In this document: positions 1-59,875 of the stretch, piece by piece
Numbering within the stretch: the first letter of the stretch is position 1
How the letters are laid out: every line of letters begins with the position of its first letter
From: Clostridia bacterium
GTDB lineage: Bacteria > Bacillota > Clostridia > Oscillospirales > CAG-272
DNA: 59,875 bases
Direction of reading: 5' to 3'
Assembly (NCBI GenBank): GCA_017461745.1
Contig: JAFTXE010000094.1
Span: forward strand, 1 to 59,875
The notes under the pieces: model-generated
What the model saw: only the letters and a program-made list of their open reading frames with translations
What the model was told of the DNA's origin: nothing
The model's database searches: none
Position numbers and translations under genes: made by a program

Positions 1-176
1 GCTTGGCAAAAAACTTCCTTGCAGGGTTGTAGCCCGATTAAACATATATAATTCCAAGAATAGCTTCGTCGGGCTACAACCCTGCAAGAAAGCTTTTGCG
101 GAGCTTTTCTCGAAAAGCGACAACGCGTCTCCTCGCGTCCCCATATCCCCGATAAATCATAATTTGAAGATAACGT
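1..176. repeat. Imperfect palindromic intergenic element, copy 1 (left end cut off)
   Basis: This is a MITE-like hairpin element. The innermost arms (about 20-41 and 73-92) are perfectly complementary around GGGTTGTAGCCC / GGGCTACAACCC. The flanks match the full copy at 1804-2022, including the right-hand end GATAAATCATAATTT near 152-166. The left terminal repeat lies outside the window. No protein is encoded. It lies downstream of the minus-strand peptide gene and could act as a 3' hairpin. Confidence 0.65.
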
Positions 177-288
177 TCAACTTGAGAATGCGGTAATGCT
201 TTACGTCAAAAAATGATTATTAAGGTCAAAGTTTTTCAAACGGTGGATCCGTTTTATTGGTTTGAATTATCAAGTTAACACGACGGCA

Positions 289-380
289 GGAGAAAAAGGA
301 ATGCCCATTTTCCTTTTCTCCACTGTATTCCGTCAATTGTCGTCGCCACTCACTCGACAAGGGGGATAGCCGAGTGAGTG
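289..380 (-). terminator. Two hairpins downstream of the peptide gene
   Basis: Immediately after the stop of the 42-aa peptide gene lies a 10-bp perfect stem (347-356 with 371-380, CACTCACTCG / CGAGTGAGTG). A second stem at 289-300 with 311-321 (GGAGAAAAAGGA / TCCTTTTCTCC) follows. Neither has a clear U-run on the minus strand, so factor-independent termination is only a guess. I see nothing else in 177-288. Confidence 0.35.
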
Positions 381-393
381 AAAATGTAAAAAA

Positions 394-522
394 TTAAAGG
401 TCGCCAATACCGATTGTCATATCGATATTTGTCTGTTCTCCGCTGCTCAGAAGCAAGCAATTTTCAATGCCCTCAAATACTAAAGTCTGCATTTCGGGAG
501 CTACGTAATTATTCTTTTTCAT
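394..522 (-). CDS. Small peptide of the MKKNY-PE family (42 aa)
   Basis: A 42-aa peptide starting MKKNNYVAPEM with a strong AGGAG ribosome site eight or so bases upstream; the ATG at 520-522 is chosen over a longer reading that would start inside the preceding gene. It aligns with two other short genes in the window (28816-28947 and 52417-52539): all share MKxNY, a Pro-Glu/Asp pair, a short hydrophobic stretch, a Cys-containing turn (NCLLLSSG here, DCI..SG in the others), then a variable acidic tail. It has no signal peptide or membrane segment. It is the last gene of the operon that begins at 4850, 22 bp after the secreted jelly-roll protein. The function is unknown. A conserved head with a variable tail recalls modified-peptide precursors, but no maturation enzyme is present nearby. 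Confidence 0.7.
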   Translation of the reverse strand: MKKNNYVAPEMQTLVFEGIENCLLLSSGEQTNIDMTIGIGDL

Positions 523-544
523 CGTTCTATTCTCCTTTTCCACA

Positions 545-1714
545 TCAAGACTCGGGAACGTCAATCGTGATTTCCTCAGCCGCACTCATGTACTTGTTGC
601 CTGCTGCATCGGTAACGAAGGCTCTTACTACAAAAGTATAGCTTTCTCCAGCTGCAAGTCCCGTAACCGTCATAGCTCCAATAAAATTACAGCCTTTACT
701 TTCAGCAGTAACGGTATCTCCCGCTGCGCTGACGGAAGTGTATACCTTCGTAGAGGTACGTGTCTGTGCGCCTTTATCGCTTCCCTTACGGGAGATTTCA
801 AATCCGTGAGAAGCATAGTTTGCAAGCTCAGTATCTTCCATTGTTATTGCAGAAAGAATACGAACAGTCGTATTGTCGTCGCTAAGCTGTCCACCGATTA
901 CTGTTGAGCGGCAGTTTGAGGGAATAATAGAAATGTTGGAAATAGTACCGTCAAATGTAGTATACGTTTTGCCGTAATTCTCACGTAGACCAAAAGCAAA
1001 ATTACCGGCACCGATGTCCATATCCGTAATATCGAACTCCAGCATCTTGGATCTATCACTCTCAAGAGTCATAGTCATTTTCGTCATAGTCTTAGTCTCT
1101 GCGTCAAAGTCAAATTCGTAAATAACCGCATCATTACCCGTGATAATAGCTTCTGCAATCTTACTGTTTGTTGCAACAATTGTATTATTCCAATATAGGT
1201 GATATCCGCTTGTGGTATTATAGCACACCTTGACACTTAGCTGATTCTCATCAACCATCTCGGTGCAGTAATTCCAAGCATAAGCCGCAGAAACATTTGC
1301 GGAGTTGTCAGTTCCAACACCGAAAACCAACCATGTATAATTTTCTGAATTGGCTCCTATGGTAGTAGCCGCGCCTTCGCTGTTTGACGCCCAATTGTAA
1401 TGGGTAGAAGTCATTTCAAACGAGAGCGTAATATCCTCAGTGATTGCTGTCAGATTATACTCGGAAGGAGTAACCATAAAAGCAGAACCGCCATTAACAA
1501 ACGTGTGCAGGTTCACCTGCCCATCAGCACACGAAGCTGTGCTTGTTTTATACGGAGTAGCTGAGTTATTCGTGTTTGTCGCCGTTTTAACACTCGTCAG
1601 TATTTCAGGCACATAAACTTTTGTATTATCAGCAACATCTGCCGAAACGCTGAGGGGTAAAGCAGCAAGTGTTATACACAAAACTGCCAATATTAAAGAC
1701 ATAATTTTTTTCAT
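545..1714 (-). CDS. Secreted jelly-roll protein with shared C-terminal module
   Basis: A 389-aa exported protein. Residues 1-25 form a Sec signal peptide ending VSA/D. Residues about 45-265 are rich in beta strands and end in a LamG-like pattern (FAFGLREN, then TFDGTISNISII), which suggests a concanavalin-type fold. The C-terminal 120 residues are the module that also appears in the protein at 2832-4850 (a VRILSAI strand, a SRKGSDKG loop, then YTFVVRAF). No catalytic motif is visible, so binding to glycan or surface is the best guess. The ribosome site is AGAAAGGA. A palindromic repeat element separates it from the upstream EEP gene. It lacks a lipobox, sortase signal and dockerin, so it is probably released or loosely held at the wall. 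Confidence 0.7.
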   Translation of the reverse strand: MKKIMSLILAVLCITLAALPLSVSADVADNTKVYVPEILTSVKTATNTNNSATPYKTSTASCADGQVNLHTFVNGGSAFMVTPSEYNLTAITEDITLSFEMTSTHYNWASNSEGAATTIGANSENYTWLVFGVGTDNSANVSAAYAWNYCTEMVDENQLSVKVCYNTTSGYHLYWNNTIVATNSKIAEAIITGNDAVIYEFDFDAETKTMTKMTMTLESDRSKMLEFDITDMDIGAGNFAFGLRENYGKTYTTFDGTISNISIIPSNCRSTVIGGQLSDDNTTVRILSAITMEDTELANYASHGFEISRKGSDKGAQTRTSTKVYTSVSAAGDTVTAESKGCNFIGAMTVTGLAAGESYTFVVRAFVTDAAGNKYMSAAEEITIDVPES

Positions 1715-1803
1715 TTGTGTTTTTCCTTTCTGCTGTTATTTACAGCAATTAATTTTTTATTCCATAACCGCTTGGGCGCGCGGTTAAAAAATACTTGATG
1801 ATT

Positions 1804-2022
1804 GATAAATTGTGATTTATCGGGGAGACTCGGGGGATGCGATTCCGCTTTTTTGAAAAAAAGCTTGGCAAAAAACTTCCTTGCATGGCAGTAGCCCAGC
1901 GAGGCTATTCTTTGATTTATATGCAAAATGATTGGGCTACTGCCATGCAAGAAAGCTTTTGCGGAGCTTTTCTCGAAAAGCGACAACGCGTCCCTGTACT
2001 CTCCCGACAAATCATAATTTAT
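1804..2022. repeat. Imperfect palindromic intergenic element, complete copy
   Basis: A 219-bp element whose ends are inverted repeats: ATAAATTGTGATTTATCGG at 1804 and, on the other strand, ATAAATTATGATTTGTCGG at 2022. The similarity continues inward for about 95 bp per arm (CGCTTTTTTGAAAAAAAGC against CGCTTTTCGAGAAAAGC, then CTTCCTTGCA against CTTTCTTGCA), so the whole element can fold into one long hairpin. The centre is TGGCAGTAGCCC...GGGCTACTGCCA. Open frames across it are hairpin artefacts. Confidence 0.75.
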
Positions 2023-2037
2023 AGCTATCTCCTACTC

Positions 2038-2835
2038 TCATTCCACTGCCATATCCGCAAGCAGAATGAAGTGGTCGGAGTGACCGTAATTGACGGCGCG
2101 GAAGTTATTCGCTTCTATTCCTTGAGAGAATATAAGGTTATCAAATCGGTAGCCGTCGTGAGTAGTCACCAGCATATTTTCTCTGTTGTTCGCCTGCGTC
2201 GTGTCGGGGAAAATGCGCTCGAAATCCTCGCACCTCTGCCAATTAAAGTCTCCCGCGAGAATATATCTCTCCTTGTTCTTCATGGCGTCGTAGGTAAACT
2301 GCATCTGCTTGTGTATGACGCCTTGATCATAGTGCGATACGTAAAAATACGTTTTCTTTCCATTCACGTCAAGCAAGACTTCAAGCAGAACGCAATTGGG
2401 GGATTTTCCTTCAACGCAAGGCATTACGTATTTTGACGTGGATATTATCGGGAATTTGGACACAAGCGCAACTCCGATATACCCTTTATCCACGGGAGCG
2501 TTCGGCGTATCCGAGTAATCCAATGTGACGCCCTCGGCAAATGCGCTGTACCATTTCTCTCCCGTCAGTTCCTCTAAGGTGTCCCTTATGATACTCACGG
2601 AATCCTTATACAGCGTCCAACCTCTGTACTGAGCTACCTCCTGAAAGCCTATTATATCTGCTCCCACGTTGACTATATCCTCGGCAATAAGCTCGTAAGC
2701 GATATCATCAAACGGCGGCATTTTTTCGCCGTCAAGAACTCTCGGCAAATGCTTTCCGTCCTTCATGAGAAGATACTTTACTCCGCCCTCTTTGAGATTG
2801 TAGGACGCAACGGTTATCTTTTTGTTTTTCATCAT
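2038..2835 (-). CDS. Cytosolic endonuclease/exonuclease/phosphatase-family protein
   Basis: A 265-aa single-domain hydrolase of the EEP superfamily (DNase I, sphingomyelinase and inositol-phosphatase fold), which uses a divalent metal to cut phosphodiesters or phosphomonoesters. The signature residues are all visible: Asn13 in SYNLKEGG, Glu66 in FQE, the SHYD strand, Asp196 and Asn198 in AGDFN, and the closing Ser-Asp-His at 253-255. There is no signal peptide, so it acts in the cytoplasm. It overlaps the upstream gene by four bases (ATGA), implying translational coupling. The upstream protein carries the same domain after a secreted head, so the operon makes an outside and an inside version of one activity. 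The substrate cannot be told from sequence; nucleic acid, lipid and sugar phosphates are all possible. Confidence 0.8.
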   Translation of the reverse strand: MMKNKKITVASYNLKEGGVKYLLMKDGKHLPRVLDGEKMPPFDDIAYELIAEDIVNVGADIIGFQEVAQYRGWTLYKDSVSIIRDTLEELTGEKWYSAFAEGVTLDYSDTPNAPVDKGYIGVALVSKFPIISTSKYVMPCVEGKSPNCVLLEVLLDVNGKKTYFYVSHYDQGVIHKQMQFTYDAMKNKERYILAGDFNWQRCEDFERIFPDTTQANNRENMLVTTHDGYRFDNLIFSQGIEANNFRAVNYGHSDHFILLADMAVE

Positions 2836-4850
2836 TTGATCACCTTTATCTCGGCTGTAAGCAGATAGTGGTCGGAATTGCCCGTAATTTTTGCTTCTGC
2901 CGTTCCACTGAGCTTTGTAAAGCCCGAGTAAATTATGTTGTCGAACATCTGGTCTGCGGTGGTAGTTACTATATGAGTCTCAGCGTTGTTCACCTTATTC
3001 GCGTCGGGGAACGCCGCGTCAAAGCCCGTCCACGTCTGGTAGTTAAAGTCACCTGCTACTATATAACGGCTGTAATTTTTAGCCTGCGTGTATATCTCGG
3101 AAAGTTGAACGTCTATAGCACTCTGGTCGTTGTGAGTTGAATAGAACGCAAGCTCAGTTCCGTTAACGTCGATTATAGCCTCTAAAAGCACACAGTTGTT
3201 CTCTGAATTTTTCACCGTCATTTTGTACTCGTTGGTTTTCTTGATGGGATATTTTGATATTATACCTACGCCAAGTCTACCAACGTCACCTGCTTCAATG
3301 TTGTATTCAGGGTATGCTGTATCGTAATTAACAGTAGTAGCTACTCCGTAAGCATAATAATACTCACAACCGTTTTTGCTCTCAAGATACGCCTCCATTA
3401 TAGCCAAGGGATCCTGACCGTATACTCCCTTAGTATTGCAATATATCTCTTGAAAAGCCACTACATCAAAGTCTTTAATATCCTCGGCAATCTTCGTGAA
3501 ATCAGGGGCTTTCGTTCCTGAGTCTCCAAGCTCGTAATAACCGCCCTCGTGGAGATTATACGTGCCCACCTTAACAGTCGTGAATATATCCTCTTCTGCG
3601 GGTGTGCTTGTGGATATCTCACCGTTAACCACCTCAAAGTAATTAGTATCTCCCGCGAAGATATTTCCAAACTTATCCTTAAGGAATCCGCGAACGGCGA
3701 ATCTGTAGGTCTGAGTCTTGCTAAGTCCGTCAACACTCATGGCGCTGACGTAGTCAGCCTCAAGCTCGCTTGCGCTTACATCCATTGTATCTGCCCTTAT
3801 GGACGTATACAGCTTTTGAGATGTCAGCTTATGCGTTGTATTATTGCCCTCGACCTTTACTACGTCAAAGCCTACCTCGGTAAATTGAGACATTATATCC
3901 TCAGTCATCGTCACTCCCGCTACAAAGCGAACCGACGTTCCGTCGCCGGACATCTGAGCATATCTGGCTCTCGGAGCGCTTGCGGATACGGTGCTGATGG
4001 CTGCGTAGGTCTTTACAAAATCCACCTCATATTTGGTTTCTTCGTTTGAGGTTATTTTAATATCTGTAATAAGGAAATCCAATACGTCCGTTTGCGTATA
4101 TGTATCCATACGCAAAACAATACCAAAATAATCCTTGTTGTTTCCCGCAATTGCTATGTCGTCAATATCGCAGGTGACGCTATAATGACCTGAAGATATA
4201 GTAACCGTAACAAGATTATTATTTTTAACGGAAAACTTATACGTAACCGCATCACCCAGAGACGTAATTTCGGAGTTATAGTTTGTACTTCCATCAACAG
4301 CAACGTTAGCAATTATCTTTGTCAACGCTTTGCTTGCTACACTCGTATCCTGTGAGATACTCGTTCCGCCCTGCTTGCAATACTTTAAACCGCCTGTTGC
4401 AAACTGAATCTTATGCTTGACTGTATTGCCTATCATCGTTGAACACAATTCGTCAGCGTTCAACGCTTGATTTTCATTTTTCCCAAAGCCGTAAAACATA
4501 TATGGGCCAGCTCCAGCCCTCATGGAATTGGCGGTAAAGGTTATATCGTAATCTGTAGCCTCACCTACACTATCAAGCGGAACCAAAAATCCCGCCTTCA
4601 AGCCTTCAAGAGATTTGCCACTATCATTACGGTTATTATTCTCCTGACCATAGGCTCTTAAAAACAAACCATTCTCGCGAAGCGCTGCTACGTTTCCGCT
4701 TAAGCCTGAAACTTTTCCAAGAAAAGTCTCCACGCCTATATTATAATTTTCAGTAACACTCGTTGCTTCCTCAGCGGATGCGGGCACTGCGACCATCATC
4801 ATAGATATAACGGTAGCTGCTACAAGCAACATGGATAAAATTCTTTTCAT
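2832..4850 (-). CDS. Secreted jelly-roll / shared module / EEP phosphoesterase fusion
   Basis: A 672-aa exported three-part protein. Residues 1-26 are a signal peptide (ending ASA/E). About 35-275 is a beta-rich, LamG-like region. About 285-410 is the C-terminal module also found at 545-1714 (GDGTSVRFVAGVTM, then TYRFAVRGFL). Residues about 425-672 are a complete EEP hydrolase: Asn in TYNLHEGG, Glu in FQEIY, GDFN at 600-603, and SDH at 659-661. The EEP part is a clear relative of the stand-alone protein encoded immediately downstream. Its own promoter lies at 4921-4949, so it heads a transcript separate from the GH10/GH78 operon. The likely role is cleavage of an extracellular phosphoester while docked by the head domains. 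Substrate unknown. Confidence 0.75.
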   Translation of the reverse strand: MKRILSMLLVAATVISMMMVAVPASAEEATSVTENYNIGVETFLGKVSGLSGNVAALRENGLFLRAYGQENNNRNDSGKSLEGLKAGFLVPLDSVGEATDYDITFTANSMRAGAGPYMFYGFGKNENQALNADELCSTMIGNTVKHKIQFATGGLKYCKQGGTSISQDTSVASKALTKIIANVAVDGSTNYNSEITSLGDAVTYKFSVKNNNLVTVTISSGHYSVTCDIDDIAIAGNNKDYFGIVLRMDTYTQTDVLDFLITDIKITSNEETKYEVDFVKTYAAISTVSASAPRARYAQMSGDGTSVRFVAGVTMTEDIMSQFTEVGFDVVKVEGNNTTHKLTSQKLYTSIRADTMDVSASELEADYVSAMSVDGLSKTQTYRFAVRGFLKDKFGNIFAGDTNYFEVVNGEISTSTPAEEDIFTTVKVGTYNLHEGGYYELGDSGTKAPDFTKIAEDIKDFDVVAFQEIYCNTKGVYGQDPLAIMEAYLESKNGCEYYYAYGVATTVNYDTAYPEYNIEAGDVGRLGVGIISKYPIKKTNEYKMTVKNSENNCVLLEAIIDVNGTELAFYSTHNDQSAIDVQLSEIYTQAKNYSRYIVAGDFNYQTWTGFDAAFPDANKVNNAETHIVTTTADQMFDNIIYSGFTKLSGTAEAKITGNSDHYLLTAEIKVIK

Positions 4851-4920
4851 GCCGTTTTCCTCTTTCTTTTTGTTTCTATTAGTTTAATACCGTTTATACG
4901 CATATGCGCTCTATGTACTT

Positions 4921-4949
4921 ATTGTACAACTAATATAAAAACTTTTCAA
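4921..4949 (-). promoter_or_regulatory. Sigma-A promoter for the EEP operon
   Basis: On the minus strand: -35 TTGAAA (4944-4949), a 17-bp spacer, -10 TACAAT (4921-4926). The start of transcription would fall about 65 bases before the ATG at 4850. Confidence 0.65.
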
Positions 4950-4979
4950 TAAGATATTTTTACCAAGCTCAATTATTAT

Positions 4980-6482
4980 TCAGTTCATATAGACAGCAAA
5001 GCCTTTGTTTGCCGATATTACCGTATATCCGTCCTCAGTCTTTTTCAGCTCGGTATCAAACTTGATTTGATAATTGAAATCATTGTGACTGAAATACAGC
5101 TTATTTGTCACTGCCTTTGTGAGTGCGTCGCACGCTCCGAGACTTATGAGCATTTCTCCGCAGTTGTTGATAGTAAGTCCCGTTTCCGAAAAGGTCAAAG
5201 TGCCTTTATGTCCGTCTACAAATTTGACAGTAACTTCAAGCTCTCCATTTGAATTTTCTCTTGAGCCTTCAAGAATTTGCACTGCGTCCTTGAATATCCA
5301 AGCGCATTCCTTATCTTCCTTGCTCCACATTCTGTTGTCGATTATAGGAAGGTTATCGTAGGTCGCCAGCCACCCCTCGCAAGCGGTGGTAAGATATCTC
5401 TCGGTATATTTGTCGTCGTATTTCTGTATGTCTCTGAAAATAAGTCTGCCGTCTTTCAAAAACAGATTAGCTCTCCAATTTGCGCTGCTATACCACACCG
5501 ATTGAATACCGTTATCCGACCAATCGCGAAAAGCGCTGAGCGCTGCGGCGGGGGTCTTGGCGTGCTTCTTTTTGAAATCCTCTCCCGTTTTGCCAAGCTG
5601 ATCTATTTTTACTTTTCCTTCTTTTTCAAGTCTTGCAAGCTTCTCGGCTTGCATTCGGTAGCCTTTTTCTATTCTCGACCAGCCGAAGCTGTTCTCCTGA
5701 CCCGTGGTCGCTTGGCTCAGTGCAAGTGACGGATTGGAATAATACTGTTCAAAGTACCAATCCATTACCTCATCGTTAGCACCGCAGGGCCACACGGGCT
5801 CCATGGTAAAGCAACCGCTTATCTTGGGCGAGTGCTTTTTTTCGTCGTAGCCGTATATCGCGTCAATACCGAGCATACGGAACACGGGGGTATTTATCTT
5901 GGTCTGCTCGCTCTGTGAGGGACAAAGCATATTATTTCTTGACGGATAATATCCGCCGCTGTAATAGCCGCCCCAAAGTGTGTAGGCGTCAACCGCGTAC
6001 TGCTCACGGCAGATACAAAATGCGTCCATACCGTACTTATCGCTCATATAAGCCATTGAATGCGCATCGAGTAACCACGAGCCCGCGGTCTTGGGATAAT
6101 AGCCGAATGTGCCTTTAAAAAGGTCGAACACCTCGTCTATGAGCGCTTCTCTCTGCTCAGGGGTATACGCGGGCAGAAACCCAGGATTTACGTACCAATC
6201 CCAATCAAAGCCCTCTCGCCCTCTCCACTCAATTCCTACCTTCTCCGTAAGTGGTCTGCACATCTCAAACCACAGACCAAGCTCCATGTCATCGTCCTTC
6301 TCCCTTTTGAAAAGCTCTACCATGTCCTCTCTGAGAAGGGCGTCGTACTGCAACAGGAAGGTATGCTTAAATCCGTAGGATTTATCTATCTTTATTTCCT
6401 CTGCTATCGGTGTCAACAAATCCATTGGCTTTCTCGGCTCACAGCCACGAACAAAGTTGACTATATTCATTACGTTATTCAT
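4980..6482 (-). CDS. NodB-like hydrolase candidate, paralogue A
   Basis: A 500-aa cytosolic protein related along its length to the protein at 57642-59246. Shared blocks: NIINF(V/I)R..EPR at the start, (K/G)TFLLQYDAL near residue 40, E(L/I)GLW(F/L)E near 68, WDWY near 95, and Y(Y/P)P...GSW..DA near 130, followed by QENSFGW near 265. The order of a GTF strand, an E-GLW strand and a GSW strand resembles polysaccharide deacetylase or GH57-like barrels. I could not match it to a named family with certainty. It is the third gene of GH10 - GH78 - this gene, nine bp after the GH78 gene. The same GH78-plus-this pair recurs at 55632-59246, so the two enzymes probably work on the same oligosaccharide. 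There is no signal peptide. Confidence 0.5.
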   Translation of the reverse strand: MNNVMNIVNFVRGCEPRKPMDLLTPIAEEIKIDKSYGFKHTFLLQYDALLREDMVELFKREKDDDMELGLWFEMCRPLTEKVGIEWRGREGFDWDWYVNPGFLPAYTPEQREALIDEVFDLFKGTFGYYPKTAGSWLLDAHSMAYMSDKYGMDAFCICREQYAVDAYTLWGGYYSGGYYPSRNNMLCPSQSEQTKINTPVFRMLGIDAIYGYDEKKHSPKISGCFTMEPVWPCGANDEVMDWYFEQYYSNPSLALSQATTGQENSFGWSRIEKGYRMQAEKLARLEKEGKVKIDQLGKTGEDFKKKHAKTPAAALSAFRDWSDNGIQSVWYSSANWRANLFLKDGRLIFRDIQKYDDKYTERYLTTACEGWLATYDNLPIIDNRMWSKEDKECAWIFKDAVQILEGSRENSNGELEVTVKFVDGHKGTLTFSETGLTINNCGEMLISLGACDALTKAVTNKLYFSHNDFNYQIKFDTELKKTEDGYTVISANKGFAVYMN

Positions 6483-6491
6483 TATATTTAC

Positions 6492-8864
6492 CTATGCTTC
6501 GTAAGCCGTTATTCTTTCTACCGTATAAGTCGTGCTTTCAATATTGTATACACGGCGGTTGTGGGAGAACAAATCTCTGATTCCTTCCTTTGAAGCAACT
6601 CTCCAGCCTCTCGGAAGCGTCATACAGCCTTCAACTCCCTCGGGTATCTGCACCTTAAGAATTATCTTTTCTCCGTCTCTATGCCATCTTACCTCTACTC
6701 TGCCCTTTATAGTATCGTAATAGGCAGAAGCGTGCGTCAGCTTTTCTATAAAATTTGGAGAAATACGCACATAACCTGCGTTATCCGCATGGGGATTTAT
6801 CTGAAGTCCAGCAATGTGCGCTATAAAGAAGCCCGTTATATCGCCGTGAAAATGGTGATTGAGTGAGGTATGCATTATCTTGTGCGGCGGAAGAAATTTT
6901 TCGGCAAATGAGCCAAGCTCATATTTATCAACCCACATACCGTATGAGGGGCAATCGGTCCTCGTTATCATCTTATAAGCCAGCTCCGCGTCTCCGTGCT
7001 TTGCAAGTACACGGAATATGCAACGCAGTCCTATCATTCCGCAGTCGATGTGGTCGCCCATTTCATGTATCATGTCGAGCAGTACTCTATATGCCGTGGC
7101 GCTGTCCTTGCCCTCAAAAAGACCGTAGTAGAGAGCCGCCGCCTGCGCTGTCTGACAACCACCGTATACCACAGCGCCGTCGTCAACAAGATATCTGTGG
7201 AATGCCGTAAAGAACTCATCTCCGAGTCTCTTGGCAAAATCTGCCTGCAAGTCAAGTCCGCATTCTCTGAACATAAACTCAGCCTTACGGCATATATTAT
7301 AGGAAACTGCTGTGTCTGTTGTTACGTTGGGACAGATATGATTAGAGCCCGAACGCAGTGCCTGACAGTAGTCACCAAGACCTATATTTATAGTTCCATT
7401 CTCGCTTCTTCTCTTTGACAAGTAGTTGAGATAATGCATAAGCATATCGGAACATTCGAGGAAAAGCGTTTTATCTCCTCTGTAGACGTACACCTGATAC
7501 GGTATCTCTATCATGACCTGATCCCATGCAGGTCCGTTACCCCATTTAAATCCGCCGAACGCGGTGGGAATATATCCCGGTATCTGTCCGTTGGGGCGCT
7601 GTACCTCTCTTATCATCTTAAGCCACTGCCCGAGGCTTCTCTCTACGGTCAGCGTCTGTAGCATATGCTCGGCAGAGACCGCCGCGTCGCCCGTCCAGCC
7701 GTTTTTCTCTCTGTGAGGGCAATCCATTGGGAAATATACGAAGTTTGCAAGGTCGCTGTTTCGACCGTATCTCATAAGCTCGTTGGTTATGTAGTCGGAG
7801 CATTCAAAACCGCCTCTTTCCTTGAGGTCGGAATTGAGCACGAGAGCTGTGAGTGTGTCATCGGTTATCTGCTCTTTGTCAATACCTATTACCATGTAAT
7901 ATTTTGCGCCATGATAGGTAAAGGACGGAATATATTCCTCGATCTCCTCACCGCCCTTGCATATATAGATGTCTCTCTGGCAAAATCCGAAGGGATAAAA
8001 GCTCTGAATATTCTCAAAGGCTATATCGCCCTTTTCGTCAATCAACTCTGCCGCCTGTATGGCAATCACCTGCCCCGCTCTTCCCTTTATGCGAAGACGA
8101 GGAACTGAAGACAAGTTGTCTTTGAACTTAAAGAGAAATCCTCTTTCGTTTTCCGCAGGCTTATAGTACGTGGTCTTGGATATCTCATATGTATCGGGGC
8201 GGATCATATCGGGCAGCTGTATATCCGCAATACCGCACTCCGTTACCTCGTAAGGCTTCAGCTCCTTGGTTATGACTATGGGGTCTGTGTCATTAAGCTC
8301 GTAAACACCTCTTGCGGCATCGGTAGGAATTGCCTTCGTCCATGTGCTATCATCAAAGTCGGGAAGATTCCAACCCTCTATTTCCTTGCGCGCGTCGTAA
8401 TGCTCTCCGCTTCTGAGGTCGTCGAATATTACGGGTGACGGAGCGCAAACAAAGCTCTCGTCCGCCTCAAATTCAAGCGCATCGGACTCAAAATGCAAAG
8501 CGACCTTGGGCGCAGAGCGGTATTTCGCTCTGTCAAAGCCCCAGATATATCCGCCTATGGCGTTGCCGTTTCCGTTACCGAGCCAAAGAGCTATACAGTT
8601 TTTGCCAACCTTGAGGTAAGGCAAAACGTCGTATTCATCAAAGAATATTATCTGGTCGGGGTTGGTGATATTTGGCGCAAGTCTGCTGCCCGTTATTTTC
8701 TCGCCGTTTATATAGAGGCGATAAAATCCCGTTGAGGTCAGCGTCAATACAGCCTTATTTGGCAGCACCCCAAGCTCGAAGCTCTTGCGCATATATGGTG
8801 CTGCAACGGGCTTGTCGTAAGTGCAGTATTTCTCAGTCGCTTTTATGAATTTTTCTGATAGCAT
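6492..8864 (-). CDS. GH78-family alpha-L-rhamnosidase
   Basis: A 790-aa intracellular glycosidase that should release terminal alpha-L-rhamnose. Residues about 25-340 are the beta-sandwich domains usual in this family (YRLYINGEKI at 49-58 is the N-domain hallmark). The (alpha/alpha)6 catalytic barrel starts near 350. The family motif DCPHREKNGWTGDA is at 381-394, with the acidic residues used for catalysis. A C-terminal beta-sandwich closes the protein. There is no signal peptide. The gene is 14 bp downstream of GH10 and nine bp upstream of the NodB-like gene, in one operon facing an AraC regulator. The length fits GH78. The exact linkage cut is not predictable from sequence. Confidence 0.85.
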   Translation of the reverse strand: MLSEKFIKATEKYCTYDKPVAAPYMRKSFELGVLPNKAVLTLTSTGFYRLYINGEKITGSRLAPNITNPDQIIFFDEYDVLPYLKVGKNCIALWLGNGNGNAIGGYIWGFDRAKYRSAPKVALHFESDALEFEADESFVCAPSPVIFDDLRSGEHYDARKEIEGWNLPDFDDSTWTKAIPTDAARGVYELNDTDPIVITKELKPYEVTECGIADIQLPDMIRPDTYEISKTTYYKPAENERGFLFKFKDNLSSVPRLRIKGRAGQVIAIQAAELIDEKGDIAFENIQSFYPFGFCQRDIYICKGGEEIEEYIPSFTYHGAKYYMVIGIDKEQITDDTLTALVLNSDLKERGGFECSDYITNELMRYGRNSDLANFVYFPMDCPHREKNGWTGDAAVSAEHMLQTLTVERSLGQWLKMIREVQRPNGQIPGYIPTAFGGFKWGNGPAWDQVMIEIPYQVYVYRGDKTLFLECSDMLMHYLNYLSKRRSENGTINIGLGDYCQALRSGSNHICPNVTTDTAVSYNICRKAEFMFRECGLDLQADFAKRLGDEFFTAFHRYLVDDGAVVYGGCQTAQAAALYYGLFEGKDSATAYRVLLDMIHEMGDHIDCGMIGLRCIFRVLAKHGDAELAYKMITRTDCPSYGMWVDKYELGSFAEKFLPPHKIMHTSLNHHFHGDITGFFIAHIAGLQINPHADNAGYVRISPNFIEKLTHASAYYDTIKGRVEVRWHRDGEKIILKVQIPEGVEGCMTLPRGWRVASKEGIRDLFSHNRRVYNIESTTYTVERITAYEA

Positions 8865-8878
8865 TTTTATATCTCCTT

Positions 8879-10216
8879 TTACGGAAGAATAATTTCAATA
8901 TCGTTAGCAAGCTTTGACGATGTTCTGACAGTTTTCTTTATGTCCCCGACCGTTATCTCATATTCACCGAAGAAGCCCTTGAACTTGGCTTCGCCCTCTG
9001 CGTTAGTCTCACAATCGGCTACTGTCGTCCACTCGTTGTGGAAAAGATTATAGAGCGCATCATATGCAGGCTTGGGATTAAGATTAAAGTCAAGCAGACC
9101 GCCTCTGAAATAGTTTTCTCCCTTTGACATATCACCCTTGGGAGCGAACGCCGCATATCCGTCGGGAAGATTCCAATATATCGCCGCCTCTACTGCGGGG
9201 TGACTGAACCAGATGCGATACAGTCTTTCGAGTATTTCGGCTTGAAGCGCATAATCCTCTGCTGTTTCTCTATAGGCGGGAATGGTTATCTCAGTTATCT
9301 GTATCGGCTTTCCAAGCTTTGCATAGCAATCGAGTATGCGATAAATATTCTTGGGATTATACAGTGACTTTGCGAACAACGTCTCGTCCTCGTCTTTTTT
9401 TGTAAAGGCATGATACTGCATACCGATACAATCGATGCGCGCACCGTTTCTCAGAGAACGTTCAACAAGCTGATAATAGTCGCTTCGGTTATATGAGAAC
9501 TGCTTTTGCTCAGGCTCCCATATATGAGTTGCTTCATTAATAATAAGCTCGTTATACGGGAAATACTTGTGAGCTATCTCGAAGTTATCCTCAACGAATC
9601 TGTCGCTCTGATAAAACGGCGTTTTGTCTCTGTTGTTTCTGTCGGTACAGAGCATTTCATTCAGCACTTCCCATGCGGGTATTATCTCGGAATATCTCTC
9701 GGCAAGCTCACGGTAGCGGCGGTCTATTCTGCGCTTAAGCGCGGGAATATCGTATTCATCTACCCAATCGGGATCAAAATTACTATAAGTCAGACAGTGT
9801 GCCTTTGGGGTGATATTATTCTCCTTGCAGAACTCCACGCAGAGATCCATGGCGGGACGGCGATATATCTTGGGGCTGTTCTTGTCAAATCGCGGCTTGC
9901 CGTCCTCGGGCTCGAGCGTGTTCCAATATATCGGAACGGTTGCTTCGTTGAAGCAATTCGCAAACGCCTCACGGTATTTCTGATTGTATTCATCGCTATC
10001 AAATTCATCAAGCATGAATATATTTGCGCCGTGAAGAAATTCGTGCTTCTTAAGTCTTGCGTGTATTTTAACACCGGGTATGGCGTTTCCGTCTTTATCC
10101 TTAACGGTAATTCGAGCAAATCCCTTGCGGTAAAGCTCTATTCCGTGCTCTACTCTATGGTTGGTTTCTTCCTCGTATCTGAGGAAGCTTTTCATAATAT
10201 CGTCGCGTCTTGACAT
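8879..10216 (-). CDS. GH10-family glycoside hydrolase, intracellular
   Basis: A 445-aa protein of the GH10 clan (xylanase-type TIM barrel). A short N-terminal beta domain (about 28-60, ITVKDKDGNAIPGVKIHA) precedes the barrel. The acid/base Glu187 is in WEVLNE and the nucleophile Glu309 in QITEITIP; HxANIF at 62-67 and the YWNT strand at 97-100 are also family-like. Unlike classical xylanases it has no signal peptide and no carbohydrate-binding module, so it probably trims imported oligosaccharides. It is the first gene of an operon with GH78 and a NodB-like protein, transcribed away from the AraC gene at 10325. The overlapping promoters at 10239-10278 suggest that AraC protein controls it. 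Confidence 0.85.
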   Translation of the reverse strand: MSRRDDIMKSFLRYEEETNHRVEHGIELYRKGFARITVKDKDGNAIPGVKIHARLKKHEFLHGANIFMLDEFDSDEYNQKYREAFANCFNEATVPIYWNTLEPEDGKPRFDKNSPKIYRRPAMDLCVEFCKENNITPKAHCLTYSNFDPDWVDEYDIPALKRRIDRRYRELAERYSEIIPAWEVLNEMLCTDRNNRDKTPFYQSDRFVEDNFEIAHKYFPYNELIINEATHIWEPEQKQFSYNRSDYYQLVERSLRNGARIDCIGMQYHAFTKKDEDETLFAKSLYNPKNIYRILDCYAKLGKPIQITEITIPAYRETAEDYALQAEILERLYRIWFSHPAVEAAIYWNLPDGYAAFAPKGDMSKGENYFRGGLLDFNLNPKPAYDALYNLFHNEWTTVADCETNAEGEAKFKGFFGEYEITVGDIKKTVRTSSKLANDIEIILP

Positions 10217-10238
10217 AAAATTCTCCTTTTTTATTTTT

Positions 10239-10278
10239 ATTATATCATCTTGACATACGAATAAAAATATGATATTAT
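10239..10278. promoter_or_regulatory. Overlapping divergent promoters, GH10 operon and AraC gene
   Basis: Plus strand: TTGACA (10250-10255), a 17-bp spacer, TATTAT (10273-10278), a good promoter for the AraC gene. Minus strand: a TATAAT -10 box (10239-10244) but no recognisable -35, as expected of an activator-dependent promoter. The two overlap, so the regulator can act on both. Confidence 0.65.
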
Positions 10279-10324
10279 ATAAAAAAGAGGTAAAATTCTC
10301 TTAAATTAACAGGGGTTTTGGTAC

Positions 10325-11083
10325 ATGAACGATAATATTTTTTTAAACTCGTTCCAATTTGAAGAGCTTCATTTCCGCAATGCTCATCACAACGATAAGA
10401 GCCGAGGTCTACAGTATCACTATCTTGTTTTTGTAAAGCAAGGAACGGGAATTCTACAATACAAGAAACAAAAAATAGACGTTCGTTGCAACGATATGTT
10501 CTACGTTCCAATGGGCTGCAAATACTGTTCCGATTGGCACGGTGAAAATATAATATTCGATACCTTTGCATTCAAGTATTTTCCTTCAAACGCCTTCGGA
10601 AATTTTGAATTGCAGAAAATTCAATATACGGATGAGATATTTGAGGTTTTCCGTCCTCTTATGGAAAACAAAGCACTCGATTGCAATACGATTGGTAGAC
10701 TTTATACCGTTCTTGGAATGTTAGAGCCTATACTGAAGCTCTCCACACCTATATCAAACGAAGAATATACCGTAAAAAAAGCTATGCAGCTGATGACAAA
10801 GGATTTCAGAAAGAGCATAAGAGAATACGCTCTCCTCTGCGGCGTCAGCGAATCTCAAATTTACCTTTACTTCAAATCGGTTTTAAAAAAAACTCCAAAC
10901 CGCGCAAAGCAAGAAATTATCTGCCAACGGGCTATTTCATATCTTACGCTTACCGATCTTACAATTGAGGAAATATGCGATAAAACAGGCTTCAGCTCCA
11001 CATCATATTTCAGGAAGGTATTTTTTTCAGTAACAGGCAAAACTCCGTCTCAGGTTAGAAAAGAGTATGCTAATTCAATATAA
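10325..11083 (+). CDS. AraC-family transcriptional regulator
   Basis: A 252-aa regulator. Residues about 1-130 form a cupin-like sensor (YHYLVFVKQGTGILQYKKQ then DMFYVPMGCKY). About 155-250 is the double helix-turn-helix: the first at LLCGVSESQIYLYFKSVL, the second at ICDKTGFSSTSYFRKVF. It ends with the usual GKTPSQVRKEY signature. It is divergent from the GH10-GH78 operon and the promoters overlap, so it most likely activates that operon in response to a sugar. AGGGGT precedes the ATG. A second AraC gene of the same layout follows 110 bp later from its own promoter. Confidence 0.85.
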   Translation: MNDNIFLNSFQFEELHFRNAHHNDKSRGLQYHYLVFVKQGTGILQYKKQKIDVRCNDMFYVPMGCKYCSDWHGENIIFDTFAFKYFPSNAFGNFELQKIQYTDEIFEVFRPLMENKALDCNTIGRLYTVLGMLEPILKLSTPISNEEYTVKKAMQLMTKDFRKSIREYALLCGVSESQIYLYFKSVLKKTPNRAKQEIICQRAISYLTLTDLTIEEICDKTGFSSTSYFRKVFFSVTGKTPSQVRKEYANSI

Positions 11084-11124
11084 TAACGTAAACAGTTTCC
11101 GTTACGCAAGCTTATTATAACATA

Positions 11125-11153
11125 TTGACAGTCCAAAGCAAAAGTGATATAAT
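11125..11153 (+). promoter_or_regulatory. Consensus sigma-A promoter
   Basis: TTGACA (11125-11130), a 17-bp spacer, TATAAT (11148-11153). Both boxes are perfect. It rules out a translation start upstream of 11155 for the following gene. Confidence 0.8.
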
Positions 11154-11193
11154 ACTAAAAAACAGAACTATTCTGCTACGAGGTATAGAAATT

Positions 11194-11988
11194 ATGAATA
11201 TTTCAAAGCACGCTTTATCGTCCATACAATGCAATGAATACTCAAAGTTCAAAATTTGTGAGGAAGACTATTCAAATCTTCCGCGTCCGTTTTTTACGTT
11301 TGCTTATGTAATCAATGGAAAATTAGAATGCGTTTCCGATGATCGTATTGTGGAAGTTTACCCCGGAGAGATTTTTTTCGTCCCATATCGCATGAAATAT
11401 AAGCTCCGATGGACTGACCAAAAAAACAACACCATCTGCGCGCTTCACTTTAACTGCAAGGAATTTACAGAACCGTTCGGAAACAAAACTTTTCTCTTGC
11501 AAAAGATTTCGGGACACCCCGAGTTATATGCGGACTTTGCTTATCTACGCGACCATATTCATAACACCGCCGACGTCCTTAAGGTGTTCTCCGTTCTTTA
11601 CGGGCTTTGCGACAAGCTTTATTCCTTACTTGACTATGGGGGTATAATTCATATAGACGAAAGAATACAACACGCCGTTGACTACATAAATGAAAACTAC
11701 AGATGGCACATAGATATAGACGAACTTGCCACGCTGTCAAATCTCAGTGTTTCCCGTTTCCACCACTGCTTCAAGGAGCAAACGGGAATGACCCCTATCG
11801 AATATAAAAACAATCTATGCATCAAATACGCCATTACGCAACTCGTCGGAAACGAAAAAAAATCCATAGAAGAAATAAGTGCCGAAAGCGGCTTTGAATC
11901 CTCTACGTATTTCAGACGTGTATTTAAATCGATAATGAAAAGAACCCCTCGCGAATACCGACAGGTTGCAAACAGCTCGATGCTTTGA
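11194..11988 (+). CDS. AraC-family transcriptional regulator
   Basis: A 264-aa regulator beginning MNISKHALSS. The ATG at 11194 is chosen because a perfect promoter occupies 11125-11153 and a GAGG ribosome site lies about 10 bases upstream. A cupin-like sensor fills the first 140 residues (VYPGEIFFVPYRMKYKLRW). The C-terminal 100 residues are the AraC DNA-binding domain (LATLSNLSVSRFHHCFKEQ, then SAESGFESSTYFRRVFK and RTPREYRQ). It is similar in layout to the preceding regulator. No obvious target lies next to it: downstream is the tRNA-Trp scar and a convergent aldolase operon. It may act on genes further away. Confidence 0.85.
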   Translation: MNISKHALSSIQCNEYSKFKICEEDYSNLPRPFFTFAYVINGKLECVSDDRIVEVYPGEIFFVPYRMKYKLRWTDQKNNTICALHFNCKEFTEPFGNKTFLLQKISGHPELYADFAYLRDHIHNTADVLKVFSVLYGLCDKLYSLLDYGGIIHIDERIQHAVDYINENYRWHIDIDELATLSNLSVSRFHHCFKEQTGMTPIEYKNNLCIKYAITQLVGNEKKSIEEISAESGFESSTYFRRVFKSIMKRTPREYRQVANSSML

Positions 11989-12185
11989 ATTTACTATAAG
12001 CTCTGCACCGCAAGCCTATGTATTTATTTTTACAACGTATCGAAACATTTTAAGCTCTATTATTCACGCCAACAACACCTTCGTTTGCTACAGCATAAAA
12101 AAATCAGCGGCATATGACATATAGTTAAAACCATCTTCAGCTAACTATTATGCCATCGCGAATACTGCAACAAATCATCAATAAA

Positions 12186-12328
12186 GCATCAAATAAAAAA
12201 TCGGCAGTTTAAAACTGCCGAAAATGTGGGCAAAAGCGGTCAAAAAGTGAGAAAAATCAATGTATTTCAACTCCACTGACCTACTCCAAAACCGTGGGTC
12301 GCGGGTTCGAATCCTCCTGCCCCTGCCA
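12186..12328 (+). other. tRNA-Trp 3' fragment with conserved flank (attachment-site scar)
   Basis: 12284-12328 reads as the 3' end of tRNA-Trp: CTCCAAAACC (anticodon CCA loop and stem), a T-arm with GGGTTCGAATCC, then TGCCCCTGCCA, i.e. acceptor strand, discriminator G and encoded CCA. The 5' half is absent, and one T-stem pair is mismatched, so it is not a working tRNA. The 98 bp before it, including a TCGGCAGTTTAAAACTGCCGA palindrome, are repeated before the second fragment at 59426. This is the pattern left by integrative elements that use a tRNA 3' end as attachment site. Confidence 0.75.
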
Positions 12329-12335
12329 AACAAAA

Positions 12336-12445
12336 GAACACCAAGCCAATCTGCTTGGTGTTCAGATTACTGACAAAGCCTATATCAGACACGAGATAGG
12401 CTTTGTCAGTAATCTGAGCCCGTGGGCGCGTAGCGACCCACGGGC
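12336..12445. repeat. Three abutting perfect hairpins
   Basis: Three perfect stems lie end to end: 12336-12363 (11-bp stem, GAACACCAAGC), 12363-12416 (21-bp stem beginning CAGATTACTGACAAAGC) and 12418-12445 (9-bp stem GCCCGTGGG). The third is followed by CTTTCT and may terminate plus-strand transcription. They start eight bases after the tRNA-Trp fragment. I see no gene in 12446-12568. Confidence 0.75.
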
Positions 12446-12568
12446 TTTCTCCTGCTTGAAAATCGAAGTAGTATTTTATGGATTATGACCCATACTTTTG
12501 TTGCTTTTCAGACAACCTAAAATGTTTTACATATCCAATACATATATCTTTGAGAATAAATTACAAGC

Positions 12569-13399
12569 TTAATTATCCGCAAATACTTTGATAGCTTCTG
12601 TCACGTCTCGTTTCATTGCATCGATAGCAGCGATTTCTATATCGTGGAAAAATGTTCTGTCAGCCATTGCGCTGACTGCCGTCCCTCCTGCCTTTGCCAT
12701 GTAGGTGTAATAATTTATCTTGCGTATTCCAAGGCTTATTACTTTTTTATAATCTTCAACACCGACGCCCGAGCCGCCGTGCATAACGAGAGGAATGTCA
12801 ACGAGGGAGTTGATTTTTGCAAGACGCTCAAAGTCAAGCTTAGGCTGCTTCAGATATACGCCGTGCGCTGTGCCAAAGGCGCACGCAAGCGCGTCTATAC
12901 CCGTTTTATCAACGAAATCCTTAGCCGTATCGGGATCTGTATATATACTTTCTCCTCCCTCAGCTCCCGATTCTCTTGCTCCCATTGAGCCGATTTCAGC
13001 CTCAAGAGACGCTCCGTATCTCATGGAAAGCTCGCGGGCGATACTCGTATTGGCAAAATTGAGCTTTTGGTCAAGCGTCGAGCCGTCGTACATAACGGAC
13101 GTAAAGCCTAAGTCAAGTCCTTTCTTTACGTAATCAAGGTCTGTACCGTGGTCAAGATGAACGCACACGGGGACTGATGCCTTATCCGCAAGAAGCAGCA
13201 TAACGGGTGCTATCTCATCCATCTTGCAAAGTTCCATTTCCTCATGCACCTGAGCGTGCATAAGTATAACGGGCTCGCCGAGCTCCTCAGCCGCACCTAT
13301 CACCGCGCGTATGCTTGACATATTGGGAGTATTAAACGAACCTATTGCCGTTCCCTTTGCTTCGGCTATTTTAAGTATCTCTTTAAGTGTTACAAGCAT
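12569..13399 (-). CDS. Class II fructose/tagatose-bisphosphate-type aldolase
   Basis: A 276-aa zinc aldolase that should split a ketose 1-phosphate or bisphosphate into DHAP and an aldehyde. The family residues are visible: Asp83 and His84 in VHLDHG, the YDGS loop at 104-107, E134 in EAEIG, His179 in GTAHG and His207 in MHGGSG (zinc ligands and phosphate loop). The length is typical. It is the last of four tightly packed genes (isomerase, kinase, epimerase-like, aldolase), three bp after the DUF4432 gene. The context suggests the substrate is the kinase product rather than glycolytic fructose-bisphosphate, but sequence alone cannot settle this. Confidence 0.85.
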   Translation of the reverse strand: MLVTLKEILKIAEAKGTAIGSFNTPNMSSIRAVIGAAEELGEPVILMHAQVHEEMELCKMDEIAPVMLLLADKASVPVCVHLDHGTDLDYVKKGLDLGFTSVMYDGSTLDQKLNFANTSIARELSMRYGASLEAEIGSMGARESGAEGGESIYTDPDTAKDFVDKTGIDALACAFGTAHGVYLKQPKLDFERLAKINSLVDIPLVMHGGSGVGVEDYKKVISLGIRKINYYTYMAKAGGTAVSAMADRTFFHDIEIAAIDAMKRDVTEAIKVFADN

Positions 13400-13402
13400 T
13401 TT

Positions 13403-14368
13403 TTATTCCTCCGTAAAGATAAATTTTATTTTGTGAGTTTTACTCTCTCCTGCCCTTAGCATTTCAAGAAGTCCTTTTTTTCTCATAACGTCTCTGCCGT
13501 CTGGAAGCGTATTCCCGGGCTCAACACCCAATACGTAGTCTCTTTCGCCCATCATCTTCCATTCTGTAAAATATGGCAGAGCTTTGGTGTCATACGACAT
13601 AACGAAGCCTTTTTTTATTTTAGGATTGAATACGCTTATCTGCGCCTCGTCCTTGATGCTGTGATAATAGCACATTTCCTCGTAATTCCTTTGCGGCTTT
13701 TCCATAACAAGACAATTTTCAATATCTGTAGCCGCGTGTTCGTTTCTTGGCATCACGCTATCCGAGGAAATTTTCAGAATGGTATTTTCGTCAAGCAACG
13801 GGTATCCTACGTTGAAGTGATACAGCATTTGCAGTGGCGTGTCGTTATACCCCGTATTCGTTACCGTATCGGTAATATAAAGCTCGTTTTTCATAATCGG
13901 TACTGTATATTCTCTCTGTAATACCAAGCCGTGAGAAAACAACGCTTCGTCTTTTACCGTGGCATGAATATGTATATCATTTTGAGATATCTCCCAATAT
14001 ACGTTTTCCGCAGGTGTGTTGGCTACAGTTCCGTGAAGCGGCAATTTCTCTCCATCGTCAACGCACGGAGTGCCAACGCTTGAAAGTCCGCAGGTGGTCA
14101 AAAATCCCGCTGTAAAGGATTTCAAAAATCCGTTTCCGTCCTTATCGTAATATTTTGGCGAGACGTAGCCGCAAGGAGAAAAATATCCAAAATTCACACC
14201 GCCCAAGGAAAGCCTTGCGATGTCTGCGCAACGATCCGCGCTTACAGTAAGCTCCAAGCCGCTGCCATTCCGCACCTGCAAAAGACGCATTCCGTCTCCC
14301 TTGCCTCCCAAAAGACGCATTTCTTCAACTCCGAAAAGCTGGCTCTGATTTCCCAAATATTTAATCAT
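13403..14368 (-). CDS. DUF4432 aldose-epimerase-like protein
   Basis: A 321-aa protein of the DUF4432 branch of the galactose-mutarotase superfamily. Characteristic stretches are GGKGDGMRLLQVRNG, SADRCADIARLS, GYFSPCGYVSPKYYD and PLHGTVANTPAE (His near 130), with a late GVEPGN loop. Members often sit beside sugar kinases and isomerases and are thought to interconvert anomers or epimers of the incoming sugar; a defined reaction is known for few of them. It overlaps the kinase gene by four bases (ATGA) and lies three bp before the aldolase gene. It is cytosolic. Confidence 0.8.
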   Translation of the reverse strand: MIKYLGNQSQLFGVEEMRLLGGKGDGMRLLQVRNGSGLELTVSADRCADIARLSLGGVNFGYFSPCGYVSPKYYDKDGNGFLKSFTAGFLTTCGLSSVGTPCVDDGEKLPLHGTVANTPAENVYWEISQNDIHIHATVKDEALFSHGLVLQREYTVPIMKNELYITDTVTNTGYNDTPLQMLYHFNVGYPLLDENTILKISSDSVMPRNEHAATDIENCLVMEKPQRNYEEMCYYHSIKDEAQISVFNPKIKKGFVMSYDTKALPYFTEWKMMGERDYVLGVEPGNTLPDGRDVMRKKGLLEMLRAGESKTHKIKFIFTEE

Positions 14369-15846
14369 TTTCTCAAATCCTCCACTATCGGTCTTATGGC
14401 ACGGTAAAGCTCTGTGTAAGCACCGTAGTATTTTTTATAAACGGATACGTTTTCTTCATTTGGAATATACGTGTTCTTCTCTTTTACAAATACACACTTT
14501 GCCTCGTACAGATCCTTATACAATCCTATCGCAACTCCGCACAACATACAAGTTCCGCAAGAGCCAACCTCTTTGGCTGAAAGTGAAACTACCGTTCTGT
14601 TCCAAACATCTGATTTTATCTGCAACCATACGTCAGACGACGCACCGCCGCCCGTTGCATATATTCTTTTGAGATCTATTCCAAAGCGCTGTAGATGCTC
14701 TACGTTTACCATCATCTCGTAGCTTACACCCTCCATAAGCGCTTTGTAGATATCCGCCGCGCTGCTCTCAAGCGTGAGTCCGATAATCCCAGCCTCAGAA
14801 GCCGTATCCATATACGGATTTGCCGCCCCCGCAAAATGAGGAAGGATAAGTATTCCCGTTGGAGCATCGGGAACGCTTGCGTCAAGCTGTGCGTATACGT
14901 TTTCACCCATATATTTTGCCGCAAAATTATCTCTGAACCATTTGAGCGTTGCACCGCCTGTAAATGAAAGAGCGTAACAAACGTATGCTCCGTCAAACAC
15001 GTATGGAACTACCGAATATCCCTCGTCATAGAGTTGTTTGTTTTCGGGAATACTGTCGAACACGGGAACTATACATTCCACAGTTCCCGTTCCATCAACG
15101 GCTTCGCCTGCCTGCAAAACGCCCGCTCCAACCGCGGTAGCGACCTGGTCGTGCGCGCCGTTGACGATAACCGTATTCTCGGATATATCAAGCTTTTTTG
15201 CAAGCTCTTGGCGTATATTTCCCGCCACACTTCCCGTTGGTACGGGCGAGGACATCAAGGAAATATCTATCCCTGCGGCATCGAAAATTTCTTGACTCCA
15301 CTGTTTTTTCCTTATATCGAACGCCATGGTACGCGCCGCAAGAGAATAATCTATCTGAGCCACTCCGCTAAGCTTATATACTATATAATCCTCCATAAGC
15401 ATTATGCGTCTAATTTTTTGAAAAACGTCAGGAAGATTATTTTTTATCCACATTATCTTAGGCAGGCTGTACATTGAATGCGGCTTTACCCCCGCGATCT
15501 GAGTAAGTCTATCCTCACAGATGCGCTCGCAAAGCTGTTCACATTCCTTATGCCCTCTTGGGTCGGTATATAGCATAGACGGAAGGAGCACGTTATCATT
15601 CCCGTCAACAACCACGAAGGTCTCGCCGAAGGTAGTTACTCCAACTGCGGAGATTGGATATTTTTTTGCAACGTCGGATAATACGTCGCAAACCGAGCCA
15701 AATATTTTCTCCGCATCTATTTCATGCTCGCCGTTTTTTCGTATTACGTCGTATTCCTTATAGGAATTATAGATAAACTCTCCCTTATCGTTATAAACGG
15801 ACAGCTTACACCCCGTAGTTCCTACATCAAGTCCGCCGATATACAT
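14365..15846 (-). CDS. FGGY-family carbohydrate kinase
   Basis: A 493-aa ketose kinase. The N-terminal domain opens with GGLDVGTTGCKLSVY, the phosphate-binding strand of the ribonuclease H-like fold. GVTTFGE near 70 and GAHDQVATAVGAG near 235 mark the sugar pocket and catalytic Asp. LSFTGGATLKWF and YATGGGASSDVWLQI form the ATP site of the second domain. It should phosphorylate the ketose made by the isomerase encoded one base upstream, and pass it to the class II aldolase. It looks closest to xylulokinase-like members, but FGGY specificity is hard to read. L-fuculose, L-rhamnulose and L-ribulose are all possible. Confidence 0.85.
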   Translation of the reverse strand: MYIGGLDVGTTGCKLSVYNDKGEFIYNSYKEYDVIRKNGEHEIDAEKIFGSVCDVLSDVAKKYPISAVGVTTFGETFVVVDGNDNVLLPSMLYTDPRGHKECEQLCERICEDRLTQIAGVKPHSMYSLPKIMWIKNNLPDVFQKIRRIMLMEDYIVYKLSGVAQIDYSLAARTMAFDIRKKQWSQEIFDAAGIDISLMSSPVPTGSVAGNIRQELAKKLDISENTVIVNGAHDQVATAVGAGVLQAGEAVDGTGTVECIVPVFDSIPENKQLYDEGYSVVPYVFDGAYVCYALSFTGGATLKWFRDNFAAKYMGENVYAQLDASVPDAPTGILILPHFAGAANPYMDTASEAGIIGLTLESSAADIYKALMEGVSYEMMVNVEHLQRFGIDLKRIYATGGGASSDVWLQIKSDVWNRTVVSLSAKEVGSCGTCMLCGVAIGLYKDLYEAKCVFVKEKNTYIPNEENVSVYKKYYGAYTELYRAIRPIVEDLRK

Positions 15847-15847
15847 A

Positions 15848-17251
15848 TCAGCCCTCGATATCTATAAGCTCATATCCAAGATACGTGCCGAATGCTTCGT
15901 CAAGAACCGACTTCATATGTCCCATACCAACTGTGGTGTGATGCTTAAAGCCGTTCTTGGCAAGCTTGATAAGCTTATTCTGAAGGTCGGGAATCTCCGC
16001 AACTCCGCCGCAACCGAAAAAGCTATTTTCAATGGGCTCACCCGTGAATTTTGCCTCTGCTGTGTAGACCTTCAACCTTCCGTCCTCGGTAAAGCCGTTT
16101 GAATACGTCATATCAAACGCAGCTATACGTCCCTCGTTGCTGCCCCAACCGCTACCTGGGTCACCCTTAGCGAACATCTTATGCTCGGTTACAGTTCCCT
16201 TGTCCGTCATAAGCGACTGAGCGACGGGACCGCAATGGAAAAGAATGACCTTGTTTTCATCATCGCCGTAGTTATTGTTCCAATCGAGACACGCCGTAGG
16301 CTTGCCGGATGCAAGATTCATAGCCCTCATAGTTATAGCGCTCGTAAGGTCTATTTCGCAAGAGCATACTATTCCTCTGTCATTAAGCTCAGAAATAAGA
16401 ACGCAGGGACAAACGCGCAAAATTGTTTCCATCTCGTTCCAACAGCGAAGCGTAATGGCGTCAAGATGATATTCCTCTATGTACTCGTCTATTACGACTG
16501 ATATTTTAGCAAGTGTCAACTTGTTTTTTTGAGGTACAAGTGAAAAGTTTGCATAATTCTCAAGGCGATTTACTCGTGCCAATACCGCTTCATCGTCGTC
16601 GGATTTAGCGTTAACCTTGAAGATAAGCTCAGACAAATCAAACGACTCAACGTTTATTCCGTATCTCTGGAGAGTTACCTCGTCAAAGCGTACAGTCTTA
16701 AAGGCGGTAGTTCTTGCGCCAATACAGCCAAGATTAAATCTTTTCATTCCCTTGACTACACGGCATACGGCGGCAAAATCGTCAAGATTTTTACGAAAGG
16801 CCTCCGTGAGAGGATGAACGACGTGGGGTTTCATAACGGTAAATGGAATGCGATACTGATAGAACACGTCGGTAACCGAGAATTTTCCGCAGAATGCGTC
16901 ACGGCGGTGCTTGAAATCCATTTTTCCTATCTCGTCGGGATACGCTTGCATAAGTATCGGCACTCCCGCATCCTGAAGCGCGGTAACCGCTCCGTTTTCA
17001 TCAATAAATATGGGCATGCAAAGAATAACTCCATCGTACTCTCCCTCATGTGATTTCAGCCAATCGTGATAAAGTCTGCCTTCGTCACGCGTCTCGACCG
17101 CTCCGTAGCGTGTGGCGTCCTTATCCATGTAGATGCAGTCGTAGCCTGCGTCGGTCACAGCCTTTATCATATCCTCGCGAGCACCCTCAATTAGCTCTGC
17201 GGGCATAAAGCCTCTGTTTCCAAAATAAAGAGCAAAGGTTTGTTTTTTCAT
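15848..17251 (-). CDS. L-fucose/L-arabinose isomerase-like protein
   Basis: A 467-aa member of the FucI/AraA isomerase superfamily, which converts an aldose to a ketose with a divalent metal. An N-terminal Rossmann-like half (FALYFGNRGFMP, then VILCMPIF near 75-82) is followed by the C-terminal metal-binding half: RCWNEME (Glu273), EIDLTSA (Asp301) and HHTTVGMGH near 440. It is shorter than canonical L-fucose isomerase (about 590 aa) and fits the FucI-like group of mixed specificity. It is the first gene of the operon, facing the PocR-AraC gene. Its promoter region has a TATTATA-type -10 but no -35, so activation by that regulator is likely. Confidence 0.75.
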   Translation of the reverse strand: MKKQTFALYFGNRGFMPAELIEGAREDMIKAVTDAGYDCIYMDKDATRYGAVETRDEGRLYHDWLKSHEGEYDGVILCMPIFIDENGAVTALQDAGVPILMQAYPDEIGKMDFKHRRDAFCGKFSVTDVFYQYRIPFTVMKPHVVHPLTEAFRKNLDDFAAVCRVVKGMKRFNLGCIGARTTAFKTVRFDEVTLQRYGINVESFDLSELIFKVNAKSDDDEAVLARVNRLENYANFSLVPQKNKLTLAKISVVIDEYIEEYHLDAITLRCWNEMETILRVCPCVLISELNDRGIVCSCEIDLTSAITMRAMNLASGKPTACLDWNNNYGDDENKVILFHCGPVAQSLMTDKGTVTEHKMFAKGDPGSGWGSNEGRIAAFDMTYSNGFTEDGRLKVYTAEAKFTGEPIENSFFGCGGVAEIPDLQNKLIKLAKNGFKHHTTVGMGHMKSVLDEAFGTYLGYELIDIEG

Positions 17252-17273
17252 GTTCGTACTCCTTTTTATAAAT

Positions 17274-17309
17274 ATTATACTTGTATTTTATCATACTTCG
17301 TGATATAAT
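17274..17309. promoter_or_regulatory. Divergent promoter region, sugar operon and PocR-AraC gene
   Basis: Plus strand: TTGTAT (17281-17286), 17-bp spacer, TATAAT (17304-17309). Minus strand: TATAAT at 17274-17279 for the isomerase operon, without a recognisable -35 at the right distance. The two promoters overlap. Confidence 0.55.
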
Positions 17310-17361
17310 TATAGACAATAATATACTTAAAACTGTAAAAATGTACGAAAGTGGGATATTC

Positions 17362-18186
17362 ATGGCATTGCTGTTTGAGAATACAGAGCTTATGGAGCTT
17401 ATGCAGGCGTTTCATAAGCTGACTGGAATAAGAATAATACTTTTTGATGAAAGCGGTACAGAGCTATTGTCATATCCGCCTCAAAACGAAAACTTTTGCT
17501 CGTGTATGAGAAAAAACGTTGAATTCGACAAAAAATGCAGAGCCTGCGATATGCAAGCTCTGAAAAAAGTCAGAAGGCTCAAGGGCTTATACGTGTATAA
17601 ATGCCATGCGGGCTTTATCGAGGCGGCATCCCCCATAAACGCCGGAGAAAGAATTATCGGATATATGATGCTTGGACAGATAACCGACAATAAAAACAAA
17701 GAAGAATTTTTCGAGCAGATGAAGGCGCTTGCCAAGACCTACGGCGTGGGTGACAGCCTTGACGGCATGATATCGAAAATAAAGTACAGAAATGAAAAGC
17801 AGATACTTGCCGCGGCAAAAATACTCGATGCCTGTACGGGATACGTGCAAATGAAGGAATACGTGCATCCGTCGGGTAAAGAGCTTATCGACCAAATAGA
17901 ACAATTCGTCGAGACGCATATTTCCGAGAAGATAGACGTCGAACGGCTTTGCAGAGAGTTTCACATAAGCCGAACAAGGCTTTACGACCTTACTCGACAG
18001 TATATTAACGGCGGCATAGCCTCATTTATACGCCAAAAAAGATTGGAAAAAGCCAAGTTATTGCTTAAAACTACGGATATGTCGATTTCCGAAATATCCG
18101 ACGCCGTTGGCTTTTCCGATTATAACTACTTTTTACGCGTATTCAAGAAGGAATATGGAGTTCCATGCGGAAAAATAAGAAAGTAA
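17362..18186 (+). CDS. PocR-domain AraC-family regulator
   Basis: A 274-aa regulator. The start ATGGCATTG at 17362 is preferred because a promoter covers 17281-17309 and a GTGGG ribosome site precedes it; ATG at 17341 is an alternative. Residues about 1-160 are a PocR-type sensor with the expected cysteine pattern (FCSCMRKN, then CRACD, then YKCHAGF), a domain known from small-molecule-sensing regulators such as the propanediol/cobalamin PocR. The C-terminal 100 residues are an AraC DNA-binding domain (LCREFHISRTRLYDLTRQY, AVGFSDYNYFLRVFKKEYG). Placed back to back with the isomerase-kinase-aldolase operon, it is the obvious regulator of that operon. Confidence 0.85.
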   Translation: MALLFENTELMELMQAFHKLTGIRIILFDESGTELLSYPPQNENFCSCMRKNVEFDKKCRACDMQALKKVRRLKGLYVYKCHAGFIEAASPINAGERIIGYMMLGQITDNKNKEEFFEQMKALAKTYGVGDSLDGMISKIKYRNEKQILAAAKILDACTGYVQMKEYVHPSGKELIDQIEQFVETHISEKIDVERLCREFHISRTRLYDLTRQYINGGIASFIRQKRLEKAKLLLKTTDMSISEISDAVGFSDYNYFLRVFKKEYGVPCGKIRK

Positions 18187-18199
18187 TTTTTTCAAAAAA

Positions 18200-18232
18200 C
18201 ATAGGGGCTATCTCATTAAGAAAGCCCCTATG
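18200..18232 (-). terminator. Terminator between convergent PocR-AraC and GH36 genes
   Basis: A 10-bp perfect stem (CATAGGGGCT / AGCCCCTATG). On the minus strand it is followed by TTTTTTG, so it terminates GH36 transcription; it could also slow the opposing transcript. Confidence 0.75.
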
Positions 18233-18245
18233 ACACAAGTAAATT

Positions 18246-20423
18246 TTAATTGAACTCACGGATATGGTATACGACCGTGGTAAAATCCTCGTTTTTGAAG
18301 TTTATTGCAATTCCCGCGTTCATAAGCATTGCTCCGCTTGCTACGACGTCACGCTCGACCACATAATAGCTCTTGCTCTTATCAAGTCCGCAAAGTCTTA
18401 TGCGCTTTATATCGGGGTTTGCGTTTGTATGTCTGCGGTATATGCAGACCAAGGCTTGACTTTTATCCTTTGACACCACCATTTCGGTAAAGAAATTACT
18501 CTCAAACGGATTATCTATACGGTAAAGGTCACCGTTCAGAATAAGACTCTCCGTGCTTCTGTAGTCCTCTACCTGTCTTGTTACCTCTTCAAGCTCCTCC
18601 TTAGTAAAGACAGTGGTATCAAGCTCATATCCCGTAGCGCCGAGGTGAGCTATATCCGCTCTCGTCTTCATCGGTGTAACTCTGCGCGCCTGTTGGTTTG
18701 GAACAGCAGATACGTGACAGCTCATTGACGACAGAGGATACGCCATCGACGTACCGTACTGTATTTTGGTTCTCGCCTCTGCATCGGTGTTATCCGACGT
18801 CCATATCTGCGGGAAATAATAAAGCATTCCCGCATCAAATCTTGCTCCGCCCGACGAGCAGCCCTCAAAGAATATATCGGGATTTGCGTTGATTATTCTC
18901 TCGCAGAGGTCGTAAAGTCCAAGTGCGTATCTATGGGCAAACTCCGTCTGTCTGTCCGTTTCTCTGCCAACGGAATAGATATCCGTTATATGTCGGTTGC
19001 AATCCCATTTCACGTAGTCAATATTATTGCTCCGTATAACTCCGTTTATGGTATTGACTATATAATCCCTTACGTCCTTGCGCGTAATATCAAACACGAA
19101 CTGATGTCTTGTGTAGCATCTTGGTCTCCCCGGCACACCTATGGCGTAATCGGGGCGGGCGCGGAAGATATCCGAATCCTCGCTTACCATCTCAGGCTCA
19201 AACCAAAGTCCGAACCTCATTCCCTTGGAGTGAACGTAATCAACGAGTGGTTTAAGTCCGCCCTTGAGCTTATTCTCGTTTACCTTCCAATCTCCGAGGC
19301 TACAGAATTCATCGTCTCTTACTCTGAACCAGCCGTCGTCAAGAACGAAGGTATCTATTCCCGTTCCCTCAACCGAATCTACTATTGCCCTCAGCTTTTC
19401 CTCGGTGAATGCAAGCTCGGTCGCCTCCCAGTTATTTATAACTATGGGGCGGCTTTTATTTACGAATCGGGGATTTATGAGATGATTTCTGTAAGCGTCG
19501 TGGAATGCTCTGCTCATGCCGCCTATACCCTCATTGGAATACGCTATAACTACCTCGGGAGTTTCAAAGCTCTCTCCCGTCTGTAGCTTCCAAGTAAAGT
19601 TAAAATCGTTGATACCGCCCGTTATAACCGTATCTCCCGATACCACTCCCTCTGCTTTGAGAACGAAGGACGAGGAATATATAAGATTTACTCCGTATGC
19701 TTCTCCGAGATGCTCGGAGGTAGTGGGAGCTGTTATTGCCATAAAGGGATTAAGTGTATCCGACGATGAGCAACGCTTGGAGTCTATGGACACTACTCCG
19801 TGATGCATGGGGATAGTTTCCATATTTCTCTCACACGCCCAGCCGCCGTGGAGGGTTGTTATATTGTAATCGTTACCCGGCAGTCCCATAGAGAAAGAAT
19901 ATGCTCTAAACAGCTTGCAGGTGTTCTCTCCGCCGTTTTTTATAATAGCGCGTCTTGCTATAACGGAGCAATCGTCGTATACGGTATAATAGAGGTCTGC
20001 CCCTATATTGCTTATCTTGTCCTTAAGGTGAAGCACGAGCGTTTCCCCGCCTCGCATTGACGGCATTCCGTTTATTGCGGGCTTTTCAGACAATATTTCA
20101 TACGAATCGTACAGCAGGTCGCACATTCTGTCTCCCGTACTATTCTCTACTACCACCGCAGGCTCACGAAAATCTCCCGTACCGAAAAACGAGTATTCGG
20201 GGAGATAGTACTGATACGAGTATTTTACTTTATCGATACCCGGGGGTGTTGCCGTTCTGGACGCTCTGCCACCCGTTCGCGTATGTTTAAGTCCGTCATG
20301 TGTAATTTTATCGCCAAAGTACATATGGCACGGATATCCCATGTCGTTTATCCATATAGCATAAGTAACATTCTTTCCGTCAAGATAGAAGGTATTCTGC
20401 GATTTTATAAAGGTTATTGACAT
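18246..20423 (-). CDS. GH36-family alpha-galactosidase
   Basis: A 725-aa intracellular alpha-galactosidase. The N-terminal beta-sandwich covers about 1-320 and the catalytic TIM barrel 325-640: FVLDDGWF, GLWFEPEM, then the nucleophile Asp474 in YVKWDCNRH and the acid/base Asp544 in WTSDNTDA; EGCSSGGARFD between them is also diagnostic. The length matches tetramer-forming bacterial GH36 enzymes (about 730 aa). The ATG at 20423 is used because AAGGAG lies 11 bases before it; an upstream TTG is too close to that site. It follows GH106 by 27 bp. It probably removes alpha-galactose from raffinose-like or galacto-oligosaccharides. Confidence 0.9.
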   Translation of the reverse strand: MSITFIKSQNTFYLDGKNVTYAIWINDMGYPCHMYFGDKITHDGLKHTRTGGRASRTATPPGIDKVKYSYQYYLPEYSFFGTGDFREPAVVVENSTGDRMCDLLYDSYEILSEKPAINGMPSMRGGETLVLHLKDKISNIGADLYYTVYDDCSVIARRAIIKNGGENTCKLFRAYSFSMGLPGNDYNITTLHGGWACERNMETIPMHHGVVSIDSKRCSSSDTLNPFMAITAPTTSEHLGEAYGVNLIYSSSFVLKAEGVVSGDTVITGGINDFNFTWKLQTGESFETPEVVIAYSNEGIGGMSRAFHDAYRNHLINPRFVNKSRPIVINNWEATELAFTEEKLRAIVDSVEGTGIDTFVLDDGWFRVRDDEFCSLGDWKVNENKLKGGLKPLVDYVHSKGMRFGLWFEPEMVSEDSDIFRARPDYAIGVPGRPRCYTRHQFVFDITRKDVRDYIVNTINGVIRSNNIDYVKWDCNRHITDIYSVGRETDRQTEFAHRYALGLYDLCERIINANPDIFFEGCSSGGARFDAGMLYYFPQIWTSDNTDAEARTKIQYGTSMAYPLSSMSCHVSAVPNQQARRVTPMKTRADIAHLGATGYELDTTVFTKEELEEVTRQVEDYRSTESLILNGDLYRIDNPFESNFFTEMVVSKDKSQALVCIYRRHTNANPDIKRIRLCGLDKSKSYYVVERDVVASGAMLMNAGIAINFKNEDFTTVVYHIREFN

Positions 20424-20450
20424 ATTTATCAATGCTCCTTATCTAACATT

Positions 20451-23400
20451 TTAATTGTCTTTGAAAACGGTAATTACGGGACACTTCATAATACCGAAGT
20501 CGCGAAGTCTGTATTCTCTGCTGTATGCATCTCCCGTTTTATGCCAGTGCGCAGGACCATAATATCCGTCCTTTATACCCCAATGCAATGAGCCGAAGGT
20601 ATTATGTCTGTTGCCTACTGCCACAAGCTCCAAGGTGTGCTTGCCCTTGCTTACATTGGGTATCACTACCTCATAAGGCGGAAGAATTATATCTCCCTTA
20701 TGCTCTCCGTCAAGGAATACCTTGAGGAATTCACATCTGTAATAATTAGCCGCAATACGCAAGTCCCCACTCTCCTCAAGCTCCACGTCCGAAACGTAGC
20801 TGAGGCTGCCGCTGTAAAACGGCATTCCCTGATGAACTATACTACCGAAGGATATTCGCTCGGACTTTTCTTTAAGCGTTGAGCGCGTTCCCCTAAGACT
20901 TACGTCAAAATCCCCTATAATATATACGGGCTCTGCTCCGTACGTCTTGCCTATTTCTATTTCAAGCTCAACAACGTTCTCTCCGATTTTTGTCTTTGGC
21001 AGCTTTACCGTAGAAATATCCTCATCAACGAACCAGCCGTCTCGCTTAAGCTCTACGTCTTTACCGTTAAAGCGTAATTTGTCAGCTCTTTCATACGCAA
21101 TACGGCAATCCGTTATTATCTCACTGTCAAATTTAAATCTGAGATAAAGCCTATGCGCGCATTCGTCGGTAACGCTCCACGGCTGAGGTGACAGCTTACC
21201 CGTAAGACTGCTGAGCTTCCAATGCCTTCTGCACTCGGTATCTATCCTCAATATCTCATCCGCGGGCATATAGCTGCTTCCGTCGAATGAATATTCGGCT
21301 CTGTCAAGAAGTATCACGTTATCCTCAGTTCTTCGGTATGACACGGTGTTTTCAAGCTCTACGGAGCTTATTTCCTTTTTGCTTTCAGGCTTCAGCTTCG
21401 GAGCGCTCTCCTTGTCTTCAAGTCGCAAAAGCACGGTTCGATACTCGCAAAGAGAAAGGAAAATATACGTATTTCCGTTTGAATACTTATATTCGGGTGT
21501 GCTTATCTCTCCCGTCATCGCGTCGTAAGCAGAAGGCGTTACCTTGCCTTTTATTTTAAGCGTATGAGGATATACGTTTGAATTCTCCGTATCCCCTACC
21601 TCTCTTGCGGGAGCAAGGAACAACCAACGGCTACCGTCGTAGTCTACGTCGCTGAATATATATCCGTCCGACTTTTCTCCCGTCAGCTCAAACGCTCTGT
21701 ATTCTTCAAGAGCCATATTTATGCCGCTGTGAGTATACTCAACGCGCTGACAGTCCTTTGCAAGAGTGCTTACATCTTGGCTTTCAATTCCGTCAACGAG
21801 ATTTGGTATACCACCCGCAAATATTATCTTGACGCCATTATCCTTCATACACTCCAATGCCTTTACGGTAGTGGAACGCAAGGTAATACAGTTGGGAATG
21901 AGTACCGCATTGTATTTCATTTTTCCAACGCAGGCGTTTCCGTCGGAAATATTTATCTGTGAGGGCAAAAGAGCCTCGTTTATAAGGTCGAAATCAATAC
22001 CGTCAAAGCTCAGCCATTCAAAAAGCTCGGAAAGCTCATTATCCCGCTCCTTGCATTTGCGCGCCGTTTTATCCGCCGGTCCGCACACTGTCCAATAGCT
22101 CTCTATTGGGTGTATGACACCGACGCTTACACGCGGAGCTCCGTTTTCAAGAACGGTATGAAGTCTTGAAAAATAGTCCTCTAAGATTTTGGTATCAAGA
22201 TACCACGGCGACTGATAACCGAAGGTTGCGGGGTAGTCTCTTTTTCCCTCACCGAGCATGGACATCCACGACAGATGCGGTACGCGTATATTTATACCCA
22301 TCGCCGTCTGCCAATTGCCTTGGTTTATATATTCTCTGAATGAGGTATCCCAATTGTTCACCCCATATAGCTCGGACATAATTCTTTTTCTGCCGTACTG
22401 ATGGGCAATCGAACGGCACTGCGCCGCCGTTAAGAATTCGTATCTTCCCTGTAGATTATCTATACCGGGAATATGCTCGTCGGCATAGCAACGCATAACG
22501 TCCTTGGTGCAGACCGCTTGCTCTCCCATACTTCCCTCATAGATAAAATGTCCCGTAAACGCTATGCCGTGCTCCTCGCACCACGCGCCTATCTGCTCGG
22601 TATAAGCTTGCTTAAATCGCTGCGCGCAATGCTCGTGGTAGCTGTATCTTACACGCGGGCTGTTGTTTGACTCCCACAGTATTGCGGGGATATGCTCAAT
22701 TATATTTTCACCGTATTCCTCGGCGTAGGTTTCGGGAAAATCGTCCGTCCACATTACCTGCGCTCTCTTAAAGAGTGACAGATCTGAATAGTCCGCGTAT
22801 ACCGCTCTTGTCCCTTGGGGCTCGTCTGTAAATATTGCCTCTACCGTTTTACCGAAATACTCACCGAGGACTTTGAAATATTCCTCGTAGGTGCTCTCTA
22901 TAAATTTTGAGATAGCGTCCTTATTCAATACGTCCACGTTGGACTGCCAATTATATCTTGGGTTATCGTCCTCGATATGTACATAAGCGTAGATATCCCC
23001 ATAGCCGTCCTCACTGACGCTATATTCTTCAAGATATCCGTCAGAATTAAATCTCAGCTTATACGCCGCTACCAAATAGTCCTCGTTATCTTCTCTTTTA
23101 CCGAGAGCCTTGGGGCATTCGGTAGTAACTATAAGCGAGCGCTGACGGAAGCGTCTGTCCGACGTCACCCTTCCTCCGCCGTTGCCCGAGGGCCATCTGT
23201 CCTCGTCGTATATCCACACCTTAAGACCGAGCTCTTCGGCGCACTCCACGGACAGCTTTACCATCTCCATGAAATGCTTTCCCATATATTCCGTTCGCAG
23301 ACCGTTTCTCGAATGTATGACAAATCCGCCCATTCCCATGTCCGCAAACATCTGCGTTTGTGAGCGCACCTTCTCAGCCGTTACCTCCGTGTTCCACGAC

Positions 23401-23453
23401 CAGAACGGTCTGCCTCGGTAATGCGCTCCGCCGTCGTTAAATCCTTTTTTCAT
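20451..23453 (-). CDS. GH106-like glycoside hydrolase (probable alpha-L-rhamnosidase)
   Basis: A 1000-aa protein with the N-terminal signature of GH106-related enzymes: RPFWSWN at 15-21, GFVIHSRNGL at 43-52 and WIYDEDRWPSGNGGG at 80-94. A barrel region carries IFTDEPQG near 210 and SELYG near 360. The C-terminal 350 residues are beta-rich (galactose-binding-like, with RLYLRFKF and FLDGEHKG). GH106 members are calcium-dependent rhamnosidases acting on pectin rhamnogalacturonans. It has no signal peptide. It is encoded 43 bp after the AraC gene and 27 bp before GH36, apparently one transcript. It is divergent enough that another specificity is possible. Confidence 0.75.
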   Translation of the reverse strand: MKKGFNDGGAHYRGRPFWSWNTEVTAEKVRSQTQMFADMGMGGFVIHSRNGLRTEYMGKHFMEMVKLSVECAEELGLKVWIYDEDRWPSGNGGGRVTSDRRFRQRSLIVTTECPKALGKREDNEDYLVAAYKLRFNSDGYLEEYSVSEDGYGDIYAYVHIEDDNPRYNWQSNVDVLNKDAISKFIESTYEEYFKVLGEYFGKTVEAIFTDEPQGTRAVYADYSDLSLFKRAQVMWTDDFPETYAEEYGENIIEHIPAILWESNNSPRVRYSYHEHCAQRFKQAYTEQIGAWCEEHGIAFTGHFIYEGSMGEQAVCTKDVMRCYADEHIPGIDNLQGRYEFLTAAQCRSIAHQYGRKRIMSELYGVNNWDTSFREYINQGNWQTAMGINIRVPHLSWMSMLGEGKRDYPATFGYQSPWYLDTKILEDYFSRLHTVLENGAPRVSVGVIHPIESYWTVCGPADKTARKCKERDNELSELFEWLSFDGIDFDLINEALLPSQINISDGNACVGKMKYNAVLIPNCITLRSTTVKALECMKDNGVKIIFAGGIPNLVDGIESQDVSTLAKDCQRVEYTHSGINMALEEYRAFELTGEKSDGYIFSDVDYDGSRWLFLAPAREVGDTENSNVYPHTLKIKGKVTPSAYDAMTGEISTPEYKYSNGNTYIFLSLCEYRTVLLRLEDKESAPKLKPESKKEISSVELENTVSYRRTEDNVILLDRAEYSFDGSSYMPADEILRIDTECRRHWKLSSLTGKLSPQPWSVTDECAHRLYLRFKFDSEIITDCRIAYERADKLRFNGKDVELKRDGWFVDEDISTVKLPKTKIGENVVELEIEIGKTYGAEPVYIIGDFDVSLRGTRSTLKEKSERISFGSIVHQGMPFYSGSLSYVSDVELEESGDLRIAANYYRCEFLKVFLDGEHKGDIILPPYEVVIPNVSKGKHTLELVAVGNRHNTFGSLHWGIKDGYYGPAHWHKTGDAYSREYRLRDFGIMKCPVITVFKDN

Positions 23454-23496
23454 GTTTTTCCTTTATTATATTTGCTATACTTTATTGCTTATATTT

Positions 23497-24375
23497 TCAC
23501 CCGTTCATATCATTTGAAAATGTCAGATCCGATTTGTTTCGGTTCTGCTTTTTCTCATTTCGGTATTCCGACGGAGTCATACCCATATATTGCTTGAATA
23601 TTCTATAAAACTCATTGTTATTTGAATATCCTACGGCACGGCATATCTCCTCAACGGAATTATCGCATATCTTAAGGTATTCCTTAGCGGCGGCAATTCG
23701 CTTTTTATGGATATACTCGTAAAAGCTCATTCCAAAGCTTCTCTTGAAAAGCTTTGAAAAATAATTGGGCGAATAATGATACATCTGCGCGATCTCATAC
23801 ATTTTGATAGGCTCTTTGTAATGTATATTTATATAGTCAAGTATCTGCGGCAATGCGGTACGCTTGCCTGAGGAGCTTCGGTTAATCTCAAGAGTACCCA
23901 TATAACGCAGAAGAAAAACGTATATTATACGTATCTGAGCAAGAAGTATTTCGGTATTACCGAAAAATCCTCCGTCGTACTCATTATACGCCATAGCACA
24001 TATCTCACACATTTTGGAATACGCACCCGAAGTACAGTTTGAAACGATTTCAGGCATAGTTTTTTCGCTCATATCCCTCTTAGCAAGAATATCGTCCATA
24101 TCCTCAACGACGTCATCCGTTACCAGAATATCATAGTATTCCGTCTCCGAATCAAAGGATATCATATGCCCCACACCGCTCGGCACAAAAAACAGACTAC
24201 CGTCGGTAAACCTGTATTCCCTGTCTGCTATGGTGTGTATACCCGAACCTTTTACAACGTACATTATTTCCGAATAATCGTGTCCGTGAAGCTTTATGGA
24301 TTTTGATGTTTTTCTGTATTTCACAACGGCTCTTTCATCCGCTCTGAAATAATCCTTTTTATCATGAGATCTCAT
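23497..24375 (-). CDS. AraC-family transcriptional regulator
   Basis: A 292-aa regulator with a cupin sensor in the first half (KLHGHDYSEIMYVVKGSGIH, then LFFVPSGVGHM) and an AraC DNA-binding domain at about 190-285 (IAQMYHYSPNYFSKLFKR, AVGYSNNNEFYRIFKQYMG, MTPSEYR). The ATG at 24375 has GGAG 10 bases upstream; a TTG seven codons earlier is less likely. Its own promoter is at 24434-24462. GH106 and GH36 follow in the same direction, so it may be the first gene of that operon and control it. Confidence 0.85.
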   Translation of the reverse strand: MRSHDKKDYFRADERAVVKYRKTSKSIKLHGHDYSEIMYVVKGSGIHTIADREYRFTDGSLFFVPSGVGHMISFDSETEYYDILVTDDVVEDMDDILAKRDMSEKTMPEIVSNCTSGAYSKMCEICAMAYNEYDGGFFGNTEILLAQIRIIYVFLLRYMGTLEINRSSSGKRTALPQILDYINIHYKEPIKMYEIAQMYHYSPNYFSKLFKRSFGMSFYEYIHKKRIAAAKEYLKICDNSVEEICRAVGYSNNNEFYRIFKQYMGMTPSEYRNEKKQNRNKSDLTFSNDMNG

Positions 24376-24433
24376 AGCTTGCCTGCTCCGTTTCAATCTT
24401 TTTTGGGGGAGTTGACTATCATTTTACAACCTT

Positions 24434-24462
24434 ATTGTATCATATATGTACTTTATTTTCAA
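24434..24462 (-). promoter_or_regulatory. Sigma-A promoter for AraC-GH106-GH36
   Basis: Minus strand: TTGAAA (24457-24462), 17-bp spacer, TACAAT (24434-24439). It is nearly identical in box sequence and spacing to the promoter at 4921-4949. Confidence 0.65.
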
Positions 24463-24507
24463 CGTCATATTATTACCACATTATATCATTTTTAGACATA
24501 CAAATCA

Positions 24508-24539
24508 AGAGAGCGATTCGCAAATCCGAACCGCTCTCT
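24508..24539. terminator. Hairpin after the metallophosphoesterase lipoprotein gene
   Basis: The stem AGAGAGCG-A-TTCG pairs with CGAA-C-CGCTCTCT. It lies six bases beyond the stop of the minus-strand gene. The minus-strand tail is TTGATTTG (modest); the plus strand has TTTTT. It is probably the end of the export-cassette transcript. Confidence 0.55.
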
Positions 24540-24545
24540 TTTTCG

Positions 24546-25670
24546 TTATTTCACGGTGACCTTCAAAACGTTAGGTCCGTAAGCCGCGCCGATGAGTATG
24601 TATTGGGGGATCACCGTCGCAGTACCGTCTGCCGTCTTTGCGTCTATCTCCGTGTAATAATCGCAATGCTTATGACCGCAGAAGCAGCCTTTAATGATAT
24701 CGCCGTTATTGATGATAAGATTATATATCTCGCCTGACGCGCCCTCGGAATACTGATTTATTCCCTTACTGTAAAAGTTTGCGTAGGCATTGTTCTGGTC
24801 GCCTATAACGGAAGCCTTGGTATTATAATATTTCGCATTTCCCGTTGATATCGGAATATGGTAAAACAACAATACCGTATATCCATTTTCTCTCGCAAGG
24901 GCAAGATCTCCCTTAAGCTGCGACACCTGACAATCCCAAAACAATTCCTTGATACCGTTATCAAGCTGTATCACCATTACCTTGTCCTTAAGGACCTTAG
25001 AGGTATAATAAATATCATGCTCCCAAGCGTCCTGCAATATCTCCAGACGCGATTCAAGCGTGGTCGTATCGGCAACCGTGCCTTGCATTTGTCTTAACGG
25101 CTCGTGATTGCCCATAGTTACCATTATTTTATCATTGCCCGATGCTTTACCATATTTATCCCACATCGTGCTTTTAACCAGGTTAAGAGTTCCCTCAGAC
25201 AGAAAATCTATTGCGTCACCCGTTACTACTATCTGGTCTGCCACGCTGTCTGCATACGCAAGCACCTTTTCAGCCTTTGAAACGGAAGCACCGTTAGCAA
25301 TGGTTCTCCACACTCTTTTTTCTTTTGTGCTTGCAAGAACTGGATTTTTAAGGTCATTTTCCGTAAACGCCCAATAATGAGTGTCGGTTATCTGAACTAC
25401 ATTAACGTCCTCGCCGCCTTTATCGGTATTAATAACGACCTCGCGGACGCTTACACCGTTTTCCGTCTTGTATTTCCAAATATTCGAGCCCATAGTTACC
25501 TCTTTATCTTTATCAGGCTGCGTTTCCGTCATAGAGTCAGTCGGGTCTGCGCTTGAAGTTGCATCCGTCACAGCTTCAACTATATTTTGAGCTTCACCAC
25601 CGTTGCCGCAACCACCCAAAAGCAAGGATACGCATAATAAAATAATTAAAGAAATCTTATACTTTTTCAT
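24546..25670 (-). CDS. Metallophosphoesterase lipoprotein
   Basis: A 374-aa calcineurin-like phosphoesterase anchored outside the membrane. The N-terminus is a lipoprotein signal (lipobox LGGC) followed by an acidic, Ser/Thr-rich linker. The catalytic domain starts at WKYKTENGVSVRE and has all five metallophosphoesterase motifs: DTH, GDAID, GNHEP, YHIP and GHKHCD. It closes with the VLKVTVK tail common to all the family members here. The ATG at 25668-25670 directly follows the stop of the solute-binding protein, so it is read by reinitiation. It is the last gene of cassette 1. A role in cutting an extracellular phosphoester is likely; the substrate is unknown. Confidence 0.85.
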   Translation of the reverse strand: MKKYKISLIILLCVSLLLGGCGNGGEAQNIVEAVTDATSSADPTDSMTETQPDKDKEVTMGSNIWKYKTENGVSVREVVINTDKGGEDVNVVQITDTHYWAFTENDLKNPVLASTKEKRVWRTIANGASVSKAEKVLAYADSVADQIVVTGDAIDFLSEGTLNLVKSTMWDKYGKASGNDKIMVTMGNHEPLRQMQGTVADTTTLESRLEILQDAWEHDIYYTSKVLKDKVMVIQLDNGIKELFWDCQVSQLKGDLALARENGYTVLLFYHIPISTGNAKYYNTKASVIGDQNNAYANFYSKGINQYSEGASGEIYNLIINNGDIIKGCFCGHKHCDYYTEIDAKTADGTATVIPQYILIGAAYGPNVLKVTVK

Positions 25671-25672
25671 TG

Positions 25673-27160
25673 TCAATCATCCAATTGATACCAGACCTCA
25701 AGCTCCATTTTGACATTTCCCTTGATAGCCGTAAGCGCCGTTGATATGGTTTCGCCATATCCTTCCTTACCCTCAATAACGTCCTTACCGATATCGCCTA
25801 TGCCACCGAAGTTGGCATAATGTCCAAGGTCAAAATGCAACGTCTTTCGAACGAGCTGAAGCATTTCATAAGTATATTCGTCCTGAGATGCCTGATATGA
25901 GATTACAGTATCGAAGTAATAAGGAATAACGTCCTTATATCCATAATATGACATTGCCTCAAGCACGTCGGAAATTCTTATTCTGTTGTCCTCACTTGTG
26001 TTTTTGAGAACTGCAAACGTATTAGTTCCCGAACCAACCAAAGAATTGTAATCCTCGGTATCCTTGTCATACTTAGGCCATGGAACTATACCAAAGTTCA
26101 GTCCGCTTCCGTTAAATTCCACTGCGCTCTTTACGTTATCGTCGAAGTAAGCGTATACCTCATTCATAAAATGATCTCTTGCCGCTCCGATACCTATACC
26201 TGCATAGTATACCGCGCCACTGTTGTTTACCAGATCCTGATAATCGCCAAACGCGTCGGTAACTCTGTTTGAATCAATCGCTATGCTGAATTTACCGTCT
26301 CCGCCCTTTGCAAAGGTGGAAACACCCGCGCTGTAAACCGCCTGTATAGGACCTCTCCATGCCTCCGTGCCGTATCCGAACGTATCAGTCTCAGGTAAAC
26401 CGCTACCGTCTCCAACCATTGCGGCGTCAGCGTCTCTTACGGACTTTTCAAAGGTTTCAAGAGTCCAATTATCGTTTTTGACGTGCTCGTAAGGTGTCGT
26501 AATCTTAGCGTTGGAGAAAACGTCTCTGTTGAAATACATAACGTTAGCGCTTCCAACGCTCATATACGACAGATCTCCGTTCATCATATACAAGCGCTTG
26601 CTCGTGGTAGTCCATTCCTCGCGTGCGCTCTGACTCCACCAAGGAGCATCAAGATTAACATACTCAAGCTGATTCCAATCCATATAAAATCCGTTCAAAA
26701 CGCCCTTGAATACGTATCTTCCGTGTCCTGCTATGAGATCGTATGTATCCGCGTCAGACATAGTCGCCGCGTTGATGCTCTGCGTGAATTTCGTCTCATT
26801 AGCTACCTCAACGTAAGTAAACTTAACGTCCATCAGCTCTTCAATAGTTATGTTTCGGTCATATATAGCCTTATCAACCTGAGACGAGCTTTGAGTGATC
26901 TCATTTATTATAATATCACTCTTATAAGTTCCCTCATCGGTATCGCGGCGGCAAAGAATTATAAAATCTCTTCCGTCGTAGGTATTACCCGAAAATACGG
27001 GCTTAAGCTCATCGGTCTCGGTTGATATATCGAGAGTAGGAGTATTATTCCCCGCATCTTCATTCTTATCACCCGCGCAAGCGGCAAAGCTCAAAAGCAT
27101 CAAAATGCTCAGAGCCATAGCCAATGCGCGAACAAAATACTTTTTGTTCATTGTTTTCAT
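25673..27160 (-). CDS. Extracellular solute-binding lipoprotein
   Basis: A 495-aa lipoprotein (signal with AAC lipobox near residue 27) of the ABC-transporter sugar-binding class: two-lobed layout, aromatic-rich middle (DLSYMSVGSANVMYFNRDVF, then NWTLETFEK), and the DTFGY and GSGTNTFAVLKN blocks. It is about 45% alike by eye to the protein at 49060-50514, and both occupy the same slot in their cassettes. No ABC permease or ATPase is encoded in the window, so either a permease from another locus is used or the protein only binds or senses ligand. GAGGTG precedes the ATG. It sits between the small lipoprotein and the metallophosphoesterase genes. Confidence 0.8.
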   Translation of the reverse strand: MKTMNKKYFVRALAMALSILMLLSFAACAGDKNEDAGNNTPTLDISTETDELKPVFSGNTYDGRDFIILCRRDTDEGTYKSDIIINEITQSSSQVDKAIYDRNITIEELMDVKFTYVEVANETKFTQSINAATMSDADTYDLIAGHGRYVFKGVLNGFYMDWNQLEYVNLDAPWWSQSAREEWTTTSKRLYMMNGDLSYMSVGSANVMYFNRDVFSNAKITTPYEHVKNDNWTLETFEKSVRDADAAMVGDGSGLPETDTFGYGTEAWRGPIQAVYSAGVSTFAKGGDGKFSIAIDSNRVTDAFGDYQDLVNNSGAVYYAGIGIGAARDHFMNEVYAYFDDNVKSAVEFNGSGLNFGIVPWPKYDKDTEDYNSLVGSGTNTFAVLKNTSEDNRIRISDVLEAMSYYGYKDVIPYYFDTVISYQASQDEYTYEMLQLVRKTLHFDLGHYANFGGIGDIGKDVIEGKEGYGETISTALTAIKGNVKMELEVWYQLDD

Positions 27161-27175
27161 CGAACACCTCGTCTA

Positions 27176-27424
27176 TTACTGTGCAGGAGCAGGATTTGCA
27201 TCCAGAATATCATCCTTCTGATCTCCCATACCGTTAAGTCCCGATACGTCAATCGTCTCCGCATCAGTTTCGGTTTCCGTCTCAGTCTCGGTTTCAGTTT
27301 CGGATGCAGATTCGGACTCGCTTGCAACGCTGTCGGTTACGTTTTCGTCCTCACCGTTATTGCAGCTTATGAACGCTACGGTGCAAAGCAAAAGACAAAG
27401 TAAAATAGCAATAATTTTTTTCAT
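27176..27424 (-). CDS. Small acidic lipoprotein with Thr-Glu repeats
   Basis: An 82-aa lipoprotein: signal peptide with FISC lipobox (Cys21), then about 40 residues of Ser/Thr/Glu low complexity including six or so Thr-Glu units, then a short tail containing GDQKDDILDAN. The gene at 50550-50771 is its counterpart in the second cassette, with an unrelated low-complexity run but a similar tail (GKGDDIINDN). The conserved tail after a flexible stalk suggests a presented binding peptide. It lies between the beta-helix gene and the solute-binding gene, 15 and 11 bp away. Function unknown. Confidence 0.7.
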   Translation of the reverse strand: MKKIIAILLCLLLCTVAFISCNNGEDENVTDSVASESESASETETETETETETDAETIDVSGLNGMGDQKDDILDANPAPAQ

Positions 27425-27435
27425 GGCGTACCTCC

Positions 27436-28791
27436 TCAGTCAGCAGCGGGAGCAGTGAAGGTATAATCAGCTCCTGCGTATTTCTTAAGAACCTCGTACT
27501 GCTCAGCGGTATAACGGCTGAAATACTTAGCTCCGTTAACGGTAACCTCAAATCCGTAGGGGAACTTTTCGGCGGGAGTTGCGACGGTCTTCACGTCGTC
27601 AAGCGCCGCCTCCGCTACCTGCTCTATAGAGCGGCTGTTTTTCTCGGAATTAAAGTTGGAGTAAATGTAGATCTTGGTATTTCCGCCAAGGACCTCGTAT
27701 ACGATGGTTGAACGAACCGAGTATACCTGAGTATAGTCGGGGATATTAACGAGAGCAGTATTGTAGCTCACGCTTCCGTCAGCGTTTACAGTCTTGCCCA
27801 TATCCGTCGCCTTGGATTCACCAACAAGACCCGTATCGTCATCAGGGCTGGAAGGAATTGTGAACCCATTGTAGAACGTATGTCTGAACTCAGCCTTCCA
27901 TACGATATTGTCAGCATATTCAGCCGCTCCCTTGGAAACGGTTGACGTAAAGCGAAGACCCTCAGAATCCTTAACCGTTCTGACGGACGCACCGTCAGCC
28001 TGAGCTATAACCTTGTTGGTATCAAAATCCATCTCAGTTCCCGCAGCGTCATACTTTACGTCAGTCATGTAAATACGAAGCTTGTCAGCCTTAAGAGTTC
28101 CGTCTATATACTGAGTATTGAGGAAACCGTAGGTATCGTTGGGAGTATTGATAGTAACGTTGGTAAGATACAGATATCCGCATCTGTTCTTGATAGAGCC
28201 CCAAGCGCTGAAGCACGCACCTGCGTTTATAGGCTGACCGTCGTTAACGACGTGATTGGGGTCAACTACGGCGTTGGATATTTTTCCGTCAGCGTTTATC
28301 GTGCAGTTATCGAAATATACTTTTGCTCCGCGAGCTATCATGAACTGAAATTTAGAAACAGAGTCACCAACCGTATTAAAGGTACAGCCGTTTGCATAGA
28401 AGGTAGCGCCGTTGGTGCTATCGTAGTTGGTGTTAAGGAAAGGCTCAGTGCCCGTTGCGTTTCTCGTCAGGGTAACGTTATTGAGAGTAACTGTTGCCGC
28501 CGCACTTACCTTGAATCCTATATTGGTGGTAGTACCGCCGTTGACAGTAAGTGTACCGTTAACGGTATACAGAGTACCCTTATCTGCCGTAGCGCTGTTG
28601 AGAGTAACCACAACGTTTTTTCCCGCAGTGCAAGCCGCAACCGCATCGGAAAGATTTCCGCTTACGGCAGTTCCGCCGTCTACGCTATAAGTACATTCAG
28701 CAGTAGCCGCAAAAATTGAAACAGACGTAGCCGCAATCATGGATATTACCATGACTGTCGCCATAATAAACGATAAAATTTTCTTTTTCAT
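27436..28791 (-). CDS. Secreted right-handed beta-helix protein with shared module
   Basis: A 451-aa exported protein. The signal peptide ends near residue 28. About 33-255 has the repeating strand-turn pattern of a right-handed beta helix (LTVNGG, VTLNNVTL, FYANGCTF, VYFDNCTI, LYLTNVTI). About 262-450 is the C-terminal module found in all beta-helix proteins here: DGASVRT, GLRFTS, a VYSVRSTIVYE strand, NSRSIEQVA, and a closing YFSRYTAEQYEVLKKY. No catalytic residues of pectate lyases are evident. It is the second beta-helix gene of cassette 1, following the 43-aa peptide gene. It may bind or cut polysaccharide outside the cell. Confidence 0.7.
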   Translation of the reverse strand: MKKKILSFIMATVMVISMIAATSVSIFAATAECTYSVDGGTAVSGNLSDAVAACTAGKNVVVTLNSATADKGTLYTVNGTLTVNGGTTTNIGFKVSAAATVTLNNVTLTRNATGTEPFLNTNYDSTNGATFYANGCTFNTVGDSVSKFQFMIARGAKVYFDNCTINADGKISNAVVDPNHVVNDGQPINAGACFSAWGSIKNRCGYLYLTNVTINTPNDTYGFLNTQYIDGTLKADKLRIYMTDVKYDAAGTEMDFDTNKVIAQADGASVRTVKDSEGLRFTSTVSKGAAEYADNIVWKAEFRHTFYNGFTIPSSPDDDTGLVGESKATDMGKTVNADGSVSYNTALVNIPDYTQVYSVRSTIVYEVLGGNTKIYIYSNFNSEKNSRSIEQVAEAALDDVKTVATPAEKFPYGFEVTVNGAKYFSRYTAEQYEVLKKYAGADYTFTAPAAD

Positions 28792-28815
28792 GTTCTTACC
28801 TCATTTTAAATAAAA

Positions 28816-28947
28816 TTATGCGCCCCAGATGTCAGCATATGCAATGGTCTTTTCTCCCATTTCTGCTCCCTCGCCTGAGTTTGCTATGCAATCAAGCGAC
28901 GATACGAAAATTATTTTCATATCGGGTGTTGAATAATAATTTTTCAT
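28816..28947 (-). CDS. Small peptide of the MKKNY-PE family (43 aa)
   Basis: A 43-aa peptide starting MKNYYSTPDMK, with GGAGGAAAAG just upstream of its ATG (28945-28947). The conserved part is MK.NY..P(D/E)M, a hydrophobic IIFV stretch and LDCIANSGEG; the tail is GAEMGEKTIAYADIWGA. It lies 17 bp after the metallophosphoesterase frame and 24 bp before the next beta-helix gene, the same slot as the peptide gene at 52417-52539. There is no export signal and no known domain. The repeated position and strong ribosome site argue that it is a real gene. Confidence 0.7.
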   Translation of the reverse strand: MKNYYSTPDMKIIFVSSLDCIANSGEGAEMGEKTIAYADIWGA

Positions 28948-28964
28948 TATCTTTTCCTCCTTAA

Positions 28965-29930
28965 TCAGTTAACGGTAATTTTTAATACGCTTGGAGTATA
29001 GGCAGTCGCCGCGAGCGTGTACTGAGGAATAGTCTTAAAATCTCCGTCTGCCGTATACGCATTTATCTCGGTATAGAAATCACAGTGGCGATGTCCGCAG
29101 AATGTAGCGGCAATAACGTCGGCGTTAGACGTGATAATATCATACACCTGTTTCGACGCTTCGTCTGCGCTATTTCTGCCTACAAGCTCGGAAGCGTTAT
29201 AAAAGTTTCTTCCAGCCACGTTAGCGCTATTTAAATCACCCGCAGTGACTTTCTCTCCATTCAATTCCAGCTCAATGGGCTTTACCTTGTTGTAATTGGG
29301 ATTACCCGTGTTCAACGGAACGTGATAGAACAGAAGAACAGTATATCCATTTTCTCTCGCAGTATTGAGGTCGTTTTCAAACTGTTCTATCTGCAAAGGA
29401 GAGAGATTGAATTTTGACCCCGTCGTTCCCTCGTCGTAAAGAGCGCCGTTATCAAGGCTTATTGCCATAACGTGCGTACCTATCATCTCACAGGAGTAAG
29501 TACCCCAGCCTTCAAGAACAGCAAGTCTATCAGCAAGCGGCGTCGTGTCGGGTATTTCTTCATACAAAGTCCTCAACGGCTCGTGGTTACCCATCAGCAA
29601 CGTAACGTTTGAATATTTTTCCCAAATAACCGTTTTCACGAGATTTATCGAGCCTTGCGATTGATAGTCTATAACGTCGCCCGTTATTATTATTTTATCG
29701 GAATTTTTTGCCGCAACGGATAATGCTTGTTCTGTTCTGTACGTGTATTGTCCGTCTCTTCCCCACGCATGATTTTCATACGTAAACTTAATGACATCAT
29801 CTGCCCTATCCTCCGAAGTAAGAGTACCACTGAGGTGCAGGTCAGTGAGTTGCGCTATAGTTACGGCTGTATCGGTATTGGGATTATCAATGCTAATCTC
29901 TCTGACCGTTACGTCACCGTCAGCGCTCAC
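28965..29930 (-). CDS. Metallophosphoesterase domain cut off by an in-frame TGA
   Basis: A 321-residue catalytic domain with every family motif intact: LTDLH, GDVIDY, GNHEP, YHVP and GHRHCD, ending VLKITVN. It has no signal peptide. It is in the same reading frame as the beta-helix protein immediately upstream, separated only by one TGA (29934-29936) and one AGG codon. The intact counterpart at 41490-44018 has the same two parts as one exported protein. Three explanations fit: a recent nonsense mutation, stop-codon readthrough, or restart at the GTG at 29928-29930, which would leave the enzyme in the cytoplasm. No good ribosome site precedes that GTG. Confidence 0.7.
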   Translation of the reverse strand: MSADGDVTVREISIDNPNTDTAVTIAQLTDLHLSGTLTSEDRADDVIKFTYENHAWGRDGQYTYRTEQALSVAAKNSDKIIITGDVIDYQSQGSINLVKTVIWEKYSNVTLLMGNHEPLRTLYEEIPDTTPLADRLAVLEGWGTYSCEMIGTHVMAISLDNGALYDEGTTGSKFNLSPLQIEQFENDLNTARENGYTVLLFYHVPLNTGNPNYNKVKPIELELNGEKVTAGDLNSANVAGRNFYNASELVGRNSADEASKQVYDIITSNADVIAATFCGHRHCDFYTEINAYTADGDFKTIPQYTLAATAYTPSVLKITVN

Positions 29931-29933
29931 CCT

Positions 29934-31238
29934 TCAGCCAAGGGCAGCATTCTCCTTGGTCGCAAAGTTTGCTACTATGTAATCGTACTGAGTCTTAGTG
30001 TATCTGCTGTACATATTCTCGCCAACCTCGTACTTATATACACCTTCGGCAGTCGTATGAGCCTTTGCTTCCTCTACGATAAGATCAGCTACCTGATTAA
30101 TGCTTCTGACGTTCTTATCGGCATCAAACGCGGAATAAACGTTAATCTTCGCCTCAACAGGCGTACCGTTATTATCTACGCTCCACGCCGTATACTCAGC
30201 GTAAGCTCTAACTGCAAATTGCTGGGTATTGTCGGGGATTCCTACGAGAGAAAGCATATACGTGCCATCATCAGCGAAATTTGTAATTTCTTCTTTATGA
30301 TAACCGCTAATTACATTTGCATCAAATTCGTTGCCATACTTCGCCAACAAGAATCCGCAAGAAGCGTTAGCATTGACTCTCTTAGCGGTAAATCTCAAGC
30401 CCGCAGGAGCCACCGTTCTAATAGCCGCGCCGTCAGCGAGAACGGGAGCACCGTATACGCCGTAGGTCATTCCGTTGAAAACATTTACGGTTCCACCATG
30501 ACGACCAAGGTTATTTTGGAAAGTTGCTTCGATAAACATATCACCGCCATTACTGTCAAAAGACGTGATGCCGTATACGTTAACAGTCATCTTAGTACAC
30601 AAACGAAACATGACTTTTGCCACAGAAGCGGCAGAAACCGAAACATTGTTAATATTAACAATATAACTCCAAGCATCATTCTGACTTGCAAACATTACAT
30701 TGGTAGTATCCGCTCCATTATATTCAATCTCACAATCATTCATAGCAAGAGTTCCACCGTTTTGACCAGCAACGAAATGAGCGCCCATACTTTGGGAATA
30801 GCCACCCACCTCAAAAGTACAGTTGTCAAATGTATAAACACTTCCGCCTCTTGTATGAACGATGGCATTTGTACTGGTTGATGGCTGAACAAAATCAATG
30901 TTTTCAAAAGTAATATTGTTAGCAGTAGTTGAACCGCTCGAAACGATAGAATCAGATGTAAGCGTTAATTTTACACGTCCTCCCGTTACCGACTCAGCAG
31001 GCTTAACAGTAAATGCGTTCTTATTTGCGGTGTTTATTTTTTCAACCGTTATATCAGTCAAAATCTCAACTGTTTGTCCAGCAGTCGCGGCCTCAAAAGC
31101 AGCGTCCAAATCAGTATATGGTGTTTCACCAATTTGGCAGATATAAATTTCCGCAAACGCGGGAATTGCCGCGCTGAACGTCATGACTATCATGAGGCAC
31201 GCCAGCGCAAATGATAAAATTTTCTTTTTGTTGTTCAT
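29934..31238 (-). CDS. Secreted beta-helix protein with shared module (first gene of cassette 1)
   Basis: A 434-aa exported protein: signal peptide ending AFA/E at 29, beta-helix repeats at about 50-240 (VKLTLTSDS, ITFENIDF, YTFDNCTF, LAMNDCEI, NINNVSV) and the C-terminal module at about 255-420 (DGAAIRT, GLRFTA, FAVRAYAEYT, NVRSINQVA, MYSRYTKTQYDYI). It stops at a TGA directly joined in frame to a metallophosphoesterase domain, so it is either the truncated half of a fusion or the main product of a readthrough gene. AAGGAG precedes the ATG. Its promoter is at 31490-31518, giving a leader of about 240 bases that holds a possible 21-codon reading frame. Confidence 0.7.
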   Translation of the reverse strand: MNNKKKILSFALACLMIVMTFSAAIPAFAEIYICQIGETPYTDLDAAFEAATAGQTVEILTDITVEKINTANKNAFTVKPAESVTGGRVKLTLTSDSIVSSGSTTANNITFENIDFVQPSTSTNAIVHTRGGSVYTFDNCTFEVGGYSQSMGAHFVAGQNGGTLAMNDCEIEYNGADTTNVMFASQNDAWSYIVNINNVSVSAASVAKVMFRLCTKMTVNVYGITSFDSNGGDMFIEATFQNNLGRHGGTVNVFNGMTYGVYGAPVLADGAAIRTVAPAGLRFTAKRVNANASCGFLLAKYGNEFDANVISGYHKEEITNFADDGTYMLSLVGIPDNTQQFAVRAYAEYTAWSVDNNGTPVEAKINVYSAFDADKNVRSINQVADLIVEEAKAHTTAEGVYKYEVGENMYSRYTKTQYDYIVANFATKENAALG

Positions 31239-31387
31239 AATAATCTCCTTTTTATTATTGGATTTTTGTTTTTAACTCTCCGTCAGAGTTTTTGTTAAAA
31301 AAGTAGCGTTTCCAATAAATCCGCGCACTAACGGACTGCGCGCTTCTTCTCTCCCCCTTTCCTATTGTAAGAAGTGTTTTTCAGACG

Positions 31388-31453
31388 TCACCTGACGGTA
31401 ACCTTAGCATAAAGCCATGTAGCATTAGTACAGTTTAGACAATTAAAACTCAC
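31388..31453 (-). CDS. Possible 21-aa leader peptide in the cassette 1 leader
   Basis: A GTG-started 21-codon frame lies in the leader between the promoter and the first beta-helix gene, with AAAGG about eight bases upstream. The peptide has two Cys in CLNC and ends YAKVTVR. Downstream, CCGTCAG (near 31391-31397) can pair with CTGACGG (near 31280-31290), and a stem AATCCGCGCAC lies between. This could be a regulatory leader, or chance. Confidence 0.25.
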   Translation of the reverse strand: MSFNCLNCTNATWLYAKVTVR

Positions 31454-31489
31454 TTATTCAGCCTTTAATTGTCGTAACATTACACATTA

Positions 31490-31518
31490 ATTGTATCATA
31501 TCATAACGTCAAATTCAA
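31490..31518 (-). promoter_or_regulatory. Sigma-A promoter for export cassette 1
   Basis: Minus strand: TTGAAT (31513-31518), 17-bp spacer, TACAAT (31490-31495). All genes down to 24546 follow without another clear promoter. Confidence 0.6.
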
Positions 31519-31687
31519 TGTCAAATTGTTCTCAGTTTATATCATGTTATGCCTATGTTTTTACCCGAAATCTTAGGCTTGCCACATCACCTTATGAGAC
31601 GTTACCGCATAACACATGGCAAAAGCAAACAAACCGCTCAAAATTTGGAGTTATCGGGCTGTTTGCTATGTATGCACACTCTCTCCG

Positions 31688-31897
31688 TGTCATCCTGAGC
31701 GTATGCATAAAATTGGGAGCACTAAAGCTAAATTCGAAGGATCTTTGCCGCTTGCGGCAACAACTATCTTAGAGGGGGAATTTCTGTGCTTCAATAATTC
31801 TCCCAATAACTATATCGTTAGTTGCTCCTTCGTCGCAAAGATTCTTCGCAATGTTTCCTTAGTTCACCCACTTAAGTCTCATCTGCTCAGAATGACA
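31688..31897. repeat. MITE-like inverted repeat (TGTCATCCTGAGC family)
   Basis: The ends TGTCATCCTGAGC (31688) and GCTCAGAATGACA (31885-31897) are inverted repeats. Inner parts GGATCTTTGC (31739-31748) and GCAAAGATTCTTCGC (31834) also pair. Beyond the right end, GACAAATCACAATTTAT (31933) matches the terminus of the elements at 1-176 and 1804-2022. It carries no gene and lies between the cassette 1 promoter and the end of GH43. Confidence 0.55.
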
Positions 31898-31959
31898 CAT
31901 AGGGAGTGCGAACATAGATATCCAACTCCCAGACAAATCACAATTTATACGCTATTGCT

Positions 31960-33015
31960 CTATGATTTAAATTCCTCCGTCGTCCACGCTCTGCGCCAGA
32001 CGATATATGGGTTACCGTTTTCATCAAAGCGTATCGGTAACCAAACGTAATCCGCCTCCGAGGTGTTTTCGTCGGAAAATAGTCTGCATTGCTTCCACTC
32101 GAATTCCCTTTTGCCGTTGGGCGAATATTTGTCGTAGAATACCGCCTCCATGTCGGGCAAGTCCTCAGTCAAGTCCGTCAGCCATCTGTCGCCGAGTGCT
32201 ATATATAAATCGGGAATATGCGGATGATGGAATACGGATGAGAACTGCGCGTGAAATGAATTATTTCTGACGTCGCCCTTGCAGGTCCTTCCCAAGTCCT
32301 TCCATTCGCCGTGAATATCCGTAATATCGTACGCTATAGTCGGATTGGGATAATAGCCCGTTGTGCCTGAGGTCAGTATAAATCTTCTGCCTTCACGCTC
32401 AAAATAGGCGGGCGCTTCTCTTACCTCGGGCGGACTTTCAAGCGGAATATGGCTTGACCACTTTTCACCAAGGTCCGTAAAGTCCTCGTTGAGCTCGCGC
32501 ACTATCATTTCGGAATGTGGATGCTCAAAAATTACGTATGCCCGTCCGTTTTCCGCAAACAAATCAAAGTCCCCCGCAAAATGCGGATAGGTCTCGATGT
32601 CATGAGAATAGACGAGGCTACTCAGCGAGTCTCCGACGCATACGGAAAACTTGGCGTTCTTAAAGCCGCCCTTAGTTGTCTTTGCCCAAAGAACGTATTT
32701 CCGCGTTTTCTCGTTGTAAAGTATATGTGGTCTGTCCATGATATGCGCGGGGAAAAAGGGATTTGCCTCGTCGTCGCTTGCGGGCACTATCATTCCCTCG
32801 TCTTTCCAATTGTAAAGGTCGTCAGAGGAATAGCATCTGACGCCGCGATGCCAAAATTTGCATCGCTCACCCGTGGCAGTGCCCGTAATACCTTCTTTGT
32901 TTTCGCCGTACCACCAAAATTTATTTTCAGCGTAGAGTACAGAACCGCCGTGAGCTTGTATTCGTTTTCCCTCAGTATCGTACCAGACCTTTCCGGGTCG
33001 TATTGATGAGTACAT
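31960..33015 (-). CDS. GH43-like five-bladed beta-propeller glycosidase
   Basis: A 351-aa cytosolic protein of the GH43 / GH-F clan type. It opens RPGKVWYDTEGKRIQAHGG, then FWWYGENK and GVRCYSSDDLYNWKDEG; this opening resembles the exo-galactanase and related subfamilies. Later blades contain DRPHILYNEKTRKYVLW, AGDFDLFAENGRAYVIFE, REAPAYFEREGRRFILTSG and the closing YVWLPIRFDENGNPYIVWR. Candidate catalytic residues are Asp in DRPH and Glu in REAP. The ATG at 33015 has GGAGG seven bases upstream and follows a promoter at 33050-33079. It is a single-gene unit. Likely substrates are galactan or arabinan side chains. Confidence 0.7.
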   Translation of the reverse strand: MYSSIRPGKVWYDTEGKRIQAHGGSVLYAENKFWWYGENKEGITGTATGERCKFWHRGVRCYSSDDLYNWKDEGMIVPASDDEANPFFPAHIMDRPHILYNEKTRKYVLWAKTTKGGFKNAKFSVCVGDSLSSLVYSHDIETYPHFAGDFDLFAENGRAYVIFEHPHSEMIVRELNEDFTDLGEKWSSHIPLESPPEVREAPAYFEREGRRFILTSGTTGYYPNPTIAYDITDIHGEWKDLGRTCKGDVRNNSFHAQFSSVFHHPHIPDLYIALGDRWLTDLTEDLPDMEAVFYDKYSPNGKREFEWKQCRLFSDENTSEADYVWLPIRFDENGNPYIVWRRAWTTEEFKS

Positions 33016-33049
33016 TTCAGCTCCTCCTATAAATACATTCTTTTGATTT

Positions 33050-33079
33050 ATTTTACCATAGGTGCGCAAACCGCGTCAA
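33050..33079 (-). promoter_or_regulatory. Promoter for the GH43 gene
   Basis: Minus strand: TTGACG (33074-33079), 18-bp spacer, TAAAAT (33050-33055). Confidence 0.55.
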
Positions 33080-33199
33080 TGTCATAATTAGTCAATTGCA
33101 TATCACTATTTGCCTATTCTTAGAGACAAAATAGTAGTTGTCAAGATAAATATCACAATAATATAATCGAAGCCATAGAAAAAAGCTTTCCTCAATGGG

Positions 33200-33350
33200 T
33201 GCACAAGTCCGTTAAAAACGGACTTGTGCATGATTGGTATATCTCTTTTTTTAGTGTAGTATTTCAATATAAACCTCCATGTTTTAAATTCTTTGAAGTC
33301 TTGAAACTTTCTTCTAAGAAAGTTTCAAGTGGGGTTCGGGGCAAGCCCCG
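33200..33350. repeat. Cluster of three perfect hairpins
   Basis: 33200-33230: 14-bp perfect stem TGCACAAGTCCGTT with a 3-base loop. 33300-33329: 14-bp stem CTTGAAACTTTCTT with a 2-base loop. 33337-33350: CGGGGC-AA-GCCCCG. There is no gene between GH43 and GH78 in this 555-bp gap. The second and third resemble small palindromic repeats rather than terminators. Confidence 0.6.
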
Positions 33351-33365
33351 AGAAAAACAAAAGAA

Positions 33366-33391
33366 TGCCGAGATAGAAATCTTTCTCGGCA
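33366..33391 (-). terminator. Terminator after the GH78-GH20 operon
   Basis: The stem TGCCGAGA / TCTCGGCA is followed on the minus strand by TTCTTTTGTTTTTC, a good U-rich tail, about 180 bases after the GH78 stop. Confidence 0.65.
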
Positions 33392-33533
33392 CTCATAGAT
33401 GAGTTGTGTTTATTAAATTTTTAAATGGGCATAACTACGGCTTGTGCTGGTTTTTCTATGCTTTGCGAAGTTTATGAAACAAAGGTTATTTAATTGTGAT
33501 GCTATTATAACATGGCTTTTGTCAATAAAAATC

Positions 33534-33590
33534 GTTTTTATTTGATTACAGCGACGCAATTTTTGAGGTGTTATAGGCAGAAGTCATTTG
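33534..33590 (-). other. Recombinase 3'-end remnant merged with the GH78 3' end
   Basis: About 56 bp match 59704-59759, the end of the tyrosine recombinase gene and its downstream sequence, with only a handful of differences. Even the last codons agree: both proteins end N-D-F-C-L then TAA. The block continues through CGACGCAATTTTTGA into TTTATTTG. It looks like a recombination scar joining a former recombinase tail to this rhamnosidase. Confidence 0.6.
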
Positions 33591-35844
33591 AGTTTTCATT
33601 TGTCAGATGCATGCGATATGTATGCTTACCTTGGGTAACAGTTTGACAAAAACCGTTTGGCAGAGTAATGTCTGCAATTACTCCTTGGGGAACTGTGAAT
33701 TCATAGGTTACGCAATCGTTTTCATAAATCCAATAGCTTTCAATACGTCCCGATACGGTTTCAATCGCGCACTTGGCAAAGCCGAGTCGTTTGTCGGGTA
33801 CGGGAGCTAAACGAATACGCTTATATCCAGCATCAAGGATTTGAATTCCGCACACGGTTTCGTACATCCACTCGGCAACACAGCCGTAAGCGTAATGGTT
33901 AAAGGAATTCATACCTACGCTCCAAAAGCTACCGTCTTCTTTTATTCCGTTCCAATGCTCCCAAATGGTTGTTGCACCATGGTCAACGGAATAAAGCCAT
34001 GAGGGATTTTTATTTTGGAAGAATAAGTTATACGCTACGTCGTGTTTGCCACACTCTGACAACGCGTGAAGAATGTAAGGAGTGCCAAGAAAGCCTGTTG
34101 ACATTCTTCCGTCAAAATTACGGATAAGCTCACTTAGCTTTTCGACAAGAGGCTCGCGTTCTTCGGGCAAACACAGATTAAAGTGGAGTATAAGAGTAAT
34201 AGCGGTTTGCGTTATTCCTCTGCGCTCTTTGTCAACTACAGTATTATTTCCCTTGGTAATTATTTCCGTATAAGGCAATTTTTCTTTCGGCATACCGTTT
34301 TCCATAAAGTATTCACGGAAGCGTTTTACTATGTTTTTGTAAAGCTGTTCATATTCGGACATATCTTGACCGAGAACGTATCCTGCTTTGACTAAAAGCT
34401 CGGTAGAATATGCGTAAAACGCGGTTGCAACAAGATCTACGGATGTAGCTCCGACGTAGGAATTCTCCCCTGCGTCCATAGCGAGCCAATCTCCGTAATG
34501 ATAACCTGTAAGCCACAGATATTCTTCATCTCCAACGCCTCTTACGTAGTCTACCCATTTCTTCATCATTTCAAAGTTTTCGGTAAGAAATGACTTATCA
34601 TTATATATTTCATAAAGTGTCCAAGGTATTATTGTTACCGCATCTCCCCACCCTGCGGATATGCGCGTGCAATAAGCATCGTTATAGTTTTCGGGACATA
34701 CTCCAAGAACAGCTCCGTTGCTTCTTTGCTCTGCACGAAGGTCTCCAAGCCATTTTTTAAAAAATTGGCAAACGTCAAAATTGGTTGCGGCAGTTCTGCA
34801 AAACACTTGCGCGTCACCCGTCCAACCAAGTCTCTCATCGCGCTGAGGGCAATCTGTGGGAATATCGAGATAGTTACCCTTTTGCCCCCAAATTATGTTG
34901 CTGTAAAGCTGATTAATGCGTTTATCTCCACATGTGAAATAGCCCGTGCGCTCCATTTTCGAGTGAACAACGATGGCTCTGAAACCGTCAAGGTCAACGT
35001 CATCAAAAGGATATTCGTCAATTCTTACGTATCGAAATCCTTGGAATGAATATGTGGGCTTAAAGCTGTCCGCATCACCGCTTAAAACGTATATAACGGG
35101 CTTGGCGGCTTTACGGTAGTTTTCGTTATAGAAATTGCCGTCCTTGTCAAGTACCTCTCCGAAAGAAAGAACTACTCTGTCTCCTCTGTTGCCTTTTATA
35201 TTCAAAGATACGTATCCCGTTATATTTTGTCCAAAGTCAATAACCTTTTCACCTTTGGGAGTGACGATAAGCTCTATGGGCGAAAGAATTTCATTTTCTA
35301 CGATATCTGCGCCAATCTGTGGAACGAGGGGAAAAGACTTTGCGGGTATAGCGTTTCCAAGATATTTTATATCAGCCGTTTTATCAACGGTTTCTCCAAA
35401 GTAGATTTCGGAATGGGTTACTTCGTCGGTATATACCTGCCACGTACAGTCGGTTGTAATGTAGCTTATGCTTCCGTCTGCTGACAACAATTCAAGCTCC
35501 GCAACGGCTTGGACACTGTTCCCCCACGGGTGATATTTGCCGCGAGGCCCGAAATAACCAACAGCCCAGCCTGGACCGACGGATATTTCAAGCTTGTTAT
35601 TTTCGTCAAGTATGTCGGTTACGTCATAGCTGTTATATTGAATACGGTCACCGTAACACGTAAGTCCCGGTGTAAGCACTTGCTCTCCTAACCTTTCTCC
35701 ATTGAGAGTAGCCTTATAGATTCCTAAACACGATGCATACAGCGTAGCCTTCTTAACCGAAGATTTTATTTCAAAATCCTTTTTAAAGGTTAGTACCGCT
35801 CCTTCGATATCTTCAGGACTTTTGATCCAAATTTGGGATTTCAT
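33571..35844 (-). CDS. GH78-family alpha-L-rhamnosidase
   Basis: A 757-aa intracellular rhamnosidase. The N-terminal beta domains hold YKATLNGERLGEQVLTPG and the D-FGQN...G strand (VIDFGQNITGYV). The catalytic barrel motif DCPQRDERLGWTGDA is at about 331-345, and the DHGATTIWEHWNG block with a conserved Glu follows near 620. The ATG at 35844 (MKSQIWIKSP) has GGAG seven bases upstream; a longer frame upstream has no ribosome site. It follows GH20 by 42 bp. It is closely related to the GH78 at 46296-48536. Its last five codons coincide with a recombinase remnant, so the natural C-terminus may have been replaced. Confidence 0.9.
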   Translation of the reverse strand: MKSQIWIKSPEDIEGAVLTFKKDFEIKSSVKKATLYASCLGIYKATLNGERLGEQVLTPGLTCYGDRIQYNSYDVTDILDENNKLEISVGPGWAVGYFGPRGKYHPWGNSVQAVAELELLSADGSISYITTDCTWQVYTDEVTHSEIYFGETVDKTADIKYLGNAIPAKSFPLVPQIGADIVENEILSPIELIVTPKGEKVIDFGQNITGYVSLNIKGNRGDRVVLSFGEVLDKDGNFYNENYRKAAKPVIYVLSGDADSFKPTYSFQGFRYVRIDEYPFDDVDLDGFRAIVVHSKMERTGYFTCGDKRINQLYSNIIWGQKGNYLDIPTDCPQRDERLGWTGDAQVFCRTAATNFDVCQFFKKWLGDLRAEQRSNGAVLGVCPENYNDAYCTRISAGWGDAVTIIPWTLYEIYNDKSFLTENFEMMKKWVDYVRGVGDEEYLWLTGYHYGDWLAMDAGENSYVGATSVDLVATAFYAYSTELLVKAGYVLGQDMSEYEQLYKNIVKRFREYFMENGMPKEKLPYTEIITKGNNTVVDKERRGITQTAITLILHFNLCLPEEREPLVEKLSELIRNFDGRMSTGFLGTPYILHALSECGKHDVAYNLFFQNKNPSWLYSVDHGATTIWEHWNGIKEDGSFWSVGMNSFNHYAYGCVAEWMYETVCGIQILDAGYKRIRLAPVPDKRLGFAKCAIETVSGRIESYWIYENDCVTYEFTVPQGVIADITLPNGFCQTVTQGKHTYRMHLTNENSNDFCL

Positions 35845-35886
35845 TTTTTGACTCCTTTTAGAATTAAATGTGTCTTCCCACAACCT

Positions 35887-37485
35887 TTAAAGCAAAGCAT
35901 TTGCTGTTGAACCTAACTGGGCGTTGTTATAATTGATGCTTCTTTCCTTATATTTATACGGCAGCAGCTCTTCTTCAAGCTCGTCGATACGGTCTATTTT
36001 GCCGGCGGTATACGCGAGTATTCTGCGACGGCAAGCATCGGTGCGTCTCAAAAGTGCGCCCAAGCGCTGATCCTGAATGTCAAAGCCGTGAGGCTTATTA
36101 TCGGTAAACCATTGCTTTTCAAAGGCTCTGGCATATATATCTATAAGCTTCTCAACCTTTACGTACTCGTTTTTCGCGAGACGTTCAAGCTCTGTTTTAT
36201 CTTTTCTTTCATAAGCCTTGCGGGTACGAAGTCCAAGCTCGTATTTTATTGCCATTACGTCGCAAAGCTTTGCCGCTGAATCAAATACGTAACCGTATTT
36301 TCGGCTCTTTTTGGCAGTAGCGTGAAGCTGACGGGCATACTCAACGTACTTTTTTCCCTCACCTTCCTTTATGGTATAATCAAAGAAATCATTAAAGTAA
36401 TCGGAGTAAAGCATATATTTCGATGGATTATGAGCTTCGCCTTGATATCCCAATACCTCGTTGGGGCAATCAATATTCATAAACTCATCAAAATCTATCC
36501 CCACGAGTCTTTTAAACTTTGCTTTTATCTTTTGCTCGTCGGAGTTGCCTTTGGCATATTCTGCAAGGTAAAACAAAGATGGGAGTTGAGAAAAATGAGA
36601 GCATTCCGCGCCGTTATCTCCCCACATAGTCATAAATACGTTGCGAATTTTGTTCTTTTTGCAAGCGTTAAGCGCAGGAATCATGGAATCAAGCGTGAAT
36701 TTGTTAAACGGTATCATTCCACTCCATCCCCAAATACCGCCCGCAAACCACGTTTGATTTGTGAGTTGCTTATGATTATACATCATATTGCTGTAATTTT
36801 CTTCTTTAGTCTGGTAATAATCCCAATAAATAGGAATCACCGAAGGCGGTATCGCGTCGACTACTTCTTGGGGAATTTTACATTTTGGTATATAATATTC
36901 TCCACTGTTCCAAGGTCTGAAAAACATATCCGACCAAATCATTAACTCGTAACCGTACTTCTCGGCTATCTTGCATATTTTTTCAAGATGACGTTTCATT
37001 ATGGTATTTACTGACTCATATCCGTGTATATCAAGATGCCTTCCTCTGCCGAGGTTGTGGGCTTCGTCCATACCGATATGTATTTTTCTTGACACGAAGC
37101 ACTCGGAAAGAGTTGCAAACATACGGTCTATAAGCTCATACGTTCTTTCGTCGTCAGTGAGTAGAATATCGTCGCAGTCCTTTGGGAACTTATTCCAATG
37201 GAATATTGCGTTAAGATGCGCGAGCGTTTGAATACAGGGGATAACGCTCATTCCGATAGACGTAGCAAACGCATCTATCTCCTTCATTTCAGCCTTGGAA
37301 TAACGTCCCCTCATATAACCAAAGTAAGGCTCTCCGTCTACCTCATAGGTGTCCTCGGTATAAAGTAACACACAATTATACCCCATTTTTTTCAATAGGG
37401 TTAAAAAGCGTTTAAGTCCGTCCATACTCATTACGGCATTTCTTGACATATCTATCATTACGCCAAAGGTATCAAAGTTTTTCAT
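35887..37485 (-). CDS. GH20-family beta-hexosaminidase-like protein
   Basis: A 532-aa cytosolic protein with a GH20 TIM barrel: FLTLLKKMGYNCVLLYTEDTYE at the start of the barrel, PCIQTLAHL near 83-91, and the catalytic Asp140-Glu141 pair in HIGMDEAH. MIWSDMFFRP, IPIYWDYY and TMWGDNGAE follow as expected barrel strands. It has no N-terminal zincin-like domain, as in the short GH20 group. It should remove beta-linked N-acetylhexosamine or a related sugar. It is the first gene of a two-gene operon with GH78, with a promoter at 37529-37557, divergent from the AraC-phosphoesterase gene, which may regulate it. Confidence 0.8.
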   Translation of the reverse strand: MKNFDTFGVMIDMSRNAVMSMDGLKRFLTLLKKMGYNCVLLYTEDTYEVDGEPYFGYMRGRYSKAEMKEIDAFATSIGMSVIPCIQTLAHLNAIFHWNKFPKDCDDILLTDDERTYELIDRMFATLSECFVSRKIHIGMDEAHNLGRGRHLDIHGYESVNTIMKRHLEKICKIAEKYGYELMIWSDMFFRPWNSGEYYIPKCKIPQEVVDAIPPSVIPIYWDYYQTKEENYSNMMYNHKQLTNQTWFAGGIWGWSGMIPFNKFTLDSMIPALNACKKNKIRNVFMTMWGDNGAECSHFSQLPSLFYLAEYAKGNSDEQKIKAKFKRLVGIDFDEFMNIDCPNEVLGYQGEAHNPSKYMLYSDYFNDFFDYTIKEGEGKKYVEYARQLHATAKKSRKYGYVFDSAAKLCDVMAIKYELGLRTRKAYERKDKTELERLAKNEYVKVEKLIDIYARAFEKQWFTDNKPHGFDIQDQRLGALLRRTDACRRRILAYTAGKIDRIDELEEELLPYKYKERSINYNNAQLGSTANALL

Positions 37486-37528
37486 TTTTTATCCTTTCAT
37501 TCAAATAATTTTATGTGTATATGCTAAA

Positions 37529-37557
37529 ATTATATCACATAAAACATGTCGATTCAA
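37529..37557 (-). promoter_or_regulatory. Promoter for the GH20-GH78 operon
   Basis: Minus strand: TTGAAT (37552-37557), 17-bp spacer, TATAAT (37529-37534). Confidence 0.6.
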
Positions 37558-37630
37558 CAGAGTATATTAACATATTTCCGAACTATTACACACTGTTTTC
37601 TAATAAAAAAAGCCTCTTTTGTGTAGTATA

Positions 37631-37659
37631 TTGACATTTTATTTAAAAAATGCTATTAT
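37631..37659 (+). promoter_or_regulatory. Promoter for the AraC-phosphoesterase gene and GH127
   Basis: TTGACA (37631-37636), 17-bp spacer, TATTAT (37654-37659). The spacer end TTTAAAAAATGCTA is identical to that of the promoter at 55572-55600. Confidence 0.7.
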
Positions 37660-37708
37660 AAAACTAACGTATAATTTGTAGTTATTATCGTATTTTAAGG
37701 AGTATATT

Positions 37709-39517
37709 ATGTACAAGATCGATCATCCCCATGACAGATCCAGACTATTCTACCCTGATAGAAAAGTCCTTGAAAACATAAGTGTAACAGAAATTGGTAC
37801 GATATCGTCCTGCAACGGATATTACAAGGACATCAACAATGGAAATTTTTATATCATTCACTATTTGTTAAGCGGAAAAGGAGTATTTCGGGGACAACGG
37901 TTCACTGCGCCTTGTATATTTGTGTTTGCTCCCAACGATCAGCTGTCATACTCCATCGACTCTGAATCGGAATCTGTTGAACATTTCTGGATAAAACTTG
38001 AGGGAAAGGAGACCAAGTCATTTTTGGCAGAAGCAGGTTTCCCTACTGTTTCTTCCCTGTGTTTCTTTACCTATGTGAAGAAAGCAAAACAAATATTTAC
38101 AGAGCTTACCACCGAGGCAAACTACGTAGATATAGATGACAGATATTTTATGCTTCAAGGTTTTTTAAATCTTTGTACACTGCACAGAAGATCCATGCAT
38201 AAAAGCAACTCACCGAAGGACGTAAATCCCTACGTTATAAAAACCATAGAGTATATCAACTCCCATTATTCACAGCCTATAACAGAAAAAATACTTGCCG
38301 AGAATTTGCACGTTTCTGTCAATTATATGCATAGGCTGTTTTGTCAGGATATGGATATGACTCCCAACTATTATATAAACAAATACAGGGTAGAACGCTC
38401 TAAGTCATTGCTGGTAGATACCGCGCTTCCAATAGCCCACGTAGCGGAAAGGGTGGGATTTTCCAGCGGAGATTACTTCGGACGTGTTTTTGCTAAGTTA
38501 ATGGAATGTACTCCCTCGTACTACCGTAAGCACTATAAAAAAACTCACAATAATATGGTCATATCCAACGTGAACGGTTCAAAAACAAATAAGATAGATT
38601 GGATATACCGTGAGGAAACCTCGGGTATAATGGTAAGAGAGGCGGATATTTACACAGGTCACGATGGACCTATGCTTAAAATCGGTATCATTTCGGACAC
38701 GCATTTTAACTACTGTAACAATCGTGATTTCGAGGAAAATCACCCAACTGTTATGAGCTCCTACGCCCACCGCAAATGGCTTGCAAACGGAAAAAACGTT
38801 AAAAAGACAGCTAAGTGTCTTAAATATATATCCGATTGTGACCAAATGGTGGTGCTGGGTGATATTTTAGACTATCTTACTCACGGAGCTATTGAGCTTG
38901 CAAAGAAAAATATTTTTGACAAATATCCCAATATTATAGCCTGCGTAGGAAATCACGACGCGGTCAGAAAAATGGAGGGGACGGTTGATGAGATAGATTC
39001 TCTTGAAGAACGCAGAAACGTTCTCAAAAGCTTTTGGGTACATGATATAGATTATTACTCAAAAATTCTTGACGGTCGGGTTATGCTTATACAAATGGAT
39101 AATGCGAGCAGAGAGGGGTTTGTGAAAGATCAGATAAAAAATCTTAAGACGGATCTTTCTCTTGCGAGAAAGCAAGGACTTGCGGTGCTGCTCTTCTTCC
39201 ACAATCCTATATCTATAAACAATCCCGCCACAACTGTCACTATGCCTATAAGAAGAAATGACGGTGGAGTAGCTAATTTTAACAATATTTCGTATCTTAT
39301 CGGACCGAAGTCAAAGGGAGCTTCACTTGAGGGCTACGAGCTGATAATAAACAATGCGGATATTATTCAAGCCGTATTCTGCGCCCATATGCACAGCGAT
39401 TATTATACCGAAATATACGCAAAGACCGCTGATGGCAAGGACAAAAAGATACCGCAGTATATAACCACCGGCACAGCATACGATCAGGGGCACGTAATGA
39501 TAGTAAATATAAAATAA
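37709..39517 (+). CDS. AraC regulator fused to a metallophosphoesterase
   Basis: A 602-aa protein in one uninterrupted frame. Residues about 1-120 are a cupin-like sensor (YYLLSGKG-type strand, then FVFAPNDQLSYSI). About 175-275 is an AraC double helix-turn-helix (LAENLHVSVNYMHRLFCQ, AERVGFSSGDYFGRVF). A linker at about 280-305 leads to a complete metallophosphoesterase at 306-602: Asp330-Thr-His332, Asp385 in GDILD, Asn415-His416, His498 and His560-x-His562. The catalytic half belongs to the same subfamily as the exported enzymes at 24546, 28965, 41490, 44028 and 54470. GGAG precedes the ATG. GH127 follows 17 bp later. The enzyme may destroy or sense a phosphorylated signal that the regulator responds to. 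I know of no described protein of this build. Confidence 0.85.
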   Translation: MYKIDHPHDRSRLFYPDRKVLENISVTEIGTISSCNGYYKDINNGNFYIIHYLLSGKGVFRGQRFTAPCIFVFAPNDQLSYSIDSESESVEHFWIKLEGKETKSFLAEAGFPTVSSLCFFTYVKKAKQIFTELTTEANYVDIDDRYFMLQGFLNLCTLHRRSMHKSNSPKDVNPYVIKTIEYINSHYSQPITEKILAENLHVSVNYMHRLFCQDMDMTPNYYINKYRVERSKSLLVDTALPIAHVAERVGFSSGDYFGRVFAKLMECTPSYYRKHYKKTHNNMVISNVNGSKTNKIDWIYREETSGIMVREADIYTGHDGPMLKIGIISDTHFNYCNNRDFEENHPTVMSSYAHRKWLANGKNVKKTAKCLKYISDCDQMVVLGDILDYLTHGAIELAKKNIFDKYPNIIACVGNHDAVRKMEGTVDEIDSLEERRNVLKSFWVHDIDYYSKILDGRVMLIQMDNASREGFVKDQIKNLKTDLSLARKQGLAVLLFFHNPISINNPATTVTMPIRRNDGGVANFNNISYLIGPKSKGASLEGYELIINNADIIQAVFCAHMHSDYYTEIYAKTADGKDKKIPQYITTGTAYDQGHVMIVNIK

Positions 39518-39534
39518 CAAAATGGAGAAAGATC

Positions 39535-41397
39535 ATGATATCAAACAAGGTGAGTGAAATGGAAAACGGACGCAAGATGTGGCGAGAGCCCTTTTCGGAA
39601 ATAAAATTCGACGGTCTTTTTACCGAGGTCGCAAATTTTATTCAGCGCAATCAGATATGCGAGGTCAACCTCTGGAATAAATTCGTAAAGCAATATAAGG
39701 AGTTCGTGGACGGTCCCGACAGACGCTGGAGAGGCGAATATTGGGGCAAAATGATGCGCGGCGCTTCTATGATAGTCGGCTACACCAAGGACAAGGGTAT
39801 GTACAGGGTGCTTGAAAACACCGTCAAGGATATGCTGAGCGCCGAGGACGAGCACGGACGCTTTTCCACATATTCCGTTGACAAGGAGTTTGACGGTTGG
39901 GATATGTGGTGTCGCAAATACGTGCTTCTCGGTATGCAGTATTTTCTTGAAATATGTCAGAATGATGATTTGAAAAAGGACGTCATAGCGGCTATGTGCC
40001 GTCACGCTGACTACATTATGTCAAAGGTCGGACACGAGCAGGACGGAAAGATAGAAATATATAACACGACGAGGGATTGGAAGGGCGTAAACTCTTGCTC
40101 TATCCTTGAGCCCTACGTACGTCTTTACAGACTCACGGGTGAGAAGCGCTACCTTGACTTCGCCGAATACATAATTTCAACGGGCTTTTGCGCGGACGGA
40201 AATCTTTGGGAGCTTGCAATTGAGGATAAGCTTATGCCTTGCGAATATCCCGTGAACAAGGCTTATGAAATGATGTCCTGCTTTGAGGGACTTATTCAAT
40301 ACTACTACGTTACGGGAATTGAAAAGTACAAGACCGCCGCTATTAATTTCGGTAAAAAGATAATAGAGATGGAAATGAGCATAATCGGAAACAGCGGCTG
40401 CACACACGAGCTGTTCGACCACACGGCAGTAAATCAGACCAAAACGGGATATGACTTCGTTATGCAGGAGACCTGCGTTGCAGTTACATGGATGAAGCTC
40501 GCGTCGGCGCTCCTTGAGCTCACGGGAGACCCCGTATTTGCGGATTGCATCGAAACAACGTTCTATAACGCATATCTCGGCTCACTGAACACAAAACGCG
40601 TGGCATACACCATCTTTCCCGAAAAGCACGCCCCTCAGGTCATGCCCTTTGACAGCTACAGTCCTCTCGTAGCAGATACGCGCGGTAAATTTATCGGCGG
40701 CTACTGCTCCTTCCACGACACGACCTTCTACGGCTGTTGCGCTTGTATCGGCGGTGCGGGAGCGGGCGTTATTCCGAGAACTGCGGTAATGAGAAACGAC
40801 GAGACAATAATCTTCAACTTCTATCACGAGGGAAGCCTTTGCACGCTGACTCCCAACGGCACTCCCCTTACGGTACGTCAGCAGACAAAGTATCCCACGG
40901 ACGGTAATATAGCTCTTACAATATACGTAGAAAAGGTGGAGAGCTTTGGTATAGGCCTGCGTATTCCCGCATGGTGTAAAAATGCGACGGTAAAGGTAAA
41001 CGGCGAGGACGTTGAGGTAACGGAAGGATATACCACGGTGACGAGAACGTGGAGCTCTGGAGACGTTATCGAGCTTTGCATGGATATGACGGTTGAGAGA
41101 ATTCTGCCTCCCGAAAACGCGCAGAACGCGGATATTTTTGCGGGATACCGCCGCGGACCTATAATTCTGGCAGCAGACGCGAGAATTACCGACCCAAGAG
41201 CCGTTATTGACGTCAAGTGCGACAAAAACGGATCTGCAAAGGGAGAAAAGAAATTCTGTCCCGAAATTCCCGAGGCACTTGAATGCATCGAGCTTACAAA
41301 GGAGAACGGCGAAAAGGTACGTCTTATAGACTACTCCTCAGCGGGTAAAACGTGGGATAAGACCTCAATGTGCGCCGCTTGGCTGAGAAGAAAATAA
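39535..41397 (+). CDS. GH127-family beta-L-arabinofuranosidase-like protein
   Basis: A 620-aa cytosolic enzyme of the former DUF1680 group. The (alpha/alpha)6 barrel includes RGEYWGKMMRGA and FDGWDMWCRKY. The zinc/thiolate site is visible: Glu312 and Cys314 in QETC, and Cys401-Cys402 in FYGCCACIGGAG; in the family a Cys acts as nucleophile. The C-terminal third is beta-sandwich (GLRIPAW, GYTTVTRTWSSGDVIEL). It should release beta-L-arabinofuranose, as in plant hydroxyproline-linked or pectic arabinans; GH146-like specificity is an alternative. It is co-transcribed with the AraC-phosphoesterase gene, 17 bp upstream. Confidence 0.85.
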   Translation: MISNKVSEMENGRKMWREPFSEIKFDGLFTEVANFIQRNQICEVNLWNKFVKQYKEFVDGPDRRWRGEYWGKMMRGASMIVGYTKDKGMYRVLENTVKDMLSAEDEHGRFSTYSVDKEFDGWDMWCRKYVLLGMQYFLEICQNDDLKKDVIAAMCRHADYIMSKVGHEQDGKIEIYNTTRDWKGVNSCSILEPYVRLYRLTGEKRYLDFAEYIISTGFCADGNLWELAIEDKLMPCEYPVNKAYEMMSCFEGLIQYYYVTGIEKYKTAAINFGKKIIEMEMSIIGNSGCTHELFDHTAVNQTKTGYDFVMQETCVAVTWMKLASALLELTGDPVFADCIETTFYNAYLGSLNTKRVAYTIFPEKHAPQVMPFDSYSPLVADTRGKFIGGYCSFHDTTFYGCCACIGGAGAGVIPRTAVMRNDETIIFNFYHEGSLCTLTPNGTPLTVRQQTKYPTDGNIALTIYVEKVESFGIGLRIPAWCKNATVKVNGEDVEVTEGYTTVTRTWSSGDVIELCMDMTVERILPPENAQNADIFAGYRRGPIILAADARITDPRAVIDVKCDKNGSAKGEKKFCPEIPEALECIELTKENGEKVRLIDYSSAGKTWDKTSMCAAWLRRK

Positions 41398-41425
41398 TAG
41401 ATAGCTTTCCATTTTGGAAAAACCT

Positions 41426-41478
41426 AAAAAGCGAACGGAGCTGATTCAGTGTTAATGAATCAGCTCCATTCGCTTTTT
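41426..41478. terminator. Bidirectional terminator
   Basis: A long stem AAAAAGCGAA-C-GGAGCTGATTCA pairs with TGAATCAGCTCC-A-TTCGCTTTTT. It lies between two convergent genes and has U/A tails both ways. Confidence 0.85.
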
Positions 41479-41489
41479 ATTTAACCGTG

Positions 41490-44018
41490 TTATTTTACAG
41501 TGATCCTCAATGCGTAACCGCCGTCATAGAACATTGCGTTAAGAACGTACTGAGGAATAACGGTATACATTCCTTCTGCGTCAACAGCGTCTATTTCAGT
41601 ATAAAATCCGCTGTGTACGTGTCCTGAGAAGCAACCCTTTATCACGTCGCCGTGAGTTACTATCAGGTCGTATACATCCTTTGATGCTCCGCTTGAATAG
41701 CTACCAATGGTATCAGCCTTGGAATTGTAGAAATTCTTTGTATCAAGCTGTCCCTTATCGTCACAGGCAATATCCTTATATTCGGGATTGCCCGTAGCTA
41801 TCGGAATGTGGTAGAAAAGCAGAACGGAATAGCCTTCACTTCTTGCCAATTCAAGATCGGCACTTAACAAATTGACCTGCGCCTCTCTGAACTCGCCCGT
41901 CGTTCCGTTATCCAACTGTATGAGCATTACCTTGTTTCCAAGCACCTTCTTAGAATAAAAGATATCGCCCTCTCCGCCTTCTGTCCAATAGTCCTTCTCC
42001 GTTGTCTCTATTTCTCCTATGCGCCCGTCAACAATATTTTGCCACTCTTCAGCAGTATAAGTATTTTCCTCACCAATTGCCTTTACGACGTCGTGGTTTC
42101 CGAGACATGCCATAATATTCTCTCTACCGTCGAATATATAGTTAAACGATTGCGCTACGGTTTCATTCGTAAGGAAATCGTATATATCTCCCGTTATAAC
42201 TATCTGGTCAGCGTTGCTAAAAGTATTGAGTGCTTTTTTAGCATTTTCTGAATTCTTAGAAAAATCCATAGACCTTTTTTCATATGTTTCTTTAAGTGTT
42301 TTATCGTAATATATGGTTTTGTCCGCTATGTCTATATCGTTCAACCATGCAAGATGCAGGTCGCTGATATGTACTATCTCAATATCCTCGCCGCCCTTGC
42401 CCGTGTCTATGATTATTTCTCTTACGCTGATGCCGTTCTCTGTAGTATTATCCGACCATCTGTTAGGTTCTTTCTTCGCCGTATAGCTCTCGGTAGCTTC
42501 GTCGTATCTGTAAGCGTACTTATTTTCAAGAACGGAATACTGCGTAGCGCTGTAGGGGCTGTATTTACCGTCAGCTATCTTGCAATTGTACGTATCTGCG
42601 TCGTAGGTAGCAGACGTATCGTTAACTGCCTTATAAGCAACGTAAACTATACTGCGCGCATTGTTTTCAGCACTATAGTCGGAATACATAGTTACATTTA
42701 CGTTATCTTCGGGAGTATATTTTGCGTATGCTCTTGCGGAGTATTCTTTAGTCGGGTCTTTCATTCCCTGAATGACCGCATTATACGTAATTTTTTCGCC
42801 GTCGTCATCCTTTTTAAAGCCATTATCCATGCTTGCAACCTGAGCGTACTTTACACTTGCGGCAGTGAGTGCCGAATGTGTAAAGCTAATTTCCGTAAGT
42901 GTTTTAGTCGTAGGCGTTATGATAATACCGTATTCATCAGCTTGATTATCGCTCGCTATAGCTGCCGTAAAACGCATACCGTTATCCGAAAGCGTCGTAC
43001 GAACGGACGCGCCGTCTTCAAGAGTGGGAATAGCATAATTCAAATCAACTTCGTCAGTAGTTTCACCCTTGTCGCTACTTGTTTTCAAAAAGTCAAGATC
43101 CGTTACATTGAAGTTAAGCCTTTCAGTTGCAGAACCGCTTATTCCATACCACTTTGTTCCGTTATTTATTATGCAAGCGTCTTTTCCTATAGTCACGTTG
43201 GTTGTGCCCGTACCGGTAACGTTGAAAAATTCAACAGTGTTATTAGTCTGTATAAGTTTAGAACTTCCCGCTATGTTAATATTAGCATTTGACAATCCTC
43301 TGAGCATTCGCTTACCAGAACAAATAGTGGAATTAGAAATGCTCACATTTCTGACCTGATACGTTAAGCCATATATAGTAGCTCCCGAATGTTCACTATA
43401 TCCCTCAGCATCAGGATCATTAATTGACGTAGAAATCAAATTAACGGTTAATCCGCGTGTTGATGGGGAAGTATTTCCAAACACAGTACCCCCACCGTAT
43501 AACCATAAAGTACAGTCGCTCACATTTACAGTAGTATCAAAGCTCGTACCTGAATTGGTTCTAATATATCCCTTCTCATCGTTTATATTTTTTCCTACCC
43601 AAGTACAACCATTTATAGTAAGCTGTGTGCCGCCAGCCACCTCTATTCGTTTCCAAGTTGACGTAATCGTCAGTTTATTTACAGTGACAGTCTCTCCGTT
43701 TACAAATTTGAAAACATCTGCCGCGTTCGTGTCTGTAAGTGTATATCCATTGCCGTTTATTGTAATTTCAATAGCAGCTGTACCAGCATTTGTATCTGTA
43801 GACACCATTGTGTAATCACTGTTAAAATCAATCGTTCCTCCGCCGTATTCATACACTTTTGCAAGAGCCGCCGCCCACGTAGAGCAGTCAGATGCAGTCT
43901 CGCCTACGTCATTTCCCGTAACGGTAAACGGAGCTGTGCCTTCCGCAGAAACCATTGTAGCAAAAGCGGTCATTATCATTAGACACGCCAATGCTAAAGA
44001 TAATATTTTCTTTTTCAT
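41490..44018 (-). CDS. Secreted beta-helix / shared module / metallophosphoesterase fusion
   Basis: An 842-aa exported protein. Signal peptide 1-25 (VSA/E). Beta helix at about 55-320 (ITINGNGYTL, VTVNKLTI, LTINGCTW, VNVSDCTL, VSISNSTI). Shared module at about 332-500 (DGASVRT, GMRFTA, EYSARAYAKYT, NARSIVYVA, YSPYSATQYSVLENKY). Metallophosphoesterase at 521-842 with SDLHLAW (Asp553, His555), GDIYD, GNHD, YHIP and GHVHSG. It shows the intact form of the fusion that is interrupted by TGA at 29934. It is the last gene of the GH78-MBL-phosphoesterase group, nine bp after the lipoprotein phosphoesterase gene. It likely holds the enzyme near its polymer or wall target. Confidence 0.8.
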   Translation of the reverse strand: MKKKILSLALACLMIMTAFATMVSAEGTAPFTVTGNDVGETASDCSTWAAALAKVYEYGGGTIDFNSDYTMVSTDTNAGTAAIEITINGNGYTLTDTNAADVFKFVNGETVTVNKLTITSTWKRIEVAGGTQLTINGCTWVGKNINDEKGYIRTNSGTSFDTTVNVSDCTLWLYGGGTVFGNTSPSTRGLTVNLISTSINDPDAEGYSEHSGATIYGLTYQVRNVSISNSTICSGKRMLRGLSNANINIAGSSKLIQTNNTVEFFNVTGTGTTNVTIGKDACIINNGTKWYGISGSATERLNFNVTDLDFLKTSSDKGETTDEVDLNYAIPTLEDGASVRTTLSDNGMRFTAAIASDNQADEYGIIITPTTKTLTEISFTHSALTAASVKYAQVASMDNGFKKDDDGEKITYNAVIQGMKDPTKEYSARAYAKYTPEDNVNVTMYSDYSAENNARSIVYVAYKAVNDTSATYDADTYNCKIADGKYSPYSATQYSVLENKYAYRYDEATESYTAKKEPNRWSDNTTENGISVREIIIDTGKGGEDIEIVHISDLHLAWLNDIDIADKTIYYDKTLKETYEKRSMDFSKNSENAKKALNTFSNADQIVITGDIYDFLTNETVAQSFNYIFDGRENIMACLGNHDVVKAIGEENTYTAEEWQNIVDGRIGEIETTEKDYWTEGGEGDIFYSKKVLGNKVMLIQLDNGTTGEFREAQVNLLSADLELARSEGYSVLLFYHIPIATGNPEYKDIACDDKGQLDTKNFYNSKADTIGSYSSGASKDVYDLIVTHGDVIKGCFSGHVHSGFYTEIDAVDAEGMYTVIPQYVLNAMFYDGGYALRITVK

Positions 44019-44027
44019 TTTATCTCC

Positions 44028-45140
44028 TTATTTTACCGTAATTCTCAAGGCGTGACCACCTGTATATGCCGTTGACATAATGGTATATTGCGGAATATAT
44101 GCCTTATTACCCGAAGGATCGGTTGCAACTATCTCGGTATAGAAATCGCTGTGATGATGTCCCGTAAAGCAACCCTTGATTATATCACCGTTCGTGGTGA
44201 TAAGGTCGTATATTTCCTTATCCGCGCCTATCAATGTGGAGCAAGAGCCTCTTGTGGCGTAGTTATAGGACGTTATAGCGCCCTTTCCAGCCATGATTGC
44301 TTGTGCGTTGCTGTACTTTATATTGTATGTCGCTAAAGGGATATGGAAGAACAGCAGAACGGTATAGCCCTCAGCTCTTGCCGTTGCCAAGTCCGCTGTA
44401 AGCAGCGGAATCTGAACGTCCCAGAAGCTTCCCGTCGTTCCGTTATCCATCTGTATGAGCATTACCTTGTTTCCAAGCACCTTTGAGGAATAATATACGT
44501 CATTCACCCAGCCTGCCGCAAGCGTTGGCATACGCTCAAGAACGGTGGCCTTCCAGTCTGCGCCCGTAGACTCCTCGCCCATCTTCTTTGCAGCCTCGTG
44601 GTTGCCAAGACACGCCATGATGTTGTCGTAAGCGTTGAATATATGCTTATTGACCTGCGTTATAACTTCACTCGTCAGATAGTCGTATATATCTCCCGTA
44701 ATAACTATCTGGTCGGCATCCTTTGCCCACTCAAGACACTTAACGGCATTTCCCAAAAACTGACCGTTTTTTCCCCAATCCCTACTATCGTATGTCGCCT
44801 TTATCACGGGATCAGCAAGGTCGGTCGCATTGGCGTAAGCAAGGTGCATATCGGTAAGCTGAACTATCTCGATATCCTCTCCGCCCTTGCCTGTTTCAAT
44901 TACTATATCTCTTATGGTTATACCGTTCTGTTGGCTATATTTCCACATATTTATATCTCCGTCATCCTCCGTCTTTGGCTTGGTTGGCGCATCGGTGTCC
45001 GTCGTCTCGGGTGCGGAGGTTTCCGAGGTGTCGGAGATAACGTTCGTCAATTCCGTAACACCCGAATTATCTGCGCAACCGCCAAGGAAAAGAGAAAGCG
45101 CAAGAGCACAAATCAATATTCTTGAAAATATTTTATTCAT
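44028..45140 (-). CDS. Metallophosphoesterase lipoprotein
   Basis: A 370-aa lipoprotein: signal with lipobox LGGC (Cys22), a Thr/Asp-rich stalk to about 60, then the catalytic domain with Asp97/His99 in LTDMH, Asp150 in GDIYD, Asn180-His181, His266 in FHIP and His328-x-His330 in GHHHSD. It is the intact parent of the deleted copy at 48708-48961, with which it shares long, nearly identical DNA. It lies 19 bp after the MBL gene and nine bp before the beta-helix fusion. It is membrane-anchored outside the cell; the substrate is unknown. Confidence 0.85.
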   Translation of the reverse strand: MNKIFSRILICALALSLFLGGCADNSGVTELTNVISDTSETSAPETTDTDAPTKPKTEDDGDINMWKYSQQNGITIRDIVIETGKGGEDIEIVQLTDMHLAYANATDLADPVIKATYDSRDWGKNGQFLGNAVKCLEWAKDADQIVITGDIYDYLTSEVITQVNKHIFNAYDNIMACLGNHEAAKKMGEESTGADWKATVLERMPTLAAGWVNDVYYSSKVLGNKVMLIQMDNGTTGSFWDVQIPLLTADLATARAEGYTVLLFFHIPLATYNIKYSNAQAIMAGKGAITSYNYATRGSCSTLIGADKEIYDLITTNGDIIKGCFTGHHHSDFYTEIVATDPSGNKAYIPQYTIMSTAYTGGHALRITVK

Positions 45141-45159
45141 ATTAAACCTTTCTATATCA

Positions 45160-46293
45160 TCACAGTATTTTCTGATATCCGCAGTCAGCCACGATTGCCT
45201 CGCTCACATTAAGATTATTCATCAAATAGTGATTCCAAGCTTCATTGCTTTGAATACGGCACTTATAATGCTCATTAGTCGTAGCAAATAAAACGCTTTG
45301 CGGATTAACTGTATAGTAAAACTCCTTAGTAGCTCCGCTATGACCGTGGTGCGGTACCTGCATAATATCACTCTTAAGATAGTCTCCCCACGTGCTTACC
45401 GCAAACGTTACCGACGATCTGCCCAGGTCCCCGGGAATGAGAACCGTTTTATCCTGAGCCTCAAAGTACAGTCTCGTCATTGTGGACGAATGGTTTTCAG
45501 TAGCAACATGCAAGGGATATAAGTCCTCTGCCGTATGGAGCACCTCCATGCGAACTCCCGAAAATTCGTATATTTGACCACTTATGGGAAAAACGATAGG
45601 TATCCCTTTACTGTGAGCAAGCTCGGGAAGCACGTCGTTAAAATATCTGTCCTCTACCTTGCCGTTTACATACGCTTCATCGGGAACTATACAAGCAATC
45701 ACATTTTGTATATCTGCCTTATCAAAGTAATTTCTTACAAAAAAATCAAAACAACTGTAATGATCCCTATGAGTATGAGTCAGCACCCAAGCGCGGATTA
45801 CCGGCTTTTCGCCGCAGTGCGAGTTGTCCTCAAGAAATCGAAGCAGTCCCTCAGCGTCAACTTCGTAGCCGCCGTCGTATACAATAAAGCTTCCATCCGC
45901 AAGAGAAACTATAAGTCCAAGTCCGTTATCGTGAGATACTTGGCAAGGATCGTCATATTTCATATTCATTAACGTAAGTCCTGCGGTTCTTACCGTGCAA
46001 AGATCCTTATATCCAACATATGGAGCCCCATCTTGTACGAAAATACGTATAGCTCCCAGCTTAAAGGCATAGCATACGTACACCGTTTCCTGCTCTGACG
46101 TATATACAAAATATTTATTCTTTGCGACCGTTCTGCTTGAAAACAGCTTGTATCCGTATGTCTCCATATTCGTTATAAAACACTCAAGCTGTCCGCTTAT
46201 TGGATACTCGACGTAGTATTCCGTCCTATTGCTAAAGCATTTTCTCTGCTTTGCTAAGTTCCCAAATGTCTCCACTATGCATTTTTGTAACAT
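45160..46293 (-). CDS. Metallo-beta-lactamase-fold hydrolase (ComEC-like)
   Basis: A 377-aa cytosolic protein. The first 110 residues are an unassigned N-terminal region. From about 115 it is an MBL fold: DNGLGLIVSLADGSFIVYDGG, the metal motif HTHRDH at 173-178, PGDLGRSS and PHHGHSG, in the order seen in ComEC-type MBL domains. Such domains cut phosphoesters or lactam- and thioester-type bonds. It starts two bp after GH78 and precedes a metallophosphoesterase gene by 19 bp, so a third hydrolase fold with possible phosphoesterase activity joins this operon. Confidence 0.75.
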   Translation of the reverse strand: MLQKCIVETFGNLAKQRKCFSNRTEYYVEYPISGQLECFITNMETYGYKLFSSRTVAKNKYFVYTSEQETVYVCYAFKLGAIRIFVQDGAPYVGYKDLCTVRTAGLTLMNMKYDDPCQVSHDNGLGLIVSLADGSFIVYDGGYEVDAEGLLRFLEDNSHCGEKPVIRAWVLTHTHRDHYSCFDFFVRNYFDKADIQNVIACIVPDEAYVNGKVEDRYFNDVLPELAHSKGIPIVFPISGQIYEFSGVRMEVLHTAEDLYPLHVATENHSSTMTRLYFEAQDKTVLIPGDLGRSSVTFAVSTWGDYLKSDIMQVPHHGHSGATKEFYYTVNPQSVLFATTNEHYKCRIQSNEAWNHYLMNNLNVSEAIVADCGYQKIL

Positions 46294-46295
46294 GA

Positions 46296-48536
46296 TTACA
46301 CCTCAATTTCAAAGCAATAATTTCCCGTAGTACATACACGGCTTATTCCGTCATCAAGCCGCACTGTAGCCTCAGTACCCTTAGGTATTCTTATCTCATA
46401 CCGTATTCTATCCCCTTCATAAGTCCATCTGACACGCAGACGTCCCTGCCTTGTAAGTATACTTCCCGCAGCAAAGCCTAAACGTTTGTCGGGATGCGGA
46501 GTTATAATTATTTTACGATATCCCGCTCCTTTCGGAGAAACATTTATTCCCAATGCGCACCCAAATACCCAATCAAATACCGATCCGTAGGCATAGTGAT
46601 TAAAAGAATTTTTATTATCGTTCCAAAAGCGTCCGTCGTCTCCGATACTATCCCAATGCTCCCATATGGTAGTAGCTCCGTGATTAACCGAAAACAGCCA
46701 CGATGGATTTTCCTCACAAAGCAACAGGTCATACGCCTTATCCACTCTGCCATTTTCCGAAAGAGCGTGTAATATGTGCGGGGTACCCACAAATCCCGAG
46801 CTCATCTTCCCGCCATTTTCCTCTATCATTGACACGAGCTTATCCACGAGTCCTTGTCTTTCCTCTTCTCCGTCATAAAGACCAAATCGAAGTACAAGCG
46901 TGATTGCCGTCTGTGTCAAACCCTTTACGGGGCGGGTAGTAGAGAAAGCATCGTATTTGGGATACAGTGTCGGTAGCCCGTCCTTGATAAAAAATTTGCG
47001 GAAGGTCTTTTTTATATTATCATAAAGATCCTCATACTCTCTCATATCCTCTCCGAGTATTTTCCCGACTTTTATCAAAATAGAGGTAGAATAAGCGAAG
47101 AATGCACTCGCAATAAGATCGGTCTGAGTTGCGCCCTCACGCACCTCGGGGCAAAGTATAGCATCTGATGCCAGCCAATCACCGTAATGATCTCCGCCGA
47201 GCCACAGATACTCTTCTTCTCCTTGCTTTCGCATATAGTTCACCCATTTTACCATCATCGGAAAGCACTCACGAAGAATATCCTCATCTCCATATGCAAG
47301 ATACAACTCCCACGGAGCCACGGTACACACGTCGCCCCAAGCCGTTGATATTCTTTCGCCTCTGTTGCTCACACCCGGAACGACACTCGTCACAGCTCCG
47401 TCGGAACGTTGCTCTATTATAACGTCTCTTAGCCACTTTCTCATGAAACGGTCGACGTCATAGTTGATAGCTGACGTACGGCAGAAAACCTGCACGTCTC
47501 CCGTCCAGCCCGTACGCTCGTCACGCTGGGGACAATCGGTAGGAATATCTATAAAGTTACTTCTCTGACCCCACAGCGTATTACCGTAAAGCTTATTAAG
47601 CTTTGCGTTCCCACATATAAAATCTCCAGTACGCTGCATTTCGGAATAAATTGCAACAGAAGTAAACGCTGACAGATCCACCTCATCAAACGGATATTCG
47701 TCAAGTCTTATGTATCTGTATCCCTGAAATGAGAAATGTGGTTTTAAAATATCCTCTTCTCCGCTGAGAACATAAACGTTTACGTTTCTTGCGAGTTCAA
47801 GGTTCTTGGTGTAGAAATTACCCTTTCTATCAAGCACCTCGGCGTGAGAGATTACCACTCTGTCACCCTTCGTTCCCTTTATCCTTATCTCTGTAAAGCC
47901 CGCAAGATTCTGACCGAAGTCTATGACCCTTTCGCCTTTTGGAGTTATTATGAGTTTGACTGCCGTCACTCTTTCCTGTTCCTTTACAGGACAGCCCTCG
48001 TCGGGAATGAGCGTGGTATCTGGAGCGGTATCCTCAACGGCAAATCCCTTTAACTCAAGGGGCTTTCCAAGTATCTGCTGCTCACCGTGATAAAACTCAG
48101 AGCAGACAATTTCTCCACTACCAACGCGCCAACTTTTGTCCGTAACATATCTGTCCAAGTTACCGTCAACGTATTCTACTGTAATCGCGGCAGTAACGCT
48201 TATATGGTCGAAAAACATATGGTTGGTATTGCCTCTGCCGAGATATCCCACTGCCCAACCTGGAGCCGCGATTATGGAAATTTCATTTTCTCCCTCACGC
48301 AAAAGCTCCGCAACATCATAGCTTTGATACTGTATTCTATTGTGATAGCTGGTCCAGCCCGGTGCAAAATACGCATCTGACGCTTTTTTGCCGTTTATGT
48401 AAAGCTCGTATATACCGACAGCACTTGCCAAAACAGTTGCCCTTTTCAATTTGCTTTTTATAAAAATTTTTTTAAAAAACACAGGACAATCGCTTTCTCC
48501 GAATCCCTCTGCCCTTATCCAATTCTGATTTTTCAA
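46296..48536 (-). CDS. GH78-family alpha-L-rhamnosidase
   Basis: A 746-aa rhamnosidase, closely related to the one at 33571-35844 (shared YELYINGKKASDAYFAPGW-type N-domain, VIDFGQNLAG, DCPQRDERTGWTGDV, NHGATTIWEHWDS). A TTG start at 48536 is chosen: it has AAGGA upstream and aligns with the N-terminus of the paralogue. The longer ATG frame begins at 48635, inside a hairpin and directly on a deletion scar, and its first 33 residues have no counterpart. It is intracellular. It heads the group GH78 - MBL - metallophosphoesterase - beta-helix fusion. Confidence 0.85.
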   Translation of the reverse strand: MKNQNWIRAEGFGESDCPVFFKKIFIKSKLKRATVLASAVGIYELYINGKKASDAYFAPGWTSYHNRIQYQSYDVAELLREGENEISIIAAPGWAVGYLGRGNTNHMFFDHISVTAAITVEYVDGNLDRYVTDKSWRVGSGEIVCSEFYHGEQQILGKPLELKGFAVEDTAPDTTLIPDEGCPVKEQERVTAVKLIITPKGERVIDFGQNLAGFTEIRIKGTKGDRVVISHAEVLDRKGNFYTKNLELARNVNVYVLSGEEDILKPHFSFQGYRYIRLDEYPFDEVDLSAFTSVAIYSEMQRTGDFICGNAKLNKLYGNTLWGQRSNFIDIPTDCPQRDERTGWTGDVQVFCRTSAINYDVDRFMRKWLRDVIIEQRSDGAVTSVVPGVSNRGERISTAWGDVCTVAPWELYLAYGDEDILRECFPMMVKWVNYMRKQGEEEYLWLGGDHYGDWLASDAILCPEVREGATQTDLIASAFFAYSTSILIKVGKILGEDMREYEDLYDNIKKTFRKFFIKDGLPTLYPKYDAFSTTRPVKGLTQTAITLVLRFGLYDGEEERQGLVDKLVSMIEENGGKMSSGFVGTPHILHALSENGRVDKAYDLLLCEENPSWLFSVNHGATTIWEHWDSIGDDGRFWNDNKNSFNHYAYGSVFDWVFGCALGINVSPKGAGYRKIIITPHPDKRLGFAAGSILTRQGRLRVRWTYEGDRIRYEIRIPKGTEATVRLDDGISRVCTTGNYCFEIEV

Positions 48537-48580
48537 TTTTAATTCATCCTTAAGTGTATTATTCGTTAAAACAACCTCTC

Positions 48581-48617
48581 CTCGAGTTGCCACATACGCT
48601 ATGTGCGGCAACCCGAG
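48581..48617. repeat. Hairpin in front of GH78
   Basis: CTCGAGTTGCC (48581-48591) pairs with GGCAACCCGAG (48607-48617), with one mismatch. On the minus strand it is followed by GGTTGTTTTAACG. It may end the upstream remnant transcript or act as a leader structure. Confidence 0.5.
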
Positions 48618-48635
48618 GTAGTCCAAACAGTTCAA

Positions 48636-48698
48636 TTATTCATTGTCAAGCGCATACCACAGACACGCCAGCGCCAAAGATAAAATTTTCTTTTTCAT
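48636..48698 (-). pseudogene. Remnant: beta-helix gene start joined to a solute-binding gene end
   Basis: A 20-codon frame reads MKKKILSLALACL, the opening of the beta-helix signal peptide, and continues directly into WYALDNE and a stop, the last residues of a solute-binding protein (the intact protein at 49060 ends WYALDNQ). Everything between has been deleted. It keeps its AAGGAG ribosome site and the nine-bp spacing to the preceding phosphoesterase remnant. Confidence 0.8.
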
Positions 48699-48707
48699 TT
48701 TATCTCC

Positions 48708-48961
48708 TTATTTTACCGTAATTCTCAAGGCGTGACCGCCTGTATATGCCGTTGACATAATGGTATATTGCGGAATATATGCCTTATTACCCGAAGGATC
48801 GGTTGCAACTATCTCGGTATAAAAATCACTGTGGTGATGTCCCGTAAAGCAACCCTTGATTATATCACCGTTCGTGGTGATAAGGTCGTATATTTCCTTA
48901 TCCGCGCCTATCAATGTGGAGCAAGAACACAAATCAATATTCTTGAAAATATTTTATTCAT
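48708..48961 (-). pseudogene. Metallophosphoesterase lipoprotein remnant with 859-bp deletion
   Basis: The ATG and first 11 codons (MNKIFSRILIC) and the last 70 or so codons (CSTLIGADKEIYDLI onward, including GHHHSD) of the gene at 44028-45140 are present. The middle is missing. In the intact copy the breakpoints are two GCAAGAGC repeats at 44241 and 45100, 859 bp apart, so the deletion shifts the frame and the product stops after 16 codons. The remaining DNA is nearly identical to the parent, so the event is recent. Confidence 0.85.
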
Positions 48962-48985
48962 ATTAAACCTTTCTATTATTAAAAG

Positions 48986-49019
48986 CAGCGAAGCCTATAC
49001 AATTGTATTGGCTTCGCTG
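48986..49019 (-). terminator. Terminator after the second solute-binding gene
   Basis: The stem CAGCGAAGCC / GGCTTCGCTG with inner ATACA/TGTAT pairs is followed on the minus strand by CTTTTAATAA. It ends cassette 2 and separates it from the phosphoesterase remnant. Confidence 0.7.
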
Positions 49020-49059
49020 TACAACCAAAAGTTATAATTTGGGGGAACTTTCAGTTGAT

Positions 49060-50514
49060 TTACTGATTATCAAGCGCATACCAGCTGTCAAGCTGTAACA
49101 GCACTGCCTTGCCAAGGCCCGCGACAACGGTAGAATAGCTTGTGTTGCTGTCAATAGCCGTATTCAAAGTACCCATGATATTACCGGGGTTCAAATATTC
49201 AGCCAAAGCCACACACGCGGCGTCGTGAATACGCTGAAGCATCTCCAGATCGTCCGGACTCTGCATGGACTGATAGGAGAGAACCTTATCGTAGTATACG
49301 GGAATGATTATTTTCTGTCCGTAGTACGCCATAGCCTCGACTACCACGCCGACCATCTCTCTGTCCTCTTCGGGAACTGTAATCGGAATCATAAAGGTAT
49401 TGGTTCCACTTCCTATTTTTACCTCGATGCTTTCAACGTTTTCGTCGTATTTGTAGCCAGGAACGAGACCGAAATTAACGCCTTCACTCTTAAAGGTCGG
49501 CGCGCACTTTACGGTATCCTCGATAAATATAGCTTTACCCTTACCGAAAGCTTTACGCATTTCGTTGAGCTCTGCCATGTAGGAATAGGGCTGATTCAGC
49601 ATGAGTGAATATTCGTCTGCGGCGTCGTAAACCGTCTGAGTCTTGATACCGATAGAATAAGTACCGTCTCCGCCGCGCACGAGGGTTTCAATGCCCGTGC
49701 TGTTGATTACCATACCCGGACCTCTGTATTTCTCGGTAACGTAAGCGAAGGTATCCTGACCAATGATTCCGCTTCCGTCTCCGTCTACGGAGCTATCAGC
49801 GTCAATTATCATCTGCTTGAAGGTTGAGAAATACCAGGTATCGTTTCTTACGTACTCGTAAGGAAGAGTAATTTTAGCGTTATTCAGTACAGTCTTATTG
49901 AAATAAATACCGTTCGTGCTTCCAACGGAAAGATACGAGATATCTCCGTTAATGGCAAACAGCTTTCCACCGGGGGTCGTCCATACATCCTCAAGGTTGT
50001 CGAGCCACCATGATTTCTCAAGATCAATATACTCGAAATCGTGTATCTCGGAGGCGTTGTTTCCGACTATAAGCTGGAAGACGTATCTTCCCTGCGTAGC
50101 TATGAGGTCGTAGGTGTCGTCACCTGAGCTTACGGAATTCATTACGGTGCTATTGAGTTTAGTCTCTTCCTCTGCAATGAGGATTATCTCTACACCGTAA
50201 GCCTCCTCAACGGTTCTGTTTCTCTGATATACAGCTTTGTCAACCGAGTCAGACTCGGCGGTAAGCTCGGAAATGTCAAGATCCTTCATATACTCGCTGT
50301 TGCTTCCGCTTCTGCCGAGTATGGTAAAGGGCGCACCCCCGTAGTTTACGTCGGGTAGCTCCAGCTTTTCATCACCCTCAGCCGTATCAACGGTAACGGA
50401 AACGTCGTCCGTTTCTTCGGTCTCTTCATCGTTTGCGCAAGCAACTATACTTACCGTCATAAGCAATGACAGAAGCAAAGCCAAAGCGCGAGTTAAAAGC
50501 TTTAATTTTTTCAT
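49060..50514 (-). CDS. Extracellular solute-binding lipoprotein
   Basis: A 484-aa lipoprotein (lipobox VAC, Cys26) and cassette 2 counterpart of the protein at 25673-27160: shared DKAVYQRN-type opening, TYDLIATQGRYVF, a tryptophan-rich middle (KSWWLDNLEDVWTT), DISYLSVGSTNGIYFNK, and GSGTNTFMIPI. It is a sugar- or oligosaccharide-type ABC binding protein by layout, but again no permease is encoded nearby. It is encoded 35 bp after the small lipoprotein gene. A third copy once existed next to it, judging by the remnant at 48636. Confidence 0.8.
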   Translation of the reverse strand: MKKLKLLTRALALLLSLLMTVSIVACANDEETEETDDVSVTVDTAEGDEKLELPDVNYGGAPFTILGRSGSNSEYMKDLDISELTAESDSVDKAVYQRNRTVEEAYGVEIILIAEEETKLNSTVMNSVSSGDDTYDLIATQGRYVFQLIVGNNASEIHDFEYIDLEKSWWLDNLEDVWTTPGGKLFAINGDISYLSVGSTNGIYFNKTVLNNAKITLPYEYVRNDTWYFSTFKQMIIDADSSVDGDGSGIIGQDTFAYVTEKYRGPGMVINSTGIETLVRGGDGTYSIGIKTQTVYDAADEYSLMLNQPYSYMAELNEMRKAFGKGKAIFIEDTVKCAPTFKSEGVNFGLVPGYKYDENVESIEVKIGSGTNTFMIPITVPEEDREMVGVVVEAMAYYGQKIIIPVYYDKVLSYQSMQSPDDLEMLQRIHDAACVALAEYLNPGNIMGTLNTAIDSNTSYSTVVAGLGKAVLLQLDSWYALDNQ

Positions 50515-50549
50515 TTGATTACCTCTCTTTGCAACCGTGGATAAATAGA

Positions 50550-50771
50550 TCAGAAGTTATCGTTAATGATGTCGTCACCCTTGCCGTCGTATTTTACAGA
50601 AGGATCTGGAGCCTCCGTGGTGGTTTCTTCGGCGGTGGTTTCCTCCGTGGTGGTTGCCGCAGAGGTATCAGTATCGGTAACAGTCTCCGCCTCGTTGCCG
50701 CCGCAAGCGACGAGCATAGCGAACATAGATATTATCAAGCAAGTAATAAGTACAATTTTAAAATTCTTCAT
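50550..50771 (-). CDS. Small Thr/Glu-rich lipoprotein
   Basis: A 73-aa lipoprotein: signal with LVAC lipobox (Cys23), a stalk rich in Thr, Glu and Ala, then the tail VKYDGKGDDIINDNF. It is the counterpart of the 82-aa lipoprotein at 27176-27424. Stalk sequences differ but the tail with DDI and a closing Asn is kept, which points to a functional tail. It lies 17 bp after the beta-helix gene. Function unknown. Confidence 0.7.
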   Translation of the reverse strand: MKNFKIVLITCLIISMFAMLVACGGNEAETVTDTDTSAATTTEETTAEETTTEAPDPSVKYDGKGDDIINDNF

Positions 50772-50788
50772 TATAAAGTCCTCCTTAC

Positions 50789-52378
50789 TTATTTCGTGGC
50801 AATAGCCTTAAGCGCGTCATACTGCTCCTTGGAGTAGCAGGTATACTTCTTGCCCTCAGTCCAAGCATATCCGCTGTTGCCAAGAGCTACGTAGGAATCA
50901 ACCTCTGTGGTATAGCCTTCCTCGGCAGCGTCCTTAACGTTCTCAGCGAGCGTCTTGTTGATAGTGTCGGTGTAGCTTGCGCCGTGCTTGGTGGTATCGA
51001 GCGCGGAGAATACGTATACGTTTATAAGCTCGTATTTATCAAGGCTATACACAGCATAGCTTCTTGCGTAGAAGGTGGAGTCAAGGTTTGCGTCCTTGAT
51101 GTTAGCGAGAGCGGTGTTCATGGTAAGAGTTCCGTCCTCAGCGGCAGAAATACCGTTCTTAGCCTCAACGGCGAGGAATATACCCTTAGCAGCATCTGTC
51201 GCCTTGCCCATAACGCCTTCTGCCCAAAGACCCTTTTCAAGATAGGTGTCCTTGGTGATAACAGTTCCGTACTTTGCATGGTCAACGAGAGATTCCTTAA
51301 CGTCTGTCGTTTCAGCATTGTCAAGCGTTGCGGGAGCGCAGGTTGCGGTAAAGCGCAGACCGTAGTTAGGCTCCTCAGCGCTTACTCTGAGAGTTGCGCC
51401 GTCATTCATAACGGGAGCGTTAAAATATGGGTAAGCCGTCTCAGCATCGGTATAGTAGAAATTGGGATTGTACGCATAGATATTAAGGAATTCGGTAGTT
51501 CCCTTTGCTTCAGCGAAATTCGCGCCGATAAGCTTTACGTTTTCACCGAGAATAAAATCGTAATCGTCCTGAACGGAAATAAGGTACTTGCTGGAGGAAG
51601 TATTCTGAACGGTTGAGTTACCCGTTATGCGAACGGTATCTCCGCCCTTGAGATCCCAGAAAACTCTGTGCTGAACCTTAACGTTAGTATTGTTAAGATT
51701 AACGTTTCTGACGCCGTAAACAAATCCGCCCTGGTTCTGTCCTTCGGTCTCAAGCGCACCCGTAACGGTACAGCCGTCCATGTTTACGTCAAGGATATGA
51801 GCGCCCTTTCTGATACCGATAACGGTACCCTTACCCGTAAGGGTTATGGAGCAATCCTTAAAATTAAGAGTATTTACTGTTTCAGCGCTTACGTCGTTAG
51901 CATTGGGGGTTCTGAAATGACCGTACTGGTCGTCAAGGGAAGCTTTACTCGTAAAGGTAACCTGATTGAAGGTAAGCGTTGATCCACCGAGAATATCAAC
52001 GAAACGCTGAGAAGCGGTCATATCAACCTTAAGATTATTTACGGTAAGGTTATCGCCTGCCGTAAAGGTAAAGGGTTGCTTCGTAGTGGTAAGCGTGTGT
52101 CCGTTACCGTTGATAACTATATCCGTACAGGTTGTCTTGTCTGTATCGGTATAGCCGTTTACGGTAAGGCTGTAATCAGCGAGCATATTGATAGTTCCGC
52201 CGCCTGCGGTGAACGCAGCCTCGAGAGCCTCGTTATACGTTGCATAATTACCAACTGCCGTTCCGTCCTTCTTAGCTACCGAGAAAACGGCTGTCTCGGC
52301 GGCGGTGGGGATTGCCATAGCAAACACGGATATCATCATAAGACACGCGAGAGCTATAGATAGAATTTTCTTTTTCAT
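50789..52378 (-). CDS. Secreted beta-helix protein with shared module
   Basis: A 529-aa exported protein. Signal peptide 1-27 (TAA/E). Beta helix at about 60-320 (DIVINGNGHTL, LTVNNLKV, LTFNQVTF, LNFKDCSI, VNLNNTNV). Shared module at about 335-525 (DGATLRV, GLRFTA, TFYARSYAVYS, YTCYSKEQYDALKAIA). It follows the 40-aa peptide gene and precedes the small lipoprotein gene, exactly as its counterpart at 27436-28791 does. No active-site motif is seen. Binding or anchoring at a polysaccharide is the likeliest role. Confidence 0.7.
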   Translation of the reverse strand: MKKKILSIALACLMMISVFAMAIPTAAETAVFSVAKKDGTAVGNYATYNEALEAAFTAGGGTINMLADYSLTVNGYTDTDKTTCTDIVINGNGHTLTTTKQPFTFTAGDNLTVNNLKVDMTASQRFVDILGGSTLTFNQVTFTSKASLDDQYGHFRTPNANDVSAETVNTLNFKDCSITLTGKGTVIGIRKGAHILDVNMDGCTVTGALETEGQNQGGFVYGVRNVNLNNTNVKVQHRVFWDLKGGDTVRITGNSTVQNTSSSKYLISVQDDYDFILGENVKLIGANFAEAKGTTEFLNIYAYNPNFYYTDAETAYPYFNAPVMNDGATLRVSAEEPNYGLRFTATCAPATLDNAETTDVKESLVDHAKYGTVITKDTYLEKGLWAEGVMGKATDAAKGIFLAVEAKNGISAAEDGTLTMNTALANIKDANLDSTFYARSYAVYSLDKYELINVYVFSALDTTKHGASYTDTINKTLAENVKDAAEEGYTTEVDSYVALGNSGYAWTEGKKYTCYSKEQYDALKAIATK

Positions 52379-52416
52379 GATTTTTACCTCTCTTATATAT
52401 TTTTTAAGATTCTCAA

Positions 52417-52539
52417 TTAAAGAGCGCTGACGTCAACGCAGTTGTCCAAATCGTTGTCACCGATACCCGAAGAGGTGATGCAATCAGCAGTGTTAACGTA
52501 AATCACCGATACCTCGGGAACAATGTAATTCTTTTTCAT
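52417..52539 (-). CDS. Small peptide of the MKKNY-PE family (40 aa)
   Basis: A 40-aa peptide beginning MKKNYIVPEVSVIYV, then TADCITSSGIGDND and a tail with CVDVSAL. AGGAGG lies upstream of the ATG at 52537-52539. It aligns with the peptides at 394-522 and 28816-28947 and holds the same position as the latter, between two beta-helix genes. It has two Cys residues. Function unknown. Confidence 0.7.
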   Translation of the reverse strand: MKKNYIVPEVSVIYVNTADCITSSGIGDNDLDNCVDVSAL

Positions 52540-52555
52540 GATTTTTTACCTCCTC

Positions 52556-54142
52556 TTATTTACCTTCACCGTCATACATATCTGAATACTTTTTAAGAGC
52601 TATTCTCTGAGTTGTACCATAACGGCTGTATACAGTCTCACCCTCAACAGTTACCTTGCACATGTATATCTCTGCAAGAGCATCGTCAGCAGCCATCTCT
52701 GCTTCCGTCTTTGTATCATTATAAGCTTCGTTGGCAACGTAAGCTATGCTACGAGCATTCTTATCTGCGTTATATGTGCCGTATACGGTGACGCTAACGT
52801 TTGTTGCGGGATTATATGTCGCATACGTTCTTGCTGAATACTGCGTGTTTACATTTTCATCTGAAATGCCTGTGAGTGCTACCGTGTAAACTCCGTCAAC
52901 GGTATTATTCTTGTCAGCTTCAGCCATCTTATAGCTTACTTCGGCATCAGCAAGCGCCTTTGCAGTAAATTCACCGGTAAGCTTATCGGTACGCGTTACG
53001 AGCATGCCGTAGGTAGCAGGTTCACCCGCAACGGTTGCCTTGAAGCGCAATCCCTGCGAGCCATCAGTCGTGCGAACGGACGCGCCTTCTTCAAGAGTGG
53101 GAGCAACATAATTATTATTAAGATCTGTTCCGTCACTCTTATACCAAAATTTATCGTTCGCTGCATAAATATTAAGTTCTTTACTATTGGCATTGTAAAG
53201 AGTGCTACTCTTGATACTTACATTATCGCCAATATATATATTTGCCGGACGAGTAGTATTAGCGTGCAATTCAAATACGGTTTTATTATTATTAGACTTT
53301 ATCACCGTAGGATCTTCCGCAGTTCCCGTTATAACAGCCGTATAACCATAAGGGGTACACAAAATATGATTGCATATGTCAATATTTGAAGAGTGAATGC
53401 TTATTTCGGGAGCAGTCTTACTACTCGCACCGCCTACCCACATGAATCTCATATTGTTTCCTGTTGCCGTCACATCCGTATTATTTAAAACAAGATTCAT
53501 TGCATTTTTTGATGAGGAATTTCCAAATACAACCACGTAAGAACTATAATTTGCTGTAACTTCAATATCACAATTTTCGAAAATCATAGTATTTACGCTG
53601 GAGTTTGCTGTTTCATCTGTACCGCTTGAATTTTTATTAGGTGTCCTAAAATATCCACCAGCATCATTGGAAGCATTTGAAATAGCGCCGAGTGTAAACG
53701 TACAACCGCTAAATTTAAGTGTAGTGCCATAATATACTTCTGCCGCACGCGCCGTCAAATCTTTTACGTGCAAATTATTTACGGTTATATCATCATTAGT
53801 ATTAAACTTAAACGGAGTGGTCGAACCTGTTATATAGTTGCCATTTCCTTCAATAGTTATAGTTGTTCGGGTATCACTACTGGTCTCTTCCACAATGGCT
53901 GTTGTCATTTTGTAAGGGTTATCTTGCGTCCCCAAGCCTTCTTTAAGGGTTATAGTTGCACCGCCATATGTATATGCTTGCGTTATCGCCGCAGATAATG
54001 TAGCACATCCCGTACTTTCGAGGGGATTCGAGGTTTTTGTAACTGTAAAGTTACTAGTGACAGCAAACACGGGAATCGCTGTAGCAAAAGCGGTCATTAT
54101 CATGAGACACGCCAATGCCAAAGATAAAATTTTCTTTCTCAT
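52556..54142 (-). CDS. Secreted beta-helix protein with shared module (first gene of cassette 2)
   Basis: A 528-aa exported protein. Signal peptide 1-27 (VFA/V). Beta helix at about 70-330 (ITIEGNGNYI, ITVNNLHV, LKFSGCTF, MIFENCDI, LVLNNTDV). Shared module at about 345-525 (EGASVRT, GLRFKA, QYSARTYATYN, NARSIAYVANEA, YSRYGTTQRIALKKY). Unlike the first gene of cassette 1 and the protein at 41490, it has no phosphoesterase domain; a separate cytosolic one is encoded just upstream at 54470. A promoter with a palindromic site lies at 54317-54344. Confidence 0.7.
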   Translation of the reverse strand: MRKKILSLALACLMIMTAFATAIPVFAVTSNFTVTKTSNPLESTGCATLSAAITQAYTYGGATITLKEGLGTQDNPYKMTTAIVEETSSDTRTTITIEGNGNYITGSTTPFKFNTNDDITVNNLHVKDLTARAAEVYYGTTLKFSGCTFTLGAISNASNDAGGYFRTPNKNSSGTDETANSSVNTMIFENCDIEVTANYSSYVVVFGNSSSKNAMNLVLNNTDVTATGNNMRFMWVGGASSKTAPEISIHSSNIDICNHILCTPYGYTAVITGTAEDPTVIKSNNNKTVFELHANTTRPANIYIGDNVSIKSSTLYNANSKELNIYAANDKFWYKSDGTDLNNNYVAPTLEEGASVRTTDGSQGLRFKATVAGEPATYGMLVTRTDKLTGEFTAKALADAEVSYKMAEADKNNTVDGVYTVALTGISDENVNTQYSARTYATYNPATNVSVTVYGTYNADKNARSIAYVANEAYNDTKTEAEMAADDALAEIYMCKVTVEGETVYSRYGTTQRIALKKYSDMYDGEGK

Positions 54143-54316
54143 TTTTAAAAATTCCTCCTAAAATATAATTTTTCTCGGTTTTGTAAAGTCCTAACTATTC
54201 AACACCAAAACCGAAAGGTATTGAAAAGCTTTACGGTTCTTTCGTTTATCACTCCTTACAATATTTTTTTGCATTTGTCTAATTATTCCAAGGTATACTT
54301 AGGGCAATTTTAGCAT

Positions 54317-54344
54317 ATTGTATACGTTAATTATACAATATCAA
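54317..54344 (-). promoter_or_regulatory. Promoter and palindromic operator for cassette 2
   Basis: Minus strand: TTGATA (54339-54344), 16-bp spacer, TACAAT (54317-54322). Within it lies ATTGTATA-N7-TATACAAT (54317-54339), a perfect inverted repeat covering the spacer and -10, the usual place for a repressor site. The rest of 54143-54469 shows no gene. Confidence 0.5.
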
Positions 54345-54469
54345 GCAGATACATTCAACACACTCTTCACCACAATTTCCGAATTATTCAACACAAAAGA
54401 TATTTTTATCTTCACCTTGCATAAATCCACAATCGCTAATTTGTATATGTCACACAATATAAATTACTG

Positions 54470-55435
54470 TTATTTAACGGTAATTCTCACCGCATTTCCT
54501 TTGTCATAAATAGAGCCTTTAAGAACATACTGCGGAATGACGGTATGTGTGCCGTTTTCCGTCGTTGCGTTTATCTCCATATAAAAATCGCTATGAAGAT
54601 GTCCGCAGAATGCTCCTTTGATTATGTCGCCGTTTCTGACTATAAGCTCGTAAATTTCCTTTGACGCGCCCGTGGACTGATTTGATACTGTATCGCTGTA
54701 AGAATTGTAAAAGTTCTTGTACGCTACGTCGCCTCGGTCAAGTGTTTCGGTATATTGGTATTTGGGGTTTCCCGTCGCTATGGGAATATGATAGAAAATC
54801 AAAACGGCATATCCTTCTTCTCTCGCGCGTGCCAAATCATTCTTGAACGGTTCTATCTGACAATCCCAGAATTCTCCCGCAGTTGCGTTATCCATCTGTA
54901 TAAGCATTACCTTGTTTTCAATGACCTCGGACGAATAATAAATGCTTTCATTACTGTTATAAGCTACGCGCGTATTCCAGCATTTATCAAACGATGCTAT
55001 CCTCTTTATAGCAAGAGCCTGCCATTCCTCTTTGCTATAATCATGTTCGTCACCCATCTTCGTGGCAACCTCGTGATTTCCAAGACACGCCATTAAATTA
55101 CCGTAGGCAGAAAAAATATGCTTGTTTGCCTGTATGGCAGTCTCGCTCGTCAAAAAGTCGTAAATATCACCCGTTATAACTATCTTGTCTGCATCCTTGA
55201 AATGCTCAAGAACCCGTTTTGTCAAATCAAGATGGTCGGTTCTATTCTCATAAATATGCGCCCATTTTCTTTGCTCGTAGGTCTTGCAAAGCGTGCTGTC
55301 TGCCATGTCCGCGTCATTCATCCAAGCTATATGCAGATCGGTGAGCTGGACAATTTCTACGTCCTTGCCGCCCTTTTGAGTTTCTATTACTACGTCTCTT
55401 ATCTTTATTCCATTTTCTATCTCGGTTGTCCACAT
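54470..55435 (-). CDS. Cytosolic metallophosphoesterase
   Basis: A 321-aa enzyme that is just the catalytic core: it starts at MWTTEIENGIKIRDVV, exactly where the domain begins in its exported relatives, with no signal peptide. Motifs: LTDLHIAW, GDIYDFL, GNHE, YHIP and GHLHSD, ending VRITVK. GGAGG lies 13 bases before the ATG. It has its own promoter (55480-55508) and is divergent from GH78 at 55632. It is most like the lipoprotein at 44028 and the fusion at 41490. It may act on the same substrate after import. Confidence 0.85.
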   Translation of the reverse strand: MWTTEIENGIKIRDVVIETQKGGKDVEIVQLTDLHIAWMNDADMADSTLCKTYEQRKWAHIYENRTDHLDLTKRVLEHFKDADKIVITGDIYDFLTSETAIQANKHIFSAYGNLMACLGNHEVATKMGDEHDYSKEEWQALAIKRIASFDKCWNTRVAYNSNESIYYSSEVIENKVMLIQMDNATAGEFWDCQIEPFKNDLARAREEGYAVLIFYHIPIATGNPKYQYTETLDRGDVAYKNFYNSYSDTVSNQSTGASKEIYELIVRNGDIIKGAFCGHLHSDFYMEINATTENGTHTVIPQYVLKGSIYDKGNAVRITVK

Positions 55436-55479
55436 ATCAGTGTTTATTTTCCTCCGAATGGTAAGTTTGTTCCATTCTT

Positions 55480-55508
55480 ATTTTACAACATCGTAAAACC
55501 ATATTCAA
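55480..55508 (-). promoter_or_regulatory. Promoter for the cytosolic metallophosphoesterase gene
   Basis: Minus strand: TTGAAT (55503-55508), 17-bp spacer, TAAAAT (55480-55485). Confidence 0.6.
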
Positions 55509-55571
55509 TGCACAAATCACACTAAATACCTAACTATTCACCACTTTTTTGCAAAAGCGGCAGTTTTGATA

Positions 55572-55600
55572 TTGACATGTCTTTTAAAAAATGCTAAAAT
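55572..55600 (+). promoter_or_regulatory. Promoter for the GH78 / NodB-like pair
   Basis: TTGACA (55572-55577), 17-bp spacer, TAAAAT (55595-55600). Shares TTTAAAAAATGCTA with the promoter at 37631-37659. Confidence 0.7.
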
Positions 55601-55631
55601 ATATTGTAATTTAAACAAGCGAGGTGCTCCT

Positions 55632-57614
55632 ATGAAGGCTGAGTTTATATGCCACAAGGATTTTTCCACGGTACAACCGATAAACGTTTTTCACAAGGAA
55701 TGTGAAAAGAAAGAGCTTGATGAAAAAGATGATATGTATCTTAACAGACATATTCTTTTTCGCAAGAAATTTAATGTAGACAAAACAAAAAACGCCATGC
55801 TCAAAATAACGGCGGACGATTACTATAAGCTCTATATAAACGGGAAATTTGTAACTATGGGACCCGCTGCGTCGTACCCAAATTGTTACAACTATAACTA
55901 CATAGATGTTTCCGACTATCTTCATTTGGGTGAAAATGTGATTGCCGTTCACACATATTACCAAGGACTTATCAATCGAGTATGGGTATCGGGTGACCGC
56001 CGTCAGATGCTATGGGTTGATATGTCTGTCGACGGTGAGCAAATCTTGATAAGTGATACGTCATGGAAATGTCACGAGCATACGGGATACAGCAATTGCG
56101 GTAAGATTGGTTATGAGACCCAGTTTATGGAGATTTACGACAGCGGTGCGGACGAGGCTTTTTTCTATTTGAGAGATTTTGATGATAGTGATTGGGAAAA
56201 CGCTCAGATTTTTAAAAATGCCGATTACTCTCTCGTAAAACAGCAAACCAAGCAATTACAGTTTTATTCCGTCGAACCAAAGACATGCCTTGAAAAAGGT
56301 AATACAGTGTGGCTTGATTTTGGTCAGGAAATGGTTGGTTACCTGTGCGCAAACGCAAAAGGCGCTAAGGGAGATACCGTCATACTTCGTTATGGCGAGG
56401 AATTGAACGGTGACGGCTCTGTCAGATACGATATGCGTTGCAACTGCGTGTATGAGGAGAAGTGGATTTTATCGGGTGGAGAGGACACGCTGAACCAGTT
56501 TGATTATAAGGCTTTTAGATATGCGGAGATCATTTTACCACAAGGCGTAGATGTGTCGAATATTACAATGCTTGTCCGTCACTATCCGTTTGAGTCCAAA
56601 GCACGCTTTGACGCTGACACCTCCGAGCTTTCCGCTATTGTAAAGCTTTGTGCCAACACTATAAAGTACGGCATGCAAGAAAATTTCGTTGACTGCCCAA
56701 CAAGAGAAAAAGGGCAGTATCTTGGAGACGTCTCTATCGCCGCGCGCGCTCACGCGATACTTACGGGTGATACCAATATGATGAAAAAGGCGATTACGGA
56801 CTTCTGCAACTCTTGCTTCGTTTGCCCCGGGATGATGGCGGTTTCTACATCATCTCTTATGCAAGAAATTGCCGACTACTCGTTGCAATTTCCCGCACAA
56901 GTTCTGTGGGTATATAAAACTGACGGAGATATAGATTTTCTTAGATATGCAGAGCCATATGTGACTGATATGTATAAATATTTCTCACAATATGAGCGCG
57001 CAGACTGTCTAATTGACAACTTACTTGATAAATGGAATATGGTGGATTGGCCTAAAAATCTACGTGACGGATACGACTTCCCGCTTACTCGTCCGATAGG
57101 AGAAGGATTACACAATGTAATCAATGCATTTTGGTGTGGATTTTTACAATCGCTTGATAAAATATACGTTATACTCGGAAAGAAAAAAACAGGAAAGACC
57201 GACAAGGCAATAAAAGCTTACATAAGTGCTTTTTACTGCGAAGAAAAGGGGCTTTTCTGTGATACTCCCGAGCATACACACTCGTCGATACACTCAAACG
57301 TACTGCCGTTGTTATTTAATATCGGCACTGATGAATGTCATAAAAATATAATCGAATTTATAAAAAGAAAAAAACTTTCCTCAATGGGAGTTTATATGGC
57401 GTATTTTACACTTGCCGCTTTGAAAAATCATGGGGAGTATGAGCTTGCAAAGCAACTGATAGCTGATCCTGATTGCTGGCTGAATATGCTATCCGAGGAC
57501 GCAACCGCTACCTTTGAGGCGTGGGGCAAAGATCAGAAATGGAATACGAGCCTGTTTCACCCTTGGGCGACAGCACCGCTGATAATACTTTCTGAAAAGG
57601 CATTGCCTTACTAA
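55632..57614 (+). CDS. Divergent GH78-like rhamnosidase
   Basis: A 660-aa cytosolic enzyme; the ATG at 55632 is used because the longer frame runs through the promoter. The N-terminal beta domain has YYKLYINGKFVTMGPA and WLDFGQEMVGY. The barrel motif is DCPTREKGQYLGDV at about 355-368: it keeps DCP-RE and GD but has replaced the usual GWTGD with QYLGD. WEAWGKDQ-type acidic residues occur near the C-terminus (ATFEAWGKD). It is shorter than the other three GH78 proteins and probably has a different specificity. It is paired with a NodB-like gene 27 bp downstream. Confidence 0.75.
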   Translation: MKAEFICHKDFSTVQPINVFHKECEKKELDEKDDMYLNRHILFRKKFNVDKTKNAMLKITADDYYKLYINGKFVTMGPAASYPNCYNYNYIDVSDYLHLGENVIAVHTYYQGLINRVWVSGDRRQMLWVDMSVDGEQILISDTSWKCHEHTGYSNCGKIGYETQFMEIYDSGADEAFFYLRDFDDSDWENAQIFKNADYSLVKQQTKQLQFYSVEPKTCLEKGNTVWLDFGQEMVGYLCANAKGAKGDTVILRYGEELNGDGSVRYDMRCNCVYEEKWILSGGEDTLNQFDYKAFRYAEIILPQGVDVSNITMLVRHYPFESKARFDADTSELSAIVKLCANTIKYGMQENFVDCPTREKGQYLGDVSIAARAHAILTGDTNMMKKAITDFCNSCFVCPGMMAVSTSSLMQEIADYSLQFPAQVLWVYKTDGDIDFLRYAEPYVTDMYKYFSQYERADCLIDNLLDKWNMVDWPKNLRDGYDFPLTRPIGEGLHNVINAFWCGFLQSLDKIYVILGKKKTGKTDKAIKAYISAFYCEEKGLFCDTPEHTHSSIHSNVLPLLFNIGTDECHKNIIEFIKRKKLSSMGVYMAYFTLAALKNHGEYELAKQLIADPDCWLNMLSEDATATFEAWGKDQKWNTSLFHPWATAPLIILSEKALPY

Positions 57615-57641
57615 ACCGTATCCTAAGAAGGTAAATGACAT

Positions 57642-59246
57642 ATGAAGAATATAATTAACATAATTAATTTTATCAGAGCTGTAGAACCCCGTCCGGGTAG
57701 AAACATAGATATGCAGTTGCCAATGAGGGAGCAGATAAGGCTCCTGCGCGAAAACAACCTTAGAGGAACGTTTTTGCTTCAATACGATACACTCACAGAC
57801 CCATCCTTTGACGAGCTTATTGACGATGCCGCTACCTTTTGCGAAATAGGCTTGTGGTTGGAGATCGTACAGCCGCAGGTCGAGGCGGCAGGTCTTGAAT
57901 GGAAGGGGAGATACCCTTGGGATTGGTATAACGACGTCGGTTTTCTTATAGGATATGAGCCGGATCAAAGGTTTAAGCTTATTGACGTTGCTATGGAACG
58001 TTTCAAAGAACGTTTTGGAAAATATCCCGACTCTGTCGGAAGCTGGCATATAGATGCGGTGTCGTTGAAATATCTTGATGAAAAATATCATATAAGCGCA
58101 TCGTGTAACTGCCGTGACCAAGTGGGAACGGACGGATATACAATGCAAGGCGGATACTATAATCAGGCGTACTATCCAAGCGTAAATAACATGTTTTGTC
58201 CCGCATCTACAAAAGAAAATCAGATAAACATACCCGTTTTTCGTATGTTGGGTTCGGACCCCGTTTTAGCATACGACTATCAGGTGTTTGGTTACGGTTA
58301 TCCGTACTGCCCTACGTTAGAGCCTGCACAGCTTGCGCGGTTTAGCGACTGGACGGATTGGTTTATGGACACGTTGTTTACTCATTCACACGGGCTTTGC
58401 TTTCAATACACGCAAGCAGGTCAGGAAAACAGCTTTGGATGGGCTAAAATGAAAGCAGGTCTTGAATATCAGCTTCCTTTTATAGCAAAAATGGCTAACG
58501 AGGAAAAGGTTTGTGTGATGACTTTAGGAGAAAGCGGAAGATGGTTTAAGGAAAATTTTGATATGACTCCGCCTGCGACAGTGGTTTCAATGGGAGCATG
58601 GAAACGCCCTGATTTGAGATCGATCTGGTATTGCAGCCGTGCCTATAGGATCAATTTGATAATGGATAACGGTGTTGTCAGATTGAGAGATATGTATCTT
58701 TTTGACGAACTGTACCGTGAGCATTATATTAATAAAAGATGCGACACACACGCTTGTGAATTCAGAAATCTTCCCGTAATGGACGGAGCAATATATTCAA
58801 ATCCAAGTAAACGCATTACCGCCGGAATTTACTTTACAGAAAACGGTCAAAACATCATATGGGATGATATGATTTATGAAGAGATTTCAAACAACGTTGC
58901 CAAAATAAAGCTGATTTCAGACAAAAGAACGCTTGTAGTGCTTCTTAATGAGACCTTCATAGAAATATCAGCGGATTTTGAGGACTTAGCTCTCGTTCCC
59001 GTATATGATACCGAAAATGTGTTTGGAAAAAAGAATGAGGAAGATAAATTTGCAAATAAAAATAACTCTAAAACATCGTTAAGCTATATAGAAAAAGCAG
59101 AGGCGCAAAAAAGAGATGTTACATTCAAAATGAACGGATTTGATTATGGCATAAAAGTAACCCAAGGCATACTTGGCAAGGATTTTACCGTAAAGTCGGA
59201 AAACAAGAAGATAAAGTTAATAACTTTTAATAACCATAAATATTGA
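57642..59246 (+). CDS. NodB-like hydrolase candidate, paralogue B
   Basis: A 534-aa cytosolic protein related to 4980-6482: NIINFIRAVEPR, RGTFLLQYDTL, EIGLWLEIVQP, YPWDWY, GSWHIDA, QENSFGWAKMK. An extra stretch near the C-terminus (about 465-490) is Asn/Lys-rich. The arrangement resembles polysaccharide deacetylase or GH57-type barrels; conserved Asp and Glu residues could be catalytic, but no metal triad can be named confidently. It recurs next to GH78, so it may finish or prepare the rhamnosidase substrate. GAAGG lies upstream of the ATG. Confidence 0.5.
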   Translation: MKNIINIINFIRAVEPRPGRNIDMQLPMREQIRLLRENNLRGTFLLQYDTLTDPSFDELIDDAATFCEIGLWLEIVQPQVEAAGLEWKGRYPWDWYNDVGFLIGYEPDQRFKLIDVAMERFKERFGKYPDSVGSWHIDAVSLKYLDEKYHISASCNCRDQVGTDGYTMQGGYYNQAYYPSVNNMFCPASTKENQINIPVFRMLGSDPVLAYDYQVFGYGYPYCPTLEPAQLARFSDWTDWFMDTLFTHSHGLCFQYTQAGQENSFGWAKMKAGLEYQLPFIAKMANEEKVCVMTLGESGRWFKENFDMTPPATVVSMGAWKRPDLRSIWYCSRAYRINLIMDNGVVRLRDMYLFDELYREHYINKRCDTHACEFRNLPVMDGAIYSNPSKRITAGIYFTENGQNIIWDDMIYEEISNNVAKIKLISDKRTLVVLLNETFIEISADFEDLALVPVYDTENVFGKKNEEDKFANKNNSKTSLSYIEKAEAQKRDVTFKMNGFDYGIKVTQGILGKDFTVKSENKKIKLITFNNHKY

Positions 59247-59326
59247 TACTTTGCCGATGTTACCTTCAGAAATGATCAATGTGCCGGCAACAATAAAAGG
59301 CGAGAATTTCTCATAGCATCAATAGT

Positions 59327-59491
59327 GCATCAAAAGAAAAAATCGACAGTTTAAAACTGCCGAAAAGGTGAGCAAAAGCGCTCAAAAAGCAAGGAAAATC
59401 AAATAATTTTAAACCTTCAGCCCCACTCCAAAACCGTGGGTCGCAGTTTGGCGAAGCCAAACGTGTTCGACCTATCCTCCTGCCCCTGCCA
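59327..59491 (+). other. Second tRNA-Trp 3' fragment with conserved flank (attachment-site scar)
   Basis: 59426-59491 repeats the tRNA-Trp 3' end (CTCCAAAACCGTGGGTCGC ... TCCTCCTGCCCCTGCCA), but an 18-bp palindrome GTTTGGC-GAA-GCCAAAC plus a few bases is inserted in the T-arm. The 99 bp upstream match 12186-12283, including the CAGTTTAAAACTGCCGA palindrome. Nothing else is seen in 59247-59326. Confidence 0.75.
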
Positions 59492-59519
59492 AAAATCCTG
59501 CACGAAAGTGCGGGATTTT
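59492..59519 (+). terminator. Hairpin after the tRNA-Trp fragment
   Basis: AAAATCCTGCAC-GAAA-GTGCGGGATTTT, followed by TACTTTTTATC. A good intrinsic terminator shape, active on either strand. Confidence 0.7.
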
Positions 59520-59670
59520 TACTTTTTATCTCTTAACTCTTCACTTTTCACTAAAACGGCAGGATTTTTGGCAAGTAATAAGTAATAGTGAAGAGTGAAA
59601 AGGTGAGTACGCGTTCCAATAATTCCAACTGTTCCAACCGTTCCGTTTGGTACAGCATCAAAAAAGCAAC

Positions 59671-59703
59671 AGCGACCGCAGAGTTTAGTTTTTTGCGGTC
59701 GCT
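59671..59703 (-). terminator. Terminator for the recombinase gene
   Basis: AGCGACCGCA pairs with TGCGGTCGCT. On the minus strand it is followed by GTTGCTTTTTTG, 37 bases beyond the recombinase stop. Confidence 0.75.
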
Positions 59704-59739
59704 ATTTTATTTGTTTACACCGACGCAATTTTTGATGTG

Positions 59740-59875
59740 TTATAGGCAGAAATCATTTGTTATGCCGTTGAGCATTGAAGTGTCCTTTTTTACATAGTAC
59801 ATCTCAGTGACCTGTGTTGTAGAATGTCCAAGTAAATCTGCCACTTGCTTAACTGTAAGTGCCTTTACCGTTCCA
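59740..59875 (-). CDS. Tyrosine recombinase/integrase, C-terminal part
   Basis: The last 44 codons of a gene running off the window. They read GTVKALTVKQVADLLGHST, then TQVTEMYYVKKD and a short tail ending NDFCL. This is the C-terminal signature of phage and ICE-type integrases: the LGHS(S/T) helix and the tyrosine nucleophile in the MYY motif. It is transcribed toward the tRNA-Trp fragment, the usual position of an integrase beside its attachment site, so another integrative element starts here and extends rightward. Confidence 0.85.
   Translation of the reverse strand, partial: GTVKALTVKQVADLLGHSTTQVTEMYYVKKDTSMLNGITNDFCL

Follow-up and report, generated by a model that had tools for sequence, protein, structure and literature searches.

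The window, the whole 59,875-nucleotide stretch of a Clostridia bacterium contig analysed here, contains a single open reading frame (ORF) that joins an AraC-type regulator to a calcineurin-like metallophosphoesterase (MPE), preceded by the ribosome-binding site (RBS) AAGGAG (Table 1). Pfam searches placed an AraC cupin, an AraC helix-turn-helix (HTH) and an MPE domain along the protein, in that order from the N to the C terminus. Both features of AraC/XylS regulators were found, the cupin ligand-binding and dimerisation domain marginally (PF02311; 21.9 bits, just above the cut-off of 21.1) and the double HTH with 72.6 bits (PF12833; cut-off 33.6), and the HTH also matched the sequences of solved AraC-type DNA-binding domains in the Protein Data Bank (PDB). 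The Metallophos profile matched residues 323-563 with 39 bits (cut-off 21.5). As the original prediction had stated, one frame encodes a cupin, an AraC HTH and a full MPE, and all eight metal ligands that it had named (D330, H332, D385, N415, H416, H498, H560 and H562) are present. Calcineurin-like MPEs carry the motifs DxH, GDxxD, GNH[DE], H and GHxH; the fusion reads DTH, GDILD, GNHD, H498 and AHMH, the last with both histidines retained and glycine replaced by alanine. Neither a signal peptide nor a transmembrane segment was seen in the fusion protein, whose highest 19-residue Kyte-Doolittle mean was 1.24.

Table 1. Features of the fusion gene and its surroundings in the window.
Feature	Position	Strand	Basis or remark
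Alpha-L-rhamnosidase-type glycosidase	33571..35883	-	Pfam; 3 bp downstream of GH20C
GH20C-type glycosidase	35887..37485	-	Pfam; divergent from fusion
Promoter-like site toward divergent GH20C gene	37529..37557	-	consensus match only
Candidate operator, ACTATT element	37582..37611	+	common to three fusions; putative function
Sigma-70-like promoter of fusion, TTGACA-17-TATTAT	37631..37659	+	consensus; position conserved in sister fusions
AraC-MPE fusion gene	37709..39517	+	single ORF, 602 aa, ATG start
AraC-type cupin sensor core, residues 47-111	37847..38041	+	Pfam AraC_binding PF02311
AraC double HTH, residues 196-274	38294..38530	+	Pfam HTH_18 PF12833
Linker, residues 279-297	38543..38599	+	alignment of three fusions
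MPE domain, GNHD type, residues 298-602, eight ligands	38600..39514	+	Pfam and alignment
GH127-type glycosidase	39535..41397	+	17 bp downstream of fusion
842-aa protein, signal peptide and C-terminal MPE of the same family	41490..44018	-	Pfam and signal rule
Lipoprotein MPE	44028..45140	-	orthologue adjoins a G017 fusion
Lipoprotein MPE	24546..25676	-	next to ~490-aa lipoprotein gene 25673-27160
Lipoprotein, ~490-aa MPE-accompanying family	49060..50514	-	weakly SBP-like; E 0.008, fails Pfam cut-off
Stand-alone MPE, no signal peptide	54470..55435	-	signal rule

Two full-length homologues of the fusion were found in G017, a genome of another species of the same genus, both on one contig of 136,897 bases. 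They are 60% (C9:127788-129590) and 54% (C9:57285-59087) identical to the window protein, are matched over residues 1-602 with no internal stop, and are open across the AraC/MPE junction without a frameshift. An alignment of the three proteins has one gap column, common to both sisters and within the MPE half, and the start codon, the RBS and the -35 and -10 boxes align among the three genes. The draft state of the window's own assembly (138 contigs) and the occurrence of the fusion in just two genomes of the genus might suggest an artefact, be it a frameshift, a chimera or the erroneous joining of separate araC and MPE genes. Two more full-length fusions on one contig of another genome, 54-60% identical and alike in start, RBS and promoter, render an artefact exceedingly improbable; because both are open across the junction, the comparison in practice excludes a frameshift or chimera. 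The homologues thus serve in place of the resequencing that had been proposed as a check on a frameshift at the junction, and the fusion is not confined to one genome. Among 888 ORFs, namely those of at least 150 amino acids from the window and the loci collected by then, both halves were matched at E 1e-10 by only the three fusions (six overlapping copies). A 620-residue ORF of the genome G239 was considered as a fourth fusion and rejected, since it has an N-terminal lipoprotein-type signal and no AraC match.

The fusion is rare. It occurs in two of the 30 genomes of the genus, its own included, and draws of 395 genomes from the family, 394 from the order, 391 from the class and 398 from the phylum gave a full-length match in its own genome only. 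Scoring in these draws covered the best three candidates of each genome, and the total of 1668 genomes includes repeats, since some were drawn more than once. G017 is absent from the matches and was evidently not drawn; for this reason, and given the limit on candidates, the draws demonstrate rarity rather than absence. A scan of genome contigs found one MPE relative, without AraC, and a scan of viral contigs found no relative.

In the window, the fusion is followed at 17 bp by the GH127-type gene and then by two convergent MPE genes (41490-44018 and 44028-45140). The same order of fusion, GH127 and convergent MPE lipoprotein is found at one G017 fusion, where the GH127 orthologue is 82.6% identical and the counterpart of the lipoprotein MPE 44028-45140 is 66-67% identical (pair support 100/98). 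The divergent neighbours of these syntenic fusions differ, being GH20C- and rhamnosidase-type genes in the window and a GH36-type gene in G017. The second G017 fusion (L039:9286-11091), which is the 54% homologue and has an aspartate in place of H560 (H560D), lies at another place, near GH65, SDR and MR/MLE genes, and is divergent from a gene for a GDPD-family phosphodiesterase (8035-8853). Since the window has rhamnosidase-type, GH43-like, FGGY-kinase, isomerase-like and aldolase genes, its gene content identifies the setting of the fusion as glycan use. The exact sugar is not named here because NCBIfam scores in the window fall below the curated cut-offs.

The cluster has further features of its own. 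A family of ~490-residue lipoproteins accompanies MPE genes in the window (25673-27160 and 49060-50514) and at the loci L038, L040-L042, L081 and L082; nine members are mutually homologous, and one is weakly SBP_bac_1-like (E 0.008). No PDB relative of these lipoproteins was found at E 0.01, with an alignment that includes window 25673-27160 twice as two overlapping slices. Just downstream of the lipoprotein gene 49060-50514 lies a short MPE piece (48711-48944, minus strand), an 81-residue open frame with 42% identity to the fusion C terminus. On the minus strand, an ORF for a 434-residue secreted-type protein (29934-31238) and an MPE ORF (28965-29930) are in one frame with a single TGA between them, possibly a broken gene or a case of recoding; in 41490-44018 an uninterrupted frame encodes a secreted N-terminal part together with an MPE. 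Secreted-type proteins encoded in 27436-31238, 41490-44018 and 50789-54142 (minus strand) have similar leaders, e.g. MKKKILSLALACLMI, and their Pfam matches outside the MPE domain are mostly absent or weak.

At the position of the fusion promoter, the sister fusions have TTGACT with TATTAT or TATCAT. Ten promoter-like sites were observed in the region against 13.4 expected from shuffles, and the evidence for the promoter is therefore its conservation and not the scan. In all three fusions the ACTATT element is upstream of the -35 box, at a distance of 125-132 bp from the ATG, and in the window it sits between promoter-like sites facing both ways. A pattern derived from the three ACTATT sites occurs once in the window at up to three mismatches, with 0.01 occurrences expected. 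The element is a candidate autoregulatory site, although it could be conserved by shared promoter descent alone. When the window and eight loci were scanned with a matrix of the three sites, no strong second copy was detected; the sites themselves scored 36.5-39.2, and the next best scores were 15.2 (L045), 14.1 (L039) and 12.5 (window). Such sites thus give no support to the idea that the fusion controls the MPE operons. A weak match to the element (11.5) occurs at window 54191-54225 on the plus strand, in the gap upstream of the secreted-protein gene 52556-54142, and an exact short form of the element misses L039 and matches one unrelated locus, L106.

The fusions formed one clade (100/100) in a tree of 35 AraC domains, and also one clade (100/100) in a tree of 51 MPE domains, there nested in a clade of 23 rows (98/91). 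Because they form a single clade in both trees, the three known fusions are placed as descendants of one origin. The closest unfused AraCs, L037 (G017:C31), L068 (G324) and L082 (G338), grouped with the fusions at 98/97, and each is encoded divergently from a gene group that includes a ~490-residue lipoprotein and at least one MPE; the parts that are fused in the window occur as separate neighbours in relatives. In the stretches examined, no MPE of this family was found near 12 other AraC relatives (L044, L045, L084, L107-L112, L115, L116 and L117, the last two from G017 and G005, genomes that do bear MPEs); some of these stretches end early with their contigs, and flanks of more than 1.5 kb were covered for part of the relatives. 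Since the genomes behind ten of the 12 showed AraC matches only (at E 1e-40 or better), this contrast is largely one of co-occurrence, not of adjacency. More distant AraC genes are also near MPEs, at window 23497-24396, beside 24546-25676, and at L041:12980-13873. The neighbours of the three closest unfused AraCs lend further weight to an association of such AraCs with this MPE family.

Of the 20 unfused rows in the 23-row MPE clade, 14 are exported and six have no signal peptide, judged by a crude rule based on hydropathy and a lipobox. The 14 comprise 13 classed as lipoprotein or secreted and one truncated copy (L048_3_1076, labelled CYTO) of a gene that has a lipoprotein-type signal in L082; L075 is an N-terminally truncated reading. 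The MPE half of the fusion therefore falls among mostly exported MPEs, and members of this exported subfamily are present elsewhere in the window, as had been claimed: by the same crude rule, 24546-25676 and 44028-45140 encode lipoproteins, and the product of 41490-44018 carries a signal peptide. The description of the fusion as a cytosolic twin of these exported enzymes was borne out, but it is not the only one, because the stand-alone MPE 54470-55435 also has no signal peptide. Given the kinship of the MPE half with mostly exported MPEs, and the MPE operons divergent from the closest unfused AraCs, the simplest and probable history is the uptake by a regulator of an enzyme from the operon that it likely controlled. 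In a separate comparison, L033 of G017 is 75% identical in the domain to window 24546-25676, which is a lipoprotein, whereas L033 starts just before the domain and has no signal; export thus seems easily gained or lost among near-relative MPEs.

Across the 51 aligned MPE domains, seven of the eight ligand columns are conserved in 50-51 rows, and N415 is Asn in 32. The family divides at this Asn of GNH[DE], with 29 Asn and 19 Gly or Ala among the 48 unfused rows, and all fusions belong to the Asn (GNH) side. Among the 19 Gly/Ala rows, a GGH-type subfamily, 18 were classed as having no signal peptide and one is a truncated reading. The full ligand set is present in two of the three fusions; as the metal ligand H560 is Asp in the 54% G017 paralogue, catalysis may be dispensable there. 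The fusion has the Metallophos profile and the ligands in common with calcineurin-like phosphoesterases, and sequence searches found no significant PDB relative of the MPE family, the nearest solved sequence to the MPE half being acid sphingomyelinase-like phosphodiesterase 3a (E 0.027-0.037).

Compared with each sister, the window gene is more conserved in its MPE half than in its AraC half, in identity (69% vs 50-51% and 61% vs 45-52%) and in dN (0.21 vs 0.36-0.43 and 0.29 vs 0.35-0.42); only dN is quoted because dS was undefined in both pairs. No such excess conservation of the MPE half is seen when the two G017 fusions are compared with each other (65% vs 61-68%). The comparison with the sisters thus indicates constraint on the MPE half, at any rate along the window and orthologue lines. 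The linkers of the three fusions are 21-42% identical and have no indel. This conservation and the constant linker length favour a functional domain kept at a fixed spacing, and do not separate a sensor from a plain enzyme. All three fusions carry T383L, beside the GD motif, where all 29 unfused GNH-type relatives have Thr, and T503I, after H498-x-P, where 28 of these 29 do. Of 71 positions conserved in at least 80% of these 29 rows, 53 are kept and two are absent in all three fusions. A comparable count gave 2-9 lost conserved positions in six other MPE clades, which makes these two losses unexceptional; they were rejected as a sign of decay, and residue loss was not used as strong evidence.

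AraC/XylS sugar regulators, represented by the AraC, MelR and RhaS models, resemble the fusion in having a cupin and a double HTH, in their sugar-use setting and in their divergent promoter-like sites, but the fusion has an extra enzyme domain of 305 residues and falls well short of the equivalog cut-offs. Enzymes with a second role in transcriptional control are called trigger enzymes, and the fusion has their build, with a catalytic-type domain and a DNA-binding domain in one chain. In Ada, an AraC-type HTH and a methyltransferase are in one chain and the enzyme chemistry drives regulation; the fusion likewise joins an AraC-type HTH to an enzyme, but a different one, and its match to Ada (NF011964; 22.6 bits) covers the HTH only. 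Btr, the bacillibactin transport regulator, is an AraC protein with a C-terminal cytosolic twin of the exported FeuA. The fusion HTH matches positions 156-268 of the 531-position Btr model (NF049932; 31.8 bits, HTH only) and is likewise followed by a long C-terminal part, which, as in Btr, has an exported homologue encoded in the same cluster; the twin in the fusion, however, is a metalloenzyme of the Metallophos type and not a solute-binding protein. The best NCBIfam match was to AryK-type AraCs (NF047455, 759 positions), in which a long C-terminal part also follows the HTH (136-276), but it reached 82.2 bits against a cut-off of 850 and stopped at residue 293, before the MPE domain. Searches of the open-licence PMC literature gave no AraC fused to a calcineurin-like phosphoesterase, consistent with the original statement that no described protein of such build was known. 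An enzyme with an AraC-type DNA-binding domain (Ada) and an AraC with a twin of an exported partner (Btr) are already known.

The protein is most likely a one-component regulator whose MPE half would bind, and perhaps hydrolyse, an imported phospho-ligand. We give a probability of roughly 0.42 to a cytosolic trigger-enzyme regulator of the glycan-use cluster in which the two halves are coupled. An AraC activator, kin of regulators divergent from MPE operons, would have acquired an enzyme copy from such an operon. Exported MPEs and glycosidases would release a glycan fragment bearing a phosphate or phosphodiester, which would be imported; the MPE half would bind this fragment, probably with hydrolysis in the case of the window protein and its orthologue, and occupancy of or turnover in the MPE site would alter DNA binding in 37529-37659. 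By this trigger-enzyme design, the fusion would both report its substrate and remove it. Coupling agrees with three full-length fusions in one clade, with their unfused AraC kin beside MPE operons where 12 other AraCs have no MPE nearby, and with ligands intact in two of the three. The shared promoter element between divergent promoter-like sites, however, could persist by descent and has no strong second site, the AraC contrast is confounded by AraC-only control genomes and by distant AraCs near MPEs, and the companion lipoproteins, which are weakly SBP-like, also count against it.

Alternatively, the protein might be bifunctional with uncoupled halves, the cupin sensing a sugar and the MPE acting as a cytosolic catabolic phosphoesterase kept in step with GH127 by fusion and autoregulation. 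The retained cupin, the short gap to GH127 with the pair syntenic in G017, and the ordinariness here of stand-alone MPEs without a signal peptide (window 54470-55435; L027_2618, L028_538, L033 and L034 of G017) point to this reading, which we consider possible but doubtful. That such MPEs share clusters with a fusion itself devoid of a signal peptide is also in keeping with coupling; likewise, the better conservation of the MPE half in the window gene and a linker variable in sequence and constant in length argue for coupling, but a merely catabolic fusion would also show a lower dN and a constant linker length, and the conservation is not repeated between the two G017 fusions. Uncoupled halves leave unexplained why the H560D paralogue keeps the whole domain and why the linker is free of indels, both weak objections. 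The H560D change itself counts against coupling and fits an MPE half that is solely a ligand-binding domain with little or no catalysis, by analogy with the FeuA-like domain of Btr. T383L and T503I, at positions nearly invariant in unfused GNH-type relatives, point the same way, yet two losses are unexceptional among MPE clades, and the window protein and its orthologue retain every ligand; we regard a purely sensory role as unlikely. Quite unlikely, too, is a self-limiting sensor, in which intact phospho-ligand in the MPE site would switch the regulator and the inducer would then be destroyed, while the H560D paralogue would bind without turnover and its GDPD-type neighbour would clear the ligand.

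If the two halves are coupled as in the preferred reading, the fusion would be a snapshot of a one-component regulator acquiring a catalytic sensor from its own type of operon, with the unfused AraC and MPE neighbours persisting in relatives of the fusion carriers. The MPE family, which has no solved relative detectable by sequence and occurs in glycan-use clusters, draws attention in its own right, and its presence in such clusters hints at phosphate- or phosphodiester-bearing glycans as food.
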